Shown here: piece after piece, positions 1-64,000 of the stretch
How the letters are laid out: every line of letters begins with the position of its first letter
How positions within the stretch are numbered: position 1 is the stretch's first letter
NCBI RefSeq assembly: GCF_030705305.1
Contig: NZ_JAUZEE010000009.1
Span: forward strand, 1-64,000
Length of the DNA: 64,000 nt
Direction of reading: 5' to 3'
From: Leptothrix discophora
Lineage (GTDB): Bacteria > Pseudomonadota > Gammaproteobacteria > Burkholderiales > Burkholderiaceae_C
Notes under the pieces: generated by a model
Databases searched by the model: none
What the model saw: the letters and a program-made list of their open reading frames with translations, nothing else
What the model was told of the DNA's origin: nothing
Made by a program: the position numbers and the translations under genes

Positions 1-34
1 CTCAAGACCTCTTCGGGTGAACACCCGCAACAAC

Positions 35-211
35 CTATTGAACCTTCACACCTAGGCTGATGCGTTTCTCCTTGCCGTTGATCCGGTACTTCAGCCGCCA
101 CCACTTGCCCCCGCTGGGGGCAAGCTCGAGGTAGAGCCCGCCGGCGTCGAACAGCCGCTGGGTCTTGTCAGTAGGGCGGGCCTTGCGGATCGCGACATCG
201 GTCAGGGGCAT
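35..211 (-). pseudogene. Truncated tyrosine-recombinase (integrase) N-terminus
   Basis: The 58 codons from an ATG at 211 encode a typical DUF4102 arm-binding N-terminus of a P4/phage-type integrase (start PLTDVAIRKARPTDKTQRLF, then the LYLEL...W.LKYR.NGK.KRISLGV pattern). Full-length members run to about 400 residues and continue after LGV with YP.V and then the catalytic domain. Here the frame departs after GV, adds KVQ and stops, so the catalytic domain is missing. The stump lies directly downstream of the 3' end of tRNA-Arg on the same strand, the usual int-attachment arrangement, and below a repeat cluster. It is best read as the scar of an excised or decayed integrative element. What lies beyond position 1 is unseen, so a rearranged remainder could exist outside the window. 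Confidence 0.75.
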
Positions 212-212
212 T

Positions 213-266
213 TGGGGGCAACTCCCGATGGGGGCAACTCTTGTTGCCCCCAATGTAGCCCCCAAA
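213..266. repeat. Cluster of TGGGGGCAAC repeats, two direct and two inverted
   Basis: TGGGGGCAACTC occurs twice in direct orientation (213-224 and 229-240, 16-nt step). An inverted copy GTTGCCCCCA lies at 243-252 and a shorter inverted GCCCCCA at 258-264. The cluster sits at the start codon of the integrase stump, between it and tRNA-Arg. Clusters like this near int genes often serve as recombinase arm or excisionase sites; that role is inferred. Confidence 0.6.
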
Positions 267-388
267 GTACCTGCGCTTCAATGGCCGATCGTGGAGCGAA
301 GTGGGACGTCGCTCTCGGTGTTTACCTAGGTAAATCGGCATCCAGGCGCTTGGTCTGGGACGTTCTGGAGCCGTAGGAAACGACCAAT

Positions 389-463
389 TGGTCCCGCCGA
401 CAGGAATCGAACCTGTATTTGCCGCTTAGGAGGCGGCCGTTCTATCCATTGAACTACGGCGAG
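389..463 (-). tRNA. tRNA-Arg (anticodon CCT)
   Basis: Read on the minus strand, 463-389 folds as a 75-nt tRNA. It has a 7-bp acceptor stem (CTCGCCG with CGGCGGG, one T-G wobble), a D-loop with AATGGATAGA, an anticodon loop CTCCTAA giving CCT, a T-arm with GTTCGATTC, discriminator A, and an encoded CCA at 391-389. It reads the AGG arginine codon. Its 3' end faces the integrase stump, consistent with use as an attachment site. Confidence 0.95.
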
Positions 464-469
464 TGCGCG

Positions 470-3400
470 TCAGGGTGACGGGCTGGACGAGGCGCCCGTG
501 GCGGGCGCCGGCGCGGATTCTAGAGGCGTGGCGCGGCGGGTCGGCCGGCCGGGGATGGGGATCAGCCGGGGCAGGTCGGTGATGTCGGGCGGCAGCACGT
601 CGTCGCCCCATTTCCAGGTCCAGATCAGGTCCAGCGCGTTCTCGTTGCCCGACAGCGCGCGCAGGGTGAAGCGCTGGGCCGCGCGGTAGATCAGCTGCCA
701 GTTGCCGGCCGCCGCGTTCAGGCTGCGCTCGTAGCCGACGAACCAGCGCCGGCTGAGCTGCTTGCCCAGCGTGACGACGGTCTCGCGGGTGTCGCCGGTC
801 TCGCTTTGGCGCACCGACAGCTCGTCCAGCCCGATGCGCTCGATCAGCGACGGCGAGTCCTGCTCGCCCGACAGCAGCGCGAAGGCGGCGCGCTGCAGCA
901 GCGCCAGGTCGGTGCGGCCCAGGCCGTCCGAGGCGCGGCCCAGCAGCAGCCAGGAGAGCTTGTCGGTGTCGGTCATCGTCGGGCTGCTGAACAGCCGCAC
1001 GCGCGGGGCCTGCGCGGTGCCGGTGATCAGCACGCCCACGCGCACGTCCTCCAGGTCGGACCGGGTCGCCTCGATGTCCAGCCGCGGGTTCTCGGGCGCG
1101 CCGATGAAGGTGATGATCCCGCGGTCGACCGTCAGCTTCTGGCCATAGGCCGCGTAGGTGCCGTCCTCGGCCCGGATCACGCCGCCGAGCGCGAACTTGT
1201 TGCCGGGGCTGCTCAGGCGCAGGTCGCCGGCCAGGCGGGTGTTCAGGCCGCGGCCCTTGAGCATGAAGGACGGCCCCAGGTCCATGCGCAGGTCGACCTG
1301 GTTGATGCGTGGGTCGCGGGTCTGGGCGGCGGCGCGGGCGGCGGCTTCCTCGGGGCGCTGGACGTCGACGTCGTCGGCCAGGCTGGGCGCGTCGTCGTTG
1401 CTGAAGTCGATGCGGCCCTCGTCGGCCTTCAGGCTGCCGGTCAGCACGGTGCTGCGGGCGTCGAGCCTGAGCTGCGCGTCGCCGCTGACGACCAGGCGGC
1501 GGTCGACCCGCTGCAGCGCGGCGAACTTCTCGGCCTTGGCCTGCAGCGTCAGGCGCGGCGTGTCGCCCAGGGTCAGCTCGCCGGTGGCGGTGGCGCGGCC
1601 CTCGCCGGCGCGCAGGCTGAAGGTCTCGATCCGGGCCCGGCTGCCGTCGAAGCGGACCTGCATCTGGGCCTCGTTCCAGTCGACGCCCTGCAGCAGGTTG
1701 CGCACGGCGATGCGCTGGCCGACCAGCTCGCCGCTCAGTTCGGGCTGGCCGAGCCGGCCGGCCAAGCGTGCGTTGCCACCCAGCCGGCCCGACAGCCGCC
1801 AGCCGGCCGGCAGCCAGCGGCCCCAGTTGCCGAGCTGGGCGATCTGCAGGTCCAGCCGGCCGTCGATGAAGGCCTGCCGGTCCGGCCACCAGTCCGATGC
1901 GCGGGTCTGCAGGCTCTGCTCGCCGTTGAGCCGGCCGAGGTTGCCGCCGCTGATGTGCTGCATCAGGCGCCAGCGGCCTTCCTGCGCGCTGAGCACGAAG
2001 CGCAGGTCTTCCAGGCCAAGCCGCTGCGGGTTCTTCGGGTTGTCCGGATCGGTCACGCGCAGGTCGCCCGATTCGCGCAGCACGCTGGCGTCCAGGCTGA
2101 AGCGTTCGGGTGTGGCCTGCAGGTCGATGTGGCCGCCGATGCGCAGGTCGCCGCCCCAGCCGAAGCCGGGCTGCATGCGCTGCAGGATGGGCGCGACCTC
2201 GATCGCGTCGAGCTGGCTGCGCAGGCTCAGGCGCTCGACCGGCTCCGGCCCGCTGCGGTCCTGTTGCCAGGCGAACTGGCGCAGCGCGAGGTGGATGTCA
2301 CCCAGGTGGGCGCGGGTCTCGCCCAGCGTCAGCTCGGTGCGCTCGGGCGACTGGTCCAGCGTGATGCGGGTCGGGTCCAGCGTCAGCCGCAGCGGACGCG
2401 GCAGCAGGCCGGTGTTGCCGGTCAGGCTGGCGGCGGTGACGCTGCGCGGGGTTTCGCGCTCGCGCAGCTCGAAGCGGTCGATGCGGCCCTGCCAGACCAG
2501 CCGGGCGCTGCGCAGGTCGACCTGCCAGCCGCCGGCGGTGTCGAGCTCGGTGGCGAGGGCGGTGAGGGCGTTGGCATTGGCGTTGGCGCTGGTGTTGGCG
2601 TTTGTGTTCGTGTTCGTGTTCTTGCCGGAAGAGGCCGTCGCGCCCGCGGTCGTTGCCTTGGCGGCGGCGTCGACCACCCGCCGCGTCATCTCGTCGATGC
2701 GGGCCTGCAGCTGGTGGGCCTCGCCGCGGCCGGTGGTCTTGAGCGTGGCGCGGCGCAGGCGCCAGCCGGCCAGCTCGGCCTCGTCGATGCCGCCGTCGAT
2801 CTCGACCGGGTCGTTGGCCGACGTGCCGATCTGCCACTGGCCCTGCAGCCCGGCCAGCCGGCCGATGCCGCTGCCGGACAGTTCGGGGATGCGCAGACGG
2901 CCGCCGCTGCGCAGCTGCGGCCAGCGGCCGTCCAGGCTGGCCTGGGCGTCGCCACGGCCGGCCAGCGCGATCGCCTGGGTCGGCTCGATCGCGCGCAGCC
3001 AGGGGTTGAAGATGGCGAGGTCGCCGCTGTCGGTCTCGAACTGCCAGTGGTCGCGGGTGCCGACCGGGTCGATGTCGCCACCCAGGCTCAGGCGGGTCGG
3101 CCGGTCGGTCGGGCCGAGTTCGAGGTTGAGCCGCATGCGCGCCTGCGACAGTGCCGAGGCGGCCTGCGGCGTGCCGTCGAGTTCGAGCTCGCCCGACAGC
3201 GGCACGCCGGCCCAGCGGCTGGGCTGCAGCGTCAGGCGGGCCTCGCCGCGCAGCTGGCCCAGGCCGGCCAGGTTGCGTTCGGCCCGGGCGGGCAGGACGA
3301 CGTCGGCATCGAGCCTGCCGTTCAGGCGATGCGGGCCGGCGGCCAGCAGGCGGTCGATCGCATCGGCCGGGTTCAGCAACGAGGCACGCGGCCACCAGAT

Positions 3401-5065
3401 CGCCGGGTCGAAGTCGCGCAGCGTGCTGCGCCATTGCAGCGCGAACTGGCCGGGCCGGCGCGACAGCGTGCCGCTGGCTTCGAGCCGCGCGCCGCCGGCA
3501 TCGGCCTGCAGGCGGGTGACGTGCAGCTGCTGGTCGTTGGCATCGCCGTCCAGGGCCAGCGTGACGGCCGGCAGGCCGGCGCCGATCAGCTGGCCGGTCA
3601 GGCGGGTGCGGGCCTGGGCCTGGAAGCCGCGCGTCGCGGCGCCCCCGTCCGGCCACGGCAGCGCGAGCTGGAGTGCCAGCGGGCCGCCAACCTGCAGCGC
3701 CGGGCTGGCCGGCACCAGCCGCTGCGGCTGCAGGTTGGCCAGCTCGGCGTTCAGGTCGATGTCGACGCGCCGCTCGCGGCCTTGCCCGATCAGCGCCCAC
3801 TGGCCGGTCGCCGACAGCGTGCCGGCCGGCACGGCCGGCGAGCCCAGGCTGAGCTGCAGCGCGCTGACGCGGCCCTGGCCGACCTCGCGCAGGTCGCTGC
3901 GCGCGTCCAGCAGCAGGCGGTGGACCGGCAGGCGGCGATCGGACCAGGCGCCGGCCTGGGCGTTGTCGAGCCGGGCCTGCAGGTGCAGCGGCTCGCTGGC
4001 CCGGCCGGCCGGATTGGCGTCGAGCTGCAGGTCGACGCGGCCGGTCAGTGCGGTGCGGGGCAGCGCACTGGCCAGCGCGCCCAGGTCCAGCGCGGCCAGT
4101 TCGGCGCGCAGCTGGGTCAGCGGCATGGCCTGGGTCGGCTGGATGCGCGCGCTGGCATCGAGCGACTGCCGGGCCGCGCGCAGCTGGGCGACGACGCGGA
4201 AATCGGCCAGCGGGCCGTCGGCGCTGGCCTGCAGCTCCCAGTCGCGCACGGCTGCGGCCGTTGCGGGGGGGGCGGTTGTCGTGGCTGTTGTGGCTGTTGT
4301 GGGCGCAGCGGTCGGCGCCGTGGGCCCGTTCGATGCGGCGGCGTCGGCCGGTTGCAGCGTCGCATGGGCGCTCAGCGTCATCGGCAGATCGGCCTGGAGC
4401 GCCAGGCTGCCGGCCTCCAGGCGCAGCCGGTCCCAGCGGGCCTGCAGCGCGTCGGCCTGGTGGACGCCCTGACGGCCTGCGGCCAGGCGCAGCCGGCCCG
4501 ACAGCGCGGTCAGCGGCGTCGCGAGGTGGTCGGGCAAGGCCAGTTCGGCCAGTTCGACCCGCTCGACGTCGAGCGCGAAGGGCAGCACCAGGCCCTGGGG
4601 CAGGGTCATCGGATCGGGGCTCGGCGGCCGGCTGTCACGCAGCGTGGCACGCACGGCGCTGACCCGGTCGGCCTGCAACGCGAGGTGGGCCGGCACGCGG
4701 TCGTCGTGCGGCTGCCAGTGCCAGCGCAGGTTCTGCCAGCGCGGCTGTTCGAGGTCCAGCGTCAGGCCGGGCTGCAGTTCGATGACGAGCCGGCCGAGCG
4801 CGAAGTCGGGGTCCATCAGCGCGCCTTGCGGGGCTTCGGCCTCCAGGCCCAGCACCGGCGCGACCCAGGTCAGCAGCCAGCGCGTGCCGATCGCGTGGAA
4901 GGGCAGGCTGGCGACCAGCGCCGAGACCGCGACGACCACCGCGACCATCGCGCCGACCAGCTGCTGGCCGTGGCCCCACAGCAGGCGGTCCAGGCGCGGC
5001 CGCGTGCGCGGCGGCGGGGCAGCGTCAGGCGTCTGCGGCTCGGGGCGGGTGTCCTCGGTCGACAT
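470..5065 (-). CDS. tamB: Translocation/assembly module protein TamB
   Basis: A 1531-residue inner-membrane-anchored periplasmic protein of the TamB/DUF490 (AsmA-like, bridge-like lipid transport) family. It has one N-terminal membrane anchor (about residues 35-60, GAMVAVVVAVSALVASL), a very long beta-rich body, and the conserved C-terminal DUF490 region (about 1150-1490) that contacts TamA. It is thought to move phospholipids or assist outer-membrane protein insertion across the periplasm. The gene starts 17 nt after the tamA stop, so the two form an operon. Two low-complexity inserts break the body: a Thr/Ala/Pro-rich run and an Asn-Thr-Asn-Ala run encoded by short tandem repeats near 2570-2622. 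Length is somewhat above the E. coli protein (about 1260). Confidence 0.93.
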   Translation of the reverse strand: MSTEDTRPEPQTPDAAPPPRTRPRLDRLLWGHGQQLVGAMVAVVVAVSALVASLPFHAIGTRWLLTWVAPVLGLEAEAPQGALMDPDFALGRLVIELQPGLTLDLEQPRWQNLRWHWQPHDDRVPAHLALQADRVSAVRATLRDSRPPSPDPMTLPQGLVLPFALDVERVELAELALPDHLATPLTALSGRLRLAAGRQGVHQADALQARWDRLRLEAGSLALQADLPMTLSAHATLQPADAAASNGPTAPTAAPTTATTATTTAPPATAAAVRDWELQASADGPLADFRVVAQLRAARQSLDASARIQPTQAMPLTQLRAELAALDLGALASALPRTALTGRVDLQLDANPAGRASEPLHLQARLDNAQAGAWSDRRLPVHRLLLDARSDLREVGQGRVSALQLSLGSPAVPAGTLSATGQWALIGQGRERRVDIDLNAELANLQPQRLVPASPALQVGGPLALQLALPWPDGGAATRGFQAQARTRLTGQLIGAGLPAVTLALDGDANDQQLHVTRLQADAGGARLEASGTLSRRPGQFALQWRSTLRDFDPAIWWPRASLLNPADAIDRLLAAGPHRLNGRLDADVVLPARAERNLAGLGQLRGEARLTLQPSRWAGVPLSGELELDGTPQAASALSQARMRLNLELGPTDRPTRLSLGGDIDPVGTRDHWQFETDSGDLAIFNPWLRAIEPTQAIALAGRGDAQASLDGRWPQLRSGGRLRIPELSGSGIGRLAGLQGQWQIGTSANDPVEIDGGIDEAELAGWRLRRATLKTTGRGEAHQLQARIDEMTRRVVDAAAKATTAGATASSGKNTNTNTNANTSANANANALTALATELDTAGGWQVDLRSARLVWQGRIDRFELRERETPRSVTAASLTGNTGLLPRPLRLTLDPTRITLDQSPERTELTLGETRAHLGDIHLALRQFAWQQDRSGPEPVERLSLRSQLDAIEVAPILQRMQPGFGWGGDLRIGGHIDLQATPERFSLDASVLRESGDLRVTDPDNPKNPQRLGLEDLRFVLSAQEGRWRLMQHISGGNLGRLNGEQSLQTRASDWWPDRQAFIDGRLDLQIAQLGNWGRWLPAGWRLSGRLGGNARLAGRLGQPELSGELVGQRIAVRNLLQGVDWNEAQMQVRFDGSRARIETFSLRAGEGRATATGELTLGDTPRLTLQAKAEKFAALQRVDRRLVVSGDAQLRLDARSTVLTGSLKADEGRIDFSNDDAPSLADDVDVQRPEEAAARAAAQTRDPRINQVDLRMDLGPSFMLKGRGLNTRLAGDLRLSSPGNKFALGGVIRAEDGTYAAYGQKLTVDRGIITFIGAPENPRLDIEATRSDLEDVRVGVLITGTAQAPRVRLFSSPTMTDTDKLSWLLLGRASDGLGRTDLALLQRAAFALLSGEQDSPSLIERIGLDELSVRQSETGDTRETVVTLGKQLSRRWFVGYERSLNAAAGNWQLIYRAAQRFTLRALSGNENALDLIWTWKWGDDVLPPDITDLPRLIPIPGRPTRRATPLESAPAPATGASSSPSP
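2570..2622. repeat. In-frame hexamer-type tandem repeats inside tamB
   Basis: A run of GTGTTC/GTTGGC hexamers encodes an Asn-Thr/Asn-Ala stretch in the TamB body. Units are multiples of three, so slippage would change length without breaking the frame. Confidence 0.6.
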
Positions 5066-5082
5066 GGGGGGTCAACGGCCGG

Positions 5083-7074
5083 TCAGAACGTCACGCCGAC
5101 GTTGAAGTGCAGGCGCCAGCGGCGGGACAGGTCACCGTAGGCGAGGTCGATGCGCAACGGGCCGACCGGACTGCGCCAGCGCACGCCGAAGCCGGCGCCA
5201 TAGGCGTTCTTGTGGTCCGACCAGCGCTCGGCGGCGTTGCCGGCGTCGAGGAAGACCGCCCCCCACCAGGCCGGCGTGCTGCGCGAGAACGGCCGTGCCA
5301 GCTCGATGCTGCCGGCGCCCAGCACGCGTCCGCCGGTGGCGCTGCCGCTCGCATCGGTCGGGCCCAGGGTCTGGTAGCCGTAGCCGCGCACCGAGTCGTC
5401 GCCGCCGGCGCGGAACAGCAGCGTGAAAGGCACGGCGACGTTGTCCCGTGCGAACACCTGGCCCAGCTGCACGCGGCCCTGGCCATACCAGGACGCGCCG
5501 AGCGGCCAGTAGCCGGTCAGGCGGCCGGTGGCGCGGCTGAAGAAGCCGCCGTTGTCGGTGCTGGCGTAGGAGCGGCCCACCGCGGTCTCGGCCGACAGGC
5601 TGAAGCCGCGGGTCGGCAGGATGGGGTGGTCGAGGTCGCGCCAGACCCAGTGGTAGTTGACGGTGCCGGCCTTGGTGTCGTCGGTCATCAGGCCCGAGTT
5701 CAGGTCGCGCGTCATCGCGCGTTGCCACTCGACGAAGTAGAGCCGCTCGATGCGCTCGGTGTCCTGCGTGCGGCCCAGGCGCAGCCGTTCGTTGGTGACG
5801 CGCAGGCCGCTGGCATCGGTGCGGGTCAGCGCCGCGCCGATCAGGTTGCGGTAGGGCCCCGGCTGCGGGTGCGAGGTCAGGTCCAGCGACAGCGACTGGG
5901 CGCTGCGGCCGACCTGCAGCTTGGTCTTGGCCTGCCAGCCGAAGCCGGCGATGCGCTGGTGCAGGTGCTCCAGCGTGATGCGCGGTCCGCTCAGGTCCGA
6001 GGCGCCGACGCCGAAGGTGGCCTGCTGCATCGACTGCTCGCTCACGCGCACCGTCACCGGCATCGCGCCGGCCTGTTCCGGGTCCGGGTCGTAGAGCACG
6101 CTGACGTTGTCGAACAGGCTGGACTTGACCAGCCGGTCCTGGAAGTCGAGCAGGGTCTGCTCGCGCAGCGGCTCGCCGGTCTCGAAGTTCAGCAGCGCGG
6201 TGATGGCATCGGGGCGGACATGGTCCAGGCCCTCGAAGCGCAGCGTGCCGAAGCGGAAGCGCGGCCCGCTGTCGACCACGACGAACAGGTCGGCGCGCTG
6301 GCCGGCGGTGTCGATCTGGGCCACGCTGCCGCTGATCTGGGTGGCCGCATAGGCCTGGGCCCGTGCGCTGGTGATGACGGCGGCCTTGGCCTCGGCCCAG
6401 GCGCTCTGGGTGTAGGGGCTGCCTTGCGGCAGGGTCCAGCCGCTGCGCAGGCGCTCGACCAGCGCGACCGCGTCGGCGTCGCCGGCCTCGGCGTCGACCG
6501 CCAGCGGGCCCTGGATCTCCAGCCGGACCTCGCCGACCTCGGTGCGCGCGCCGGGCTCGATGTCCAGCCCGACCTTGAGCGCCAGCGGCTTGTCGCCGGC
6601 GACCGGCGCCGTGCCGTCGGTCTCGTCGATGCGGGTGCTGACGCGGGCGTTGAAGTAGCCCTCGGTCTCCAGCAGCTTGCGGGCCTGCGCCGGCGCGGCC
6701 GCCAGCAGCCGGATCAGCTCGATGCGCGTGATGCGCTCGGCCTCGGCCAGCGACTCGTAGCGCGCCAGGTCGAGGTGCCGGCGCAGCAGCGCGGCCTGCG
6801 CCGCGTCGACGCCGCGGATGTCGAGCTGCCAGGTGACGTAGCGCTGCTCGCGGGCGCGCTCCTCGGCGATGAGCGCGTCCTCGACGGCGACATCGGCGGC
6901 ATCGGCGGTCCCGGCCGCGTCGCCCGGCGTGTCGCCATCGAGCGGGACGGGGCCGGGGTCGGTCTCCAGGGCCACGACCTGGGCCGGTGCGAGCGGCGCT
7001 GCCAGCAGCCCGCTCCCCAGCGTGACCAGCAGCCAGGACAGCCGCGCAGCCGATCGCAAGGTCGCGCGGCTCAC
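5083..7074 (-). CDS. tamA: Outer-membrane assembly protein TamA (Omp85 family)
   Basis: This 663-residue protein is the outer-membrane partner of TamB. The start is taken as GTG at 7074 because GTGA overlaps the TGA of the upstream VWA gene and because the protein then begins with a signal peptide (SWLLVTLGSGLLAAPLAPAQ). After the signal come POTRA-type domains (about 60-330), then an Omp85 beta-barrel with the conserved DDSVRGYGYQTLGP loop motif, ending in an aromatic strand (HFNVGVTF) as barrel proteins do. An upstream ATG at 7416 would put 114 residues of out-of-frame VWA sequence in front of the signal peptide and is unlikely. tamB follows after 17 nt. Confidence 0.9.
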   Translation of the reverse strand: MSRATLRSAARLSWLLVTLGSGLLAAPLAPAQVVALETDPGPVPLDGDTPGDAAGTADAADVAVEDALIAEERAREQRYVTWQLDIRGVDAAQAALLRRHLDLARYESLAEAERITRIELIRLLAAAPAQARKLLETEGYFNARVSTRIDETDGTAPVAGDKPLALKVGLDIEPGARTEVGEVRLEIQGPLAVDAEAGDADAVALVERLRSGWTLPQGSPYTQSAWAEAKAAVITSARAQAYAATQISGSVAQIDTAGQRADLFVVVDSGPRFRFGTLRFEGLDHVRPDAITALLNFETGEPLREQTLLDFQDRLVKSSLFDNVSVLYDPDPEQAGAMPVTVRVSEQSMQQATFGVGASDLSGPRITLEHLHQRIAGFGWQAKTKLQVGRSAQSLSLDLTSHPQPGPYRNLIGAALTRTDASGLRVTNERLRLGRTQDTERIERLYFVEWQRAMTRDLNSGLMTDDTKAGTVNYHWVWRDLDHPILPTRGFSLSAETAVGRSYASTDNGGFFSRATGRLTGYWPLGASWYGQGRVQLGQVFARDNVAVPFTLLFRAGGDDSVRGYGYQTLGPTDASGSATGGRVLGAGSIELARPFSRSTPAWWGAVFLDAGNAAERWSDHKNAYGAGFGVRWRSPVGPLRIDLAYGDLSRRWRLHFNVGVTF

Positions 7075-8252
7075 TTCGACAACTGGCGCATCGCCTGTTC
7101 GAGGCCCGCCAGCGTGAGCGGATACATGCGCTGGTGGACCAGCTGCTGCACGATCGAGATGCTCTGGCGGTAGTCCCAGACGCCGAGCGGCTCGGGGTTG
7201 ATCCAGGCGTGCTGCGGGAAGGCGTGGGTCAGGCGCTGGATCCATTCCGCGCCGGGCTCGGCGTTGTTGTATTCGACGCTGCCACCGACCTGCAGGATCT
7301 CGTAGGGGCTCATGGTCGCGTCGCCGACGAAGACCAGCTTGTAGTCCTTGTTGAACTTGCGGATCACGTCCCAGGTCGGTGTCTTCTCGGCGTGGCGACG
7401 CCGGTTGTTCTTCCACAGGTGGTCGTAGACGCAGTTGTGAAAGTAGAAAAACTCGAGGTGCTTGAACTCGCTCTTGGCGGCCGAGAACAGCTCCTCGACG
7501 CGGTGGATGTGCTCGTCCATCGTGCCGCCGACGTCCATCAGCAGCAGCACCTTGATGCGGTTGTGGCGCTCCGGGACCATCTGGATGTCCAGCATGCCGG
7601 CGTTCGCAGCGGTCCTGTGGATGGTGCCGTCGAGGTCCAGCTCGGTGGCCTCGCCCTCGCGGGCGAAGCGGCGCAGCCGGCGCAGCGCGACCTTGATGTT
7701 GCGCGTGCCCAGCTCGACCGTGTCGTCATAGTCGCGGTAGGCGCGCTGTTCCCAGACCTTGACCGCGCTGCGGTTGCGGCTCTGGCCGCCGATGCGGATG
7801 CCCTGCGGGTTGGTGCCGCCATGGCCGAAGGGGCTGGTGCCGCCGGTGCCGATCCACTTGTTGCCGCCCTCGTGGCGGCCCTTCTGTTCTTCCAGGCGCT
7901 GCTTGAGCGTGGCCATCAGGTCGTCCCAGTCGAGCGCCTGGAGCCGGGCGCGTTCTTCCGGGCTGAGCTGGCGTTCCAGCGTCTGGCGCAGCCAGTCCAT
8001 CGGGATCTCGCCGGTGAAGTCGGTCAGCATCTCGACGCCCTTGAAGTAGGCGCCGAAGGCCCGGTCGAACTTGTCGAACTGGGTCTCGTCCTTGACCAGC
8101 ACGGTGCGGGCGAGGTGATAGAACTTGTCCACCGTGGGCCCGCCGTCGTCGTCGAGCACGCCCGCGCCCAGGGCCTCCAGCAGCGCCAGGTACTCGGTCA
8201 CCGAGACCTTCAGCTTCGCGCTGCGCAGCGTGTAGAAGAAGTCGATCAGCAT
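7071..8252 (-). CDS. CoxE-like VWA-domain protein
   Basis: 393 residues with a C-terminal von Willebrand A domain of the CoxE type (about 225-390). The metal-binding motif at about residue 240 reads LLMDVGGTMD, so the canonical DxSxS is DxGxT, a variant I recall as usual in this subfamily. The N-terminal half is charged and contains a Gly-rich linker (GTGGTSPFGHGGTNPQGI). CoxE-type proteins work with MoxR AAA+ ATPases in metal-centre or complex maturation; a MoxR gene lies 3 kb upstream on the same strand (11385-12248). Its stop overlaps the tamA start by four bases (GTGA), implying translational coupling. The specific client is unknown. Confidence 0.85.
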   Translation of the reverse strand: MLIDFFYTLRSAKLKVSVTEYLALLEALGAGVLDDDGGPTVDKFYHLARTVLVKDETQFDKFDRAFGAYFKGVEMLTDFTGEIPMDWLRQTLERQLSPEERARLQALDWDDLMATLKQRLEEQKGRHEGGNKWIGTGGTSPFGHGGTNPQGIRIGGQSRNRSAVKVWEQRAYRDYDDTVELGTRNIKVALRRLRRFAREGEATELDLDGTIHRTAANAGMLDIQMVPERHNRIKVLLLMDVGGTMDEHIHRVEELFSAAKSEFKHLEFFYFHNCVYDHLWKNNRRRHAEKTPTWDVIRKFNKDYKLVFVGDATMSPYEILQVGGSVEYNNAEPGAEWIQRLTHAFPQHAWINPEPLGVWDYRQSISIVQQLVHQRMYPLTLAGLEQAMRQLSK

Positions 8253-8303
8253 GGCTGTGAGGATACGACGAGGGGGCCGTGGCGCTGGCCGGAGGGCGAC
8301 GCT

Positions 8304-10370
8304 TCAGCCGCGCGGCGAGGCGGCCGGATGACGCGCCAGCCAGTCCAGCACCTCGCGATACCAGAGCCGGCTGTTGCGCGGGCCGTCGATCCAGTGGTGC
8401 TCGTCCGGGAACCACAGCAGCCGGGCCGGCACGCCGCGGGCCTTGAGCGTGTTGTAGTGGGCCAGGCCCTGCGCGTCGGGCACGCGGTAGTCGCGTGCGC
8501 CGTGCGAGACCAGCGTCGGCGTCTCCATGCGCGCGGCCAGGCTGGCGGGGCTCTGCAGCGCGATCAGCTCGGCCCGGTCCCAGTAGTCGGCGCCCAGCTC
8601 GCGGGCATGGGTCTCGTAGGCATCGTCGGCATACATCGCCTGCCAGTCCCAGCAGCCGGCATGGCAGACCAGCGCGGCATAGCGGCCCGGTTCGGCCGCG
8701 CCGTTGAGCCAGGCGGCCAGGCAGCCGCCGTAGCTGCCGCCGGCGGCGTGCAGGCGGCGCGGATCGGCCCAGGGCTGGGCCAGCAGCCAGTCGCTGGCGG
8801 CCTCGATGTCCTGCACCTCCAGCTCGCCCCAGCGGTGGGTGATGCTGTCGAGGAAGGCATAGCCCCAGCCGCTCGAGCCGTGGTAGTTGACGCAGGCGAC
8901 GACGTGGCCGGCGGCGGCGAAGACGTGCGCGTTCCAGCGCCAGTGCCAGTTGTCGCCGTAGACCGAATGCGGGCCGCCGTGCAGCAGGTGCAGAACCGGG
9001 TGCCGGGCCGGGTCGGACGCGGCCGGGTCCAAGCCTGGCGGGTAGAACAGCCGCATCGTGACCGCGTCGCCGAGTGCGCCGTCGAAGGTCACGACCTCGG
9101 TGGAGGCCAGGCGATGGCGGCGCAGCAGCTCGTCGTTGAGCCGCTCGACGCGGCGCGGCGGCTGGCCCGGCAGGCGGGTCCAGAGCTGCGGCGGGTGGTC
9201 GGCGCCTTCGAGGGCGACGGCCAGCGTGCCGGCCTTCTTGTCCCAGCCGGCGACCCAGCCACCGCCCCAGGCGGCGTCGCCGGTCTCGCCGGTCTCCTCG
9301 ACCCGCCGCGCGACCAGCCGCTCGGCGCGCCGGTCGGCCAGGTCGAAGCGCCAGAGCGGCTGGCTGCCGCGGTCCTGCGCGGTCAGCAGCACCGACAGGC
9401 CGTCCTCGTCCCATTGCAGCGGCGCCTGGACCGCGTGGTCCCACTGCGCGCTCTCGACCGCCCAGCGGCCGTCGTGGGCCTGCCAGACCGCCAGCTGCGG
9501 CGGCATCGTGTACTTCAGGCCGCGGTGGCTGGCGATGAAGGCGATGCGGTGGCCGTCGGGACTGTGGCGCGGTGCGTCCAGGTGCCAGTCGGGATGCTGT
9601 GCGATTTCCTGCACCGCGCCGCTGGCGACCTCGATGCGGGCCAGCGCCAGCGGGTGGCCGTGGTGCTTGTGCGGCGCGGGGTCGTGCACGAAGACGATGT
9701 GGCGGCCGTCCGGCGAGACGTCGAAGGCGTTCTCGTTGAGGTCGAAGCGCGGCAGCTCGTGCGCGCTGCCCTCGAACAGGTCACGCAGCCGGCCGCTGGC
9801 CAGGTCCAGCACCAGCAGGTGCGGCACCCGGCCCATCGGCAGGTTGCGGTCCCACCAGCGGTAGAGCGATTCCTCGGTCACCAGCGCCGACTGGCCCTGT
9901 GCGCGAGCGGCCTGCATCTGGCGTGCCTGCGCCTTGCCGCCACGCAGCGCCGGCCAAACCCAGGACACCAGCGCGATGCGGCGCCCGTCCGGGAACCAGC
10001 GGAAGGCGACCACGCCGGTGGGCACCTGCGCGGCGCGATGCGCCTCGCCGCCATCCGGGTCGATCAGGTAGAGCTGCGGCTCCTCGTCGTGCTGGCCCTG
10101 CTGCTCGCGCCGGGCGATGAAGGCGATGCGGTCGCCACGCGGGCTCCAGGACGGCCGGCTGTCGCCGTGGCCGCAGTGGGTCAGGGCCCGGCCGGCACCG
10201 GCCGGACCCTGGGTCGGGAAGACCCACAGGCTGGAGACGAGGCGGTCGTGCGCCATGTCCGGGCGCGCCACGGCGGCGACCGCGCGGCTGCCGTCCGGAC
10301 TCAGGCTGGGCGTGCCCAGGCGCTGCAGCTGCCACAGCGTGTCGACCGTGTAGGGGGCGTGTCGGGCCAT
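8304..10370 (-). CDS. S9 family (prolyl oligopeptidase/acylaminoacyl) serine peptidase
   Basis: 688 residues. The N-terminal two-thirds looks like a beta-propeller of WD/PD40-type repeats (LSPDGSRAV, SPRGDRIAF, VSPDGRHIVF, SPDGHRIAF). The C-terminal third is an alpha/beta hydrolase. The nucleophile is in GGSYGG (Ser near 543), the acid probably in HGARDYRVP (near 626), and the His in PDEHHW (near 657). This is the S9C arrangement. No signal peptide is seen, so it is probably cytoplasmic and acts on short peptides. It lies between the GNAT gene (58 nt) and the VWA gene (51 nt) on the same strand; a shared transcript is possible. Confidence 0.9.
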   Translation of the reverse strand: MARHAPYTVDTLWQLQRLGTPSLSPDGSRAVAAVARPDMAHDRLVSSLWVFPTQGPAGAGRALTHCGHGDSRPSWSPRGDRIAFIARREQQGQHDEEPQLYLIDPDGGEAHRAAQVPTGVVAFRWFPDGRRIALVSWVWPALRGGKAQARQMQAARAQGQSALVTEESLYRWWDRNLPMGRVPHLLVLDLASGRLRDLFEGSAHELPRFDLNENAFDVSPDGRHIVFVHDPAPHKHHGHPLALARIEVASGAVQEIAQHPDWHLDAPRHSPDGHRIAFIASHRGLKYTMPPQLAVWQAHDGRWAVESAQWDHAVQAPLQWDEDGLSVLLTAQDRGSQPLWRFDLADRRAERLVARRVEETGETGDAAWGGGWVAGWDKKAGTLAVALEGADHPPQLWTRLPGQPPRRVERLNDELLRRHRLASTEVVTFDGALGDAVTMRLFYPPGLDPAASDPARHPVLHLLHGGPHSVYGDNWHWRWNAHVFAAAGHVVACVNYHGSSGWGYAFLDSITHRWGELEVQDIEAASDWLLAQPWADPRRLHAAGGSYGGCLAAWLNGAAEPGRYAALVCHAGCWDWQAMYADDAYETHARELGADYWDRAELIALQSPASLAARMETPTLVSHGARDYRVPDAQGLAHYNTLKARGVPARLLWFPDEHHWIDGPRNSRLWYREVLDWLARHPAASPRG

Positions 10371-10428
10371 GCGGTTCTCCGGTCGTGGCGGCTTGCCGGG
10401 ACCTGATCGCGGCGGCGGGTGTCGTCGC

Positions 10429-11043
10429 TCAGGCCGGCCGCGGGCGCTCCATCAGCCAGCGCAGGTGCGTGTCGATGGTGGGCCATTCGGGGGCAACGAT
10501 GCTGTAGACGCAGGTGTCGCGCAGCAGGCCGTCGCGGGTGCGCTGGTGGTGGCGCAGGATGCCGTCGAGCTGCGCGCCCAGGCGCTCGATGGCGCGGCGG
10601 CTCTGCTGGTTCAGGCGGTGGGTGCGGAACTCGACGGCGATGCAGCCCAGCGTCTCGAAGGCATGGCGCAGCATCAGCCACTTGGCCTCGGTGTTGAGGC
10701 CGTTGCGCTGCACCCGCGGGGCCAGCCAGGTCGAGCCGATCTCGACCCGGCGGTTGGCCGCGTCGATGTTCATGTAGGTCGACATGCCGGCCGGCCGGCC
10801 TTCGGCATCCAGCACCGTGTAGGGCCGCATGGTGCCGGCGGCCTGCAGGGCCAGGCGGCGCTCGATCTCGCGGTCCATCGCGTCGGCGGCCGGCACGGGC
10901 GTGTACCAGAGCCGGTCCAGTCCGCTGTCGGCGATCTCGGCCGACAGGGCCGGGCCATGGTCGAGCGACAGCGGCACCAGCGCGACGCGCCGGCCCTTGA
11001 GTGCCACATGCGCGGGCCAGCCGGCTGGATCGGGCGCGCTCAT
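10429..11043 (-). CDS. GNAT family N-acetyltransferase (RimJ/RimL-like)
   Basis: The 204-residue reading starts at the ATG at 11043, one base below the stop of the upstream small-protein gene. It shows the RimJ/RimL-type fold: GRRVALVPLSLDHG at the N-terminus, a central GSTWLAPRVQRNGLNTEAK region corresponding to the acetyl-CoA loop, and a C-terminal VEFRTHRLNQQSRRAIERLGA motif seen in this subgroup. Substrate may be an amino terminus or small amine; nothing here decides it. A longer frame reaching 11175 overlaps the neighbouring gene out of frame and was not chosen. Confidence 0.85.
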   Translation of the reverse strand: MSAPDPAGWPAHVALKGRRVALVPLSLDHGPALSAEIADSGLDRLWYTPVPAADAMDREIERRLALQAAGTMRPYTVLDAEGRPAGMSTYMNIDAANRRVEIGSTWLAPRVQRNGLNTEAKWLMLRHAFETLGCIAVEFRTHRLNQQSRRAIERLGAQLDGILRHHQRTRDGLLRDTCVYSIVAPEWPTIDTHLRWLMERPRPA

Positions 11044-11044
11044 G

Positions 11045-11344
11045 TCAGCGGCCCTTGCCCTTCTTGCCGCTGTCGACCGGCGACTTCGCCTTGCTGGCCG
11101 GGGCGGTGGCCGATGAGGCCGTGGCCGGCTCGCGCTTGAGCAGCCGGCGCGCGGCCGCCTTGCCCAGACCGGCACCCAGGCCGACCAGCACGATGCCGCC
11201 CATGGCCCTGGCGTCCCAGTTGGTGTTGGTCAGGAAGTCCAGGCCCAGCCAGCGGGCCAGCAGGCCACCGGCGAGCGCGCCGCCGACGAAGCCGAGGGCA
11301 TCGACCAGGCCTTCGCCCAATGCGTTCTTGATCTGCGGGTCCAT
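11045..11344 (-). CDS. Small membrane protein of unknown function
   Basis: 99 residues. It begins MDPQIKNALGEGLVDALGFVGGALAGGLLARWLGLDF, with Gly/Ala-rich hydrophobic segments at about 14-33 and 48-65 (AMGGIVLVGLGAGLGKAA), followed by a basic Lys/Ser/Ala tail. I do not recognise the family. It lies between moxR and the GNAT gene on the same strand, almost touching the latter (1-nt gap), so it is probably co-transcribed. The Gly-zipper look suggests a small inner-membrane protein. Confidence 0.65.
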   Translation of the reverse strand: MDPQIKNALGEGLVDALGFVGGALAGGLLARWLGLDFLTNTNWDARAMGGIVLVGLGAGLGKAAARRLLKREPATASSATAPASKAKSPVDSGKKGKGR

Positions 11345-11384
11345 CGTCTCGTTCTCTGTTCTTGTGGGTGGGGTGCGGGGGAGA

Positions 11385-12248
11385 TCAGCGGTTGCGGCTC
11401 TGCATGAACACGAGCTTCTCGAACAGCGTCAGGTCCTGCTCGTTCTTGAGCAGCGCGCCGACCAGCGGCGGGATCTGGACCTTGTCGTCGCCGCTGTGCA
11501 GGGCCTCGGCCGGGATGTCCTCGGCCACCAGCAGCTTGAGCCAGTCGATCAGCTCGCTGGTGCTGGGCTTCTTCTTCAGGCCGGGCAGGTTGCGCACGTC
11601 GTAGAAGTTCTTCAGCGCGGCGGCCAGCAGGTCCTGCTTGAGGTGCGGGAAGTGGACGTCGACGATGCGGCGCATCGTGTCCGCCTCAGGGAACTTGATG
11701 TAGTGGAAGAAGCAGCGGCGCAGGAAGGCGTCCGGCAGCTCCTTCTCGTTGTTGCTGGTGATGAACAGCAGCGGCCGGTGCTTCGCCTTGATCAGCTCGC
11801 GGGTCTCGTAGACATGGAACTCCATGCGGTCGAGCTCGCGCAGCAGGTCGTTGGGGAACTCGATGTCGGCCTTGTCGATCTCGTCGATCAGCAGCGCGAC
11901 CGGACGGTCGGCCGTGAAGGCCTGCCAGAGCGTGCCCTTGACGATGTAGTTCCGGATGTCCTTGACCCGTTCCGAATCGCTGCCCAGGGCCAGCTGCGAG
12001 TCGCGCAGCCGGCTCACCGCGTCGTACTCGTACAGGCCCTGCTGGGCCTTGGTGGTGCTCTTGATGTGCCACTGCAGCAGCGGCATGTTCAGGGCCCGGG
12101 CGACCTCCTCGGCCAGCATGGTCTTGCCGGTGCCGGGCTCGCCCTTGATCAGCAGCGGGCGCTGCAGCGTGATGGCCGCGTTGACCGCGAGCATCAGGTC
12201 GGGGGTGGCGACGTACTGGTCCGAGCCGGTGAACTTGGGGGCGGTCAT
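11385..12248 (-). CDS. MoxR-family AAA+ ATPase
   Basis: 287 residues from ATG at 12248. Walker A is GEPGTGKT (about 36-43), Walker B is VALLIDEIDKAD, and sensor motif FITSNNEKELPDAFLRRCFFHYI follows. The C-terminal lid contains the LPGLKKKPSTSELIDWLKLL stretch typical of MoxR proteins. MoxR ATPases act as chaperones with VWA partners, and the CoxE-like VWA gene downstream (7071-8252) is the likely partner. A TTG eight codons upstream is possible but less likely. Confidence 0.9.
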   Translation of the reverse strand: MTAPKFTGSDQYVATPDLMLAVNAAITLQRPLLIKGEPGTGKTMLAEEVARALNMPLLQWHIKSTTKAQQGLYEYDAVSRLRDSQLALGSDSERVKDIRNYIVKGTLWQAFTADRPVALLIDEIDKADIEFPNDLLRELDRMEFHVYETRELIKAKHRPLLFITSNNEKELPDAFLRRCFFHYIKFPEADTMRRIVDVHFPHLKQDLLAAALKNFYDVRNLPGLKKKPSTSELIDWLKLLVAEDIPAEALHSGDDKVQIPPLVGALLKNEQDLTLFEKLVFMQSRNR

Positions 12249-12332
12249 GGGGCGTTCCGGGAGGCGCTGCAAGGGGTGCGGCGCAGTATATCGACGGGGT
12301 CCTCGGGGTCCGGAGGGCCGCTCAGGGCCGCA

Positions 12333-12731
12333 TCAAGGCTGAAAGGGCGAGCGCTGCGGCGGGTTCTCCGCATGGTCGCGCCGTTCCTTGATGCGGTTGG
12401 CATCGTCCATGAAGACCAGTGCCGGCCGGTGCGCGCCGACCTGGTCCTCGTGGACCTGCGCGAAGGCCGCGATGATGACCAGGTCGCCGACCGACGCGCG
12501 GCGTGCCGCCGAGCCGTTCAGCGAGATGATCCCGCTGCCGCGCGGGGCCTCGATCACGTAGGTGACGAAGCGCTCGCCGTTGTCGACGTTCCAGACGTGG
12601 ATCTGCTCGTTCTCGCACAGGTTGGCCGCCTCGAGCAGGTCGAGGTCGATGCCGCACGAGCCCTCGTAGTGGAGCTCGCAGTGGGTCACGGTCGCGCGGT
12701 GGATCTTGGACTTGAGCAGGGTGCGGAACAT
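12333..12731 (-). CDS. panD: Aspartate 1-decarboxylase
   Basis: This 132-residue pyruvoyl enzyme converts L-aspartate to beta-alanine for pantothenate and CoA synthesis. The self-cleavage site Gly24-Ser25 is visible in [10 protein letters not shown], with Lys9 and His11 in place near the N-terminus and the WNV.NG.RF.TY and [13 protein letters not shown] motifs. Length fits the family (about 126). It stands alone on the minus strand between moxR and the GGDEF-EAL gene; no other pantothenate genes are in the window. Confidence 0.95.
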
Positions 12732-12765
12732 CTTCGCCTTGCCGGTTGGGTGTCAGGGGCGCGGA

Positions 12766-15522
12766 TCATCGCGCATCCCGGCGCCGCTCCAGCAGCGACC
12801 GCGCCAGCGCCTCGAACTCGCCCACCGGCACCGGCCGTCCGATCAGGTAGCCCTGGAAGCGGGTGCAGCCGGCGGCACCCAGCAGGCTGCGCTGCAGCTC
12901 GGTCTCGACGCCCTCGGCGATCACGTCCAGGTTCATCGTGTGAGCCATCGCGATGATGGTGCGCACGATGGCCTGGTCGTTCGGGTCGGTGGCGATGTCG
13001 TTGACGAAGGACCGGTCGATCTTGAGCTGCGACAGCGGCAGGCGCTTGAGGTACTGCAGCGACGAGTAGCCGGTGCCGAAGTCGTCCATCGAGAAGCGCA
13101 CGCCCGATTCGCCGAGTGCCTGCATCAGGCCGACCACCTCGTTGATGTCGTTGAGCACGGCGCTCTCGGTGATCTCCAGCTTGAGCAGGCCGGGGTCGAT
13201 GCCGTGCGTGGCCACCGCGCGCCGGACCATCGCCACGAAACCGGGGTCGTGCAGCTGGCGCGCGCTGACGTTGACCGCCAGCGTCAGCCGGCCCAGCAGC
13301 GCCTGACCCTGCCAGGCCGCCAGCTGCGCGGCCGCACGCTCGATCACCCACTGGCCGATCGGCACGATCAGGCCGAGGTCCTCGGCCAGGCCGATGAACT
13401 CGACCGGCGCGACCAGGCCCCGTTCCGGATGACGCCAGCGCAGCAGCGCCTCCGCACCGATCGGGCGGTGGTCGCTGTCGACCTGGACCTGCGCATGCAG
13501 CTCGAACTCGTCGCGCTTGAGCGCCAGCCGCAGGCCGGCCTCGATCTGGCTGCGGTGCTGCAGCGCGGCCTCCATCGTCGGATCGAAGAAGCGCACCGTG
13601 TTGCGACCGGCCGTCTTGGCCGCGTACATGGCCGTGTCGGCATGCTTGAGCAGGTCCTCGACCCACGCGCCGTGCTCGAACAGGCGGATGCCCACGCTGC
13701 AGGTCGCCACGTAGGCGTCGTCGCCCAGCGCATGCGGCTGCGCGACGGCCGCGCCGATCTTCTCGCCGACGGCCCGCGCGGCGGCGGCGGCGCGGTCGCC
13801 GGCCGGGTCCAGGTCCTCCAGCAGCACGACGAACTCGTCGCCACCCAGCCGGGCGACGGTGTCGACCTCGCGAACGATGCCGCACAGGCGCCGCGCCACC
13901 TCGATCAGCAGCAGGTCGCCGACGTCGTGGCCGCGGGTGTCGTTGAGGCTCTTGAAGTTGTCCAGGTCGATGAACAGCAGCGCCGCGCGGCGGTGGTTGC
14001 GGGCACACGATGACAGCGCGTGGTGCAGCCGGTCGGTCAGCAGGCGACGGTTGGGAAGGCCGGTGAGCGGGTCGTGGAAGGCCAGTCGCTCGATCTCCTG
14101 CTCGACCCGCTGCCGGTGCGTGACGTCGCGCGACATCAGCAGCACGCGCGGCGCGGCCGGGTCGTCGTTCAGGGCGGCCGACAGCTCGAAGTGGCTCTCG
14201 CCGTGCGGCAGGGGGACCGTGATGCGGCGACCGCGTGAGCTGCCGACCGCGCGGGCCTCGGCCAGCGTCTGCATGACCTGCACAGCGGCCTCGGGCGGCA
14301 GCACGTCGGCCACGTTGCGGCCGATCAGGTCCTCGCGCCGCAGCGCCAGCAGGTCGGCGTCGCGGCCCGGCCAGACGTCGAGGTAGCGGCCGTCCAGGTC
14401 CATCTCGAACATCAGGTCCGGCACGGTCTGCAGGACGGTCTGCAGGCGCTCGTTGGCGGTGCGCAGGCGGGCGTCGGCATCGGCCCGCCGCTGCGACTGG
14501 CGGGTCAGGTGGAAGGCCAGGAAGCTGGCCGACAGGCAGACCAGCAGGCCGACCGCGCGCATCAGGCGCAGGTTGTCGGGCAGCGTGTCGCGGCGCGGGT
14601 AGGCCGCGATCTGCCAGCTGCCGCCGGGCAGCACGATGTCCTGCCGGGCCAGCGCGTGCTCGAAGGTGGCGGCCTCGCCGAGGAAGACGTCGCCGCGCGC
14701 GCCGGTGGCGTCGCGGCCGCGCAGGGCGACCACGAAGTCCTTCGCCAGCTCGGGCAGGCCCGATTCCTCGAACACGATGTCGGCGTTCAGCGGGATGCTG
14801 ACCGCGCCGAGGAAGTCGCCGCTGCCGGGCAACTGGCCGGGCACCGCACGGTGCACGGGGATGCGCACGATGATGCCGGTGCCACCCTGCACCAGCGCGA
14901 CCGGGCCGGCAATGAGGATGGCGCGCGAACGCATCATGCGCTGGTAGGCCGGCCACATCGTCGGCGTCTTGCTGATGTCCAGCCCGACCGCCTTCTCGTT
15001 GCCGTTCAAGGGGTAGACCTGCCGCAGCACCGTGCCGCGGATCAGGCCGATGTTGACGAGGCTGGTGTGCTGCTCGGCGGCCTCGCGGGCCATCGTGACG
15101 AACTCGGATTCGCTGAAGTCCGGCCGGGTCGCGTAGACCAGCGCCAGGCTCCGGGCCGAGGCGATGACCTGGTTGAGGTGGCTCTCCAGCCGCACCCGCA
15201 CCAGCGACATCCGCTCCAGCACCCGCGCGCGCTCGTCGTGCGCCAGGTGGATGCGCTCGGTGCGGTCGACCAGGGCCAGCAGCGCACCGACCGCCAGCAT
15301 CGCCAGCAGGGCGGCCAACCAGGGCCGCCAGGCCATCGGCAGGCGGCACCAGGTCCGCGTGAGCCAACCCGGCGCGTGACGGTCCGGTGCCCGCCGCGCG
15401 AGCGCCGGCTGCGACGGGAACGGCAGGTCCAGGGGACTGGCTGCAGCGGTGAGGATCGGGTTCGGGTCGGTCGGCAAGTTCGGATCCGGAGGCTGGACGG
15501 CCGTGCGGGGCAGGGCCTGCAT
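12766..15522 (-). CDS. CHASE-PAS-GGDEF-EAL cyclic-di-GMP protein
   Basis: 918 residues, inner membrane. A transmembrane helix (about 68-87) is followed by a periplasmic CHASE-type sensor (about 120-300, LRQVYPLNGNEKAVGLD), a second helix (about 318-340), a PAS domain, then GGDEF and EAL. The synthase motif GGDEF is intact (about 560), with an RxxD inhibitory site (REVD) five residues before it. The phosphodiesterase motifs are also intact: EALLRW (about 691), ITESAVLND and DDFGTGYSSL. Both activities are therefore possible, with ligand sensing outside the cell. It is the gene after the expansin on the same strand, 111 nt apart. Confidence 0.92.
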   Translation of the reverse strand: MQALPRTAVQPPDPNLPTDPNPILTAAASPLDLPFPSQPALARRAPDRHAPGWLTRTWCRLPMAWRPWLAALLAMLAVGALLALVDRTERIHLAHDERARVLERMSLVRVRLESHLNQVIASARSLALVYATRPDFSESEFVTMAREAAEQHTSLVNIGLIRGTVLRQVYPLNGNEKAVGLDISKTPTMWPAYQRMMRSRAILIAGPVALVQGGTGIIVRIPVHRAVPGQLPGSGDFLGAVSIPLNADIVFEESGLPELAKDFVVALRGRDATGARGDVFLGEAATFEHALARQDIVLPGGSWQIAAYPRRDTLPDNLRLMRAVGLLVCLSASFLAFHLTRQSQRRADADARLRTANERLQTVLQTVPDLMFEMDLDGRYLDVWPGRDADLLALRREDLIGRNVADVLPPEAAVQVMQTLAEARAVGSSRGRRITVPLPHGESHFELSAALNDDPAAPRVLLMSRDVTHRQRVEQEIERLAFHDPLTGLPNRRLLTDRLHHALSSCARNHRRAALLFIDLDNFKSLNDTRGHDVGDLLLIEVARRLCGIVREVDTVARLGGDEFVVLLEDLDPAGDRAAAAARAVGEKIGAAVAQPHALGDDAYVATCSVGIRLFEHGAWVEDLLKHADTAMYAAKTAGRNTVRFFDPTMEAALQHRSQIEAGLRLALKRDEFELHAQVQVDSDHRPIGAEALLRWRHPERGLVAPVEFIGLAEDLGLIVPIGQWVIERAAAQLAAWQGQALLGRLTLAVNVSARQLHDPGFVAMVRRAVATHGIDPGLLKLEITESAVLNDINEVVGLMQALGESGVRFSMDDFGTGYSSLQYLKRLPLSQLKIDRSFVNDIATDPNDQAIVRTIIAMAHTMNLDVIAEGVETELQRSLLGAAGCTRFQGYLIGRPVPVGEFEALARSLLERRRDAR

Positions 15523-15633
15523 GCCGAGTCCGGATGGTGCCTGCTGCTGCTGCGTTTCAGCCTGGATCCAGATCCGGAAACACCCTGGGGTGTGATGTAT
15601 TCAGGACCGCCCCAGGGGCGTGGCCACGTGGTG

Positions 15634-16482
15634 TCACGGGAACTGGCCGCGACCGCTGGCCTGCAGGCCGGACGCGGGTGCCGGCAGGCTGTCCTGCAGC
15701 GTCGACCCGTCGCTGGCGGTGATGCGCACGTCCAGCGGACCGTTGCCGACGTCCTGGGCGTGCTCGAAGTAGTTGTAGCTGGTGCGGGCCACGGGGATCC
15801 AGCTGCCCGTGCCGCTCGGGCGGATCTCCAGCTTCGCGATCGGCAGCCGGTGGTTGCGCACCTGGATCGCCACCCAGTAGCGGCTGCTGCCTTCCTTGTA
15901 GCGGTAGGCGACCGGGCCGCCGATGCTGGCCGGCTCGCCGTGCCAGCGGATGCCGACCCGTCCGGCGACCGGCTCGGCGATGCGGGCGAAGGCCTCGGCA
16001 CTCAGGTCGACGTCGCCGGGCGCGCACTCGGGGCACCGGTCGACCACCCGCACCGTCACGCTGCCCTTCGGGCCGGTCACGACGATCTGCGCGCCGCAGG
16101 CCGCGCTGTCGGCGTAGTCGGCCTGGTTCATCGCCGCGATCAGGCGATCGTCGACCGCCCCGTAGCCGCAAGCGCCAGCGGTGGCCGGCGCACCGGTCGC
16201 GAGGCCGGCGTAGTCGTAGTAGGTGCCCTCGCCCTGGCGGCTCGTGGCCTGCACGAAGGCCGTGCCGGGGCTCTGTGCGGGGTCCGCACCTCCTGAACCG
16301 CCACCGCCCCCACCGCCCCCACCACTGCCCCCACCGCCACAGGCCACCAGCAGGGTCGTCAGGATGGCGATCAGGCTGACCCCGGCACGGGACCGCGGTC
16401 GGGACGGCAGGGCCGTCGTTGCACGGGGGCGGGCGTCGCAGCAGGCGAGGTGGTTCACGGGCAGGTCGGATGTTTTCTTCAT
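15634..16482 (-). CDS. Bacterial expansin, predicted lipoprotein
   Basis: 282 residues from ATG at 16482. A basic then hydrophobic leader ends in a lipobox LVAC (Cys48), followed by a poly-Gly/Ser linker. Then comes a double-psi barrel domain ([29 protein letters not shown]) and a CBM63-like domain ([20 protein letters not shown]). The order and the second-domain motif match Bacillus EXLX1, which loosens cellulose/peptidoglycan networks without hydrolysis. The catalytic Asp in VVDRCPE and the Asp in VDLS are present, but the EXLX1 Tyr two residues after the first Asp is Cys here. The GACGYG box recalls plant expansins. Lipidation would tether it to a membrane rather than secrete it. The long n-region (about 35 residues) is unusual. 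Confidence 0.85.
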
Positions 16483-16510
16483 TTTGGGCCGCCCACGCGG
16501 GCCGGGGTGT

Positions 16511-16524
16511 CGATGTCGACATCG
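16511..16524. promoter_or_regulatory. 14-bp perfect palindrome between expansin and MCP genes
   Basis: CGATGTCGACATCG is self-complementary and lies 28 bp upstream of the expansin ATG, in the 287-bp divergent region shared with the chemotaxis gene. It could be an operator; no regulator is identified and chance is possible. Confidence 0.3.
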
Positions 16525-16769
16525 TGACAACAGCGCGGCGAGCAGGCGTTCACGGCTGTGTCCGGGCCGGCGCCCGGCAGCGTCGGCAAACCGGGCCTGA
16601 ACTGGGGTCCAAGCCGGCCCTACTTCCCGCGATCGGCACGGGGGTGGCTCCCTACGATGACGCACATCAGCGGGAACGCGCCTTCAGCGCTCGCGACGCT
16701 CGCCGCGGCCGTTGTCTCGCTGTCGCCCACGCCGCCGAAGCTCACGACTCTTACAAACCGGATCGCACC

Positions 16770-18557
16770 GTGAAACGCACCTCTCTTCGCCTGTCGACGC
16801 GCTTGTTCCTCGCTTTCGGCGCGATCGTGTTCATGTCCATCCTGGCCAGCGCCCTGTCGCTGCACCAGCTGAGCGAGGTCCAGTTGAACCTGGACGACAT
16901 CGTCAAGGACAACAACGTCAAGCTCGGCTTGTCCGGCGAGATGCGCGATGCCGTGCATGTCGTCACCCGTGTCGAGCGCACCCTGCTGCTGCAGACCGAT
17001 CCGACCGACCAGGCGGCCTCGCTCGCCAGGATCGAGGTGGCCCGCGCCCGCTACGACAAGGCGCGCGAGGCGCTCGACGCGCTGCCGGCGAGCGAAGCCG
17101 GCATGGCCCTGCGTCGCGCCATCGACGACGCGCAGAAGGTCGCGCGTCCGCTCAACGACCGCGTCATCAAGGCCGCCATGGCCGGCAACGTCGGCGTGGG
17201 GGTCGACCTGCTGATGAAGACCGGCAACCCGGCCAACGAGGCCTGGCAGGCGGCGATCCAGGCCAACCTGGATTTCCAGACCCAGAGGAACGCCGAACAG
17301 TACGACGAGGCCACCGCGTCCTATCTCGTCGCCCGCAACCTGCTGATCGGCGCCGCGCTGGTGTCGCTGCTGCTGGCTGGCACGCTGGCCGTGCTGGTGG
17401 TGCGCAGCATCGTCGACGAACTGGGTGCCGAACCGGCCGAGGTCGCCGATGCGCTGCATGCGGTCGCCAACTCCGACCTGAGCCGCACCATCCGTGTCCG
17501 TCCGGGCGACCAGCACAGCGTGATGTCCGCGCTCTCGCGCATGCAGGCGTCGCTCGGCGGCGTGGTCTCCAACGTGCGCGGCAATGCCGAGAGCGTGGCC
17601 ACCGCCAGCTCGCAGATTGCCCAGGGCAATGCCGACCTGAGCCAGCGCACCGAGGAACAGGCCAGCGCGCTGCAGCAGACCGCCGCGACCATGGAAGAGC
17701 TGGGCACGACCGTGCGCAGCAACGCCGACAACGCCCGACAGGCCAACCAGCTGGCGCAGGGCGCCTCCGACGTCGCCGGCCGCGGCGGCGAGGTGGTGGG
17801 CCGCGTGGTCGACACCATGAAGTCGATCAACGACAGCTCCAAGAAGATCGCCGACATCATCACCGTCATCGACGGCATCGCCTTCCAGACCAACATCCTG
17901 GCGCTCAACGCCGCCGTCGAAGCGGCGCGGGCCGGCGAGCAGGGACGCGGCTTCGCGGTCGTGGCCGCCGAGGTCCGCACGCTGGCGCAACGCAGCGCCG
18001 GTGCGGCCAAGGAGATCAAGTCGCTGATCACCGCCAGCGTCGAGCAGGTCGAGCAGGGCACCACGCTGGTCGACCAGGCCGGACAGACCATGGACGAGAT
18101 CGTCGGCGCGATCCGCCGCGTCACCGACATCGTGGCCGAGATCAGCGCCGCCTCCAGCGAGCAGAGCAGCGGCGTCAACCAGGTCGGCCAGGCCGTGTCG
18201 CAGATGGACCAGGTCACGCAGCAGAACGCCGCGCTGGTCGAGGAAAGCGCGGCGGCCGCCGAAAGCCTCAAGGCCCAGGCCCAGGCGCTGGTGCAGACCG
18301 TCGCGGTGTTCCAGCTCGGCGGCGCTCACGCGGGCCCGTCCAGCCACCCGGTGATGCCGGCCCCGGCCAGCCATGCCGCGCCCGCCCGTCCGGCCTACAA
18401 GCCGACGCCGATGAAGGCCAGCGCCCCGCGCAAGCCTGCGCCGGTCGAGCCGATGCGGCCGGCCACGGCGGCCACTGCGGCCACGGCGGCCACTGCGGCC
18501 ACCTCCGCGACCGCCACGGCTTCGGCCAGCGTCGACGACAGCTGGGAAACCTTCTGA
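16770..18557 (+). CDS. Methyl-accepting chemotaxis protein
   Basis: 595 residues from a GTG at 16770, chosen because it places the basic [14 protein letters not shown] helix at the N-terminus. A periplasmic four-helix-bundle sensor (about 35-190) follows, then a second helix (about 193-215, [20 protein letters not shown]), HAMP, and a long cytoplasmic coiled coil. The signalling hairpin [20 protein letters not shown] is conserved. The protein ends SVDDSWETF, matching the xWxxF pentapeptide that tethers CheR in Tsr/Tar-type receptors. A Pro/Ala/Thr-rich linker precedes it, with two perfect 18-bp repeats. Its stop is 10 bp from the convergent sdaA stop. The ligand is unknown. Confidence 0.92.
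18462..18497. repeat. Two perfect 18-bp tandem repeats in the MCP linker
   Basis: GCCACGGCGGCCACTGCG occurs at 18462-18479 and again at 18480-18497, with a partial third copy. It encodes an Ala-Thr-Ala-rich flexible linker before the CheR-binding tail; unit length is in frame. Confidence 0.75.
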
Positions 18558-18567
18558 ACGGGCCGGG

Positions 18568-19959
18568 TCAGCATTCGACGATGTTGACCGCCAGACCGCC
18601 GCGCGCGGTCTCCTTGTACTTGCTCTGCATGTCCGCACCGGTCTCGCGCATGGTCTTGATGACCTTGTCGAGGCTGACGTGGTGGGTGCCGTCGCCGCGC
18701 AGGGCCATGCGGGCGGCGTTGATGGCCTGGACCGAGGCGATCGCGTTGCGCTCGATGCAGGGGATCTGGACCAGTCCGCCGACCGGGTCGCAGGTCAGGC
18801 CGAGGTGGTGTTCCATGCCGATCTCGGCGGCGTTCTCGACCTGTTCGGGCGTGCCGCCCATGACCGCGCACAGCGCGGCGGCGGCCATGGAGCAGGCCAC
18901 GCCGACCTCGCCCTGGCAGCCGACCTCGGCGCCGCTGATGCTGGCGTTCTCCTTGTAGAGGATGCCGATGGCGGCGGCGGTCAGCAGGAAGTCGATGACG
19001 CTGGCGTCGGTCGCGCCCGCCATGAAACGTGCGTGGTAGTGCAGGACGGCGGGCACGATGCCGGCCGCGCCATTGGTCGGCGCGGTGACGACCCGGCCGC
19101 CGGCCGCGTTCTCCTCGTTGACGGCCAGCGCGTAGAGGTTGACCCAGTCCAGCACCTGCAGCGGATCGCGCAGCGCGGCTTCCGGATGGGCCAGCAGCTT
19201 GCGATGCCACCCCGCGGCGCGACGCCTGACCTGGAAGCCGCCGGGCAGCACGCCTTCGGTGGCGCAGCCGCGCCGCACGCAGTCCTGCATGACCTGCCAG
19301 ATGCGCAACAGGCCGGCGTCGATCGCCGCGTCGTCGCGCCAGTGGCGTTCGTTGACGCGCATCACGCCGGCGATGTCCAGGCCGTGCGCACGGCATTGCG
19401 CCAGCAGGTCCGCGCCGCTGTGGAAGGGCAGGGGCAGCACGGTGGTGTCGGGCGCGATCGTGGCGTGGCGGCTGCCGTCGGCCGCCAGCGTGTCGGCCAC
19501 CACGAAGCCGCCGCCGACCGAGTAGTAGATGCGGCTGTCGAGCGCGCCGCCGTCGCCGTCCCAGGCGCTCAGGCGCATGCCGTTGGTGTGCAGCGGCAGC
19601 TGCTCGCGGCGCAGGAAGCGCAGGTCCTCGGCCTCGCGGAAGTCGATCGCGTGGCCGCCGGCCAGCATCAGCCGGCCCTCGGACCTCACCCGCGCCAGGC
19701 GCGCCGGGATGGCCTCGATGTCGACGTGCTCGGGCGACTCGCCCATCAGCCCCAGCAGCACCGCCTTGTCGCTGCCGTGGCCCTTGCCGGTCGCGCCGAG
19801 CGAGCCGTGCAGGCGGCACTCGATGCGGGCCACACGGGCCAGCAGGCCGTCGCCGGCCAGCCGCTCGACGAACATCCTGGCCGCCCGCATCGGCCCGACG
19901 GTGTGGGAGCTGCTCGGCCCGATGCCGATCTTGAAGAGGTCGAAGACGCTGACGGCCAT
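18568..19959 (-). CDS. sdaA: L-serine ammonia-lyase (iron-sulfur type)
   Basis: 463 residues from ATG at 19959. Single-chain SdaA/SdaB type, converting L-serine to pyruvate and ammonia in the cytoplasm. The N-terminal beta domain starts [20 protein letters not shown], and [19 protein letters not shown] follows. The catalytic domain holds the cysteines for the [4Fe-4S] cluster in [17 protein letters not shown] and [14 protein letters not shown]. The length is normal (about 455). It ends VNIVEC, a C-terminal Cys like the one that occupies the active-site iron in characterised enzymes. It is convergent with the MCP gene. Confidence 0.93.
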
Positions 19960-20194
19960 GGGCCGATCTTCACCCCGTCGCCCCGGACCGGCCATCGGGT
20001 CAGCCACGCAGGTCGACGGCCCGGCCAGGTCGGGGCCGGTGAGCCTGGCACGGTCGGCGAGGGCCTGGATTGCACGGGTTTGAATGCAGCCTCGCGCATC
20101 ACGACGCATCCTGGGCGGGGCGGGAGCGTGTACCGTGCGGCCCCGTCGCGCCCGCTGCGCGTCGTCCCGACCTTCCCCCTCAGGAGACCCTCGC

Positions 20195-20803
20195 ATGAAG
20201 CTCTATTTCAGCCCCGGCGCCTGCTCGCTGTCGCCCCACATCGCCCTGTACGAAGCCGGTCTGGCCTTCGAGGCCGTGCTGGCCAGCACCAAGACCAAGA
20301 AGCTCGCCGACGGCAGCGATTTCCTGGCCATCAACCCCAAGGGCCAGGTGCCCGTGCTGGAACTCGACAACGGTGTGCGCCTGACCGAAGGCCCGGCCAT
20401 CGTCCAGTACGTCGCCGACCAAGTGCCGGCCGCCCAGCTGGCGCCGGCCGCCGGCACCTTCGAGCGCTACCAGCTGCAGGAGTGGCTGAACTTCATCACC
20501 AGCGAGCTGCACAAGGGCTTCACCCCGCTGTTCACGCCGAACACGCCGGCCGACTACAAGCCCATCGTCGCGCAGCGCCTGGGCGAACGCCTGAGCTGGG
20601 TCGACCAGCAGCTGGCCGGGCGCGACTACCTGCTGCCCTCGGGCTACAGCGTCGCCGACATCTACCTGTTCGTGGTGTCGGGCTGGGGCCAGTACGTCGG
20701 CGTGGACATCTCCGGCCTGCCCAACCTGGTCGCGCTGCGCGGCCGCATCGCCGCCCGTCCGGCGGTTCAGGCGGCGCTCAAGGCCGAAGGCCTGCTGAAG
20801 TGA
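20195..20803 (+). CDS. Glutathione S-transferase (beta class)
   Basis: 202 residues from ATG at 20195, with a good Shine-Dalgarno AGGAG at 20182-20186. The thioredoxin-like half contains [16 protein letters not shown] with the beta-class Cys10, the cis-Pro motif NPKGQVPVL, and the glutathione-binding [10 protein letters not shown]. The all-helical C-terminal half has the YSVADIYLF capping motif. It conjugates glutathione to electrophiles or acts as a disulfide-handling enzyme. It stands alone, convergent with the metallophosphoesterase (25-bp gap). Confidence 0.93.
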
Positions 20804-20828
20804 GTCGCCGGCCCGTCCTCGAACGGGC

Positions 20829-21773
20829 TCAGGCCGCCGCCACCGCCGCGGCGGCCGGTCGGCTGGCCCGCTGGCGCAGTTCCTCGGACCAGTCGACGAT
20901 CTCGAGCCGGCCATCGGCATGCTCGACCAGCGCGGTCAGGCTCTCGACCCAGTCGCCGTCGTTGGCGTAGATCACGCCGTCGATCTCGCGCAGCTCGGCG
21001 TGGTGGATGTGACCGCAGACCACGCCGTCGACGCCGCGCTTACGGGCCTCGCGGGCGACCGCGCTCTCGAAGTCGCCGATGAAGCTCACCGCGCGCTTGA
21101 CCTTGAGCTTGAGGTAGCGCGACAGCGACCAGTAGGGCAGCCCCAGGCGCGCCCGCAGCGAGTTCAGGTGCCGGTTCAGGCGCAGCGCGAACTCGTAGAG
21201 CCGGTCGCCGACCAGTGCCAGCCAGCGCGCGCACTGCACCACGCCGTCGAACAGGTCACCGTGCGTGACCCAGTAGCGGCTGCCGTCGGCGGTGCGGTGG
21301 ATGCAGTCCTCGACCACCTCGACGCCACCGAAGTGATGGCCGATGTAGCGCCGCGCGAACTCGTCGTGGTTGCCCGGCACGAAGATCACCCGGCTGCCCT
21401 TGCGGACCTTGCGCAGCAGCTTCTGCACCACGTCGTTGTGGGCCTGCGGCCAGAACCAGCGCCGCCGCAGCTGCCAGCCGTCGATGATGTCGCCGACCAG
21501 GTAGAGCTGCTCGCACTCGACGCAGCGCAGGAAGTCCAGCAGGGCGTCGGCCTGGCAGCCCGGCGTGCCCAGGTGCACGTCGGAGATGAAGACGCTGCGC
21601 ACCTTCAAGCGCGTGGCGCGGTCGGGCAGGCTGTCGGAGCCGTCCGATCCGGCCGGATCGTCGGGCGGCAGGAAGTTGCCGACCCAGGCCGGCGGCAGCC
21701 CGGCTGACAGGCCGCTGCCGTGGATGCCTTCGGGCAGTGACGTGCGCATCAGGGAGGTGTGGGTCGGATTCAT
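20829..21773 (-). CDS. Calcineurin-like metallophosphoesterase, PlcP/LpxH-like
   Basis: 314 residues. All metal-binding motifs of the family are present: ISDVHLG, GDIIDGW, GNHDEF, THGD and GHIHHAE. Databases often call such proteins UDP-2,3-diacylglucosamine diphosphatase. However, the length, the QADALLDFLR start and the GLPYWSLSRYLKLKVKRAVSFIGDFE insert resemble what I recall of PlcP, the phospholipase C that rhizobia and pseudomonads make under phosphate limitation to release diacylglycerol. Four half-sites at 11-nt steps lie 24-61 bp upstream, supporting the phosphate link. The first 50 or so residues are low in conserved motifs, so a later start is possible. PlcP is my preferred but unproven reading. 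Confidence 0.8.
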   Translation of the reverse strand: MNPTHTSLMRTSLPEGIHGSGLSAGLPPAWVGNFLPPDDPAGSDGSDSLPDRATRLKVRSVFISDVHLGTPGCQADALLDFLRCVECEQLYLVGDIIDGWQLRRRWFWPQAHNDVVQKLLRKVRKGSRVIFVPGNHDEFARRYIGHHFGGVEVVEDCIHRTADGSRYWVTHGDLFDGVVQCARWLALVGDRLYEFALRLNRHLNSLRARLGLPYWSLSRYLKLKVKRAVSFIGDFESAVAREARKRGVDGVVCGHIHHAELREIDGVIYANDGDWVESLTALVEHADGRLEIVDWSEELRQRASRPAAAAVAAA

Positions 21774-21796
21774 GCGCGGGATCGTCGGCTTCGCGC

Positions 21797-21836
21797 ATGA
21801 CGCCGGCTTGATGCCTGGATGACGGTTCGATGACGC
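21797..21836 (-). promoter_or_regulatory. Candidate Pho box array upstream of the metallophosphoesterase
   Basis: On the minus strand GTCAT occurs at 21834-21830, 21823-21819 and 21801-21797, with a weaker ATCAA at 21812-21808. All four are exactly 11 nt apart, the periodicity of PhoB half-sites (CTGTCAT consensus). The array lies 24-61 bp upstream of the ATG at 21773. Confidence 0.65.
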
Positions 21837-21910
21837 GTGGGGCTGCGGCGACAGGTGCTCGGCCGGCGGCCAGCCGCGACAATCGCGGTCCTGCTTGTCG
21901 ACCTCCTGCC

Positions 21911-22960
21911 ATGACCCCAGTTCCAGAAGACGTCGGCCTGATCTGTGGCTACCACTTTTCGCCCGTGGACCCGGCCGATGACGAGTCCAACGGCAGCGTC
22001 GGCACGCCCATCGAGGCCGATGCCGCCGCGGCCTGGCTGGCCGCGGCCGATGCGCTGGACGAGGACTCGCCGTCACCCGGCCTGCTGTGGCTGCACTTCA
22101 ACCTGGCCCACAACAGCTCGGTGCGCTGGCTCGAAGCCCATGCCGGACTGCCCGATGCCTTCTTCGAGAGCCTGCGTGGCGGCCTGAACTCGACCCGCCT
22201 GGAACGCGTCGACGACGTGCTGCTGGCCGTCGTCAACGACCTGCAGTTCGACTTCGCCTTCGAGGCCTCCGACACCGCCACGCTGCTGATCTGCCTGGAT
22301 CGGCGCCTGATCGTGACCGGCCGGCGCAAGCCGCTGCGCTCGATCGACCAGCTGCGCCGCGCCGTGCGCAGTGGCGAGCCCTCGCGCTCCAGTGCCGACC
22401 TGCTGGCCCAGCTGCTGCGTCACCAGGCCGACATGCTGGTCGACCTGGTGCGCCAGATCACCACCCGGGTCGACGACATCGAGGACCGCTTCCTGGCCGG
22501 CCGGCTCGATCACAAGCGCGCCCGGCTGGGTGCCATGCGCCGGCTGCTGGTGCGTCTGCAGCGCCTGCTGCTGCCCGAGCCGGCGGCGCTGTTCCGGCTG
22601 CTGCAGCACCCGCCGACCTGGATGGACGAACGCGACACGCAGGACCTGCGCGACGCGACCGAGGAGTTCTCGGTCGTGCTGCACGACATGGCCGCGCTGC
22701 AGGAACGCGTCAAGCTGCTGCAGGAAGAGGTTGCCGCGCGCATCAACGAGGAGACCAGCCGCAGCCTGTTCGTGCTGACCATCGTGACCGTGCTGGCGCT
22801 GCCCATCAACATCATCGCGGGCCTGCTGGGCATGAACGTCGGCGGCATCCCGCTGGCCGAGAACGGCCACGGCTTCTGGATCGTGGTCAGCCTGATCCTG
22901 GGCCTGACGGCGGTGGCGGCCCTCATCACGCTGATCCGCCGCCACGGCGACGACAGCTGA
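21911..22960 (+). CDS. CorA/ZntB-family divalent-metal transporter
   Basis: 349 residues. A large soluble N-terminal domain and long helices precede two C-terminal transmembrane segments (about 290-312 and 322-342). The pore motif GMNVGGIPLAENGHG is the ZntB variant rather than the CorA YGMNF.xMPEL form. CorA family members are pentameric channels; ZntB is linked to zinc transport. The ATG at 21911 follows the divergent region shared with the metallophosphoesterase. I see no regulatory site clearly assigned to it. Confidence 0.9.
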   Translation: MTPVPEDVGLICGYHFSPVDPADDESNGSVGTPIEADAAAAWLAAADALDEDSPSPGLLWLHFNLAHNSSVRWLEAHAGLPDAFFESLRGGLNSTRLERVDDVLLAVVNDLQFDFAFEASDTATLLICLDRRLIVTGRRKPLRSIDQLRRAVRSGEPSRSSADLLAQLLRHQADMLVDLVRQITTRVDDIEDRFLAGRLDHKRARLGAMRRLLVRLQRLLLPEPAALFRLLQHPPTWMDERDTQDLRDATEEFSVVLHDMAALQERVKLLQEEVAARINEETSRSLFVLTIVTVLALPINIIAGLLGMNVGGIPLAENGHGFWIVVSLILGLTAVAALITLIRRHGDDS

Positions 22961-22980
22961 GTGCGAGGGTTGCTCCATCA

Positions 22981-23005
22981 AACGGCATATACTGTTTATA
23001 CCGTT
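22981..23005. promoter_or_regulatory. Inverted repeat before the RHH/H1-tail gene
   Basis: AACGGCATATAC and GTTTATACCGTT form 12-bp arms around one central base, with 10 of 12 positions matching. It is AT-rich against a GC-rich background, lies 14 bp before the TTG start, and overlaps any plausible -10 element. The adjacent gene encodes a predicted ribbon-helix-helix protein, so an autoregulatory operator is likely. Confidence 0.55.
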
Positions 23006-23019
23006 TTCAGGAGCATCCC

Positions 23020-23694
23020 TTGAACAGCCACGAAACCTCCCCCGCCAAGGTCGCCCTGGTGCGCGACAGCTACACCATGCCCGAGCTGGAATACGCCCAG
23101 CTCGACGCGCTCAAGCGTCGCGCGCTGGCGCTGGGCCATCCCGTCAAGAAGAGCGAGCTGCTGCGTGCCGGCGTGGCCGCGCTGGCCGGCCTGGCCGATG
23201 CGGCGCTGCTGGCCGCGGTGCAGGCGGTGCCGCCGCTGAAGACCGGTCGTCCGAAGGGCAACAAGCTCGCTTCGGAGCCTGCCGATGCGGTGGCTGAGGC
23301 GGCCGCTGCAACGCCCCAGGCCGCCAAGGCACCGAAGGCGGCCAAGCCGGTCAAGGCCAAGCCCGTGAAGCCCGTGAAGGCCGCGCAGGCCAAGGAAGCC
23401 CCGGTCGCCAAGCCGGTCCAGGCTGCCAAGGCGGCCCCGGCCAAGCCGGCGAAGGTGGCCAAGCCTGTCAAGGCCGCCAAGCCCCAGGCCGCGAAGAAGC
23501 CCCAGGCCAGCAAGTCCCAGCCGGCCGTCGAGCCGCAGGCCGTGATCCGGGCCGAGAAGAAGGCCGTGCCGACGCGCACCGCCAAGGCCGTCAAGGCCGA
23601 GAAGCCCGTCAAGGTGGCCAAGCCGGAGAAGGTCGAGAAGGCGATCAAGCCGGTCAAGGCCGCAGCAGCCGAGGCCGCCAGCCCGGCCGCCTGA
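23020..23694 (+). CDS. Ribbon-helix-helix-like protein with histone-H1-like Lys/Ala/Pro tail
   Basis: 224 residues from a TTG at 23020; AGGAG at 23009-23013 sits six bases before it and the next in-frame ATG would cut into the folded domain. Residues about 15-65 (YTMPELEYAQLDALKRRALALG, then VKKSELLRAG) look like a ribbon-helix-helix DNA-binding unit: a short strand, then two helices with the KKSELLRAG signature. From about residue 75 the protein is a low-complexity Lys-Ala-Pro-Val tail with many KPVKA repeats, as in bacterial histone-H1 mimics such as Bordetella BpH1. It probably binds DNA non-specifically with the tail and may repress its own promoter. The function is inferred from composition. 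Confidence 0.75.
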   Translation: MNSHETSPAKVALVRDSYTMPELEYAQLDALKRRALALGHPVKKSELLRAGVAALAGLADAALLAAVQAVPPLKTGRPKGNKLASEPADAVAEAAAATPQAAKAPKAAKPVKAKPVKPVKAAQAKEAPVAKPVQAAKAAPAKPAKVAKPVKAAKPQAAKKPQASKSQPAVEPQAVIRAEKKAVPTRTAKAVKAEKPVKVAKPEKVEKAIKPVKAAAAEAASPAA

Positions 23695-23753
23695 ACGCGC
23701 TCGATGGCCAGGGCGGCCTGCATGGCCTGACCGGGGCCACGGCCCCCGCTGCG

Positions 23754-24620
23754 TCAGTCCGCCAGGGCCGTGACCTGTTCGATCAGCCAGTCCGGCGCGT
23801 CCAGCGCCAGGTCATGGCCGGCCTGCGGGTGGCAGACGGGCCTTGTGCCCAGCGCGGCGGCCAGGCGCTGCGAACAGCGCGGGTCGACCAGCGCGTCGCC
23901 GGCGCTGCAGATCACCTGCACCGGCAAGCCCAGCCCAGCCAGCGCCTTGGGGCCGTCGACGCGGTAGCGCGCCGCCGCGACCAGCTGGCGCAGCACGTTG
24001 GGCCGGCTCACCCGCTCGGCCTGACGCAGCGCGGTCCAGGCCGCGACCGTGGCCTCGCGGCGCGACGCGGGCTCGCGGCTGGTCAGCGCGTGCAGGGCCC
24101 GTTCGCAGGCCCTGTCGCCGACCGGCAGCGCCAGCAGCCGCAACAGGGTCGGCCAGGCCGACGGCCGCATGCGCCAGTGCAGCGGCGCCAGGCCGCTCAG
24201 GCTGCTGTTGACCAGCACCAGGCGAGACAGTTCGCCTGGGTGGCGACGGGCCCAGTCCAGTCCGACCATTCCGCCCATCGACAGCGTCAGCAGGTGCAGC
24301 GCCAGCGGGCGATCGGCCAGCGTCGCGCGCAGCGCCCGTTGCTGGTCCTGCCATTGGGTCCGCAGCGACTCGGTCATCGCGCCGATCGTGGCCGGGCTGC
24401 GTTCTCGCCAGAGCCGGCCATTGCCCGGCAGGTCCAGGCCCAGCACCCGCGCCTCGGGCTGACCCTGGCGCCGCAGCGCCGCCTGCAGGGCCTGCGGCAG
24501 TTCGCCCCAGTGGGCGGTCGAACGGCTCAGCCCGCGCACCAGCAGCCAGACCGGGATCGGCGCGGCGCCGTCCGCTCCCCGCGTCGCCATCGTCCCCTTC
24601 GTCCCTTCGACAGCCCTCAT
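23754..24620 (-). CDS. Alpha/beta hydrolase
   Basis: 288 residues when read from the ATG at 24620, which overlaps the M14 peptidase stop as ATGA; a second ATG at 24590 is possible. The nucleophile elbow is LTLSMGGMVG, the acid lies in SAGDALVDPRCS, and the His in PQAGHDLALD, all in the expected order. WLLVRGLSRSTAHWG near the start replaces the usual HG oxyanion motif with RGL. Coupling to the peptidase gene suggests a joint catabolic or cell-wall role, but the substrate cannot be told. Confidence 0.85.
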   Translation of the reverse strand: MRAVEGTKGTMATRGADGAAPIPVWLLVRGLSRSTAHWGELPQALQAALRRQGQPEARVLGLDLPGNGRLWRERSPATIGAMTESLRTQWQDQQRALRATLADRPLALHLLTLSMGGMVGLDWARRHPGELSRLVLVNSSLSGLAPLHWRMRPSAWPTLLRLLALPVGDRACERALHALTSREPASRREATVAAWTALRQAERVSRPNVLRQLVAAARYRVDGPKALAGLGLPVQVICSAGDALVDPRCSQRLAAALGTRPVCHPQAGHDLALDAPDWLIEQVTALAD

Positions 24621-25750
24621 CCACCCGTCCCGTACCAGCGCGCCAGCGCACGCTGCTGCAGCGCCTCGCGTGCCCCGGCGTCCGCCGGCAGCCAGCGTTG
24701 CCAGCTGGCGGCCGCGCGGGTGATGAAGTCCAGCCCAGCCAGGTGGCGGCGCAGCACGCGTTCGCGGCGGTGGTCCAGCACCGGGTTGAACAGGCCGTCG
24801 CGGTGCAGCAGCTGGCGCGGGTTCTTGCGCACCCACAGCCACGAGCCCATCTCCAGCGTCAGCGGCAGGAAGACGCGGCCGGCCGGCTGGGCGATGCGCT
24901 GCGCCAGGTGGTCCCACAGGTCGCCGTGGGTCAGGTACTGGCGACTTTGCGGTTCGAGCTGGTAGCGGTGGTGCAGCAGGCTCTGGTCGAGGATGTCGCC
25001 GAAGGCCTGCAGCTCGGCCAGGTGTGGATAGGGCTTGCGGCTGCCGGCCCAGGGAAACCACAGCCGGTCGGCCAGGCCGAAGCCGGAGTGGCAGTCCAGC
25101 GTCAGCACGAAGGGCCGGCCGGCCGATTCGCGCTCGACCAGCCCGCACAGCGCGGCGCTCTCCACCGGCATGGCCGCATCGGCCGGGCCGCGGTACCAGG
25201 GCAGCAGCTGGCCGAGCCGGTGGCCGCCGACCAGCGGCGCGACCGGGTCGACCGCCTCGACCGGCGCGCTGCGCATCAGGTCGATGCCTTGCGGGTTGCT
25301 GCGGCTGCCCAGCCACAGGCCGCCGGGGTTGACGATGGGCATGAAGACCAGCCGCATGCCGGCGAGCTGGTGCTGCAGCGTCTCGTCCCAGCGCAGCCGC
25401 ATCAGCAGGCTGCGCAGGTGCGCCAGCACGACCTGCACGCCGATGCGCTCAAGCCCGTGCACGCCGCCGAAGAAGGCCACCAGCGGGGCATCGGGCTTCC
25501 GACTGCCCAGGCTGAAGGCCAGCAGCGGCACGCGGCGCGGACCGGCCGCCGGCGCCAGCGGATCGGTGAAGTCGACGTTGCCGAGGTGGTGCTGCTGCAG
25601 CGTCGGCCCGCCCAGCTCGATGAGGGCCTGCAGCTCGCGCCATTCAACCGGTTCCGGAGGCTGGCCGCCGCCGTCGGGCAGCAGCGCCGGTCGGCTCCAG
25701 CCGCCGGGCTGGGTCCAGCGTTTCCAGGCTTGATGCCACGAAGTTGTCAT
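24617..25750 (-). CDS. M14-family zinc carboxypeptidase
   Basis: 377 residues. Zinc ligands are His and Glu in GGVHGLERIG, and the later His in LDCHSGFG. The catalytic Glu is likely in LTLEMGSW. NPGGL and SNPQGIDLMR supply substrate-binding positions. No signal peptide is seen. Members remove C-terminal amino acids or act on gamma-D-glutamyl peptides of the cell wall. It is translationally coupled (ATGA) to the downstream alpha/beta hydrolase. Confidence 0.85.
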   Translation of the reverse strand: MTTSWHQAWKRWTQPGGWSRPALLPDGGGQPPEPVEWRELQALIELGGPTLQQHHLGNVDFTDPLAPAAGPRRVPLLAFSLGSRKPDAPLVAFFGGVHGLERIGVQVVLAHLRSLLMRLRWDETLQHQLAGMRLVFMPIVNPGGLWLGSRSNPQGIDLMRSAPVEAVDPVAPLVGGHRLGQLLPWYRGPADAAMPVESAALCGLVERESAGRPFVLTLDCHSGFGLADRLWFPWAGSRKPYPHLAELQAFGDILDQSLLHHRYQLEPQSRQYLTHGDLWDHLAQRIAQPAGRVFLPLTLEMGSWLWVRKNPRQLLHRDGLFNPVLDHRRERVLRRHLAGLDFITRAAASWQRWLPADAGAREALQQRALARWYGTGG

Positions 25751-25999
25751 CGCTGCTCGCTAAGCTCGGCCGTTGGCCGCAACGCCTGAGTGAGCCCTGC
25801 AGCAGGGCCGTTCCGGGGGCCGCCGAGACGGCGCGTTGCAACACGGTTTGGCATGTCGCCAACGAGTCGTGAGACGATCCGATCGTGGGGGTCCGCCGGG
25901 CCATTCAGAAACTGTATGCATCGTATTCCATGAAGCGTCCGAACGCCATCGCGGTCCGTGTGACCCATGCCCTCCGCCCGTCGTGCGCCGAGGTGATCC

Positions 26000-27550
26000 A
26001 TGCCTGAGGTGATCCAGGACGAACGCCCGGTCGACGCGCCGGCCAGCACCGCCCACGGCCAGCAATGGCGCGGCGTGCTGGCGGCGGTGGACATGGGCTC
26101 CAACAGCTTCCGGCTCGAGCTCGCGCAGATCCGCGAAGGCCAGTACCGCCGCATCGCCTACCTCAAGGAGACCGTGCGGCTGGGCGGCGGCCTCGGGCCG
26201 GACGGCCGGCTGTCGCGGGTCGCGGTCGAACGCGCGCTGGCCTGCCTGGCGCGCTTCCGCCAGCGCCTGGGCGGCCTGCCCTCGACGCAGCTGCGCGCGG
26301 TCGCCACACAGACCCTGCGAGAGGCCAGCAACCGCGACGAGTTCCTGTTCCAGGCCGAGCAGGTGCTGGGCTACCCGATCGAGGTCATTTCCGGCCGCGA
26401 GGAGGCCCGGCTGATCTACACCGGCGTGTCGCGTCTGGAGCCGGCCGCACATGCCCGGCTGGTGATCGACATCGGCGGGCGCTCGACCGAGCTGATCGTC
26501 GGCGAGGGCGAAGCCGCCCGGCTGGCCGAGTCCTTCCAGATCGGCAGCGTCAGCCTGTCGGAGCGCTATTTCCCCGAAGGCCGCTGCACCGAGCAGGCCT
26601 TCCGCGAGGCCCAGATCGCCGCCGGCGCCGCCTTCGAGGAGGTCACCCAGGCCTTCGGCCGGCATCGCTGGAAGGAAGTGCTCGGCTCGTCCGGCACGGC
26701 CGGTGCGGCCGCCGAGCTGCTGGAGGCCAACGGCCTGAGCGACGGCACGATCAACGAGGCCGGCCTGCGCTGGTGCATGCGCGAATGCATCCGCGCCGGC
26801 ACGGTCCATGCGCTCAAGCTCGACGGCCTGCGCGAGGAACGCCGCGCGGTGCTGCCCGGCGGCGTGGCGATCCTCTCGGCGCTGCTCAACCAGTTCGGCA
26901 TCGACGAGATCCGGCCGACCCGCGCGGCGCTGCGCCAGGGTGTCATCTTCGACCTGTCCGAACGCATCGCCGCCTCCCGCGCCCATGACCGCGCGACCTG
27001 GCGCGACGAGACCGTGCGCGACCTGCAGCGCCGCTTCGAGGTCGACCTCGGACAGGCCCAGCACGTGCGCGAACTGACGCTGGCCCTGTACGACCGCATG
27101 GTCCCGAACCCGCCGCACGAGGCCCGCCAGGAGCTGGCCTGGGCGGCGGCGCTGCACGAGATCGGCATGAGCGTGTCGCACCACGACCACCACCGCCACA
27201 GCGCCTACCTGCTGGCCCACATCGACGCGCCGGGCTTCTCGCAGAGCCAGCAGCGCCGGCTGGCCGACCTGGTGCTCGGCCAGCGTGGCGGGCTGCGCAA
27301 GATCGAGGTGCTGCTGGCCGACCCGCACCGCGCCGCCCAGGTGCTGGCGCTGCGCCTGGCGGTGCTGTTCTTCCATGCCCGCAGCGAGCTGCTGGCCGAG
27401 GTGCCCCAGATCGAGCTGAAGGAGGGCGTCGCGACGCTGACGCTCGATCCGGCCTGGGCCAAGGAGCAGCCGCGCTGCATGCACCTGCTGCGTGAGGAGC
27501 AGCAGGTCTGGGCCCGCATCGGCGACATCGACCTGGTGCTGGTGGCCTGA
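26000..27550 (+). CDS. ppx: Exopolyphosphatase / Ppx-GppA phosphatase
   Basis: 516 residues from ATG at 26000, with GAGG six bases upstream. The actin-like ATPase fold is shown by AAVDMGSNSFRLELAQ (phosphate-1 motif), VISGREEARLIYTGV, and VIDIGGRSTELIVGEG (phosphate-2). A C-terminal HD-like region (ELAWAAALHEIGMSVSHHDHHRHSAYL) is present, as in E. coli Ppx and GppA. It removes phosphate from the end of polyphosphate or from pppGpp. ppk1 lies 1.2 kb away on the opposite strand, so synthesis and breakdown genes are neighbours but not co-transcribed. Confidence 0.92.
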   Translation: MPEVIQDERPVDAPASTAHGQQWRGVLAAVDMGSNSFRLELAQIREGQYRRIAYLKETVRLGGGLGPDGRLSRVAVERALACLARFRQRLGGLPSTQLRAVATQTLREASNRDEFLFQAEQVLGYPIEVISGREEARLIYTGVSRLEPAAHARLVIDIGGRSTELIVGEGEAARLAESFQIGSVSLSERYFPEGRCTEQAFREAQIAAGAAFEEVTQAFGRHRWKEVLGSSGTAGAAAELLEANGLSDGTINEAGLRWCMRECIRAGTVHALKLDGLREERRAVLPGGVAILSALLNQFGIDEIRPTRAALRQGVIFDLSERIAASRAHDRATWRDETVRDLQRRFEVDLGQAQHVRELTLALYDRMVPNPPHEARQELAWAAALHEIGMSVSHHDHHRHSAYLLAHIDAPGFSQSQQRRLADLVLGQRGGLRKIEVLLADPHRAAQVLALRLAVLFFHARSELLAEVPQIELKEGVATLTLDPAWAKEQPRCMHLLREEQQVWARIGDIDLVLVA

Positions 27551-27599
27551 GGTTGCGGGCTGGGGGTCGGCCTCCCGGCCGACCGATCAGGCCGCCAGA

Positions 27600-28229
27600 T
27601 CAGGCCGGCTCCGCCGCCTGGTCCGGCCCGCCGGCATGCTGCAGCGGGGCCTTGGCGCCGCGCACCGGCGTGAGCTTCTCGATGTAGTCGCGACCGCCGC
27701 GCGCGCCCGGCTCGACCGACAGCGCCAGCCGGCGTGCCCCGGCGGCCTGGGCGCGCAGGCTCAGTTCGGTGATCAGCAGGCGGGCGACGCCGCGATCGCG
27801 CGAGGCCGGGTCGACCAGCAGGTCCTGCAGCAGCGCCAAGGGCTGACCGCCGTGGCTCATGCCCGGCAGCAGGTAGAGGGTCGCGGCACCGGCCAGCTCC
27901 AGGCCGGACTCCAGCAGCCAGATCTGGCCGCCGGCGCCGACCAGCGTCGACCAGAGCTGTTCGGCCTCGGCCTCGCTGGCCGGCTCGCGGCCCAGCGCCA
28001 CGGCCTGCAGGCGACGCAGACGGGGCAGGTCCTCGGCGCTTGCGCAGCGCACCTGCCAGTCGGGCGCATGGCCACGCCGGCGGGCGGCCTTGGCGGCGCG
28101 CAGCTTGTCCAGGCCCTTGCCGGGCAGGGACGCCAGCTCGCCGGGCGTCAGGGCCCGCATCACGTTCATCGCGCCCCGGGCGGCGGCGCCGATGGCCTTG
28201 TCCAGGGTCTTGGGGCTCTTGCTCGTCAT
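27600..28229 (-). CDS. GNAT family acetyltransferase
   Basis: 209 residues. A basic N-terminal extension (about 55 residues) precedes the GNAT fold (WQVRCASAEDLPRLRRLQAVAL). The acetyl-CoA signature is LLVDPASRDRGVARLLITEL, giving the R-D-R-G-V-A loop, and the last strand is ARRLALSVEP. The acceptor is unknown. It lies between ppx and ppk1, and three half-sites at 11-nt steps (28287-28313) lie about 58 bp upstream of its ATG, so it may belong to the phosphate regulon; that link is tentative. Confidence 0.8.
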   Translation of the reverse strand: MTSKSPKTLDKAIGAAARGAMNVMRALTPGELASLPGKGLDKLRAAKAARRRGHAPDWQVRCASAEDLPRLRRLQAVALGREPASEAEAEQLWSTLVGAGGQIWLLESGLELAGAATLYLLPGMSHGGQPLALLQDLLVDPASRDRGVARLLITELSLRAQAAGARRLALSVEPGARGGRDYIEKLTPVRGAKAPLQHAGGPDQAAEPA

Positions 28230-28286
28230 CGCGGCTTCCTCGGGGCCTGCCGTCGTCCGGGCGCTCGTCCGGATCCTCGTCGGCGG

Positions 28287-28315
28287 ATGACCAGTCTGCG
28301 ATGGTCATGTGACAG
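28287..28315 (-). promoter_or_regulatory. Possible Pho box upstream of GNAT gene
   Basis: On the minus strand CTGTCAC (28315-28309), CCATCGC (28304-28298) and TGGTCAT (28293-28287) follow at 11-nt steps. The outer two fit the PhoB half-site well; the middle one is poor. The array lies 58 bp upstream of the GNAT ATG. Confidence 0.4.
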
Positions 28316-28408
28316 GCCGTTGGCGATCTCGACAAAGCGGCGCACAGCCCTTAGATTTCGCGGCTTGGGTTTGTCTGACCGATCCACCTCCCCATTGAAG
28401 GAATAGCG

Positions 28409-28693
28409 ATGCTTCAGTCCTTGGATCTCGACGGGGTCTATGCCCGCACGCTGGCGGGCCGGGCGCAGGTGCTGCGCCTCGAACGGCCGACCTCGCTGGC
28501 CCAGCACCTGATGCTGCGCCTGAACGGCTACACGCCGCTGCGCGAGATCGTCACCCGTGAAGAAGAGCCGCTGGTGCCGCAGGCCTTGCAGGAGCTGCTG
28601 CAGGCCGGCTGGATCGAGGTGGTGCGACCGGCCTCCGACGAACCGACCGAATCGCAATGGGGCTCGCTCGGCCAGATGGACCTGGCGGCCTGA
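28409..28693 (+). CDS. Small protein of unknown function
   Basis: 94 residues with a clear Shine-Dalgarno (AAGGAA at 28398-28403) before the ATG. The sequence is soluble and acidic. It contains LAQHLMLRLNGYTPLREIVTREE and a helical ALQELLQAGWIEVV segment that looks like a small winged-helix-like or four-helix fold. I do not recognise the family. Codon use matches its neighbours. It lies between the divergent GNAT gene and convergent ppk1. Confidence 0.7.
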   Translation: MLQSLDLDGVYARTLAGRAQVLRLERPTSLAQHLMLRLNGYTPLREIVTREEEPLVPQALQELLQAGWIEVVRPASDEPTESQWGSLGQMDLAA

Positions 28694-28724
28694 GCCGCCC
28701 GATCCGTGGCCGCGCGGCCGGCCT

Positions 28725-30842
28725 TCAGCGGTGGCGCTGCACCAGCGCCCGCTGGGCGCTCTGCTGGCCCTTGCCATCGGCGACGCGGGCATAGCTGCCG
28801 TCCGAGGCCAGCGTCCAGGCATCGACGTCGTCGTGCAGGTAGGGCACCAGCGTCTCGTCGATGACGCGCTGGCGCAGGGCGGGATCGCGCACCGGCCAGG
28901 CGACCTCGATGCGGCGTTCCATGTTGCGGCTCATCCAGTCGGCGCTGCCCAGGTAGAGCGCTTCCTGCGTGAGGCCGTCGCCCCAGCGGAAATAGAACAC
29001 CCGGCTGTGCTCCAGGAAGCGGCCGACCAGCGAGCGCACCCGCACGGTCTCGGTCAGGCCCGGCACGCCCGGTGCCAGCATGCAGGCGCCGCGCACGATC
29101 AGGTCGATCTGCGCGCCGCACTGGCTGGCGCGCACCAGCGCCTCGATCAGCACCGGATCCGTCAGGGCATTGAACTTGGCGACGACGCGGGCGTCCTTGC
29201 CTTTCCTGGCGGCCTCGCCGACCTTGTCGAGCAGCGCCACCATCTGCGCCTGCAGCGACTCCGGCGCGACCAGCAGGCGCCGGGTCGGCGCCATCGGGTT
29301 CAGGCTGGCCAGGTGCTGGAACACCGCCTCGACGTCGGTGGTCATCTCCGGGTCGGCGGTCAGGCAGCCCAGGTCGGTGTAGAGCCGGGCCGTCTTCGGG
29401 TTGTAGTTGCCGGTCGACAGGTGGGCGTAGCGGACCATGCGCGGGCCCTGCTTGCGCGTCACCAGCAGCAGCTTGGCATGGGTCTTCAGGCCGACGATGC
29501 CGTAGACCACCTGGGCGCCGACGGCTTCCAGGCGCTCGGCCCAGTTGATGTTGGCTTCCTCGTCGAAGCGGGCCTTCAGCTCGACCACGGCCAGCACCTC
29601 CTTGCCGCGCCGGGCCGCCTCCAGCAGCAGCTCCATCAGCACGGACTCGCTGCCGGTGCGGTAGATCGTCTGCTTGATGGCGAGCACGTTCGGGTCCTCG
29701 ACCGCCTCGCGCAGGAACTGCACCACCGGCTCGAAGGACTCGAAGGGATGGTGCAGCAGCACGTCGCGCTCGGCCACGCTGGCCATGATCGGGCGGTTGC
29801 GCGGCAGCGTCGCCGGCCAGGACGGCTCGTGCGGCTTGAAGCGGTGGCTCGATGCGCGGGCCTGGTCGATCAGCGAGTTCAGGCGCACCAGGTTGACGGG
29901 GCCGTTGACGCGGTAGAGCGCCGCCTCGGGCAGGTCGAACTGGGTCAGCAGGAAGTCGCTCAGCGCGGCCGGGCAGCTCTGCACCACCTCCAGCCGGATC
30001 GCCTCGCCGAAATGGCGTGCGCTCAGCTCGCTGCGCAAGGCGGTGCGCAGGTTCTTGACCTCGTCCTCGTCGACGTCGAGGTCCGAGTCGCGCGTGACGC
30101 GGAACTGCGAGAACGACTCGACCGTGCGGCTCGGGAACAGCTCGGCCAGGTGGGCGCGGATCACGCTGGTCAGCTGCACGAAGGCCTGCTTGCCCTCGCT
30201 GATGCGGTCGGGCATGCGGATGATGCGCGGCAGCACGCGCGGCACCTTGACGATGGCGATGCCGTTCTCGCGCCCGTAGGCATCGAGCCCGCCGAGCTGG
30301 ACGATGAAGTTCAGCGACTTGTTGGCCACCTGCGGGAAGGGGTGTGACGGGTCCAGGCCCAGCGGCACCAGCAGCGGCTGCACCTCGCGGTGGAAGTACT
30401 GCGCCACCCAGGCACGCTGCGCCTCGTTGCGCTCGGCGTGGTTGATCAGCACGATGCCCTCGCGCGCCAGCGCCGGCATCAGCACGTCGTTGAACAGCGC
30501 GTACTGCTCGTCGACCAGCGTGTGAGCCTCCTCCGCGGCCTTGGCCAGCTCGCTGTGGGTGGTGCCGCTGCCCGGCTCGGAGGCGGCCTCCAGCGCATCG
30601 GCGAAGCGGACCTCGAAGAACTCGTCCATGTTGGACGAGACGATGCAGATGTAGCGCAGGCGCTCCAGCAGCGGCACGTCCTCGCGTGCGGCCTGGGCCA
30701 GCACGCGGCGGTTGAAGGCGAGGATGGAGCGTTCGCGGTTCAGCAGGCGGTGTCGCGCCGGCGCTTCGGCGGCGGCGGTGTCCTTGGCCTGATCCTTGGC
30801 GTGGTCCTTGACAGGGGACGGCATCGGGTTCTTCTGGGGCAT
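28725..30842 (-). CDS. ppk1: Polyphosphate kinase 1
   Basis: 705 residues. PPK1 reversibly builds inorganic polyphosphate from ATP. The N domain begins LLNRERSILAFNRRVLAQA. Two phospholipase-D-like catalytic domains follow. The autophosphorylated His is in GLKTHAKLLLV and the second conserved His region is in LEHSRVFYF; YAHLSTGNYN is also typical. The start is uncertain: ATG at 30842 has an adjacent AGG but little spacing, while Met7 at 30824 has AGAAGA at a better distance. The upstream gene ends nine bases before 30842, and a Pho-box-like array lies in that gene's last codons. Confidence 0.95.
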   Translation of the reverse strand: MPQKNPMPSPVKDHAKDQAKDTAAAEAPARHRLLNRERSILAFNRRVLAQAAREDVPLLERLRYICIVSSNMDEFFEVRFADALEAASEPGSGTTHSELAKAAEEAHTLVDEQYALFNDVLMPALAREGIVLINHAERNEAQRAWVAQYFHREVQPLLVPLGLDPSHPFPQVANKSLNFIVQLGGLDAYGRENGIAIVKVPRVLPRIIRMPDRISEGKQAFVQLTSVIRAHLAELFPSRTVESFSQFRVTRDSDLDVDEDEVKNLRTALRSELSARHFGEAIRLEVVQSCPAALSDFLLTQFDLPEAALYRVNGPVNLVRLNSLIDQARASSHRFKPHEPSWPATLPRNRPIMASVAERDVLLHHPFESFEPVVQFLREAVEDPNVLAIKQTIYRTGSESVLMELLLEAARRGKEVLAVVELKARFDEEANINWAERLEAVGAQVVYGIVGLKTHAKLLLVTRKQGPRMVRYAHLSTGNYNPKTARLYTDLGCLTADPEMTTDVEAVFQHLASLNPMAPTRRLLVAPESLQAQMVALLDKVGEAARKGKDARVVAKFNALTDPVLIEALVRASQCGAQIDLIVRGACMLAPGVPGLTETVRVRSLVGRFLEHSRVFYFRWGDGLTQEALYLGSADWMSRNMERRIEVAWPVRDPALRQRVIDETLVPYLHDDVDAWTLASDGSYARVADGKGQQSAQRALVQRHR

Positions 30843-30851
30843 CCTGTCAGT

Positions 30852-31556
30852 TTATGACCGTGATGCGACAGTCTCGTGACCGTTCGACAGGGCCAGCCGC
30901 TCGATCAGCTGCAGCGGTGCGCCGGCCGCAGGCTCGATGTAGAGGCACAGGTCTCGCACCGGCGCCGGATGCGTCAGCGCCCCGGCGAAATGGGCCACCG
31001 CCTTGGCCTGGCGGACCGTGCGTTCGGCGGGTTCGAGGCCGTCGGTCAGGGTCAGGTGAAAACGCCAGCGGTGCAGCACGTGCGGGTAGCCCCAGCGGTG
31101 CAGCAGCGCGCGCTGCTCCGCGTCCAGCCGGGCATCGGCACCGCGTCGCGCCAGCTCGACCGGGTCGGCTTCGGCGCGCAGGTCGTCCAGGCTGGTCAGG
31201 GCATCGTCGGCCAGCGACTGCAGCGCGCCCATCGCCTCGGCCGGTCCATCGGGCGAGGGCCGCAGGGCCAGGAAGTCGGCCATGCGGGCAACCGCCAGCC
31301 GTGGCAGGTCGAAGGGCGCGTGGCGCGCGGCCAGGGCCTCCAGGCGCTGCAGCAAGGTGTCGGCCTTGACGCTGGCGGCCAGCCGCATGGGCGGACGCAG
31401 CGTCGCGTGCCAGCCGTAGCGCCAGGCCGAGCGGGCCCAGGACGGTGGCTGTTGCAGCGGCTGTCCGGCGCGCGGGTCGCGGCCCAGCCAGCTGCAGCCG
31501 GCCTCCCACAGCGGATGGTCTTCGGGTGGGGCGTAGTAGACGGCGTAGCGGTGCAT
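30852..31556 (-). CDS. DUF1045 / 2H phosphoesterase-superfamily phosphonate protein
   Basis: 234 residues. Two HxT motifs of the 2H phosphoesterase superfamily are visible: GWHATLRPP (about 48-56) and RFHLTLTD (about 166-173). This matches the protein family repeatedly found in phosphonate operons (TIGR03223-like). 2H enzymes open cyclic phosphodiesters, so it may process the 5-phosphoribosyl-1,2-cyclic phosphate made by C-P lyase, the job PhnP does elsewhere; no phnP is in the window. It is divergent from phnG and runs into ppk1 (9-nt gap). The leader is pyrimidine-rich and lacks a clear Shine-Dalgarno. Confidence 0.85.
   Translation of the reverse strand: MHRYAVYYAPPEDHPLWEAGCSWLGRDPRAGQPLQQPPSWARSAWRYGWHATLRPPMRLAASVKADTLLQRLEALAARHAPFDLPRLAVARMADFLALRPSPDGPAEAMGALQSLADDALTSLDDLRAEADPVELARRGADARLDAEQRALLHRWGYPHVLHRWRFHLTLTDGLEPAERTVRQAKAVAHFAGALTHPAPVRDLCLYIEPAAGAPLQLIERLALSNGHETVASRS
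30854..30880 (-). promoter_or_regulatory. Candidate Pho box array upstream of ppk1
   Basis: On the minus strand GTCAC (30880-30876), GTCGC (30869-30865) and GTCAT (30858-30854) follow at exact 11-nt steps. They lie within the last codons of the preceding gene and 11 bp before the ppk1 ATG at 30842. A promoter here would give a very short leader that fits a start at Met7 (30824). Confidence 0.55.
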
Positions 31557-31669
31557 GCGCGGCGCAAGGGAAGGGGGAAGGGGGAAGGTGCGGCGGCGGT
31601 GGAGGGTGGCATCGGACGGTGGCGGGCCGCCGTTCAGTCGGATCGTTGGCTCGGGGTCAGCGTCGACTC

Positions 31670-31687
31670 ACTTCAACAAAGTGTCAT
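31670..31687 (+). promoter_or_regulatory. Possible Pho box upstream of phnG
   Basis: ACTTCAACAAAGTGTCAT has TTCAA (31672) and GTCAT (31683) exactly 11 nt apart with an A-rich spacer, close to the E. coli 18-bp Pho box (13 of 18 by eye for the 31669-31686 register). It lies 50 bp before the phnG ATG. Confidence 0.5.
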
Positions 31688-31737
31688 GGCCGCTGCCCAC
31701 ACTGCTGCGGATTGTCGAAACCACCGATGAAAGCGCC

Positions 31738-32220
31738 ATGACCGCCCCCGACGACCTGGATGCCGAGAGCGTCGCCGACCGCCAGGACTGGCTGGCGCTG
31801 CTGGCCGCCAGCCCGCGTGCGCTGCTGGCCGAGAAGGCCGCGCCGTGGCTGGCCACGCAGACCTTCGAGGACCTGCGCCCGGCCGAGATGGGCCTGGTGA
31901 TGCTGCGCGCACGCATCTCGCGCGACGGTGACCGCTTCCACGTCGGCGAAGCCCCGGTGACCCGCTGCGCGCTGCGGCTGTGCACGCCCGAGGACGACGG
32001 CCTGGTCGGCATCGGCTACGTGATCGGCCGTGATCCGGAGCGTGCGCGCTGGACCGCCGCGCTCGACGCGCTGCTGCAGCACCCCGGTCATGCCGCGGAC
32101 GTGCGCACCTCGGTGCTGGAGCCGCTGGCCCGCGCCGTGGCCGCCGCCCGCGCGGCCGAGGCGGCGCAGGTCGCCACGACCCGCGTGCATTTCCACACCG
32201 TGCAGGGCGAGGCCGCTTGA
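31738..32220 (+). CDS. phnG: Carbon-phosphorus lyase subunit PhnG
   Basis: 160 residues from ATG at 31738. PhnG is part of the PhnGHIJ core complex that transfers the phosphonate to ribose-triphosphate. The typical pattern ADRQDWLALLAASP, then LRPAEMGLVMLRARISRDGDRFHVGEAPVTRCALRL is seen. It opens the plus-strand run phnGHIJKLM, which is collinear with the E. coli order. A Pho-box-like site lies 50 bp upstream. Confidence 0.93.
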   Translation: MTAPDDLDAESVADRQDWLALLAASPRALLAEKAAPWLATQTFEDLRPAEMGLVMLRARISRDGDRFHVGEAPVTRCALRLCTPEDDGLVGIGYVIGRDPERARWTAALDALLQHPGHAADVRTSVLEPLARAVAAARAAEAAQVATTRVHFHTVQGEAA

Positions 32221-32258
32221 CGACGCGACCGGCCGCTGCGGGCCCCGCGCAGGAAACC

Positions 32259-32978
32259 ATGATCCACGCCACCCTCGGCGACCCCGCCGCGTCGACGGCC
32301 AGCCTGGCCGCCGGCTTGATCGACCCGGTACACGGCACCCAGGCGGTCTACCGCCGCGTGCTCGACGCCATGGCCCGCCCGGGCCGCGTCGCCCGGCTGC
32401 CGGCCGGTCTCTTCGTGCATCCGAGCCGGCCGTCGTTGCCGCTGGGCAGCGCCTGTGCCGCGCTGCTGCTGACGCTGTGCGACAGCGAGACCACGCTGTG
32501 GTGGTCGCCCGGACCGCGCCTGCCGCAGCTGCATGCCTGGGCGCGCTTCCATGCCGGCGTGCGCTGGGTCGAGCGGGTCGAGGATGCCGAGTTCGTCGGC
32601 CTGCGCGGCGCGGCGCTGACGCCCGCGCTGTGGTCGCGCCTGCGCACGGGCAGCGACACCGCGCCGCAGGGCTCGGCCACCCTGCTGGTCGAGGTCGACC
32701 TGCTCAAGGGCCTCGCGGCGGACGCCTCCGACCGTGACGATGCAGCCGATGCCGCCGACGGGGTCGATCCGCTGCGCGACGACGTGCGCCTGCGGCTCGA
32801 AGGCCCGGGCATCGAGACCGCGCACGAGCTGCGCGTGGCCGGCATCCCGCGCGAGACCTGGCTGGCGCGCATCGCCGCGCAGCCCGACTACCCGCGCGGC
32901 GTCGACCTGCTGCTGTGCTGCGGCAGCCGGGTCGTCGGCCTGCCGCGCTCGACCCGCCTGACCTGCCTGGAGGACTGA
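32259..32978 (+). CDS. phnH: Carbon-phosphorus lyase subunit PhnH
   Basis: 239 residues from ATG at 32259, chosen for AGGAAA just upstream; a TTG at 32217 overlapping the phnG stop would add 14 residues. Family signatures include FRxVLDAMARPGRVARLP (here YRRVLDAMARPGRVARLP), the LLTLCDSETTLW segment, and PRGVDLLL near the end. PhnH is the structural subunit in the C-P lyase core complex. phnI follows two bases after the stop. Confidence 0.92.
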   Translation: MIHATLGDPAASTASLAAGLIDPVHGTQAVYRRVLDAMARPGRVARLPAGLFVHPSRPSLPLGSACAALLLTLCDSETTLWWSPGPRLPQLHAWARFHAGVRWVERVEDAEFVGLRGAALTPALWSRLRTGSDTAPQGSATLLVEVDLLKGLAADASDRDDAADAADGVDPLRDDVRLRLEGPGIETAHELRVAGIPRETWLARIAAQPDYPRGVDLLLCCGSRVVGLPRSTRLTCLED

Positions 32979-32980
32979 GC

Positions 32981-34084
32981 ATGTACGTCGCCGTCAAGGG
33001 TGGTGCGGCCGCCATCGCCGCCGCCGAACGCCTGCTCGCCGCCGCCCGGCGCGGCGATCCTGCCGTGCGCGAGATCGAGGTCCGGCAGATCCGCGAGCAG
33101 CTCGGCCTGCTGGTCGACCGCGTCATGGCCGAAGGCTCGCTGCACGACCCCGAGCTGGCCGCGCTGGCGCTCAAGCAGGCCCGTGGCGACGCGGTCGAGG
33201 CGGTCTTCCTGCTGCGCGCCTACCGCACCACCTTGCCGCGCCTGGGCAGCAGCGAGCCGCTGGCCATGACCCGCATGGCCACGCGCCGGCGCGTCTCGGC
33301 GATCTTCAAGGACCTGCCCGGCGGCCAGCTGCTCGGCCCGACGGTCGACTACACCCAGCGCCTGATCGACTTCGGCCTGCTCGATGTAGGCTCACATGTT
33401 GAGCCCGTGGCCGCACCGTCGGGTGAGCTGGCCGAGCCGGTCGGCGCGGGCCGCGAGCCCTGTGCGCTCGATCCGCTGGCCGCCGAGGGCGTGATCGAGC
33501 CGGTGCAGCCCTCGCCCGGCGACCCGCTTCCGCCGGACATCACGCGCGAGCCGCCGATCCATCCGCTGGGCCGTCCGGCACGGCTGCAGATGCTGGCGCG
33601 GGCCGACGAGGGCTGGCTGCTGGGCATGGCCTATTCGACCCAGCGCGGCTATGCCAACAGCCATCCCTTCGCCGGCGAGATCCGGGTCGGCCGGGTGCCG
33701 GTCGAGCTGGTGCCCGACGAGCTGGGCTTCCCGATCGAGATCGGCGCGGTCGAGCTGACCGAATGCCAGATGCTCAACCAGTTCGCCGGCAGCGCCAGCG
33801 CGCCGCCGCAGTTCACGCGCGGCTACGGGCTGGTGCTGGGCCACGGCGAGCGCAAGGCCATGGCGATGTCGCTGGTCGACCGTGCGCTGCGCGGTGCCGA
33901 GTTCGGCGAACTGCCGCAGGCCGGCGCGGCCGCGCAGGACGCCGAGTTCGTGCTCGCCCACGGCGACAACGTCGAGGCCTCCGGCTTCGTGCAGCACCTC
34001 AAGCTGCCGCACCACGTGACCTTCGAGAGCGAACTGCAACTGGTGCGCGCGCTGCGCGAGGAGTTCCGCGATGAACCTGCATGA
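32981..34084 (+). CDS. phnI: Carbon-phosphorus lyase nucleosidase subunit PhnI
   Basis: 367 residues from ATG at 32981. PhnI displaces adenine from ATP (nucleosidase) so that the phosphonate can attach to ribose C1. MYVAVKGGAAAI at the start, and LLRAYRTTLPRL, ATRRRVSAIFKDLPGGQLLG and TYGxxLGHxERKAMA-like (YGLVLGHGERKAMAMSLVD) motifs identify the family. It overlaps phnJ by 14 bases. Confidence 0.94.
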   Translation: MYVAVKGGAAAIAAAERLLAAARRGDPAVREIEVRQIREQLGLLVDRVMAEGSLHDPELAALALKQARGDAVEAVFLLRAYRTTLPRLGSSEPLAMTRMATRRRVSAIFKDLPGGQLLGPTVDYTQRLIDFGLLDVGSHVEPVAAPSGELAEPVGAGREPCALDPLAAEGVIEPVQPSPGDPLPPDITREPPIHPLGRPARLQMLARADEGWLLGMAYSTQRGYANSHPFAGEIRVGRVPVELVPDELGFPIEIGAVELTECQMLNQFAGSASAPPQFTRGYGLVLGHGERKAMAMSLVDRALRGAEFGELPQAGAAAQDAEFVLAHGDNVEASGFVQHLKLPHHVTFESELQLVRALREEFRDEPA

Positions 34085-35000
34085 CCTGCCGGCCGACCGC
34101 GCCGCGCCCCCGGCCGCAGGCCCGCACGTGACCGCCACCGGCGACGCGGCCGTGCCGATGCGCGCCGGCTACAACTACGCCTACCTCGACGAGCGCACCA
34201 AGCGCATGATCCGGCGCGCCCTGCTCAAGGCCGTCGCGGTGCCGGGCTGCCAGGTGCCGTTCGGATCGCGCGAGATGCCGCTGGCCTACGGCTGGGGCAC
34301 CGGCGGCATCCAGCTGACGGCCGCGCTGATCGGCCGCGAGGACACGCTCAAGGTCATCGACCAGGGCAGCGACGACACCACCAACGCGGTCAACATCCGG
34401 CGCTTCTTCCGCCAGGTCACCGGCGTGGCGACGACCGAGCGGACCCGCGAGGCCACGCTGATCCAGACCCGACACCGGATCCCCGAGGCCCGCCTCGGCG
34501 AGCACCAGATCCTGTGCTACCAGGTGCCGCAGCCCGAGCCGCTGTTCAAGCTGGAGCCGCGCCGCAGCGAGGCCATGGCGCTGCACGGCCATGCCGAATA
34601 CGGCCTGATGCAGGTCAAGCTCTACGAGGACGTGTCGCGCTGGGGCCGCATCGACGCGGCCTACGACCACCCGGTCCTCGTCAACGGCCGGCACGTCATG
34701 TCGCCCTCGCCGATCCCCAGCTTCGACAACCCGAAGATGCACCGCATGGCCGCCTTGCAGGTCTTCGGCGCCGGCCGCGAGAAGCGCCTCTACGCCGTGC
34801 CACCGTGGACCGACGTGCGCAGCCTGGACTTCGAGGACCATCCCTTCGAGGCTCGCCCGCAAGGTCATGCCTGCGCGCTGTGCGGCAGCACCGACACCTG
34901 GCTGGACGAGAGCCTGCGCGACGACGGCGAGCGGCTGTGGACCTGCTCGGACACCGACTTCTGCCGCGAGCGGCAGGCCGACGCGCAGGCGCCGCGATGA
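34071..35000 (+). CDS. phnJ: C-P lyase catalytic subunit PhnJ (radical SAM)
   Basis: 309 residues. PhnJ cleaves the C-P bond of ribose-phosphonates using S-adenosylmethionine and a [4Fe-4S] cluster. The cysteine motif at the C-terminus reads CALC, about 20 residues, then CSDTDFC, matching the family pattern. The middle holds YGWGTGGIQLT and DQGSDDTTNAVNIRRFF. A strong GAGGAG at 34058-34063 lies inside the end of phnI. The stop overlaps the phnK start as ATGA. Confidence 0.96.
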   Translation: MNLHDLPADRAAPPAAGPHVTATGDAAVPMRAGYNYAYLDERTKRMIRRALLKAVAVPGCQVPFGSREMPLAYGWGTGGIQLTAALIGREDTLKVIDQGSDDTTNAVNIRRFFRQVTGVATTERTREATLIQTRHRIPEARLGEHQILCYQVPQPEPLFKLEPRRSEAMALHGHAEYGLMQVKLYEDVSRWGRIDAAYDHPVLVNGRHVMSPSPIPSFDNPKMHRMAALQVFGAGREKRLYAVPPWTDVRSLDFEDHPFEARPQGHACALCGSTDTWLDESLRDDGERLWTCSDTDFCRERQADAQAPR

Positions 35001-35788
35001 ACGACGACCGCGACGAGCCCTTGTTGCGCGTGCAGGGCCTCGGCCATCGCTTCCCCGGCGCGGCCGAGGCGGCGGTGCGCGAGGTCGACCTGACGCTGCA
35101 TCCCGGCGAGGTGGTCGCCATCGTCGGCGAGTCCGGCTCCGGCAAGAGCACGCTGCTGGACTGCATCGCCGGTCGGCTGGTGCCGCAGCAGGGCGAGGTG
35201 CGCTACCGCACGCGCGCCTCGCAATGGGTCGACGTGCATGCGATGCCGGAGCGCCAGCGCCGCGAGCTGGCGCGCACCGAATGGGGCCACGTTGTGCAGC
35301 ATGCCCACGAGGGCCTGCGCATGCGCGTCAGCGCCGGGGCCAACATCGGCGAGCGCCTGATGGCGCTGGGCCGGCGCCACCACGGCCAGCTGCGCGCGCA
35401 GGCCGGCGACTGGATGCGCCGGGTCGAGCTGGACGACGGCCGCATCGACGACCTGCCGGGTGCCTTCTCCGGCGGCATGCGCCAGCGCCTGCAGATCGCG
35501 CGCAACCTGGTCACGCACCCGCGCCTGGTCCTGATGGACGAGCCGACCACCGGCCTGGACGTGTCGGTGCAGGCCCGCCTGCTCGACCTGCTGCGCCTGC
35601 TGGTCAGTCGCCTGCACCTGTCGGCGCTGGTGGTCACGCACGACCTGGGCGTGGCCCGGCTGCTGGCGCACCGCACCGTCGTGATGCAGCACGGCCGCAT
35701 CGTCGAGCAGGGCCTGACCGACCGGGTGCTGGACGACCCGCGCCATCCCTACACGCAGCTGCTGGTCTCCTCGGTGGTGACGCCATGA
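34997..35788 (+). CDS. phnK: C-P lyase ABC-type protein PhnK
   Basis: 263 residues from ATG at 34997. ABC ATPase with Walker A GESGSGKST, signature FSGGMRQRLQIARNL, Walker B LVLMDEPTTGLD and switch His in VVTHD. PhnK docks onto the PhnGHIJ core; it resembles oligopeptide-transport ATPases but has no permease partner. It overlaps phnJ and phnL by four bases each (ATGA), so expression is coupled. Confidence 0.93.
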   Translation: MNDDRDEPLLRVQGLGHRFPGAAEAAVREVDLTLHPGEVVAIVGESGSGKSTLLDCIAGRLVPQQGEVRYRTRASQWVDVHAMPERQRRELARTEWGHVVQHAHEGLRMRVSAGANIGERLMALGRRHHGQLRAQAGDWMRRVELDDGRIDDLPGAFSGGMRQRLQIARNLVTHPRLVLMDEPTTGLDVSVQARLLDLLRLLVSRLHLSALVVTHDLGVARLLAHRTVVMQHGRIVEQGLTDRVLDDPRHPYTQLLVSSVVTP

Positions 35789-36588
35789 ACGCCAACCCTT
35801 CCTTCTTCGCGGGCACGACCGCCGCCGCCCTGGCGCCGGAGGTGCTCGATGTGCGCGACCTCGGCAAGACCTTCACCCTGCACCTGCGCGGCGGCTTGCG
35901 CCTGCCGGTGCTGCAGGGCGTCAACCTGCGGCTCGCGGCGGGCGAATGTGTTGCGCTGGTCGGGCCTTCCGGCCAGGGCAAGTCGACGGTGATGAAGTGC
36001 CTGCACGGCAACTACGCGGCCGACACCGGCCGGGCCCTGCTGCGCACTGCCGACGGTCGCCGCGTGGACCTGCTGCAGGCCGATGCGCGCGAGCTGATCG
36101 CCCTGCGCCAGCGCGAGATCGCCTACGTCAGCCAGTTCCTGCGCGCGGTGCCGCGCGTCAGCGCGCTCGACGTGGTGGCCGAGCGCGTGCTCGATGCCGA
36201 GGCCGCGCGCCGCGCCGAGCCGATCGACGAGCAGGCCCTGCCCGAGCTGCTGGCATCGGCCCGCGAGGCCGCGCGCACGCTGCTGGCGCGCCTGAACCTG
36301 CCGTCCGGCCTGTGGGACCTGCCGCCGGCGACCTTCTCCGGCGGCGAGCAGCAGCGCGTCAACATCGCCCGCGCGCTGGTCGTGCCGGCCACGCTGCTGC
36401 TGCTCGACGAGCCGTCCGCCTCGCTCGATGCGCTCAACCGGCGCGTGCTGGTCGAGCTGATCCTCGAAGCCCGCCAGCGCGGCAGCGCGGTGCTGGGCAT
36501 CTTCCACGACGCCGAGGTGCGCGATGCGGTGGCCAGCCGCTGCATCAACCTGGCCGAGAACCGCGCGCTGGCGATGGAGGCCTGGTGA
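35785..36588 (+). CDS. phnL: C-P lyase ABC-type protein PhnL
   Basis: 267 residues from ATG at 35785. Walker A GPSGQGKST, signature FSGGEQQRVNIARAL, Walker B LLLLDEPSASLD, and switch His in IFHDAEV (the family has H-D-A-E here). YVSQFLRAVPRVSALDVVAE is typical of PhnL. It binds with PhnK on the C-P lyase core. Its TGA overlaps the phnM GTG. Confidence 0.93.
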   Translation: MNANPSFFAGTTAAALAPEVLDVRDLGKTFTLHLRGGLRLPVLQGVNLRLAAGECVALVGPSGQGKSTVMKCLHGNYAADTGRALLRTADGRRVDLLQADARELIALRQREIAYVSQFLRAVPRVSALDVVAERVLDAEAARRAEPIDEQALPELLASAREAARTLLARLNLPSGLWDLPPATFSGGEQQRVNIARALVVPATLLLLDEPSASLDALNRRVLVELILEARQRGSAVLGIFHDAEVRDAVASRCINLAENRALAMEAW

Positions 36589-37766
36589 CACACGATCCCC
36601 TGGCTGGCTGCGTGCCGGAACGAACGGTCGAACGGGTCCTGGAGCGGGCCCGCCTGGTGCTGCCCGACGAGGTCATCGACGACGGCCATGTCGTGATGCG
36701 CGGCAGCTGCATCGTCGCGATCGGGCGTGGCGCGAGCCGCGTGGCCGGCGCGATCGACCTGGACGGCGACTGGCTGCTGCCCGGCCTGGTCGAGGTCCAC
36801 ACCGACAACCTCGAACGCCACGTCATGCCGCGCCCCCAGGTCATGTTCCCGATGATCGGCGCGGTGCAGGCCCACGATGCGGAGATCGCCGCCGCCGGCA
36901 TCACCACCGTGCTGGACGCGATCGGCGTGGGCGACCCCTATGGCGACGGCTTCCGCGCGCGCGACCAGAGCGAGCTGCTGGCGGTGCTGGACCTGCTCGA
37001 ATCGGCCGGCACGCTGCGCTGTGACCACCACGTCCACGTGCGCTGCGAGCTGCCGGCACCGAACGCGCGCGAGCTGTTCGAGCCCTTCGCCGGCCACCGC
37101 CGGTTGCGCCTGATCTCGCTGATGGACCACACGCCCGGCCAGCGCCAGTGGACCGACATCCGCCACGCGCGGACCTACTACACCGGCAAGAAGGGCTGGA
37201 GCGACGAGCGATTCGACGCCGAGGTCGAACGCGCCCCGCAGCGCCAGCGCGAGCATGCCGAGCCGAACCGCACCTGGTTCTCGGCCCATGCCCGCGCGAG
37301 CGGCGTCGCGCTGGCGACCCATGACGACACGACCGCCAGCCACGTCGAGCAGGCCCGCGCGATCGGCGCGCGCATGAGCGAGTTCCCGACCACGCTGGAA
37401 GCCGCCCGGCTGGCGCATGCGCTGGGCCTGTCGACCGTGGCTGGCGCGCCCAACGTCGTGCGCGGCGGCTCGCATTCGGGCAACGTCGCCGCCCTGGACC
37501 TGGCGCGCGCGGGCGTGCTGGATGCGCTGTCGTCGGACTATGTGCCGACCAGCCTGCTGCAGGCCGCCTGGCGGCTGCACCACGAAGGCGGGCTGACGAT
37601 GCCGAAGGCGGTGCGCACCGTCACGCGTGCGCCCGCGCTGGCCTGCGGGCTGGAGGACCGGGGTGCGCTGGCACCGGGCCTGCGCGCCGATGTCGTGCGG
37701 GTCCGCGAGGTCCACGGCCTGCCGGCCGTGCGCGAGGTCTGGCGCGACGGCCGCCGCGTGATCTGA
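36585..37766 (+). CDS. phnM: Alpha-D-ribose 1-methylphosphonate 5-triphosphate diphosphatase PhnM
   Basis: 393 residues from GTG at 36585 (GGTGA overlap with phnL). Amidohydrolase-fold enzyme that removes pyrophosphate from the ribosyl phosphonate triphosphate. Metal ligands appear in VEVHTDNLERH, DHHVHVRCE, LMDHTPGQRQ and ATHDDTT; VAGAPNVVRGGSHSGNV and LSSDYVPTSLL follow. It is the last gene of the plus-strand phn run. PhnN, PhnO and PhnP are not in the window. Confidence 0.94.
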   Translation: MTHDPLAGCVPERTVERVLERARLVLPDEVIDDGHVVMRGSCIVAIGRGASRVAGAIDLDGDWLLPGLVEVHTDNLERHVMPRPQVMFPMIGAVQAHDAEIAAAGITTVLDAIGVGDPYGDGFRARDQSELLAVLDLLESAGTLRCDHHVHVRCELPAPNARELFEPFAGHRRLRLISLMDHTPGQRQWTDIRHARTYYTGKKGWSDERFDAEVERAPQRQREHAEPNRTWFSAHARASGVALATHDDTTASHVEQARAIGARMSEFPTTLEAARLAHALGLSTVAGAPNVVRGGSHSGNVAALDLARAGVLDALSSDYVPTSLLQAAWRLHHEGGLTMPKAVRTVTRAPALACGLEDRGALAPGLRADVVRVREVHGLPAVREVWRDGRRVI

Positions 37767-37809
37767 GCGGCGGCCTCTTCTCGTCCCGTTGTCTTCCGTC
37801 GGCCCTGCC

Positions 37810-38484
37810 TCAGGCCAGCGACAGCCGCGGCGCCTGCTGGCGCAGCAGGTCGGCCAGCACGCCGAGGTAGTGGGCCAGCGGTGGCGTCAGGCGGCCGGTC
37901 ATCTTGGCGGCCTCGTCCCAGCGGCGCAGCTGCACCGCGTCCTGTGCGCCAGGCAGCGACTCGAAGTGCGCGATCTCGTCGCGGTCGAAGGCGCCGCCCT
38001 GCAAGGCGAGCGAATGCACCGATGCCGGGCTCAGGCGCTCGGCGTAGTGGTCGTCGACGGCGACCAGGTAGCGCTTGGCGGCCACGTGCAGGCGCACCGG
38101 ATCGGCCACCGCCGCGCCGAACACCGGCGCGAGCCAGTCGGCGGCCAGGTCCTCGTGGCGGTCATCGACCTGGTCGTCCAGCGCGATCTCGAAGTGGCCG
38201 ATGTCGTGCAGCAGCGCGGCCGCCACCAGTGCCGGGGCCGCACCGGCCAGCTCGGCCAGGTGGGCGCATTGCAGCGCGTGTTCCAGCGCGTTGACGTCCT
38301 CGCGGCGGCGGCCCTCGTAGGGCTGGTGGCCGTGCAGCATGAACTGCAACGCCAGGTGCTCCAGCGCGGCCGCGCCGGCCGGCTCGACGCCGTCGAGGTC
38401 GATCCAGTGCATCAGCGACTGGTGGACTTCCGAGGCCGCGCGGGCGGCGCTCTCGGCGGGCGGGGTGTCGTGACGATCATGCAT
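37810..38484 (-). CDS. PhnZ-like HD-domain phosphonate oxygenase
   Basis: 224 residues. It closely follows the layout of PhnZ, the mixed-valent di-iron oxygenase that cleaves hydroxylated aminoethylphosphonate: NALEHALQCAHLAELAG, AALLHDIGHFE, HVAAKRYLVAV, LSPASVHSLALQGGAF and RRWDEAAK align with PhnZ motifs. The lid Glu has a counterpart in REDVNALEH; the lid Tyr is not in the same register. The partner hydroxylase PhnY is absent here. It follows phnE by 43 nt, so it rides with the phnCDE transporter. Confidence 0.82.
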   Translation of the reverse strand: MHDRHDTPPAESAARAASEVHQSLMHWIDLDGVEPAGAAALEHLALQFMLHGHQPYEGRRREDVNALEHALQCAHLAELAGAAPALVAAALLHDIGHFEIALDDQVDDRHEDLAADWLAPVFGAAVADPVRLHVAAKRYLVAVDDHYAERLSPASVHSLALQGGAFDRDEIAHFESLPGAQDAVQLRRWDEAAKMTGRLTPPLAHYLGVLADLLRQQAPRLSLA

Positions 38485-38527
38485 GGCGAGCTCCTTCGGT
38501 CATCGTTGGGCGGGGCGGGGCCGAGGC

Positions 38528-39331
38528 TCAGACCAGCCGGCGGCGCAGCCAGGCAGAGGCCAGGTCGATCAGCGCCACCGAGGCGACCAGCATCAGCAGC
38601 ACGGCGCTGGTCTGGGCGTACTGGAAGCCGCGGATCACGTCCCACAGCACCAGGCCGATGCCACCGGCGCCGACCATGCCGACCACCGAGGCCGAGCGCA
38701 CGTTGGCCTCGAAGCGGTAGAGCGTGTAGGAGATCCACAGCGGCAGCACCTGCGGGATGACGCCGTAGAGGATTTCCTCCAGCCGGTGCGCGCCGGTCGC
38801 GCGGATGCCTTCGACCGGCTGCGGATCGATCGCCTCGACCGCCTCGGAATACAGCTTGGCCAGCGTGCCGGTGGTGTGGACCCACAGCGCCAGCACGCCG
38901 GCGAAGGGGCCCAGGCCGACGGCGACCACGAACAGCAGCGCGAACACCATCTCGTTGATCGCGCGGCAGGCATCGAGCAGCCGTCGCACCGGCTGGTGGA
39001 CCCACCAGGGCGTCAGGTTGCCGGCGGCCAGCAGGGCCAGCGGGGCCGAGCAGGCGATCGCCAGCACGGTGCCCCAGACGGCGATCTGCAGCGTCACCAC
39101 CAGCTCCTGCAGGTCGTGCCGCCAGTCGCCGAAGTCCGGCGGGACGAAGCCACGCGCGAACTCGGCCATGTTGCCGGCGTCGCGCCACAGGTCCATCGGC
39201 CGCATGTCGGCGCCCTGCCAGCTGCCGGCCAGCACCAGCGCGATGAACAGCCAGACCAGCCGGCTCGACCAGGAGGCCGCCGGTGGCGGTGGCAGGAGGC
39301 GGGCCTGTGGCGCGTTCAGGGCGGCATTCAT
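38528..39331 (-). CDS. phnE: Phosphonate ABC transporter permease PhnE
   Basis: 267 residues with about six transmembrane helices and the permease signature ([35 protein letters not shown]). It forms the inner-membrane channel with PhnC and PhnD. It is the third gene of phnC-phnD-phnE-HD, 68 nt after phnD. Confidence 0.92.
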
Positions 39332-39399
39332 CGCGGCGGGTTCCGGTCGGCGGCCGAGTGGTCGGTCAGCGGGTGTTGGCGGTCAGCGCGTGCTGGCGA

Positions 39400-40386
39400 T
39401 CAGCGCGCGCTGGCCGTCTGGCGGCCCAGCTCGGCCAGGCGGGCATCGATGTCCTTGAGCTTCTTCGCCTTCTCGTCGGCGGCCAGGGCGGTGTCGGCCT
39501 CGACCTTGTTGCGCTCGCGGACCAGTTCGAGCTGGCGGATCGGCAGCAGCTGGCTGTTGTCCGAGGCCTGGAAGCCGCTGACGGTCAGCTGCGCCAGGAT
39601 GGCCTTCTCGCGCGCATCCTTGCCGTAGCCGACGAAGAAGTCGCGCAGCTGCTTCTTGACGGCCGGATCGACGTCGCCGCGCATGACCAGCGGATCGCTG
39701 GGGATCAGCGGCGAGGTCCAGACCACGCGCAGGTCGGCGTGCTTCTCGGGCATCTTGAGCTTCATGCGTTCCATCGCGTCGCTGGCGACCACGGCGGCGT
39801 CCAGCTGCCGGTTGACCACCGTCAGGATGTTGGTCTCGTGGTTGGCCCGCACGGTGCGCTTGAAGTCGCGCGTCGGATCGACCCCGTTGAGCTGGAAGGC
39901 GTAGTAGCCCGGCACCAGCGAGCCGCTGGTGGAGTTCGGGTCGCCGAGGCCGAAGTTCAGCGTCTGGCGCGCCTTCAGCACGTCCTGGAGGTTGTTCAGC
40001 GGGCTGTCCTTGTGGACGATCATCTGGCTCCAGTAGCCGGTGCCGCCGTCGGGCTGGACCATGCGCGCGAAGACCTCGCCCTGGGCCCGATCGACCGCTT
40101 CCATGGCCGACTTGTTGCCGAACCAGCCGACCTGGACCTTGTTGAAGCGCATCGCCTCGATCACGCCGGCGTAGTCGGGCGCGAAGTAGGCCTTGACCTT
40201 CAGGCCGGTCGCCTTCTCGAGGTCTTCCAGCACCGGCAGCCAGGTGCTCTTGAGGTTGGCGGACGACTCGGTCGAGATGATCCCGAAGTTCAGTTCACGG
40301 GCCTGCTGGGCCTGTGCGGCGATGGGCAGGGCCAGGGCGGCGGCCGTGACGGCGAGGATCTGGGCCAGGGTGTTGCGGCGGTTCAT
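39400..40386 (-). CDS. phnD: Phosphonate ABC transporter substrate-binding protein PhnD
   Basis: 328 residues. A Sec signal (LAVTAAALALPIAAQAQ, cleavage after about residue 25) leads to the periplasmic domain starting LNFGIISTESSANLKSTWLPVL. FAPDYAGVIEAMRFNKVQVGWFGN and FGLGDPNSTSGSLVPGYY are typical of PhnD binding pockets. It delivers phosphonates to PhnE. A Lys/Ala-rich C-terminal helix is slightly longer than usual. Confidence 0.94.
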   Translation of the reverse strand: MNRRNTLAQILAVTAAALALPIAAQAQQARELNFGIISTESSANLKSTWLPVLEDLEKATGLKVKAYFAPDYAGVIEAMRFNKVQVGWFGNKSAMEAVDRAQGEVFARMVQPDGGTGYWSQMIVHKDSPLNNLQDVLKARQTLNFGLGDPNSTSGSLVPGYYAFQLNGVDPTRDFKRTVRANHETNILTVVNRQLDAAVVASDAMERMKLKMPEKHADLRVVWTSPLIPSDPLVMRGDVDPAVKKQLRDFFVGYGKDAREKAILAQLTVSGFQASDNSQLLPIRQLELVRERNKVEADTALAADEKAKKLKDIDARLAELGRQTASAR

Positions 40387-40443
40387 GTCGTGTCCTTCGG
40401 GAGGGTGGAGCGGGGGGGCATTCGAGGCGCGGCCTGGGGGTGT

Positions 40444-41328
40444 TCAGGCCGCCAGGGCGGTGTCGAGGGTGGTGTCGAGGGCGTTTGGGCGCCGCAGCGC
40501 CTCCGACGCCGGCAGGGCCTGCGGTGCGGCGACGGGCCGGTGGCCAGCCGGGTCGAACAGCTCGTCGACCTGGCTGCCGTACAGCTCGGCCAGGCGGTTG
40601 GCGTCGAGTTCACGGGTCGGGCCGTCGTACACGATGCGGCCGTGGCGCAGCGCGATGGTCCGCGGGCAGCTGGCGAAGGCATGCTCGACCTGGTGCAGCG
40701 ACACCAGCACCGTCACGCCCAGCTCGCGGTTCAGCTCGGCCAGCAGGGCCATCACGCGGCGCGAGGCATCGGGGTCGAGCGAGGCGATCGGCTCGTCGGC
40801 CAGGATCACCTCGGCACCCTGCACCAGCGCGCGCGAGATCGCCGCGCGCTGCTGCTGGCCGCCCGACAGCGTCGAGGCCCGCTGCCAGGCGCAGGGCGCG
40901 ATGCCGACGCGGTGCAGCGCGGCGGCGGCGCGTTCGCGCTCGCTGGCCGGGAAGCGCCCGAGCAGCGTGCGCCACAGCGGCAGGCGGTGCAGCGAGCCGA
41001 CCAGCACGTTGTTCATGACCGAGAGCCGGTCCACCAGGTTGAACTGCTGGAAGATGGTCGCGGTGCGCGAGCGCAGCGCCCGCACCTGCGGCGACAGCCG
41101 GCCGCCCTGCTGCACCGGCTGGCCGAGCAGGCGCACGACGCTGGGCGTGCCGGCATCGGCGCGGTGCAGGCCGTTGAGCAGGCGCAGCAGCGTCGACTTG
41201 CCCGAGCCCGACGCGCCCAGCAGCGCCACCATCTCGCCGGCCCGGACCTGGAAGGACACGTCGCTCAGGGCCGCATGGCCGTTGAAGGACTTGTGCAGCG
41301 ACTGCACGTCGATGATGGGTTCGGCCAC
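40444..41328 (-). CDS. phnC: Phosphonate ABC transporter ATP-binding protein PhnC
   Basis: 294 residues. Walker A GASGSGKST, signature LSGGQQQRAAISRAL, Walker B VILADEPIASLD, switch His in VSLHQVEHA. IFQQFNLVDRLSVMNNVLVGSL is the PhnC hallmark. A C-terminal tail of about 45 residues (PVAAPQALPASEAL and so on) is longer than in E. coli. It starts the minus-strand phnCDE-HD run, convergent with phnGHIJKLM. Confidence 0.94.
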   Translation of the reverse strand: MAEPIIDVQSLHKSFNGHAALSDVSFQVRAGEMVALLGASGSGKSTLLRLLNGLHRADAGTPSVVRLLGQPVQQGGRLSPQVRALRSRTATIFQQFNLVDRLSVMNNVLVGSLHRLPLWRTLLGRFPASERERAAAALHRVGIAPCAWQRASTLSGGQQQRAAISRALVQGAEVILADEPIASLDPDASRRVMALLAELNRELGVTVLVSLHQVEHAFASCPRTIALRHGRIVYDGPTRELDANRLAELYGSQVDELFDPAGHRPVAAPQALPASEALRRPNALDTTLDTALAA

Positions 41329-41401
41329 GGCAGCAGCTCCTCGGGTGGGCAGGTCACAGGTCCGTGTCGACGCCTCGACCCGCAGGCCGGACGTCGCAGG
41401 T

Positions 41402-42247
41402 TCAGCGGATGTTCGACAGCGGCCGTGACCGGCTGATGACCGCAGCCGGGTCCGCGCCGGCGCCCGGGTGCGGCATCCCGCGCTGCAGCCCGCGCTGCAT
41501 GCGCCGCGCCCGGCCGCGCACCGCCACCGCGCGCAGCAGCAGCGCCACGCCCCAGACCATCAGCCCGGCGAACAGGATGTCGCTGAGGAAATGGCCGCCC
41601 TGCAGCACCCGGCCGGCACCGACCAGCAGGCCGGCCAGCAGGCCGATGCGGGCCCATCGGCGACGCCGTCCCGGTGCCGCCAGCAGGCCGATCACCATCA
41701 CCGCATAGCCTTGCGCCGCATGGCCGCTGGGGAAGGAGCAGTTGCTGTCGCACAGCGCGCTGGGCTGGGCGATCGAGCGGAAGGGCTGGCTGCCGCCCAG
41801 GGTCTCGACGGCGGCCGGACGCGGCCGGCCCCAGTGCTCCTTGAAGCCGGCGTTGACCACCAGCCAGACGCCCAGCACCAGCATCGCGACGATCCACGGT
41901 GCCCGGGCACGCCAGCGCTGCAGGCCGGGCGACACCGGCCGGCGCCAGGCCATCAGCACCAGGCCGGCCAGCAGCGCGAGGCGGCCGATCCACGGCACCG
42001 TCCAGTAGACCGCCTGCACCAGCGGATGCAGGCCCCAGGCATAGGCCGGCGCGCCCTCGCCACCGGCCTGCCGCGCGGCCTGGCTGACGGCCAGGTCGAT
42101 GCCGGGCCAGCCGGCGAACACGCCGATGGCGAGCAGCGTCAGCGCCAGCCATGGCCAGGCGGCGCGGCGGCGGCGGCGGGTGCGGCTGGATGTGCTGTGG
42201 GAAGTGCTGTGGGAAGTGCTGGGGGTGTGGATCGGCACATGGGTCAT
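41402..42247 (-). CDS. PAP2-family membrane phosphatase (second of operon pair)
   Basis: 281 residues from ATG at 42247. About six transmembrane helices and the three PAP2 motifs: KEHWGRPRP, CSFPSGHA and GRVLQGGHFLSD. The CDSNCSFPSGH form is shared with LpxE-type lipid A 1-phosphatases and related lipid phosphatases. It overlaps the upstream transferase gene as ATGA and closes the six-gene operon. Likely substrate is a lipid phosphate (phosphatidate, phosphatidylglycerophosphate, undecaprenyl diphosphate or lipid A). Confidence 0.85.
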   Translation of the reverse strand: MTHVPIHTPSTSHSTSHSTSSRTRRRRRAAWPWLALTLLAIGVFAGWPGIDLAVSQAARQAGGEGAPAYAWGLHPLVQAVYWTVPWIGRLALLAGLVLMAWRRPVSPGLQRWRARAPWIVAMLVLGVWLVVNAGFKEHWGRPRPAAVETLGGSQPFRSIAQPSALCDSNCSFPSGHAAQGYAVMVIGLLAAPGRRRRWARIGLLAGLLVGAGRVLQGGHFLSDILFAGLMVWGVALLLRAVAVRGRARRMQRGLQRGMPHPGAGADPAAVISRSRPLSNIR

Positions 42248-43959
42248 GGCGACGGGACTCCGGGGTTCATCGCAACGGCGCGCTCGGCCGGGCCGGGCGC
42301 GTCCATGCTCAGGCTGCGCAAGCGGGCCCGCCACAGCCACAGCGTGACGACCGAGTGCGTGCCGGCGCGGGCCTGCGCCGTGCCCAGCAGCTCGGGCGGG
42401 TCGAGCCGCTCCAGCAGGTCGGCCGGCAGGTCCCGGTCGGCCAGGATCAGCACCACATCGCCGATGCGCTGTGCGCCGGCCCGCGGCCAGGCCGCCGTCA
42501 GCTCGTAGTGGCTGTGCGGCGGGCCGCCGGCCGACCAGGCGCGCCAGCGCACCGGCAGGTCGCGCCAGCCGTGCGCGGCGATGGCCACGACGCTGCGCGA
42601 GGTGGTCAGCATCGGCGCGTCGGGATGCTCGCGCAGGGCCTGTCCGGCGCGCCCATGCAGGTCGGCCAGGGCTTCGGGCCAGCCGCGCATGCGGGCCCAG
42701 ATGTCGAGCCGGCGCGGCAGCGTGCTGCCCGCGTCGACCCGGTCATGCCACACCTGGCTCAGCGGTTGAGCCAGCGGCACCACCGCACCGGCGGCGGTGT
42801 GCAGCGCCAGCAGCCCGACCAGCAGGCGCTTCCCGCCGGATGTCACCGGGCGCAGCGCGAGCGCCAGTCCCAGCGCCAGCACCAGGCCGGGCACCAGCGG
42901 CGCGACCCAGTTGACCTGCGGCTCGCCACGCAGCGCCTGCAGCATGCCCAGCAGCAGCAGCGGCAGGTGCAGTGCCAGCAGCAGCCGGGCGCCGGCGCCG
43001 CCCTGGCGGGCCAGCACCCGCAGGCTCGACGGCAGGATCGCCAGCAGCAGCGGCCCGGCCATCAGCAGCACGCCCAGCGGCACCGACAGGCTGCGCAGCA
43101 GCTCGGCCACGTAGGGCGTGCCGTCCGGGCGCGACACGGCGGTGATCTCGGCGGTGTGCTGGAGCGTCGGCCAGCCCATCGCGGCATTCCAGGCCAGGTG
43201 CGGCAGCAGCATCGCCAGGCAGACCCCGGCGGCCGACAGCAGGCCCAGCCGTGCATCGCGGCGCAGCGCCGGGACTTCGGCCAGCAGGCCCTGACGGCGG
43301 TCCAGCCAGAGCCAGGCGAGCGCGCCGGCCAGCCAGGCGGCGTCGCTGTACTTCGACAGCAGCCCGATGCCGCAGACCAGACCCAGCAGCAGCCAGCCCG
43401 CGCGCGAGGCATGGCCCGCGAGGTTGGCTTGCCGGACATGCCACAGCAGCGCGCTGGCCAGGCTCCAGCACAGCAGCAGCGGCGCATCGGTGGTGGTGGC
43501 CAGGCCCAGCAAGGCGGCCAGCGGGCTGGCCAGGAACAGCGCGGCGGTCCAGCCGGCGGCGCGGCGCGGGTCGGCGCCGTGCTCGCGCGCCAGGCGGGCC
43601 GCGAACAGGCCCAGCACGAGGGCGGTCAGCGGGAACAGGATCAGCCCGACCGACTTGACGCCCAGCACGCCGTCGCCGAACAGCGCGGTCGCGCCGGCCA
43701 GCAGCGCGGCGATGACCGGCGGCTTGGAGTAGTAGCCCCAGGCCAGCGCGGTCGACCAGTGCCAGTACTGCGCCTCGTCGACGTGCAGGCCGGGGCCGCC
43801 GTCGCCGGGCGAGCCCAGCGCCCACAGCAGCGTCAGCAGCCGCAGCACGGCAAAGGCCAGCACGACCACGACCAGCGTGCCGGCGACGGCGCTGCGGGCG
43901 CTGTCCCGGCGCAGGCCGTTGCGGGCCGGGTCGGCGGTCCCGATGTCGGCGAGGTTCAT
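42244..43959 (-). CDS. ArnT/PMT-like polytopic glycosyltransferase (second)
   Basis: 571 residues from ATG at 43959. Multi-spanning GT-C fold; the first periplasmic loop has HVDEAQYWHWSTALAWGYYSKPP, with the acidic pair used by dolichyl/undecaprenyl-phosphate-sugar-dependent transferases. The body has many Leu/Ala-rich helices and ends in a soluble domain. It would transfer a sugar from a polyprenyl phosphate carrier to a lipid or lipid A on the outer face of the inner membrane. It has four-base overlaps with genes on both sides. Confidence 0.82.
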   Translation of the reverse strand: MNLADIGTADPARNGLRRDSARSAVAGTLVVVVLAFAVLRLLTLLWALGSPGDGGPGLHVDEAQYWHWSTALAWGYYSKPPVIAALLAGATALFGDGVLGVKSVGLILFPLTALVLGLFAARLAREHGADPRRAAGWTAALFLASPLAALLGLATTTDAPLLLCWSLASALLWHVRQANLAGHASRAGWLLLGLVCGIGLLSKYSDAAWLAGALAWLWLDRRQGLLAEVPALRRDARLGLLSAAGVCLAMLLPHLAWNAAMGWPTLQHTAEITAVSRPDGTPYVAELLRSLSVPLGVLLMAGPLLLAILPSSLRVLARQGGAGARLLLALHLPLLLLGMLQALRGEPQVNWVAPLVPGLVLALGLALALRPVTSGGKRLLVGLLALHTAAGAVVPLAQPLSQVWHDRVDAGSTLPRRLDIWARMRGWPEALADLHGRAGQALREHPDAPMLTTSRSVVAIAAHGWRDLPVRWRAWSAGGPPHSHYELTAAWPRAGAQRIGDVVLILADRDLPADLLERLDPPELLGTAQARAGTHSVVTLWLWRARLRSLSMDAPGPAERAVAMNPGVPSP

Positions 43960-45671
43960 GGCGCGTCCCGCCCGATCAGCAGGTAGCCCGGTGCGCGGGC
44001 GATCACGTGCAGGCCGGGCTCGGCCTGCAGGGCATCCAGCCGGTCGGCCCGGACCAGCGCCAGCTCGCCGGCCTCGGGTGCGCGACGCGGTGCCGGCTGG
44101 CCCAGGTAGAAGGCGAAGCTCGGCTGGTGCAGGCCCCATTGCACCGCGACGCGGCCGGGCTGCTGGGTGCGGGCGATGCCCGCCAGCGTCTTGACCGGCC
44201 CCTGCAGCCGCTCGGCCCACCAGGGCAGCAGCAGCTGCGTCAGGCCCAGCACCAGCAGCGCGGCGGCCAGCAGCGGCGCGGCCGGCCGCAGCGGGCTGCG
44301 CCGGCCGGCCCAGCTCGCGCCGCCCAGCAGCAGGCCGAGCACGGCCGCGCCGATGGCCAGCGTGCGGCCGGCCTCGCCGGACAGCAGGCCGGGGCCCGCC
44401 AGCAGCAGCGCATGCAGGGCCTCGGCCGGACGGGTCGAGGCGGCGATGTGGCCTTGCGCCAGGTCGCTGGCCCACAGCACCCCCAGCGGCAGCAGCAGGA
44501 AGCCGAGCGCGAGGCCGGCTTGCCCGATGCGCTGCGAACGTGTCTCGGCCGGCACGGCCGGCTCCGTCAGCGCACGCCCGGCCAGGATCGCCAGCGGCGT
44601 CAGGCCGTAGAGCACGTAGTGCGGCAGCTTGGTGCCCGAGGCACTGAAGAAGACCAGCACGAAGCCGGCCCACAGCAGCAGGTAGCGTTCGGCCGGGTCG
44701 CGCCAGCGGGTCCGCAACCGCGCCAGCACCGGCACCAGCAGGGCCGACCACGGCAGCATCAGCAGCGGCAGCAGCAGCAGGTAGTAGAACCAGGCGCCGC
44801 CGTGGCCTTCGAGCGTGCCGCCGTAGCGTTGCAGGTTGTGGCGCCACAGGAAGCCGTCGACGAAGGCCATGCCGTGGCGGTGCAGCGCGTAGGCATACCA
44901 GGGCGCGGCCACGCCGACGAGCACGGCCCAGGCCCAGGCGTCCGACAGCAGCGGGCGCAGGCGTTGCCAGGCGCGTGCAGCGATGCCGGCGCGGTGCCCG
45001 GTGGATCGATCGTCGGGGCGGTCCATCCAGCCGGCCGACAGGCACCACAGCCCGACCGCCGCGCCCGGCACCAGCACGGCCACCGGTCCCTTGGTCAGCA
45101 GGCCCAGCGCGATCCACAGCGCGGCCAGGCGCAGTGCGCGCCGGCCGCTGCGCTGCCGGGTGTCGTCCAGGCCGGGGGCGAGGTCGCGCAAGGCCGTCCA
45201 GAGCGACAGCGTGGCCAGCGCCAGCCACAGGTTGAGCAGGGCATCGGCGGTCGCGGCCCGGCCGATCAGCGCCACGCCCAGGCTGGTCAGCAGCACGCTG
45301 CCGGCGGCCAGGCCGGCGCGCAGGTCCGGCGTGCCGCCCGGCGGGCTCATGCGGTGAGCCACCACGTGCGCCACGAAGACCGCCCACAGCCACGCGGCCA
45401 GCGCCGAGGGCAGCCGCACCGCGAACTCGTCGAGGCCGAACAGCGCCGCGCTGGCGGCCTGCAGCCAGTAGACCAGGATGGGCTTGTCGAAACGGTCCTC
45501 GCCGTTGAGCGTGGTGTGGCCCCAGTCGCCGCTGGACAGCAGCTCGCGCGTGGCCTCGGAGAAGGCGCCCTCGTCGACGTCGAACAGCGGCAGCGTGCCC
45601 AGCCCGAACAGCTGCAGGGCCAGCGCGGCCAGCGCCCAGACGAGGAAGACGCGCCGGTGCGCGCGGCTCAT
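43956..45671 (-). CDS. ArnT-like polytopic glycosyltransferase (first)
   Basis: 571 residues. GT-C type with the classical ArnT start motif: PLFDVDEGAFSEATRELL, then GHTTLNGEDRFDKPILVYWLQA, and ADALLNLWLALA further on. These match undecaprenyl-phosphate-linked sugar transferases that decorate lipid A or other lipids. It lies directly after a GT2 gene of the type that makes polyprenyl-phosphate sugar, so the two probably form donor-making and donor-using steps. ATGA overlaps occur at both ends. Confidence 0.85.
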   Translation of the reverse strand: MSRAHRRVFLVWALAALALQLFGLGTLPLFDVDEGAFSEATRELLSSGDWGHTTLNGEDRFDKPILVYWLQAASAALFGLDEFAVRLPSALAAWLWAVFVAHVVAHRMSPPGGTPDLRAGLAAGSVLLTSLGVALIGRAATADALLNLWLALATLSLWTALRDLAPGLDDTRQRSGRRALRLAALWIALGLLTKGPVAVLVPGAAVGLWCLSAGWMDRPDDRSTGHRAGIAARAWQRLRPLLSDAWAWAVLVGVAAPWYAYALHRHGMAFVDGFLWRHNLQRYGGTLEGHGGAWFYYLLLLPLLMLPWSALLVPVLARLRTRWRDPAERYLLLWAGFVLVFFSASGTKLPHYVLYGLTPLAILAGRALTEPAVPAETRSQRIGQAGLALGFLLLPLGVLWASDLAQGHIAASTRPAEALHALLLAGPGLLSGEAGRTLAIGAAVLGLLLGGASWAGRRSPLRPAAPLLAAALLVLGLTQLLLPWWAERLQGPVKTLAGIARTQQPGRVAVQWGLHQPSFAFYLGQPAPRRAPEAGELALVRADRLDALQAEPGLHVIARAPGYLLIGRDAP

Positions 45672-46774
45672 CCCGGCAGGCCGGACCAGCCGGCCGCATC
45701 GTCGCTGCGGGCTGCACCGGCGGTGCCGTTCGCATCGGCCGGCTCGCCGCGCAGCACGTAGGGCGAGGCGTGGCGCGCGCCGTAGTAGATGCGGATCAGC
45801 AGTTCGGCCAGCACGCCGGTGGTCAGGAACTGCAGGCCACCCAGCAGGCCGGAGAAGCCCAGCGCCAGCAGCGGGCGCGCGCCGACGTCCTGCCCCATCA
45901 GCTTGAGCACGGCCAGGTAGCCCAGCACCGCCAGGCTGCCCAGGCTGAGGATCAGGCCGATCACGCCGAAGAAGTGGCCCGGCCGCGCGGCATAGCGCTG
46001 GAAGAAGCTGACCGCCAGCAGGTCGACGACCACCCGCAGCGTGCGCGACAGGCCGTACTTGGACGTGCCGACCGTGCGCGCGTGGTGGCGCACCGGCTGC
46101 TCGCCCATGCGGTCCTGCGAGGTCACGGTCGACAGCCAGGCGGGGATGTAGCGGTGCATCTCGCCGTACAGCCTGACCTCGCGCAGCACGCTGGTCCGGA
46201 AGGCCTTGAGGCTGCAGCCCAGGTCGTGGAAGGGCAGCTGGGTGATGCGGCGGATCAGCCGGTTGGCGAGCTTCGAGGGCAGCTTGCGCAGCCAGAAGCC
46301 GTCCTGCCGGTCAACGCGCCAGCCGGCCACGATGTCGAGGTCCTCGCGCAGCAGGCGTGCGACCAGCGCGGGGATGTCGCGCGGGTCGTTCTGCAGGTCG
46401 CCGTCCATCGTCACGATGACGTCGCCGCGCGCGGCATCGATGCCGGCCTGCATCGCGGCGGTCTGGCGGAAGTTGCGGGCCAGCCGCACGACGCGGATGT
46501 GCGGGCCGACCGTGGCCGCATGGCGCTGCAGCGCGGCACCGGTGCCGTCGCGGCTGCCGTCGTCGACGACCACCAGCTCCCAGGGCTGGGCGTAGCCGGC
46601 CAGGGCCGACTGCACCGCGTCGATCAGGCGGGCCGCGTTGCCGACCTCGTTGTACATCGGCACGACCACCGACAGGCGGTGCGCGGGCACGGGGCGGCTG
46701 TCGTGGTCGAGCGGCGCGGGCTGGGCCGTGTCGTCGGGCCGCGCGAGGGGTGTGTTCAGGCTCAGGTCGGTCAT
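45668..46774 (-). CDS. GT2 polyprenyl-phosphate glycosyltransferase (ArnC/DPM-like)
   Basis: 368 residues from ATG at 46774. Catalytic domain with VVVPMYNEVGNAARL, VVDDGSRDGT and MDGDLQNDP, and the FHDLGCSLKAFR acceptor region. Two C-terminal helices (about 265-290 and 300-325) follow, as in ArnC and GtrB. It would load a sugar onto undecaprenyl phosphate in the cytoplasmic leaflet for the ArnT-like enzymes next to it. Overlaps both neighbours by four bases. Confidence 0.9.
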   Translation of the reverse strand: MTDLSLNTPLARPDDTAQPAPLDHDSRPVPAHRLSVVVPMYNEVGNAARLIDAVQSALAGYAQPWELVVVDDGSRDGTGAALQRHAATVGPHIRVVRLARNFRQTAAMQAGIDAARGDVIVTMDGDLQNDPRDIPALVARLLREDLDIVAGWRVDRQDGFWLRKLPSKLANRLIRRITQLPFHDLGCSLKAFRTSVLREVRLYGEMHRYIPAWLSTVTSQDRMGEQPVRHHARTVGTSKYGLSRTLRVVVDLLAVSFFQRYAARPGHFFGVIGLILSLGSLAVLGYLAVLKLMGQDVGARPLLALGFSGLLGGLQFLTTGVLAELLIRIYYGARHASPYVLRGEPADANGTAGAARSDDAAGWSGLPG

Positions 46775-47643
46775 GGTGTCGGATCGGGCAAGGGGGCTCG
46801 GTCGCCGTCGAGCAGCAGGGCCGGCCAGGCGGCCAGCAGGCTGACGGCGAGCCAGAAGAGGTGGACGATCAGCGCGGCGGCGACGACCTGGTCGATGGCG
46901 ACGGCACGACCGGCCGCCAGCGTGTTCAGGCCGGCCCAGACGCCGGCTTCGTAGGTGCCCAGGCCGCCGGGTGCCTGCAGGGGCAGCACGGCGGCCCATT
47001 CGCCGCCGAGCGCACCACGCAGCGTGGCCGCCAGCGTCAGGCCGGTCAGTTCGGCCAGCAAGGCGCCGACCACGGCCAGGCGCAGGCTCCAGTTGGCGGT
47101 CGCACAGAGCCAGGCGATGCGGTGTTGCCGACCCAGGCCGGTGATCGAGGCGAAGGCCGCGTGCAGCACGGCCAGGCCGACCGGTGCGACCAGCGCCAGC
47201 CAGGGCGACGGCGCGAACCAGGCGGCACCGGTCAGGGCCAGCAGCACGATCACGTCCTGCAGCCGCATCCACAGCAGGCTGGCCGACGAGGCCTTCCAGC
47301 CCACGCCCCAGCGCTGCTGCAGCCACAGGCCGTAGCCCAGCTCGCCGCTGCGCAGCGGCAGCAGCAGCACGGCGGCGTTGTGCAGCAGGCACAGGCGCAG
47401 GCAGGCAGCCCAGTCCGCGCCGGTGCGCACCTGCCATTCCGCATGCAGGCGGGTCGCCCGCAGGGCATGGCTGGCCAGCACCGTCAGCGCGGCCAGCAGC
47501 CAGAGCCCGGTGGGCAGCGCGCGGACCCGCTCGGCCAGCGTCGCCAGGTCCAACCCGTGCAAGGCCCAGGCAAAGCCGGCAACCACCGCGACGCTGGCCA
47601 GCAACAGGCCCACCAGCCGGCGTCGGGCAGGGCTGAGGTTCAC
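46771..47643 (-). CDS. Flippase-like membrane protein (LPG synthase TM-region family)
   Basis: 290 residues from GTG at 47643, which overlaps the PAP2 stop as GTGA. Seven or eight hydrophobic segments; SHALRATRLHAEW and PLRSGELGYGLWLQQRWGVGWKAS, with APGGLGTYEAGVW near the end, fit the UPF0104/AglD (lysylphosphatidylglycerol synthase transmembrane) family. Some members flip lipids; no soluble lysyl-transferase domain is attached. In this operon a lipid-carrier flipping role is a reasonable guess. Confidence 0.78.
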   Translation of the reverse strand: MNLSPARRRLVGLLLASVAVVAGFAWALHGLDLATLAERVRALPTGLWLLAALTVLASHALRATRLHAEWQVRTGADWAACLRLCLLHNAAVLLLPLRSGELGYGLWLQQRWGVGWKASSASLLWMRLQDVIVLLALTGAAWFAPSPWLALVAPVGLAVLHAAFASITGLGRQHRIAWLCATANWSLRLAVVGALLAELTGLTLAATLRGALGGEWAAVLPLQAPGGLGTYEAGVWAGLNTLAAGRAVAIDQVVAAALIVHLFWLAVSLLAAWPALLLDGDRAPLPDPTP

Positions 47644-48509
47644 GACGCTTCCGGCTGCGCCCGGCCACGTCGGCCACGCTGGACGCGCCACAACCCGGCC
47701 AGCCGCCACAGGGCCACGCCGGCGCCGATCGCGCCGAGCACGCGCTGGCCCGGCAGCGCCAGCGGGTAGCCGGTCGGCAGGCCCCACATCACGACCGAGC
47801 AGGCCAGCAGGCCGAGCGCCAGCACGGCGCTGCCGATCGGGCTCATGAGGTGAGCCACCCAGCGGCCGCGCTGGGCGCACCACCAGCCGGCATGGCCGAC
47901 CAGCACGCCCAGCGCGCCACCGGCGCAGACATCGGCCGGCCAATGCGCACCGACCGCGATGCGCGAGATCGCGACGGCCACGCACAGCGTCCAGACCGCC
48001 AGCCGCCAGGGCCGGGGCAGGCGCCGGTCCAGGCTGATCAGCGTGGCCACGGTGAAGGCGGTGACCGCATGGCCCGAGGGCATGGACTTCGACAGCAGCG
48101 GCGTGCCGACGACCACCAGCTGGTCCAGGCCCAGCGCAGCGGCCGGACGGGCCATCTGCACCAGGTTCTTGATGCCATGGGTCAACGCGCCGCCGATCGG
48201 GAAGCAGGCCAGCAGCGCGGCCAGCAGGCGGGTGCCGGCCTGGCTGGCGCGGTTCGATGCCGGCGGGGCGGCCAGCGCGAACACGATCAGCGCGCTCAGG
48301 CCCAGGCCCAGCACGCTCAGGCCCGACCACAGTTCGGGCGCCCAGGCCCCGGTGGCATTGATGGCGCGGAAGACCGCGAGGTGCAGCGCCTGCGAGGTCT
48401 CGCCGCCCAGCAGGTGCAGCAGCAGCGCGGTCGCGAGCACGGCGGCACTGGCCTGTCCGGCCGAGCGGTGCGCGGCGGGCAGGCTGCGGGGAACATGCAG
48501 GTCGGTCAT
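47640..48509 (-). CDS. PAP2-family membrane phosphatase (first of operon)
   Basis: 289 residues from ATG at 48509. PAP2 motifs are KNLVQMARP, SMPSGHAVT and SRIAVGAHWPADV, with about six helices. It opens the six-gene overlapping operon (PAP2, flippase-like, GT2, ArnT-like x2, PAP2). Four Pho-type half-sites at 11-nt steps lie just upstream on the minus strand. A role making diacylglycerol from phosphatidate, or recycling a polyprenyl diphosphate, would fit. Confidence 0.85.
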   Translation of the reverse strand: MTDLHVPRSLPAAHRSAGQASAAVLATALLLHLLGGETSQALHLAVFRAINATGAWAPELWSGLSVLGLGLSALIVFALAAPPASNRASQAGTRLLAALLACFPIGGALTHGIKNLVQMARPAAALGLDQLVVVGTPLLSKSMPSGHAVTAFTVATLISLDRRLPRPWRLAVWTLCVAVAISRIAVGAHWPADVCAGGALGVLVGHAGWWCAQRGRWVAHLMSPIGSAVLALGLLACSVVMWGLPTGYPLALPGQRVLGAIGAGVALWRLAGLWRVQRGRRGRAQPEAS

Positions 48510-48529
48510 GGGCCGATGCTCGACCGCAG

Positions 48530-48571
48530 CCGTGACAAGTCCTTGAAGGTCGCGTGACGGAACGATGACCT
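48530..48571 (-). promoter_or_regulatory. Candidate Pho box array for the PAP2-led operon
   Basis: On the minus strand GTCAT (48569-48565), GTCAC (48558-48554), TTCAA (48547-48543) and GTCAC (48536-48532) run at exact 11-nt steps, equivalent to two adjacent PhoB Pho boxes. The last half-site ends 22 bp before the ATG at 48509. Confidence 0.7.
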
Positions 48572-48588
48572 GCGCACACCGCTGCGAC

Positions 48589-48630
48589 GGGTCATCGCAG
48601 CGACACGCGATCGCCACGGTCCTGTCACGC
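48589..48630 (+). promoter_or_regulatory. Candidate Pho box array for the epimerase-lplT operon
   Basis: On the plus strand GTCAT (48591), GACAC (48602), GCCAC (48613) and GTCAC (48624) run at exact 11-nt steps, and the last ends 22 bp before the ATG at 48651. It mirrors the array pointing the other way. Confidence 0.7.
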
Positions 48631-48650
48631 AGCCTGCCCAGCATCGCGGC

Positions 48651-49700
48651 ATGACCTCGATCCTCGTTACCGGTGCAGCTGGCTTCATCGGCGCGCACGT
48701 CGCCCGCGCACTGGTTGGCCGTGGCCATCGCGTGTCGGCCTGCGACAACTTCAATGCCTACTACGACCCGAAGCTCAAGCAGGCGCGCGTGCAGGAGCTG
48801 CTCTGGCCGGTCGGCGTGAACGTGCAGCATGTCGACCTGACCGACGTCGCGGCCACGCAGCGGCTGGTCGAGGCCAGCGGCGCACAGGTGGTGCTGCACC
48901 TGGCAGCGCAGGCCGGCGTGCGCCACTCGGTCGACGCGCCACTGGACTACGTCCAGGCCAACCTGCTGGGCTTCGGCTCGGTGCTGGAGGCCTGCCGCCG
49001 CGCCGGCGTCGGCCACCTGCTGCATGCCAGCTCGTCGAGCGTCTACGGCCACCGCGAGGGCGAGGGCGAGGGCGGTGCGCGACCCTTTTCCGAGTCGGAC
49101 CGCATCGACCGTCCGGCGTCCTTCTACGCCGCCACCAAGGTCGCCAACGAGGCCATGGCCCATGCGACCGCGCGGGTCCACGGCCTGCCGACGACCTCGC
49201 TGCGCTTCTTCACCGTCTACGGTCCCTGGGGCCGTCCGGACATGGCCTGCTGGCTGTTCTCCGAGCGCATCCGCCTGGGCCTGCCCATCGTCGTGTTCGG
49301 CCGCGGCGAGCTGCGGCGCGACTTCACCTATGTGGACGACACCGTCGAGGCGGTCTGCCGCCTGATCGAGCGCGGCGCGCCACGGCCCGATGCGCAGGGC
49401 GCGCCGGTCGAGATCTTCAACGTCGGCCACAGCGTGCCGGCGACGGTCAACGAGCTGGTCGCCGGCCTGGAGCAGGCCATCGGCCGGCGCGCGGTGATCG
49501 AGCATGCGCCCCTGCAGGTCGGCGACGTGCCGCACACCGAGTCCGACCCGACCCGGTTGCGTGCGGCCATCGGCGACTGGCCGCGCACGCCGCTGGCGCG
49601 CGGCCTGGCCGAGTTCGCCGACTGGCATCGCGGCTGGCTGCAGCGTGGCGCGGGCCAGCCGCAGCGGGTGGCGATGCCGTCCTACGCGCAAGCGGCCTGA
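48651..49700 (+). CDS. NAD-dependent epimerase (UDP-glucuronate 4-epimerase-like)
   Basis: 349 residues. Extended SDR fold: NAD motif TGAAGFIG at the start, DNFNAYYDPKLKQAR, catalytic YAATK (Tyr about 159), and FFTVYGPWGRPDMA, the last typical of UDP-glucuronate/UDP-glucose 4-epimerases. RRDFTYVDDTVEAV follows. It could supply UDP-galacturonate or UDP-galactose for the glycosyltransferases around it. lplT begins four bases after its stop. Confidence 0.88.
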   Translation: MTSILVTGAAGFIGAHVARALVGRGHRVSACDNFNAYYDPKLKQARVQELLWPVGVNVQHVDLTDVAATQRLVEASGAQVVLHLAAQAGVRHSVDAPLDYVQANLLGFGSVLEACRRAGVGHLLHASSSSVYGHREGEGEGGARPFSESDRIDRPASFYAATKVANEAMAHATARVHGLPTTSLRFFTVYGPWGRPDMACWLFSERIRLGLPIVVFGRGELRRDFTYVDDTVEAVCRLIERGAPRPDAQGAPVEIFNVGHSVPATVNELVAGLEQAIGRRAVIEHAPLQVGDVPHTESDPTRLRAAIGDWPRTPLARGLAEFADWHRGWLQRGAGQPQRVAMPSYAQAA

Positions 49701-49703
49701 GCG

Positions 49704-51038
49704 GTGCACCGCCACGCCGGTTCGGCGGCAGGGGCCGGCCTGCCGCGCGGCTTCCATCGCCTGATCGCGGCGCAGTTCTGTTCGGCGCTGGCCGACAACG
49801 CGCTGCTGATCGTCACCATCGCCTTGCTGGTCGAACAGGGCGCGCCGGGCTGGTGGGCGCCGATGCTCAAGTTCGGCTTCACGCTGTCCTACGTGCTGCT
49901 GGCGCCGGTCGTCGGCCCGCTCGCCGATGCCTGGCCCAAGGCCCGTTTGATGGCCTGGATGAACCTCGTCAAGGTGCTGGGCGTGGTCGGCCTGCTGCTG
50001 GGCTGGCCGGTGCTGCTGGCCTTCTCGATCGTCGGCTTCGGTGCGGCCGCCTATGCGCCGGCCAAGTACGGCCTGGTGACCGAGATGGTCGGTGCCGACC
50101 GGCTGGTCGAGGCCAACGGCTGGATCGAGGTCTCGGTGGTCGGCGCGGCCCTGCTGGGTGCCGTCGTCGGCGGCGTGCTGGTCGGGCCGTGGTGGACCGG
50201 CTCGACGGCCTCGCTGGCCTGGCGTGAAGCGGTCGCGTGGCTGACGGGCCAGCCAGCGGAGGGGGTGCTCGGCCTGTCCCTGCTGGCGGTGCTTGCGGTG
50301 CATGCGCTGGCGTCCTGGCTGACCGTGGGCGTGCCCGACAGCGGCGCCCGCTACCCCGCCTGCGAGATCCATCCGCGGGCGCTGCTGCGCGCCTTCCGCG
50401 AGGCCAACCGCCTGCTCTGGCGGGATCCGGATGGCGGCCTGTCGCTGGCGGTCACGACCATCTTCTGGGGCCTGGGCGCGACGCTGCAGTTCATCGTGCT
50501 GCGCTGGGCCGCCGACGTGCTGCACCTGCCGCTCGACCGGGCGGCCTTCCTGCAGGCGGCCGTGGCCATCGGCGTGGTGGTCGGCGCGACCGCGGCCGGC
50601 CGCTGGGTCGCGCTGCACCAGGCCAAGCACATGCTGTGGGCCGGCGTCGCGCTGGGGCTGACCATGCCGGTGGTGGCGGTGACCTCGTCGCTGCCGCTGG
50701 CGCTGGCGCTGCTGGTCATCGTCGGGGCCGTCGGCGGGCTGATGGTGGTGCCGCTGAACGCCTTGCTCCAGCACCGCGGCTGCGAGCTGCTGAGTGCCGG
50801 CCGGTCGATCGCCGTCCAGGGCTTCAACGAGAACGCCAGCGTGCTGGCCATGCTGGCGATCTATGCCGGCCTGCTGGCGCTGGACGTCGGCATCGTGCCG
50901 CTGATGTGGGGCTTCGGCCTGGCCATCGCGCTGGCGATCGCTGGCCTGATCGTGCTGGAGCACCGGCGTGCCCGACGCGCCCGGCTGGCCGGGGCGCTTG
51001 CGCCACAGCCGTCGACGCCAGCCGGCGCGACGGGCTGA
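49704..51038 (+). CDS. lplT: Lysophospholipid transporter LplT
   Basis: 444 residues from GTG at 49704. MFS-type inner-membrane carrier with about 11-12 helices. FHRLIAAQFCSALADNALLIVTIALL, GPLADAWPKARLMAWMN and YAPAKYGLVTEMV are LplT signatures. It moves lysophospholipids into the cytoplasm for re-acylation. In E. coli it is fused in function to Aas acyltransferase, which is not present here. It is co-transcribed with the epimerase. Confidence 0.92.
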   Translation: MHRHAGSAAGAGLPRGFHRLIAAQFCSALADNALLIVTIALLVEQGAPGWWAPMLKFGFTLSYVLLAPVVGPLADAWPKARLMAWMNLVKVLGVVGLLLGWPVLLAFSIVGFGAAAYAPAKYGLVTEMVGADRLVEANGWIEVSVVGAALLGAVVGGVLVGPWWTGSTASLAWREAVAWLTGQPAEGVLGLSLLAVLAVHALASWLTVGVPDSGARYPACEIHPRALLRAFREANRLLWRDPDGGLSLAVTTIFWGLGATLQFIVLRWAADVLHLPLDRAAFLQAAVAIGVVVGATAAGRWVALHQAKHMLWAGVALGLTMPVVAVTSSLPLALALLVIVGAVGGLMVVPLNALLQHRGCELLSAGRSIAVQGFNENASVLAMLAIYAGLLALDVGIVPLMWGFGLAIALAIAGLIVLEHRRARRARLAGALAPQPSTPAGATG

Positions 51039-51044
51039 TCCGGC

Positions 51045-52289
51045 TCAGGGACTGAGCGGCAGGCCCGCAGCCAGCGGCGCGGCCGCTGCCGGTTCGGCAT
51101 GGCGCGCGATCGCGCCGCGCAGCACCGACTCGAAGCGCGCGACGATCGCGTCCCAGCCCAGGTCCTCGGCCCGCAGGCGAGCCTGCCGGCCGTGCTGGCG
51201 GCAGCGTGCCAGGTCCGACGACAGGCTCAGCGCATGAGCCACGAAGGCCCGGACATCGCCCGGCGACGCCAGCAGCCCGTGTTGGCCTGGCTCGACCAGC
51301 TCGCCGGCGGCGGCATGGTCGTAGGCCACCACGGCCAGGCCGCTGGCCATGGCCTCGGTGGTCACGTTGCCGAAGGTCTCGGTCAGGCTGGCGAAGACGA
51401 ACAGGTCGGCGCTGGCGTAGTGGGCGGCCAGTTCGGCCCCGCGCTGCTGGCCGGCGAAGACCACCTCGGGGTGGCGGGCCTGCAGCTCGGCGCGCTGCGG
51501 GCCGTCGCCGACCACGACCAGACGCGCCTTCGGCAGCGTGCGGGCGATGGCGTCGAAGGCGGCGCTCAGCACCGCGAGGTTCTTCTCCGCCGCGACCCGG
51601 CCGACGTAGAGCACGACCGGATCGTCCGGCCCGGCGCCCCAGCGCTGGCGCAGCGCCTCGCTGCGGTGCGCGGGTGCATAGCGCACGGTGTCGACGCCGC
51701 GCGTCACCACGTGCAGGTCGCGAAAGCCCTGGGCGGCCAGCTCGTCGCGCAGGGCCTCGGTGGGCACCATGGTGGCGTCGCAGCCGTTGTGGAAGTGGCG
51801 CAGCCAGGCGGCGATCGGACGGTGCAGGAAGCCGATGCCGTAGTGGCCGCTGTAGGCGTGGAAGTTGGTGCGGAAGTCCGAGCAGACCGGCAGGCCCAGC
51901 GAACGTGCCGCACGGCGAGCCGAAGCGCCGAGCGGGCCTTCGGTGGCGATGTGCACGACGTCCGGGCGGCGCTGCTGCCACATCCTGCGCAGCATGCGAG
52001 CGGCCGGCAGGCCCATGCGCAGGTCGGCGTAGAGGGGGATGGGCAGGCCGGGCAGGCGGTGCAGGCGCAGGCCGCCGACGAGTTCGGGGCGCGGCCCGGT
52101 GCAGGATTCGCCAGCCTGGCGCGGGCGCATCAGGTCGACGTCGTGGCCGCGTGTGACCAGGCCCTCGACCACGCGGGCCAGCGTCATCGCGACGCCATTG
52201 ACCTCGGGCGGATAGGTCTCGGTCACGCAGGCGATGCGCAGCGTGCGGGCGCGGCCGTCGGACGGCAGGCAGGCGAGGGCAGGGCTCAT
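51045..52289 (-). CDS. GT4-family glycosyltransferase
   Basis: 414 residues from ATG at 52289. GT-B fold; RIACVTETYPPEVNGVAMTL at the start resembles SqdX/MgtA-type lipid glycosyltransferases. The donor-binding EX7E motif reads ETFGNVTTEAMASG, and VLYVGRVAAEKNL and VVVGDGPQRAELQ precede it. Such enzymes add a sugar to diacylglycerol or to a monoglycosyl lipid. Convergent with lplT (6-bp gap). A minus-strand CTGTCAT and further half-sites lie in its upstream region. Confidence 0.87.
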   Translation of the reverse strand: MSPALACLPSDGRARTLRIACVTETYPPEVNGVAMTLARVVEGLVTRGHDVDLMRPRQAGESCTGPRPELVGGLRLHRLPGLPIPLYADLRMGLPAARMLRRMWQQRRPDVVHIATEGPLGASARRAARSLGLPVCSDFRTNFHAYSGHYGIGFLHRPIAAWLRHFHNGCDATMVPTEALRDELAAQGFRDLHVVTRGVDTVRYAPAHRSEALRQRWGAGPDDPVVLYVGRVAAEKNLAVLSAAFDAIARTLPKARLVVVGDGPQRAELQARHPEVVFAGQQRGAELAAHYASADLFVFASLTETFGNVTTEAMASGLAVVAYDHAAAGELVEPGQHGLLASPGDVRAFVAHALSLSSDLARCRQHGRQARLRAEDLGWDAIVARFESVLRGAIARHAEPAAAAPLAAGLPLSP

Positions 52290-52290
52290 G

Positions 52291-52330
52291 GTGACGATGC
52301 TGCGCCGGGCTCGCAACAATTCGATGACAG
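52291..52330 (-). promoter_or_regulatory. Candidate Pho box upstream of GT4 gene
   Basis: On the minus strand a perfect CTGTCAT (52330-52324) is followed at 11-nt steps by GTTGC (52317-52313), a non-matching unit, and GTCAC (52295-52291). The best pair is 52313-52330, 23-41 bp before the ATG at 52289. Confidence 0.5.
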
Positions 52331-52336
52331 GGCAAG

Positions 52337-52365
52337 CTGTCGCCGATCCGTCACGCGTCTTTCAT
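52337..52365 (+). promoter_or_regulatory. Candidate Pho box array upstream of the Mpo1-like gene
   Basis: CTGTCGC (52337), CCGTCAC (52348) and CTTTCAT (52359) are three plus-strand units at exact 11-nt steps. They lie about 140 bp before the GTG at 52504, implying a long leader if functional. Confidence 0.55.
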
Positions 52366-52503
52366 GTCCGCTCGTCACCATCGTGACACGCTGGCATCGT
52401 GCCCTGGCCGTGCCGCAAGGCACCGGGCCAATGCCCCGATGCCCCGATGCCCCGAACGGCCGATCGCCCGATCGACCGACCGCTCCCCCACCCGAGGACC
52501 GAC

Positions 52504-53202
52504 GTGAACCGCTTGCTTGAAACCCTGGCCGTGCAGCGCTGGGATGACCACCGCTACTACCACCACTGCCGCATCAACCAGAGCCTGCACCTGCTCAGCG
52601 CGATCAGCTTCCTGGTGTCCTACGTGCTGCTGTTCATCGACCCGGCCATGGCCGCCATCGTGGCGTGGTGCATCTCGATGCTGAGCCGCCAGGCCGGCCA
52701 TTTCTTCTTCGAGCCGCGTGGCTACGACGAGGTCAACCAGGCCACCGACGAGCACAAGGAAGAGATCAAGATCGGCTACAACATCCGCCGCAAGATCGTG
52801 CTGATGGGCGCCTGGGTCGTGATCCCGGCCGTGCTGTGGTTTGCGCCGTCGGTCGGCGGCCTGATCGAGCCGGCCACCGACTTCGGCGGCTGGGTGCATG
52901 ACGTGGGCATCGCCTGGCTCGCGCTGGGTGTCTCCGGCCTGATCTTCCGCGTCGTGCAGCTGTGGCTGACGCAGGACTTCATGACCGGCGTGGCCTGGGC
53001 CACCAAGATCATCACGGACCCCTTCCACGACATCAAGATGTACCACCGCTCGCCGCTGTACCTGCTGCGCGGCCAGCGCATCGACCCGATGGACCATGTG
53101 CGCAGCCATGTGGGTTCGCATGCGGGGTCGCATGCGGGTTCGCAGGCTGGCGCGTCCCCGGAAGACGGCGTTGCCGCCGAGGCAGAGAGCGTCACCCGCT
53201 GA
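52504..53202 (+). CDS. Membrane protein, distantly Mpo1/DUF962-like
   Basis: 232 residues from GTG at 52504; GAGGA at 52494-52498 supports this start. Four hydrophobic segments (about 30-48, 50-65, 100-118, 138-158). Histidines cluster: YYHHCRINQSLH, RQAGHFFFEP and FHDIKMYHRSP. The H...N...LH plus Q.GH..FE pattern recalls Mpo1/DUF962, an iron-dependent dioxygenase of 2-hydroxy fatty acids, but the match is distant and from memory. A Pro-free tail has three 12-bp repeats (HxGS units). It lies among lipid genes, divergent from GT4 and with Pho-type half-sites upstream. Confidence 0.65.
   Translation: MNRLLETLAVQRWDDHRYYHHCRINQSLHLLSAISFLVSYVLLFIDPAMAAIVAWCISMLSRQAGHFFFEPRGYDEVNQATDEHKEEIKIGYNIRRKIVLMGAWVVIPAVLWFAPSVGGLIEPATDFGGWVHDVGIAWLALGVSGLIFRVVQLWLTQDFMTGVAWATKIITDPFHDIKMYHRSPLYLLRGQRIDPMDHVRSHVGSHAGSHAGSQAGASPEDGVAAEAESVTR
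53107..53142. repeat. Three 12-bp tandem repeats at the Mpo1-like C-terminus
   Basis: Units CATGTGGGTTCG, CATGCGGGGTCG and CATGCGGGTTCG encode three His-x-Gly-Ser repeats; a fourth degenerate unit follows at 53143-53154. The frame is kept. Confidence 0.7.
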
Positions 53203-53261
53203 GTCCTTCGCAGGTGGGCGACGGGCCGCAGGCGGCCCTGACGCATCGTGCTATCCGACGC

Positions 53262-53289
53262 AGAAGGCCGGCCCTCGGGCCGGCCTTCT
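53262..53289. terminator. Bidirectional terminator-like hairpin
   Basis: A 13-bp perfect stem (AGAAGGCCGGCCC paired with GGGCCGGCCTTCT) with a 2-nt loop lies between the convergent Mpo1-like and aminotransferase genes. T-rich ends follow on the plus strand (CTTCTTC). It would serve both strands. Confidence 0.7.
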
Positions 53290-53306
53290 TCACGCCAGCC
53301 GCGTGT

Positions 53307-54962
53307 TCATCGGCCGAAGCGGTGTCCGAGCATCTCGCGCAGCAGGCCGCGCTTGATGGCCTTGTGGCTCAGCTCGGGCGGCGTGTCCCACCAGCCGTCG
53401 GCCTTCATCGCCAGCGCGGCGGCGACGAAGCGCTGCTGCACCTCGGCGAAGTCGGTGTCGTCGTAGTTCAGGCTGAAGATCAGCCGGCCGCTGCCGACCC
53501 AGCTCAGCGCCAGGCCCTGGGCGCGCAGGTAGAACTGCAGCATCCAGTGGTGGCGCGCCGGCTGCGTGTAGAGCACCGTCCAGACCGTCGAGAGGTTGGC
53601 CACCCGCACCGGCACGCCTGCCTGCGCCAGCGCGGCATTGAAGCGTTCGGCGCGGCCGTTCCAGCGGTCCTCCAGGCCGTCGTAGAGGGCCCGCACCTCG
53701 GGCGTCTCCAGGCGGTCGAGGAAGGCCTTCATCGCGCCCAGCACGTAGGGGTGGGCGTTGAAGGTGCCGCGTGCGAAGCAGATGTCGGCCGGACGATCCT
53801 CGCGATAGCGCTTCATCAGTTCATGCTTGCCACACACCACGCCGACCGGCAGACCGCCGCCCAGCGTCTTGCCGTACGTGACCATGTCGGCCCGGACGCC
53901 GAAGTACTCCTGCGCGCCGCCCGGCGCCAGCCGGAAGCCCATGAAGACCTCGTCGAAGATCAGCACGACGCCGTTGGCCGTGCAGACCTCGCGCAGGCGG
54001 TGCAGCCAGGCGGTGTAGGCCGCGCGGTCGTAGCCGGCCCGGCGGCTGCCGTCGACCAGCGACGAATCGCCCGGCGCGGCGCTGTTCGGGTGCAGCGCCT
54101 GCAGCGGGTTGATCAGCACGCAGGCGATGTCCTTGCGGCTGCCGATGACCTTCAGCGCCTGCTCGCTCATGTCGGCCAGCGTGTAGGTCTCGCGCGGTGG
54201 CAGCGGGTTGCCGGGGCCGGGCTGCACGTCCTCCCACCAGCCGTGGTACGCCCCGGCGAAGCGCACCAGGTTGCGGCGGCGGGTGTGGTAACGGGCCAGG
54301 CGCACGGCCTGCATGACGGCTTCGGTGCCGGACATGTGGAAGCTCACCTCGTCCTGGCCGGAGATGGCCTTCAGGCGGCGCATGTTCTCGATCAGCACCG
54401 GGTGGTAGGCGCCCAGCACCGGGCCGAGCGACTCGGCGGTCTGCACGCCCTCGGCGATGCAGGCCTTGTAGGTGTCGTAGCCCAGCAGGTTGACGCCGTA
54501 GGAGCCGGTCAGGTCGTAGAACTCGGCGCCGTCGAGGTCGCGCACCTTCACGCCTTCGGACGACGCCAGGAAGCCGCCGAGCTTGAGGTGCTGTCGCAGG
54601 TAGGGGCTGAAGGGGTAGGGCACCCGGTAGCTGCCGGTGAACTGCAGGTCGGCCAGCATCTCGCGCGCCTCGGCGGTGGCGGCGATGCTCTTCGGGTGGC
54701 GCGTGGCCAGCGTGTCGCACAGCCGGGCGAAGCCGGCGCGGCGGCGCGCCAGGACCTCGTCGGCCGCACCGTCGCAGCCGAAGAACTGGGCCTCGTCGTA
54801 GGCATAGCCGGGGATCTGCCCGGCCACGCGCTTGGCCATGCGGGAATGGCCGGTCAGCGAGCGGTGCTTGGCACGCGACAGCTCAAGCCGTCGATGAGCC
54901 TTGGGCACCAGCCAGGCCAGCGTGGCAAGCGCCACCGCGGTGAGCGCAAAGGAATCGTTCAT
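53307..54962 (-). CDS. Class III PLP aminotransferase with N-terminal membrane anchor
   Basis: 551 residues from ATG at 54962. The body matches glutamate-1-semialdehyde aminomutase-like class III enzymes: FYDLTGSYGVNLLGYD, SFHMSGTEAVMQAVRLAR, VRFAGAYHGWWEDVQPG, LIFDEVFMGFR, and the PLP lysine in MVTYGKTLGGGLPVG (about 365). Unlike soluble GSAM (about 430 residues) it has an N-terminal hydrophobic helix (about 4-20, LTAVALATLAWLVP) and some 90 more residues before the fold. Membrane anchoring and the lipid-gene setting suggest a lipid-linked amino or keto substrate. It is divergent from psd. Confidence 0.82.
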   Translation of the reverse strand: MNDSFALTAVALATLAWLVPKAHRRLELSRAKHRSLTGHSRMAKRVAGQIPGYAYDEAQFFGCDGAADEVLARRRAGFARLCDTLATRHPKSIAATAEAREMLADLQFTGSYRVPYPFSPYLRQHLKLGGFLASSEGVKVRDLDGAEFYDLTGSYGVNLLGYDTYKACIAEGVQTAESLGPVLGAYHPVLIENMRRLKAISGQDEVSFHMSGTEAVMQAVRLARYHTRRRNLVRFAGAYHGWWEDVQPGPGNPLPPRETYTLADMSEQALKVIGSRKDIACVLINPLQALHPNSAAPGDSSLVDGSRRAGYDRAAYTAWLHRLREVCTANGVVLIFDEVFMGFRLAPGGAQEYFGVRADMVTYGKTLGGGLPVGVVCGKHELMKRYREDRPADICFARGTFNAHPYVLGAMKAFLDRLETPEVRALYDGLEDRWNGRAERFNAALAQAGVPVRVANLSTVWTVLYTQPARHHWMLQFYLRAQGLALSWVGSGRLIFSLNYDDTDFAEVQQRFVAAALAMKADGWWDTPPELSHKAIKRGLLREMLGHRFGR

Positions 54963-55032
54963 GGGTCCGTTCCGTGGCCTTCGAGGGCCGTGGGTTGAAG
55001 CGAGACCCGATGTCTAACTTTCAGAATTGACA

Positions 55033-55050
55033 ACGTCATGAAAACGTCAC
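55033..55050 (+). promoter_or_regulatory. Pho-box-like pair overlapping the psd start
   Basis: ACGTCATGAAAACGTCAC contains GTCAT (55035) and GTCAC (55046), 11 nt apart with an A-rich spacer, but it overlaps the psd ATG (55038). It may be chance, or the true start may be further downstream. Confidence 0.3.
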
Positions 55051-55916
55051 TGCTGCAGAAGATCCTGGCCCAGGAAGACCTCAACTTCCTGCTCACCAAC
55101 CGGGTGCCACGCATCGCGCTGACCCGCTTCATGGGCTGGTACAGCCAGATCCGCAGCCCGCTGCTGGCGCGGCTGTCGATCGCGGTCTGGCGCTGCTTCA
55201 CCGACCTCGACCTGAGCGAGTCGCCGCCCCAGCGCTATGGCTCGCTGCACGATTGCTTCACGCGGCCGATCCGGCCCGAGGCGCGGCCCGTCGATGCGGA
55301 CCCTGACGGCCTGTGCAGCCCGAGCGACGCCATCGTCGGCGCCTGCGGCGCTGTGGAGGGCACGCGGGTCTTCCAGGCCAAGGGCTACCCGTACGAGCTG
55401 GCCGAGCTGTTCGGTCCGAACCAGGACACCACGCCCTTCCACGACGGCGTGTTCGTCACGCTGCGGCTGACCTCGGCGATGTACCACCGCTTCCATGCGC
55501 CGCAGGACCTGTCGGTCGAGCATGTCACCTACCTCAGCGGCGACACCTGGAACGTCAACCCGATCGCGCTGCAGCGGGTCGAGAAGCTGTTCTGCCGCAA
55601 CGAGCGTGCGGTGCTCAACACGCGACTGGCGCGCACCGGCGAGCCGATCGCCATCGTGCCGGTGGCGGCCATCCTGGTGGCCAGCCTGCGGCTGCATTTC
55701 CTCGACACGCTGCTGCATGTGCGCTACCGCGGCCCGAACGAGATCCCGGTGCAGGCGAGCTTCCGCAAGGGCGAGGAAATGGGCTGGTTCCAGCACGGCT
55801 CGACCATCATCGTGTTCGCGCCACGCGGCTGGACGCTGTGCGAGGGCATCGCCAACGGCGCGCGCATCCGCATGGGCCAGCCGCTGCTGCGGCCGGCGGT
55901 GCCGCCGGCGCGCTGA
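55038..55916 (+). CDS. psd: Phosphatidylserine decarboxylase
   Basis: 292 residues. Pyruvoyl enzyme making phosphatidylethanolamine. Core motifs: SPSDAIVGACGAVEG, TLRLTSAMYHRFHAPQD and FRKGEEMGWFQHGSTIIVF. Self-cleavage occurs before the Ser of the GST (about residue 254); the preceding residue is His where E. coli has Leu (LGST). The N-terminal amphipathic part (FLLTNRVPRIALTRFMGWYS) is usual for the family. It is followed after 63 bp by GT28 and shares its upstream region with the aminotransferase gene. It may not be the cell's housekeeping copy, given its setting. Confidence 0.88.
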   Translation: MKTSLLQKILAQEDLNFLLTNRVPRIALTRFMGWYSQIRSPLLARLSIAVWRCFTDLDLSESPPQRYGSLHDCFTRPIRPEARPVDADPDGLCSPSDAIVGACGAVEGTRVFQAKGYPYELAELFGPNQDTTPFHDGVFVTLRLTSAMYHRFHAPQDLSVEHVTYLSGDTWNVNPIALQRVEKLFCRNERAVLNTRLARTGEPIAIVPVAAILVASLRLHFLDTLLHVRYRGPNEIPVQASFRKGEEMGWFQHGSTIIVFAPRGWTLCEGIANGARIRMGQPLLRPAVPPAR

Positions 55917-55956
55917 GCGTCACCGCATCGACACGCTCCCGTCACGATTCCGACGC
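55917..55956 (+). promoter_or_regulatory. Candidate Pho box array upstream of GT28
   Basis: GTCAC (55919), GACAC (55930), GTCAC (55941) and GACGC (55952) follow at exact 11-nt steps in the 63-bp psd-GT28 gap, starting at the psd stop and ending 24 bp before the GT28 ATG. Confidence 0.65.
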
Positions 55957-55979
55957 GGTGGCTGCGGACCATCGCGGCC

Positions 55980-57164
55980 ATGCAGACCGTCGACCTTGTC
56001 TACTTCAACTACGGCGGCGGCCACCGTGCGGCCGCCGTGGCGCTGGAACAGGTGATCGCCCGGCAGCGCCGGCCCTGGCACGTGCGGCGCGTCGACCTGG
56101 TCGAGGTGCTCGATCCGAACGAGCAGTTCCGCAAGCTCACCGGACTCGCGCCCGAGGATCTCTACAACAAGCGGCTGGCGCACGGCTGGACCTGGGGCAT
56201 GAAGCCCGAGCTGAAGCTGCTGCAGGGCCTGATCCGCGCCAGCCACGAGCTGATCTGCCAGCGCCTGTCGCAGCACTGGCTGCGCAGCGAGCCCGACCTG
56301 GTGGTCTCGCTGGTGCCCAACTTCAACCGCGCGCTGTGCCTGTCGCTGCAGGCCAGCCTGCCGGGCGTGCCCTTCGTGACGGTGATGACCGACATCGCCG
56401 ACCTGCCGCCGCACTTCTGGATCGAGCCGGACGCGCCGCAGCAGCGCATCGTCTGCGGCAGCGAGCGTGCGCTGGCCCAGGCCCGCGAGGCCGGCGTGCC
56501 CGATGCCCGCCTGGACCTGACCACCGGCATGATCCTGCGGCCCGAGTTCCACGAGGCCCGGCCGATGACCCGCGACCGGCGCGAGGCGGGCCTGCGCGCG
56601 CTGGGCCTGGACCCGGAGCGCCCTGTCGGCATCGTGATGTTCGGCGGCGAAGGATCCAGCCAGATGCTGCGCATCGCCCGCGAGCTGGACGGCCACCAGC
56701 TGATCCTGATGTGTGGCCGCAATGAAGCGCTGGCTCACCGACTGAGCCAGCTCAGGCGCGGCGCGCCGCATGCGGTGGTCGGCTACACGAGCGAGGTGGT
56801 GGCGCTGCTGCAGCTGGGCAGCTGGTTCTGCGGCAAGCCCGGCCCCGGCAGTCTCAGCGAGGCGGTGCAGGCCGGCCTGCCGGTCATCACCTTCCGCAAC
56901 AGCCGCACGATGCCGCAGGAACGCTACAACACCGACTGGGTGCGCGAGCAAGGCTATGGCCTGGTGATCGGCTCGATCGGCCAGATCGGCGCGGCGGTCG
57001 ACGAGCTGCTGCAGCGCCTGCCCGAGTTCCGTCGGCGCGTGCTGGGCTGCGACAACCGCGCGGTCTTCGAGGTGGTCGACATCCTGGCCGACCAGCTGCT
57101 GCGCAGCGCGGCGGTGGCCGCTCCCACGCGGATCGGACGGGAACGCGCGCTGCGCCTGTCATGA
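55980..57164 (+). CDS. GT28 diacylglycerol glycosyltransferase (MGDG-synthase-like)
   Basis: 394 residues. The N-terminal acceptor domain begins VDLVYFNYGGGHRAAAVAL, the MGDG-synthase GGGH motif. The C-terminal donor domain contains VGIVMFGGEGS and FCGKPGPGSLSEAVQAGLPV, the GT28 nucleotide-sugar site. Related Agt and MGDG synthases make mono-glycosyl-diacylglycerol, notably under phosphate starvation in proteobacteria. It has its own Pho-type array, just after psd. It would use diacylglycerol from PlcP-like or PAP2 enzymes. Confidence 0.88.
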   Translation: MQTVDLVYFNYGGGHRAAAVALEQVIARQRRPWHVRRVDLVEVLDPNEQFRKLTGLAPEDLYNKRLAHGWTWGMKPELKLLQGLIRASHELICQRLSQHWLRSEPDLVVSLVPNFNRALCLSLQASLPGVPFVTVMTDIADLPPHFWIEPDAPQQRIVCGSERALAQAREAGVPDARLDLTTGMILRPEFHEARPMTRDRREAGLRALGLDPERPVGIVMFGGEGSSQMLRIARELDGHQLILMCGRNEALAHRLSQLRRGAPHAVVGYTSEVVALLQLGSWFCGKPGPGSLSEAVQAGLPVITFRNSRTMPQERYNTDWVREQGYGLVIGSIGQIGAAVDELLQRLPEFRRRVLGCDNRAVFEVVDILADQLLRSAAVAAPTRIGRERALRLS

Positions 57165-57173
57165 CCGTTACAC
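57156..57173 (+). promoter_or_regulatory. Possible Pho box upstream of the 5'-nucleotidase
   Basis: CTGTCATGACCGTTACAC has a perfect CTGTCAT first half and a weaker second half 11 nt later. It overlaps the GT28 stop and lies 46 bp before the nucleotidase ATG. Confidence 0.45.
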
Positions 57174-57219
57174 GGTGAATCGGCAGTGTGCGGACTTTCC
57201 TCCACACCCGAACCCGCCC

Positions 57220-59100
57220 ATGTCCGCTCGCCTCCCCGTCCTTCGTCGCCTGGTCGTCAGGTCCGTGCTGTTCACCGCCGTCCTGGCCGCCCTTGTCGGC
57301 TGTGGTGGTTCCGATGGCGAGACCACGGCGGCCACGACCTACGCGCCCATCGAGATCAACATCGCGCACATCAACGACCACCACTCGCAGCTTGAGCCGA
57401 TCGCGAACACGCAGCTCACGCTCGACGGCGTGGCCACGCAGGTTGACCTCGGTGGATTCGCGCGTCTGACCACGCTGTTCAAGGCCCAGGCTGGCACCCG
57501 CAACCTGCTCAAGCTGCACGCAGGCGATGCCGTGACGGGCACGCTGTACTACACGTTCTACAAGGGCGAGGCCGACGCGAAGATGATGAACACCATCTGC
57601 TTCGACGCCTTCGAGCTGGGCAACCATGAGTTCGACGACGGTGACCAGGCGACCCGCAACTTCATCGACGCGCTCTACACCCCGCTGTGCCAGACGCCGG
57701 TGCTGGCCGCCAACGTCGTGCCGGCCAGCGGCACGCCGCTGAACCCGGCCGGCGCGCCGGTCATCCGGCCCTACATCGTCAAGACCTACGACGGCGTGAA
57801 CGTCGGCATCATCGGCCTGGACATCGCCGGCAAGACCACCAACTCATCGCGCCCGCTGTCGACCACGCAGTTCCTCGACGAGGCGGCCACCGCGCAGCGC
57901 TACATCGACGAGCTCAAGGCGCAGGGCATCCGCCACATCGTGCTGATGACGCACCAGGGCTACGACAACGACCGCGCGATGGCCGCCCGCCTGAGCGATG
58001 TCGACGTCATCATCGGCGGTGACTCCCACACCCTGCTGGGCGACTTCACGGCCTTCGGACTGAGCAGCTCGGGCGCCTATCCCACCCGGGTCACCAACCG
58101 CGACGGTGACACCGTCTGCATCGGCCAGGCCTGGGAATATGCCAAGGTCTTCGGACTGATGAACGTGTCCTTCAACAGCCGCGGTGCGGTGGCCAGCTGC
58201 GGCGGCCATGCCTCGCTGGTGATCGGTGACACCTTCAAGCGCAGCAATGGCACCGCCTTCGTCGCCGTCGATGAGCCGACCAAGGCTGACCTGCTGACCA
58301 AGCTGGCCGCCGATCCGCGCATCAAGGTGACGACGCCGGATGCGGGCGCGGCCGCCATCTTGTCGACCTACACCAGCCAGGTCACCGCCGAGAAGGCCAA
58401 GACCATCGGCACCGCCAGCGAGGCGCTGTGCCTCGTGCGCGTGCCGGGCGAGACGACCAACCGCTCGGCCACCGTGCCGGGCTGCGAGACCGCCAACACG
58501 CTGGCGCGAGGCAGCGATGCGGCCCAGGTCGTGTCGGAGGCCTTCCTCAAGGCCAGCCTGCGCGCGGACTTCGCGCTTCAGAACGCCGGCGGCGTGCGCG
58601 TGCCGGTGGCGGCCGGCACGCTGACGATGAACACGGCCTTCACGCTGCTGCCCTTCACCAACGTGCTGGTCGAGATGAACGTGACCGGCGCGCAGATGGT
58701 GGCCGCGCTCGAGGATGGCATCGCCAACCACCTGGACAACCTGCAATCCACCGGCTCGCACCCCTATGCGGCCGGCCTGCGCTGGGACCTGGACATGAGC
58801 AAGGCCAAGGGCAGCCGTGTCACGAACGTCGAGGTGCGCAGCCGGGTGGGCAACACCTGGTCGGCGATCGTCCCGACCCAGACCTATGTGCTGGTGACCA
58901 ACGACTTCGTCGCGGCCGGCCAGGACGGCTACGCGACGCTTGGCGCGATCTTCCGCACCGGCGCCTACGTCAACACCTACCTGCTCTACACGCAGACCTT
59001 CGCCGACTACGTGATCGCCAACACGCCGATCGCGCGTCCGCTGGCGGGCAACTACGCGCACAAGTCGGTCATCACGGCCGCCGGTGTCACGCTGCCCTGA
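57220..59100 (+). CDS. 5'-nucleotidase / 2',3'-cyclic phosphodiesterase family lipoprotein
   Basis: 626 residues from ATG at 57220. A signal ending in lipobox LVGC (Cys28) marks a lipoprotein. The metallophosphatase domain has AHINDHHSQLEP, LHAGDAVTGT, ELGNHEFDDG, LMTHQGYDND and GGDSHT. The C-terminal 5'-nucleotidase domain has LQNAGGVRVPV and NDFVAAGQDGYATL. It would release phosphate from nucleotides in the periplasm, as UshA does. A Pho-box-like sequence precedes it and the phytase-like gene follows after 55 bp. Confidence 0.9.
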   Translation: MSARLPVLRRLVVRSVLFTAVLAALVGCGGSDGETTAATTYAPIEINIAHINDHHSQLEPIANTQLTLDGVATQVDLGGFARLTTLFKAQAGTRNLLKLHAGDAVTGTLYYTFYKGEADAKMMNTICFDAFELGNHEFDDGDQATRNFIDALYTPLCQTPVLAANVVPASGTPLNPAGAPVIRPYIVKTYDGVNVGIIGLDIAGKTTNSSRPLSTTQFLDEAATAQRYIDELKAQGIRHIVLMTHQGYDNDRAMAARLSDVDVIIGGDSHTLLGDFTAFGLSSSGAYPTRVTNRDGDTVCIGQAWEYAKVFGLMNVSFNSRGAVASCGGHASLVIGDTFKRSNGTAFVAVDEPTKADLLTKLAADPRIKVTTPDAGAAAILSTYTSQVTAEKAKTIGTASEALCLVRVPGETTNRSATVPGCETANTLARGSDAAQVVSEAFLKASLRADFALQNAGGVRVPVAAGTLTMNTAFTLLPFTNVLVEMNVTGAQMVAALEDGIANHLDNLQSTGSHPYAAGLRWDLDMSKAKGSRVTNVEVRSRVGNTWSAIVPTQTYVLVTNDFVAAGQDGYATLGAIFRTGAYVNTYLLYTQTFADYVIANTPIARPLAGNYAHKSVITAAGVTLP

Positions 59101-59155
59101 GCCTGGGCCGGTCGGCCTGAACGTCATCACGAACCTTTCTCCACCGGAGTCCGAC

Positions 59156-60541
59156 ATGTTCAAGTTCCATCCCGTCCTGACGGCGCTGCTGGCCTCGCTG
59201 GCCTGCGCCCTTGCCGCACCGGCGGTCCAGGCGCAGACCGAGGTCACCGCCGTGCTGGCCGGCCATGCCCGCCTGCCGCATGACGCGACCGTGGCCGCGC
59301 CGCGCGAGGCCGGGCCGCTGTACCAGACCGCCGGCAAGTTTGTCGCCGCCAACCGGCTGCGCGTCGAGAGCCTCGGCAGCGTGCCCGGCAACACCTTCGT
59401 CGGCGACCCGAAGTTCCCGCGGGCCTCGGGTGGCGCGCTGCCCATCCAGGGCCAGTCGGTGCAGGGCTTCTCGGCCATCGTGGCGCTGGGCAAGGACGAG
59501 TTCCTGGCGATGACCGACAACGGCTTCGGCAGCCGGATCAACTCGGCCGATGCGCTGCTGATGGTCCACCGTGTCAAGGCCGACTGGGCCTCGGGCCAGG
59601 TCCGCCGCCTGCACACGACCTTCCTGCGCGACCCGCAGCGCAAGGTCCCCTTCCTGATCCAGAACGAGGCCACCCGCGAGCGTTTCCTGACGGGCGCGGA
59701 CCTCGACATCGAGTCGCTGCAGGTGGTGGGCGACGAGTGGTGGATCGGCGACGAGTTCGGTCCCTACGTGATCCGCTTCAACCACCAGGGCGAGGCGCTC
59801 GGCCTGATCGAGACCACCGTCGGCGACAGGACCTATCGCGGCCCGGACCACCATTCGCAAGGCCGCCTGCCCAACTACCCGGCCGACGCCGGTGGCTGGG
59901 AGGTGCGCCGCTCCGGTGGCTTCGAGCCGATGGCGAAGTCGCCCGATGGCAAGACGCTCTACCCGATGTTCGAGTGGCCGCTGTGGGATGCCGCCAGCAA
60001 GGCGCAGGAACAGGTCGACGGCAAGCCCTACACCCGCATCCTCGAACTGGACGCGGCGAGCCGCCGCTACACCGGCAAGACCTGGAAGTACCGCTTCGAG
60101 GCCGTGGGCAACGTGGCCGCCGACTTCCAGCTGCTCGACGCCCGCACCGGCCTGGTGATCGAGCGCGACGACGCCACCGAAGGCGCCGGCCCGGGCTGCC
60201 CGGACGAGCCGCGCACCGACTGCTTCACGCGGCCGGCCCGCTTCAAGCGCATCTACAAGATCGACCTGGCCGGCGCCGATGCCGACGGCTTCGTGCGCAA
60301 GGTGGCCTACATCGACCTGACGAAGATCGCCAACCCGAAACGCCTGGCCAAGGTCGGCCCGAACGAGGACGTCTTCGTGCTGCCGCACCTCGGCCCGGAA
60401 GGCCTGACGGTGGTCGATGCGCGCCATGTCGTGGTCGTCAACGACAACAACTTCCCGTATTCGTCGGGCCGCCAGATCGGCAAGCCCGACGACAACGAGC
60501 TGACGCTGCTGGACATCGGCGCGCTGGTCGACGCGAAGTGA
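59156..60541 (+). CDS. Phytase-like esterase domain protein, exported
   Basis: 461 residues from ATG at 59156. Signal peptide (LTALLASLACALAAPAVQAQ, cleavage near 27). The body fits the esterase-like activity of phytase family (PF13449-type beta-propeller): GFSAIVALGKDEFLAMTDNGFGSR, DIESLQVVGDEWWIGDEFGPY, LPHLGPEGLTVVD and VNDNNFPYS. The acidic loops are metal-binding candidates. It probably hydrolyses organic phosphate esters outside the cytoplasm and is likely co-expressed with the nucleotidase upstream. Confidence 0.87.
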   Translation: MFKFHPVLTALLASLACALAAPAVQAQTEVTAVLAGHARLPHDATVAAPREAGPLYQTAGKFVAANRLRVESLGSVPGNTFVGDPKFPRASGGALPIQGQSVQGFSAIVALGKDEFLAMTDNGFGSRINSADALLMVHRVKADWASGQVRRLHTTFLRDPQRKVPFLIQNEATRERFLTGADLDIESLQVVGDEWWIGDEFGPYVIRFNHQGEALGLIETTVGDRTYRGPDHHSQGRLPNYPADAGGWEVRRSGGFEPMAKSPDGKTLYPMFEWPLWDAASKAQEQVDGKPYTRILELDAASRRYTGKTWKYRFEAVGNVAADFQLLDARTGLVIERDDATEGAGPGCPDEPRTDCFTRPARFKRIYKIDLAGADADGFVRKVAYIDLTKIANPKRLAKVGPNEDVFVLPHLGPEGLTVVDARHVVVVNDNNFPYSSGRQIGKPDDNELTLLDIGALVDAK

Positions 60542-60546
60542 GACCG

Positions 60547-60588
60547 GCCGTGGTTCTTCCGCTGACGCGTCAGCGGAAGAACCACGGC
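60547..60588. terminator. 42-bp perfect palindrome between convergent genes
   Basis: The bases from 60547 to 60588 are fully self-complementary with no loop (arms start GCCGTGGTTCTTCCGC). It begins six bases after the phytase-like stop and covers the last codons of the TRAP large permease (stop at 60570-60572). It probably acts as a terminator for both convergent transcripts. Confidence 0.75.
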
Positions 60589-61895
60589 AGCACGCCGATC
60601 GCGATGCCCGGCACCAGCAGGATCGCGATCAGGCGCAGCGCGTCGCTGACCAGGAAGGGCAGCACGCCCTTGTAGGTCTCGTGCATCGGCACCTCGCGTG
60701 CGAGGCTGTTGACGACGTAGACGTTCAGGCCGACCGGTGGCGCGGTCATGCCGATGCCGACGGTCATCAGCACGCAGATGCCGAACCAGATCGCCTTGGG
60801 CTCGGCGGCCAGGCCGTGCACGTCCAGCGCCATCACGGCGGGGAAGAGCACCGGGATGGTCAGCAGCATCATCGACAGCTCGTCCATGACGCAGCCCAGC
60901 ACGACGTAGAGCACCATGATCGCGCCGATGATCAGCAGCGGCGCGACATGCAGCGTGCCGGCCCATTCGGCGATGCGCGAGGGCATCTGGGTCAGGGCCA
61001 GCGCCGAGTTCATCATGTCCGCGCCGAGGAAGATCATGAAGACCATCGCGGTGGTCTCGGCGGTGCCGGTGAAGGCGCGCACGATGCCCTCGCGCGTGAT
61101 CTCGCCGCGCACCAGCGCCGCCGCGAAGGTGGCGATCGCCCCGACGGCGGCCGCCTCGGTGGGCGAGAAGATGCCGCTGTAGATGCCGCCGAAGACGACC
61201 ACGAAGATGGAAGCGATCGGCCAGACGCCCAGCAGCGCCTTCCAGCGTGCGGCCCACGGCAGTGGCTCGCTCGGCGTGGCCAGCGCGGGCCTGAAGCGGC
61301 AGACCAGGCCGATCACCACGAGGTAGCCGACGGTGGCGATCAGGCCCGGCACCATCGCCGCGGCGAACAGCTTGGCGATGTTCTGCTCGGTCAGGATGGC
61401 GTAGACCACCAGTGGCACCGATGGCGGGATCAGGATGCCCAGCGTGCCGCCGCAGGCCAGCGCGGCGGTGGTCAGGCGGCCGTGGTAGCCGTGCGCCTTC
61501 ATCTCGGGATAGGCGACCTGGGTGATCGTGGCCGAGGTGGCGACGCTGGAGCCGCAGACCGCACCGAAGGCCGCCGCCGACAGCACCGCGGCCATGGCCA
61601 GCCCGCCACGGATGTGGCCGACGAAGGCGGCAGCGGCCTGGAACAGCGCGCGCGACAGGCCGCCCTGGGTGGCGAACTGGCCCATCAGCAGGAACAGCGG
61701 GATCACCGACAGGTCGTAGACCGACAGCCGCGCCACCGCACTGCCCTTGAGCATGTTGAGCAGCGCCATGTCGCTGGACAGCGTGGCATAGCCGATGGCG
61801 CCGGGAATGAACATCGCGGCGGCGATGGGCACGCGCAGGCCCATCAGCACGAGCATGCTGGCGAACATCAGCAGGCCGATGAGGGTCGGGCTCAT
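60570..61895 (-). CDS. TRAP transporter large permease (DctM type)
   Basis: 441 residues from ATG at 61895, overlapping the small permease stop as ATGA. About 12 helices; GLRVPIAAAMFIPGAIGY, GGTLGILIPPSVPLVVYA, FSPTEAAAVGA and GMTAPPVGLNVYVVN are DctM signatures. It is the sodium-driven channel of the TRAP system, with DctQ and DctP. Its last codons (WFFR-stop) form half of a 42-bp palindrome. Confidence 0.93.
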   Translation of the reverse strand: MSPTLIGLLMFASMLVLMGLRVPIAAAMFIPGAIGYATLSSDMALLNMLKGSAVARLSVYDLSVIPLFLLMGQFATQGGLSRALFQAAAAFVGHIRGGLAMAAVLSAAAFGAVCGSSVATSATITQVAYPEMKAHGYHGRLTTAALACGGTLGILIPPSVPLVVYAILTEQNIAKLFAAAMVPGLIATVGYLVVIGLVCRFRPALATPSEPLPWAARWKALLGVWPIASIFVVVFGGIYSGIFSPTEAAAVGAIATFAAALVRGEITREGIVRAFTGTAETTAMVFMIFLGADMMNSALALTQMPSRIAEWAGTLHVAPLLIIGAIMVLYVVLGCVMDELSMMLLTIPVLFPAVMALDVHGLAAEPKAIWFGICVLMTVGIGMTAPPVGLNVYVVNSLAREVPMHETYKGVLPFLVSDALRLIAILLVPGIAIGVLPWFFR

Positions 61896-62404
61896 GAGGC
61901 GGCTCCGTCGAGGTCGGCCGTGCGGGCGTCCAGGCCACGCAGCAGGCGCTGCGCCTGCCACAGCGCGACCAGCGTGGTCAGCGCCAGGCCGGGCGCCAGC
62001 ATCAGGTAGTTCCAGCCCATCGGCAGGCCCAGGATCATGGTGGTCTCGCCGGCCTCGCTGACGGCCTGCGCACCGGCGGCGGTGCGCAGGCTCAGCAAGG
62101 CGCACATCAGCGCCAGGAGGATCGCGCCGATGCCGTCGAGCATGCGGTTGGCACGCTCGGGCAGGCGCTGGGTGAAGAAGTCCACGATGATGTTGGCGCC
62201 GTGCAGCTGGCACCAGGGCAGGCACAGCGAGATGGTCAGCGCGATGCCGAACTGGGTCAGCTCGACGTCGCCCGGGATGGGCCGCGACAGCAGCGATCGG
62301 CCGGCGATGCTGGCCACCACCATCAGCGCGACCGCGCAGGCCACGGCGCCGCCGGCCAACGCGAAGAACCAGGCGACGCGCCTGAGCAGGTTGTGCATGG
62401 ACAT
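61892..62404 (-). CDS. TRAP transporter small permease (DctQ type)
   Basis: 170 residues from ATG at 62404 (Met3 at 62398 is an alternative). Four helices with the PGDVELTQFGIALTISLCLPWCQLHGANIIVDFF motif region, and GWNYLMLAPGLALTTLVAL at the end. It couples DctM to the binding protein. Coupled to dctM by a four-base overlap. Confidence 0.9.
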   Translation of the reverse strand: MSMHNLLRRVAWFFALAGGAVACAVALMVVASIAGRSLLSRPIPGDVELTQFGIALTISLCLPWCQLHGANIIVDFFTQRLPERANRMLDGIGAILLALMCALLSLRTAAGAQAVSEAGETTMILGLPMGWNYLMLAPGLALTTLVALWQAQRLLRGLDARTADLDGAAS

Positions 62405-62525
62405 GAAGGTCGTTCCCTCGTCATCGGCCGCCCAATGCGACGACGCGCCCGGTGCGGGCGCGTCGTGCCGGACGGTCGTCGGTTGATCGGCGGTCGTCAG
62501 GCCCCGAGGCCCGCGACCGCTTCGT

Positions 62526-63569
62526 TCACTTCGTGACCTTGTAGCGCGCCAGCAGTTCGCGGGCGTCCTGCAGCATCTGCTTGCCCGGCATGCCCTTCTT
62601 GTCCATGTCGGCGACGAAGTCGTCGTAGAGCGGTGCGGAGACCTTGATCCAGTTGTCCAGCTCGCTGGCCGGGATCATCGTGAAGGTGTTGCCGTGGTCC
62701 TGTGCGGCCTTGCGCCCGGCGGCCTGGCTGTTGTCCCAGACCTTGCCGATCGACTGCGAGAAGACCGCGCCGCTGTTGGCGTCGATGACCTTCTTCAGGT
62801 CGGCTGGCAGCGCGTCGTAGCGGGCCTGGTTCATCGCGAAGACAAAGACCGCGCTGTAGAGCGCCGGGCGGGTCGGGTCGGTCTCGGAGTGGTACTTGAC
62901 CATCTCGTGCAGCTTCAGCGAGGGCATGACCTCCCAGGGCAGCAGGAAACCGTCGATCGTGCCCTTGCCGACGGCATCGACGATCGCCGGCAGCGGCATG
63001 CCCACCGGGCTGGCGCCCAGCGTGGACAGCAGCTTGTTGGTCTGGCGGGTCGGGGCGCGCATCTTCAGGCCCTTGAAGTCGGCCAGCGTGCGCACCGGCT
63101 TGTCGCGGGTGTGGACGTAGCCTTCGTCGTGCAGCCAGATCGCGAGGATCTTCGTGCCCGGAAATTCCTTCAGCGCGTACTTCTGCAGGTAGTCCCAGGA
63201 TGCGCGGGCGCCGGCCTCGGCCGAGTTGGCCATGAAGGGCAGCTCGAAGACCTCCAGCGCCGGGAAGCGGCCGGCGGTGTAGCCGGGCAGGGTGATGATG
63301 AGGTCGGCGACGCCGTCCTTGACCTGGTCGACCAGTTGCGGCGGCGTGCCGCCCATGCTCATGGCCGGGAAGACCTGGCACTTCATCTTGCCGGCCGACT
63401 CGCGGCCGATCTTGTCGCACCAGGGCGCGATGACGTTGACCGAGGCCATCGCCTGCGGGTTCCAGATGTGGTGGAACTTGAGGGTGACCTCCTGGGCCAG
63501 TGCGCTGCCGGCAAGGCAGAGTCCGGCGACGGCGGCCAGCAGGGCGCGGGTGCGGGGCGTGGGCTTCAT
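62526..63569 (-). CDS. TRAP transporter substrate-binding protein (DctP type)
   Basis: 347 residues. Sec signal (LLAAVAGLCLAGSALAQ, cleavage near 26). The family pattern is seen: LKFHHIWNPQAMASVNVIAPWC, FKGLKMRAPTRQTNKLLSTLGA, and DGFLLPWEVMPSLKLHEMVKYH. The Arg in LKMRAPTR is the usual carboxylate-binding residue, so the ligand is probably an organic acid. It is first in dctP-Q-M order; a 14-bp tandem duplication precedes it. Confidence 0.92.
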   Translation of the reverse strand: MKPTPRTRALLAAVAGLCLAGSALAQEVTLKFHHIWNPQAMASVNVIAPWCDKIGRESAGKMKCQVFPAMSMGGTPPQLVDQVKDGVADLIITLPGYTAGRFPALEVFELPFMANSAEAGARASWDYLQKYALKEFPGTKILAIWLHDEGYVHTRDKPVRTLADFKGLKMRAPTRQTNKLLSTLGASPVGMPLPAIVDAVGKGTIDGFLLPWEVMPSLKLHEMVKYHSETDPTRPALYSAVFVFAMNQARYDALPADLKKVIDANSGAVFSQSIGKVWDNSQAAGRKAAQDHGNTFTMIPASELDNWIKVSAPLYDDFVADMDKKGMPGKQMLQDARELLARYKVTK

Positions 63570-63578
63570 GGCGGTTGT

Positions 63579-63606
63579 CTCCGTGCGGTCCGCTCCGTGC
63601 GGTCCG
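63579..63606. repeat. 14-bp perfect tandem repeat upstream of the dctP-type gene
   Basis: CTCCGTGCGGTCCG occurs at 63579-63592 and again at 63593-63606. Read on the minus strand each copy ends in CGGAG, so the Shine-Dalgarno-like sequence of the substrate-binding protein is duplicated, the proximal one nine bases before the ATG. Confidence 0.65.
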
Positions 63607-63732
63607 ATGTGGCCCGAGATTCTTGTCGGTCGCCTCGCCCTTGCCAGTCAGGCTAACCCGCAAGCCCCCCGAAGGACGTGGACAGGCTGTCGTGCTGCGG
63701 CAAGATCGCGCCACTGTCCTCACGGAGTGGCC

Positions 63733-64000
63733 ATGAAACTGATTCTCCTCGTCGTGATCGCCGTCGTCGCGGTGCTGCTGTGGCGGGCCTCGCGCCGGCC
63801 GGACCGGTTCCGCATCGAGCGCAGCGCGGTCATCGCGGCACCGGCGGCGACGCTGCATGCGCTGGTCGACGACTTCCACCGCTGGGTCGACTGGTCGCCG
63901 TGGGAAGACCGCGATCCGGCCCTGCGGCGCGAGTACGGCGGCGCGCCGCACGGCACCGGCGCGCGCTATGCCTGGTCGGGCAACCGGCAGGTCGGGCGGG
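63733..64000 (+). CDS. SRPBCC (polyketide-cyclase-like) protein, 3' end outside window
   Basis: The first 89 codons are visible from ATG at 63733, with GGAG at 63724-63727. An N-terminal hydrophobic helix (LILLVVIAVVAVLLW) is followed by FRIERSAVIAAPAATLHALVDDFHRWVDWSPWEDRDPAL, the typical start of an SRPBCC/START-like domain. Function cannot be told. Divergent from the TRAP operon. Confidence 0.85.
   Translation, partial: MKLILLVVIAVVAVLLWRASRRPDRFRIERSAVIAAPAATLHALVDDFHRWVDWSPWEDRDPALRREYGGAPHGTGARYAWSGNRQVGR

Follow-up and report, generated by a model that had tools for sequence, protein, structure and literature searches.

Genes at the locus and the conserved core

The window, a stretch of 64,000 nucleotides of Leptothrix discophora DNA, was examined by profile searches of its proteins, which recovered the genes named in a preliminary description of the locus and supported their lipid context. 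An epimerase gene (48651–49700, plus strand) is followed by genes for an LplT lysophospholipid transporter (49704–51038, plus; NF008397, 459 bits, cut-off 297), a GT4 glycosyltransferase (51045–52319, minus; Pfam GT4 domains), an Mpo1-like membrane protein (52504–53202, plus; sub-threshold for PF06127), a class III (PLP) aminotransferase (AT; 53307–54962, minus) and a second Psd paralogue (55038–55916, plus; PF02666, 180 bits). Next come genes for a GT28/MGDG-synthase-like glycosyltransferase (55980–57164, plus; 20.7 bits, under the cut-off of 25), a NadN/UshA-type nucleotidase (57175–59100, plus) and a phytase-like esterase (59156–60541, plus). On the other side lies an operon (41405–48509, minus) for PAP2, two PMT_2 (GT39-like) proteins, GT2, LPG_synthase_TM and PAP2. 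The same Pho island includes a gene for a PlcP-like calcineurin-type phosphoesterase (20832–21614, minus; Metallophos); the preliminary description had rightly named PlcP plus Agt as the known system but had missed this homologue. Polyphosphate and phosphonate genes are also present in the window.

Conservation was counted in the 49 scan loci with at least 5 kb of flank on both sides. The GT4, Mpo1-like, AT and second Psd genes occurred together in all of them (49/49), bearing out the expectation that neighbours are conserved together. All four lay within 5 kb of the AT gene in 48/49 loci; in the remaining one (L139) the GT4 gene was 11 kb away. The layout of the window recurred in 43/49 loci, and the AT gene alone was inverted in 5/49. 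LplT was a frequent partner (31/49 loci; 10 of 15 non-self relatives). GT28 was found in 5/49 loci and 2/15 relatives, which rules it out as a core gene and leaves it as an accessory. The nucleotidase, PAP2, GT39, GT2, LPG-TM and epimerase genes were each seen in one of the 49 loci and the phytase-like esterase gene in none of them (0/49). Owing to this rarity these genes, and GT28 with them, look like local neighbours in a Pho island. The conserved unit is thus smaller than the single locus of 12–20 kb proposed earlier, and that block was rejected as one pathway, most of its members not being kept across the 49 loci.

The Mpo1-AT-Psd set was present in 15/15 non-self relatives, with GT4 in 14/15. 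It was also found in another class of the phylum, and the cassette occurs in many named genera, for example Pelomonas, Roseateles, Variovorax and Limnohabitans. Loci L052, L214–L216, L218 and L221 yielded no GT4 and L213 only a fragment of it, and no Psd was seen in L226 and L227, absences that we counted against the pathway proposed below. In these last two loci AT and the Mpo1-like protein are fused (read out in L226; one 737-aa frame in L227), and the fusion lies near a BtaA homologue (DUF3419), together with a methyltransferase, PlcP and GT4. BtaA (DUF3419) was absent among the window proteins scanned. In the other class, a PmtA-like methyltransferase gene stands beside the Mpo1-like gene in 8/8 loci (L209–L216); a methyltransferase was also found in Sphingomonas, and OlsB-like genes lie nearby in single loci.

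Among 60 relatives, a second Psd copy was found in 16/16 genomes with AT versus 1/44 without, the GT4 family in 15/16 versus 4/44 (at most 30 candidates scored per genome) and a PlcP homologue in 16/16 versus 27/44, comparisons for which Fisher tests overstate significance since the relatives are not independent. PlcP was encoded inside 32/80 loci.

Pho-type arrays in the window and in related loci

For the search of Pho boxes we used a matrix of half-site pairs trained on other genomes, with tandem 7-nt half-sites at 11-nt spacing. The 64-kb window contains 13 sites of at least 13 bits versus 2.3 per shuffle, so the 11-nt arrays reported earlier, which are PhoB-type boxes, exceed chance. Such sites precede the PAP2 operon, the Mpo1-like gene, AT/Psd and the nucleotidase gene and lie near PlcP (17.0 bits at 21819), among others. 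Sites were weaker before the epimerase gene (12.7 bits) and GT28 (55917–55945; 10.9 and 11.6 bits). The array before the Mpo1-like gene (52337–52389, plus) runs in 11-nt steps with 9.3, 21.9 and 13.3 bits, and that before the PAP2/GT operon (48532–48571, minus) has four half-sites in three overlapping pairs (13.1, 14.5 and 14.9 bits). The pairs in the AT/Psd divergent promoter (55027–55050, no strand assigned) overlap the Psd start codon.

These arrays are conserved. In the GT4/Mpo1 promoter, half-sites spaced by exactly 11 nt were kept across 75 deduplicated regions, with 75 such pairs versus 0.6 expected, and 76/84 regions reached p ≤ 0.05 versus 2/79 of the convergent control. The first test of the AT/Psd region gave 74/81, a result produced in part by the Psd start codon; we therefore relied on a strict count between the two genes, which gave 6 pairs at 11 nt versus 0.4 expected. 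Because of the overlap with the start codon, the AT/Psd pairs are the weaker evidence. Half-site pairs were also seen before GT4 and AT/Psd in L209. No strong pair was found in the stretch of L212, from the other class, which, like the AT/Psd overlap, we counted against the lipid pathway proposed below. Tandem half-sites at 11-nt spacing are expected before the genes of a Pho regulon, and PhoB-type control of the core genes is predicted.

Pho islands collect unrelated genes, here including those for polyphosphate and phosphonate, and common control might thus join separate functions: PlcP and GT4 would make ordinary glycolipids, the second Psd would convert PS to PE, and AT and the Mpo1-like protein would act elsewhere. 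We consider this unlikely in view of the co-occurrence in 49/49 loci, even where AT alone is inverted, the AT-Mpo1 fusion and the pairing with the second Psd.

Features of the core proteins

The window GT4 is probably of the Agt type. A member of its family adjoins PlcP in one relative (G055). The window protein is only 33% identical to a phage Agt-type protein, a low value that we counted against the lipid pathway proposed below, as we did the occurrence of PlcP and GT4 in genomes lacking AT. The window PlcP-like protein, encoded 30 kb from the GT4 gene, is 54% identical to a phage PlcP-like protein adjoining an Agt-type GT4; its name rests on this pairing and on the Pho sites.

The second Psd aligns with the solved Psd 7cnw. 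Its catalytic Asp/His and GST self-cleavage site are retained, residues D97, H150, H153, G254, S255 and T256 being invariant in a 23-row alignment (A4). Close to the catalytic His, however, R143 stands in place of Tyr and M148 in place of Asp. The comparison of second with housekeeping Psd gave 43 class-specific columns, two of which are gaps in the housekeeping set; these columns are compatible with a substrate other than phosphatidylserine. The PS-PE-PC pathway (Psd, PmtA) is mirrored by the Psd and PmtA-like genes side by side in the other class; it differs in that here a divergent second Psd stands by Pho-type sites, beside a housekeeping copy. The single AT-less genome with two Psd genes (G057) was counted against the proposed pathway.

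Known Psd enzymes act on phospholipids, and among the NCBIfam profiles GT4 scores highest against N-acetylglucosaminyl phosphatidylglycerol synthase. The product could on these grounds contain phosphorus, as an amino- or glyco-phospholipid (e.g. glycosylated PE) serving envelope protection and not phosphorus saving. This appears very unlikely, given that the GT4 score of 147.5 bits is far under the cut-off of 480, that PlcP co-occurs and that BtaA and OlsB-like genes are nearby in single loci.

The likeliest start codon of the Mpo1-like gene is the GTG at 52504. Its product scored 16.8 bits against PF06127 (cut-off 24); module orthologues in G049 and G011 exceeded the cut-off (24.6 and 24.3 bits) and three others remained under it (21.6–22.6 bits). 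Residues H33, H37, N42, H46, H83 and E87 are invariant in 36 Mpo1-like sequences. The AF2 model has a mean pLDDT of 84; a structure search with it gave no PDB match (best E 0.96), and hhalign against canonical DUF962 sets was weak (probability 28% and 4%). The conserved H..N..H and GHxxFE-type residues resemble the Mpo1/DUF962 family, whereas the window protein is longer and divergent. Homology to Mpo1 is thus borderline, which was counted against the proposed pathway, and an iron oxygenase is possible. In the parts of the literature searched, no report of this family in bacterial lipid remodelling was found.

The AT, with 111 bits to PF00202, has an N-terminus that is hydrophobic as judged by eye. 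D337 and K365, the latter presumably the PLP lysine, are invariant in a 30-row alignment. An ordinary GSA aminomutase was excluded, as the orthologues (50–90% identity, E < 1e-170) form a separate group whose next relatives show about 34% identity (E 3.5e-49). The closest solved relative is mycosubtilin synthase subunit A (chain 6kfm). The mycosubtilin aminotransferase domain acts on beta-ketoacyl chains, and yeast Mpo1 oxidises hydroxy fatty acids; the Pfam name of the Mpo1-like family is 2-hydroxy-palmitic acid dioxygenase. The two proteins could accordingly form an acyl-chain module in which hydroxy fatty acids are oxidised and converted to amino fatty acids, yielding an amino-fatty-acid lipid. 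We regard this as improbable, for it leaves the dedicated Psd, GT4, the PmtA-like gene and the viral PlcP-Agt-Mpo1 blocks unexplained.

A proposed route to a phosphorus-free amino-lipid

The phosphorus-free lipids known from bacteria are chiefly glycolipids, betaine lipids and ornithine lipids. From the gene set and its conservation, the Pho arrays, the second Psd, the co-occurrence with PlcP, and the settings beside a methyltransferase, near BtaA and in phages, all directly visible in the genomes, we infer substrates, order of steps and product. It seems fairly probable that the core genes, under PhoB control, extend PlcP-Agt remodelling by a new branch in which a glycolipid is converted to an amino-lipid free of phosphorus. 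At low phosphate, PlcP would strip phospholipid to diacylglycerol, to which the Agt-type GT4 would add a sugar. The Mpo1-like protein would oxidise this lipid-borne sugar to a carbonyl, which the membrane-anchored AT would aminate; the amino-acid head group would then be decarboxylated by the Psd paralogue. The product would be a phosphorus-free, amine-bearing lipid mimicking the PS-to-PE series and, where a PmtA-like gene is present, would be N-methylated to mimic PC.

PlcP-Agt remodelling has been described for Pseudomonas aeruginosa PA3219-PA3218 and marine bacteria, and shares with the present system Pho boxes, a PlcP-like gene and a GT4-type glycosyltransferase (PMC8528852, PMC4796936). 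Both the window and the 16/16 AT-bearing relatives have a PlcP homologue, but the cassette adds the Mpo1-like protein, AT and second Psd. The word "aminotransferase" is absent from the main text of PMC8528852. In agreement with the preliminary description, these three proteins had no described place in lipid remodelling in the literature searched, nor was the gene set described there, including the parts consulted of PMC7242380, PMC10667739, PMC10685587 and PMC8528852. The proposed product shares the logic of a phosphorus-free zwitterionic lipid with BtaA-BtaB synthesis of the betaine lipid DGTS, and a BtaA homologue lies near the fusion in L226 and L227; the core cassette itself, however, lacks BtaA, and its amine would come from transamination, not S-adenosylmethionine. 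If correct, the proposal adds a further route to phosphorus-free lipids in many named genera and offers defined genes for lipidomics.

The boldest option, more specific and improbable, is a DGCC-type betaine lipid as the product. The cassette would then supply the biosynthetic pathway still missing for DGCC-type lipids, which are isosteres of PS, PE and PC that lack phosphorus and carry an acetal carboxylate where the phosphate would be. The Mpo1-like protein might open the ring of the GT4 sugar on diacylglycerol, C1-C2 becoming the acetal carboxylate; AT might make the rest an O-linked serine, which the second Psd would convert to O-linked ethanolamine and the PmtA-like enzyme to O-linked choline (DGCC). 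Large phages would carry the first three steps.

A search of 50,697 GenBank phage records with the phage Mpo1-like protein gave only 1 match, which was counted against the pathway favoured here, and no AT was found in the viral contigs. The Mpo1-like protein is encoded by 55 viral contigs, of which 24 also encode a PlcP-like protein and 26 an Agt-type GT4. There are viral contigs that hold all three together, in a few cases also with PstS, and the three would correspond to the first three proposed steps. Such contigs suggest that viruses reshape the membranes of their hosts in order to release phosphorus.

Extent and conservation of the cassette

The gene types named in the preliminary description were borne out in the window, two assignments being weak, those of the GT28 glycosyltransferase (20.7 bits for the window protein in a profile scan, cut-off 25) and of the Mpo1-like protein. 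The observation of a 12-kb phosphate-starvation lipid locus, extended by the operon at 41.4–48.5 kb, is sound, but the functional unit appears narrower and probably comprises 49.7–55.9 kb together with PlcP at 20.8 kb.

Orthologues of the class III aminotransferase gene (AT; 53307-54962, minus strand) were found in 16 of the 60 related genomes, own genome counted, with 56–100% identity; the next relatives in these genomes share about 34%. Order-wide, 40/399 genomes and 24/159 genera carry an orthologue. Comparison of about 19.5 kb in each of the 15 non-self relatives with AT revealed the Mpo1-like gene, AT and Psd in all 15, GT4 in 14, LplT in 10 and GT28 in two. For a scan of named genomes, the best 80 of at least 596 relatives were taken, and the counts describe the closest loci, not all carriers. 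Carriers among these 80 include Pelomonas, Roseateles, Paucibacter, Variovorax, Limnohabitans, Polaromonas, Curvibacter, Hydrogenophaga, Dechloromonas, Sulfuricella and others. Flanks of at least 5 kb on either side are available for 49 of the 80 loci and are shorter for the remaining 31. GT4, Mpo1-like, AT and Psd all occur in 49/49 of these well-flanked loci, and LplT is present in 31. Most accessory genes of the initial proposal fall outside this core: GT28 occurs in 5/49 loci and the epimerase, PAP2, GT39, GT2, LPG-TM and nucleotidase genes in one each. The lipid-remodelling reading is partly supported: the core probably represents a new, conserved Pho-regulated branch of lipid remodelling.

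The gene layout is that of the window in 43 of the 49 loci, five have AT alone inverted, and in L139 GT4 lies 11 kb off. AT alone is flipped, with the rest of the cassette unchanged, in L110, L121-L123, L125, L129, L133 and L183.

The Mpo1-like protein of the window reached 16.8 bits with the family profile (cut-off 24), and the orthologues of two relatives scored above it (24.6 and 24.3 bits). Residues H33, H37, N42, H46, H83 and E87 are kept across 36 aligned orthologues and recall the H..N..H and GHxxFE pattern of short DUF962 proteins. Given these orthologue scores and conserved residues, family membership is plausible. Profile–profile comparison with DUF962 sets was weak (probability 28% and 4%), and the fairly confident AlphaFold model (pLDDT 84) had no match among solved structures. 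Stand-alone homologues occur on two conjugative Bradyrhizobium plasmids (L309 and L312), where the other module genes are absent among the displayed features; the pNK6a copy is annotated as Blr4581 protein and surrounded by transposases.

Phosphate control sites and association with PlcP

The 11-nt half-site arrays reported before most units exceed chance, with 13 sites of at least 13 bits in the window compared with 2.3 in shuffles. At the divergent GT4/Mpo1 promoter, 76/84 regions scored p ≤ 0.05 for a tandem pair of half-sites at 11-nt spacing (Pho pair), compared with only 2/79 convergent Mpo1/AT regions. A matrix-free count in 75 deduplicated GT4/Mpo1 regions gave 75 [GT]TCA[CT] pairs spaced exactly 11 nt apart (0.6 expected), with additional peaks at 13, 22, 24, 35 and 46 nt. 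The AT/Psd promoter is less clear, as its Pho pair overlaps the Psd start codon; the strictly intergenic stretch contains six pairs at 11 nt (0.4 expected), and TGTCAA occurs in 41/72 regions (3.9 expected). Among distant relatives, near-consensus boxes precede GT4 in L209 and also lie in its AT/Psd region, and L212 showed no Pho box above the threshold applied to its stretch.

A PlcP-like phosphoesterase gene with an upstream Pho pair (20832-21614) lies in the same window as the cassette. The only solved relatives found for its product were UDP-2,3-diacylglucosamine hydrolases (23 bits). PlcP-like genes are present in 16/16 relatives with and 27/44 without AT (Fisher p 0.0026, the relatives not being independent); among the 80 loci from the best of at least 596 relatives, 32 contain the gene, as do 14/35 of those with full flanks. 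GT4 of the module family was detected in 15/16 relatives with and 4/44 without AT, just 30 first-look candidates having been scored in many genomes. A family member directly adjoins PlcP in G055, a genome without AT, which suggests that the module GT4 belongs to the type acting together with PlcP. The P. aeruginosa PlcP–Agt operon likewise combines both genes under Pho boxes (PMC8528852).

Since polyphosphate kinase, Ppx/GppA phosphatase, PhnI and PhnJ genes are also present (26000-35000, with a 20.7-bit Pho pair at 31727), the window is a wider Pho island. A perfect, terminator-like 40-nt inverted repeat (60548-60587) separates the phytase-like and TRAP-transporter genes.

The second Psd and cassettes in other classes

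Counting with PF02666 over the 60 relatives revealed two Psd copies in 16/16 genomes with AT. Among the 44 without AT, 41 have one copy, two have none (completeness 65% and 68%) and one (G057) has two. The module Psd retains the catalytic residues in the alignment. Comparison of 72 module with 30 housekeeping sequences, the latter including one cut to 44 residues and at least one of excessive length, identified 43 class-specific columns, of which two are gaps. In the vicinity of the catalytic His, Arg143 (72/72) and Met148 (71/72) of the module Psd are replaced by Tyr and Asp, respectively, in 28/30 housekeeping copies; His253 (71/72), just before the self-cleavage Gly-Ser, is Leu in the housekeeping copy. 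These substitutions fit an altered substrate without proving one.

AT matches were obtained in 11/369 genomes of the class and 21/299 of the phylum, own genome counted in. Of 20 such neighbourhoods, 18 contain an Mpo1-like gene if the fused L226 and L227 copies, with 29% identity, are included, and 16 contain Psd; the L218 and L224 stretches end near the module. All eight loci from another class of the phylum (L209-L216) have a PmtA-like methyltransferase gene next to Mpo1-like; PmtA was the best NCBIfam profile in the three loci scanned (134–151 bits, cut-off 390). Psd, AT, Mpo1-like (annotated as hypothetical protein) and methyltransferase genes are contiguous on a Sphingomonas parapaucimobilis plasmid. 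In L217 (9853-12672), L219, L220 and L225 (10344-13049), a protein with a GT4 region is encoded between AT and Psd; its N-terminal half of about 480 residues had no Pfam match in L217 and L225, and PHP-like motifs were seen by eye. AT and Mpo1-like are fused in one open frame in L226 (8268-10493) and L227 (8510-10723). No Psd was found in these two neighbourhoods, which contain PlcP, GT4, a methyltransferase and a BtaA homologue (DUF3419, 346 and 369 bits); L227 additionally carries an alkaline phosphatase gene. In L221, a gene with an Acetyltransf_5 domain (OlsB-type) adjoins Mpo1-like.

Proposed pathway and viral carriers

Psd removes a carboxyl group only where an amino group is adjacent, and PmtA requires an amine, so that an upstream AT makes sense. 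Most likely, a PlcP–GT4–Mpo1–AT–Psd2–PmtA logic suits most contexts, although we infer each chemical step. PlcP would release diacylglycerol, from which GT4/Agt would form a glycolipid; the Mpo1-like protein would oxidize this glycolipid, AT aminate the product and the second Psd (Psd2) decarboxylate it, and the PmtA-like enzyme may then methylate it. DGCC, glycerol-O-CH(COO-)-O-choline, corresponds to PC with an acetal carboxylate replacing phosphate, and we consider it unlikely that the cassette is its biosynthetic route. If the C2–C3 bond of a lipid-linked pentose were opened, the acetal carboxylate would arise at C1–C2 together with an O-linked three-carbon acid, whose amination would give O-linked serine, and Psd2 and PmtA would convert this to O-linked ethanolamine and O-linked choline. 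Hypothetically, the arithmetic is neat with a pentose; a hexuronic acid would require an additional step. DGCC has been tentatively reported in groundwater (PMC7242380), and its synthesis is presented as a subject on which nothing is known so far (PMC10685587).

Scanning IMG/VR with the Mpo1-like alignment retrieved 55 viral contigs (51–66% identity), 10 of them longer than 100 kb; the AT scan matched no IMG/VR contig. In the fetched stretches, many from short contigs, PlcP-like genes were found in 24/55, Agt-type GT4 in 26/55, PstS in 5/55 (above the NCBIfam cut-off in L285) and a class-I GATase-like gene near Mpo1-like in 28/55 (e.g. L264:3545-4204). PstS, PlcP-like, Agt-type GT4 and Mpo1-like occur together in L264, L266 and L283-L285, a candidate phage-borne lipid-remodelling block that would cover precisely the first three steps of the PlcP–GT4–Mpo1–AT–Psd2–PmtA scheme. 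As L264/L266 and L283-L285 look near-duplicate, the five PstS cases may represent two kinds of phage. Among the adjacent genes, those for DNA ligase, primase, exonuclease and endonuclease match PHROGs; the viral label otherwise comes from IMG/VR. Among 50,697 GenBank phage records, Mpo1-like matched in only one, as an unannotated protein, and PlcP-like in five. One of these five, Pelagibacter phage Mosig (L310), encodes a 48% identical PlcP-like protein beside a phosphate ABC transporter gene; this protein is annotated as putative UDP-2,3-diacylglucosamine hydrolase.
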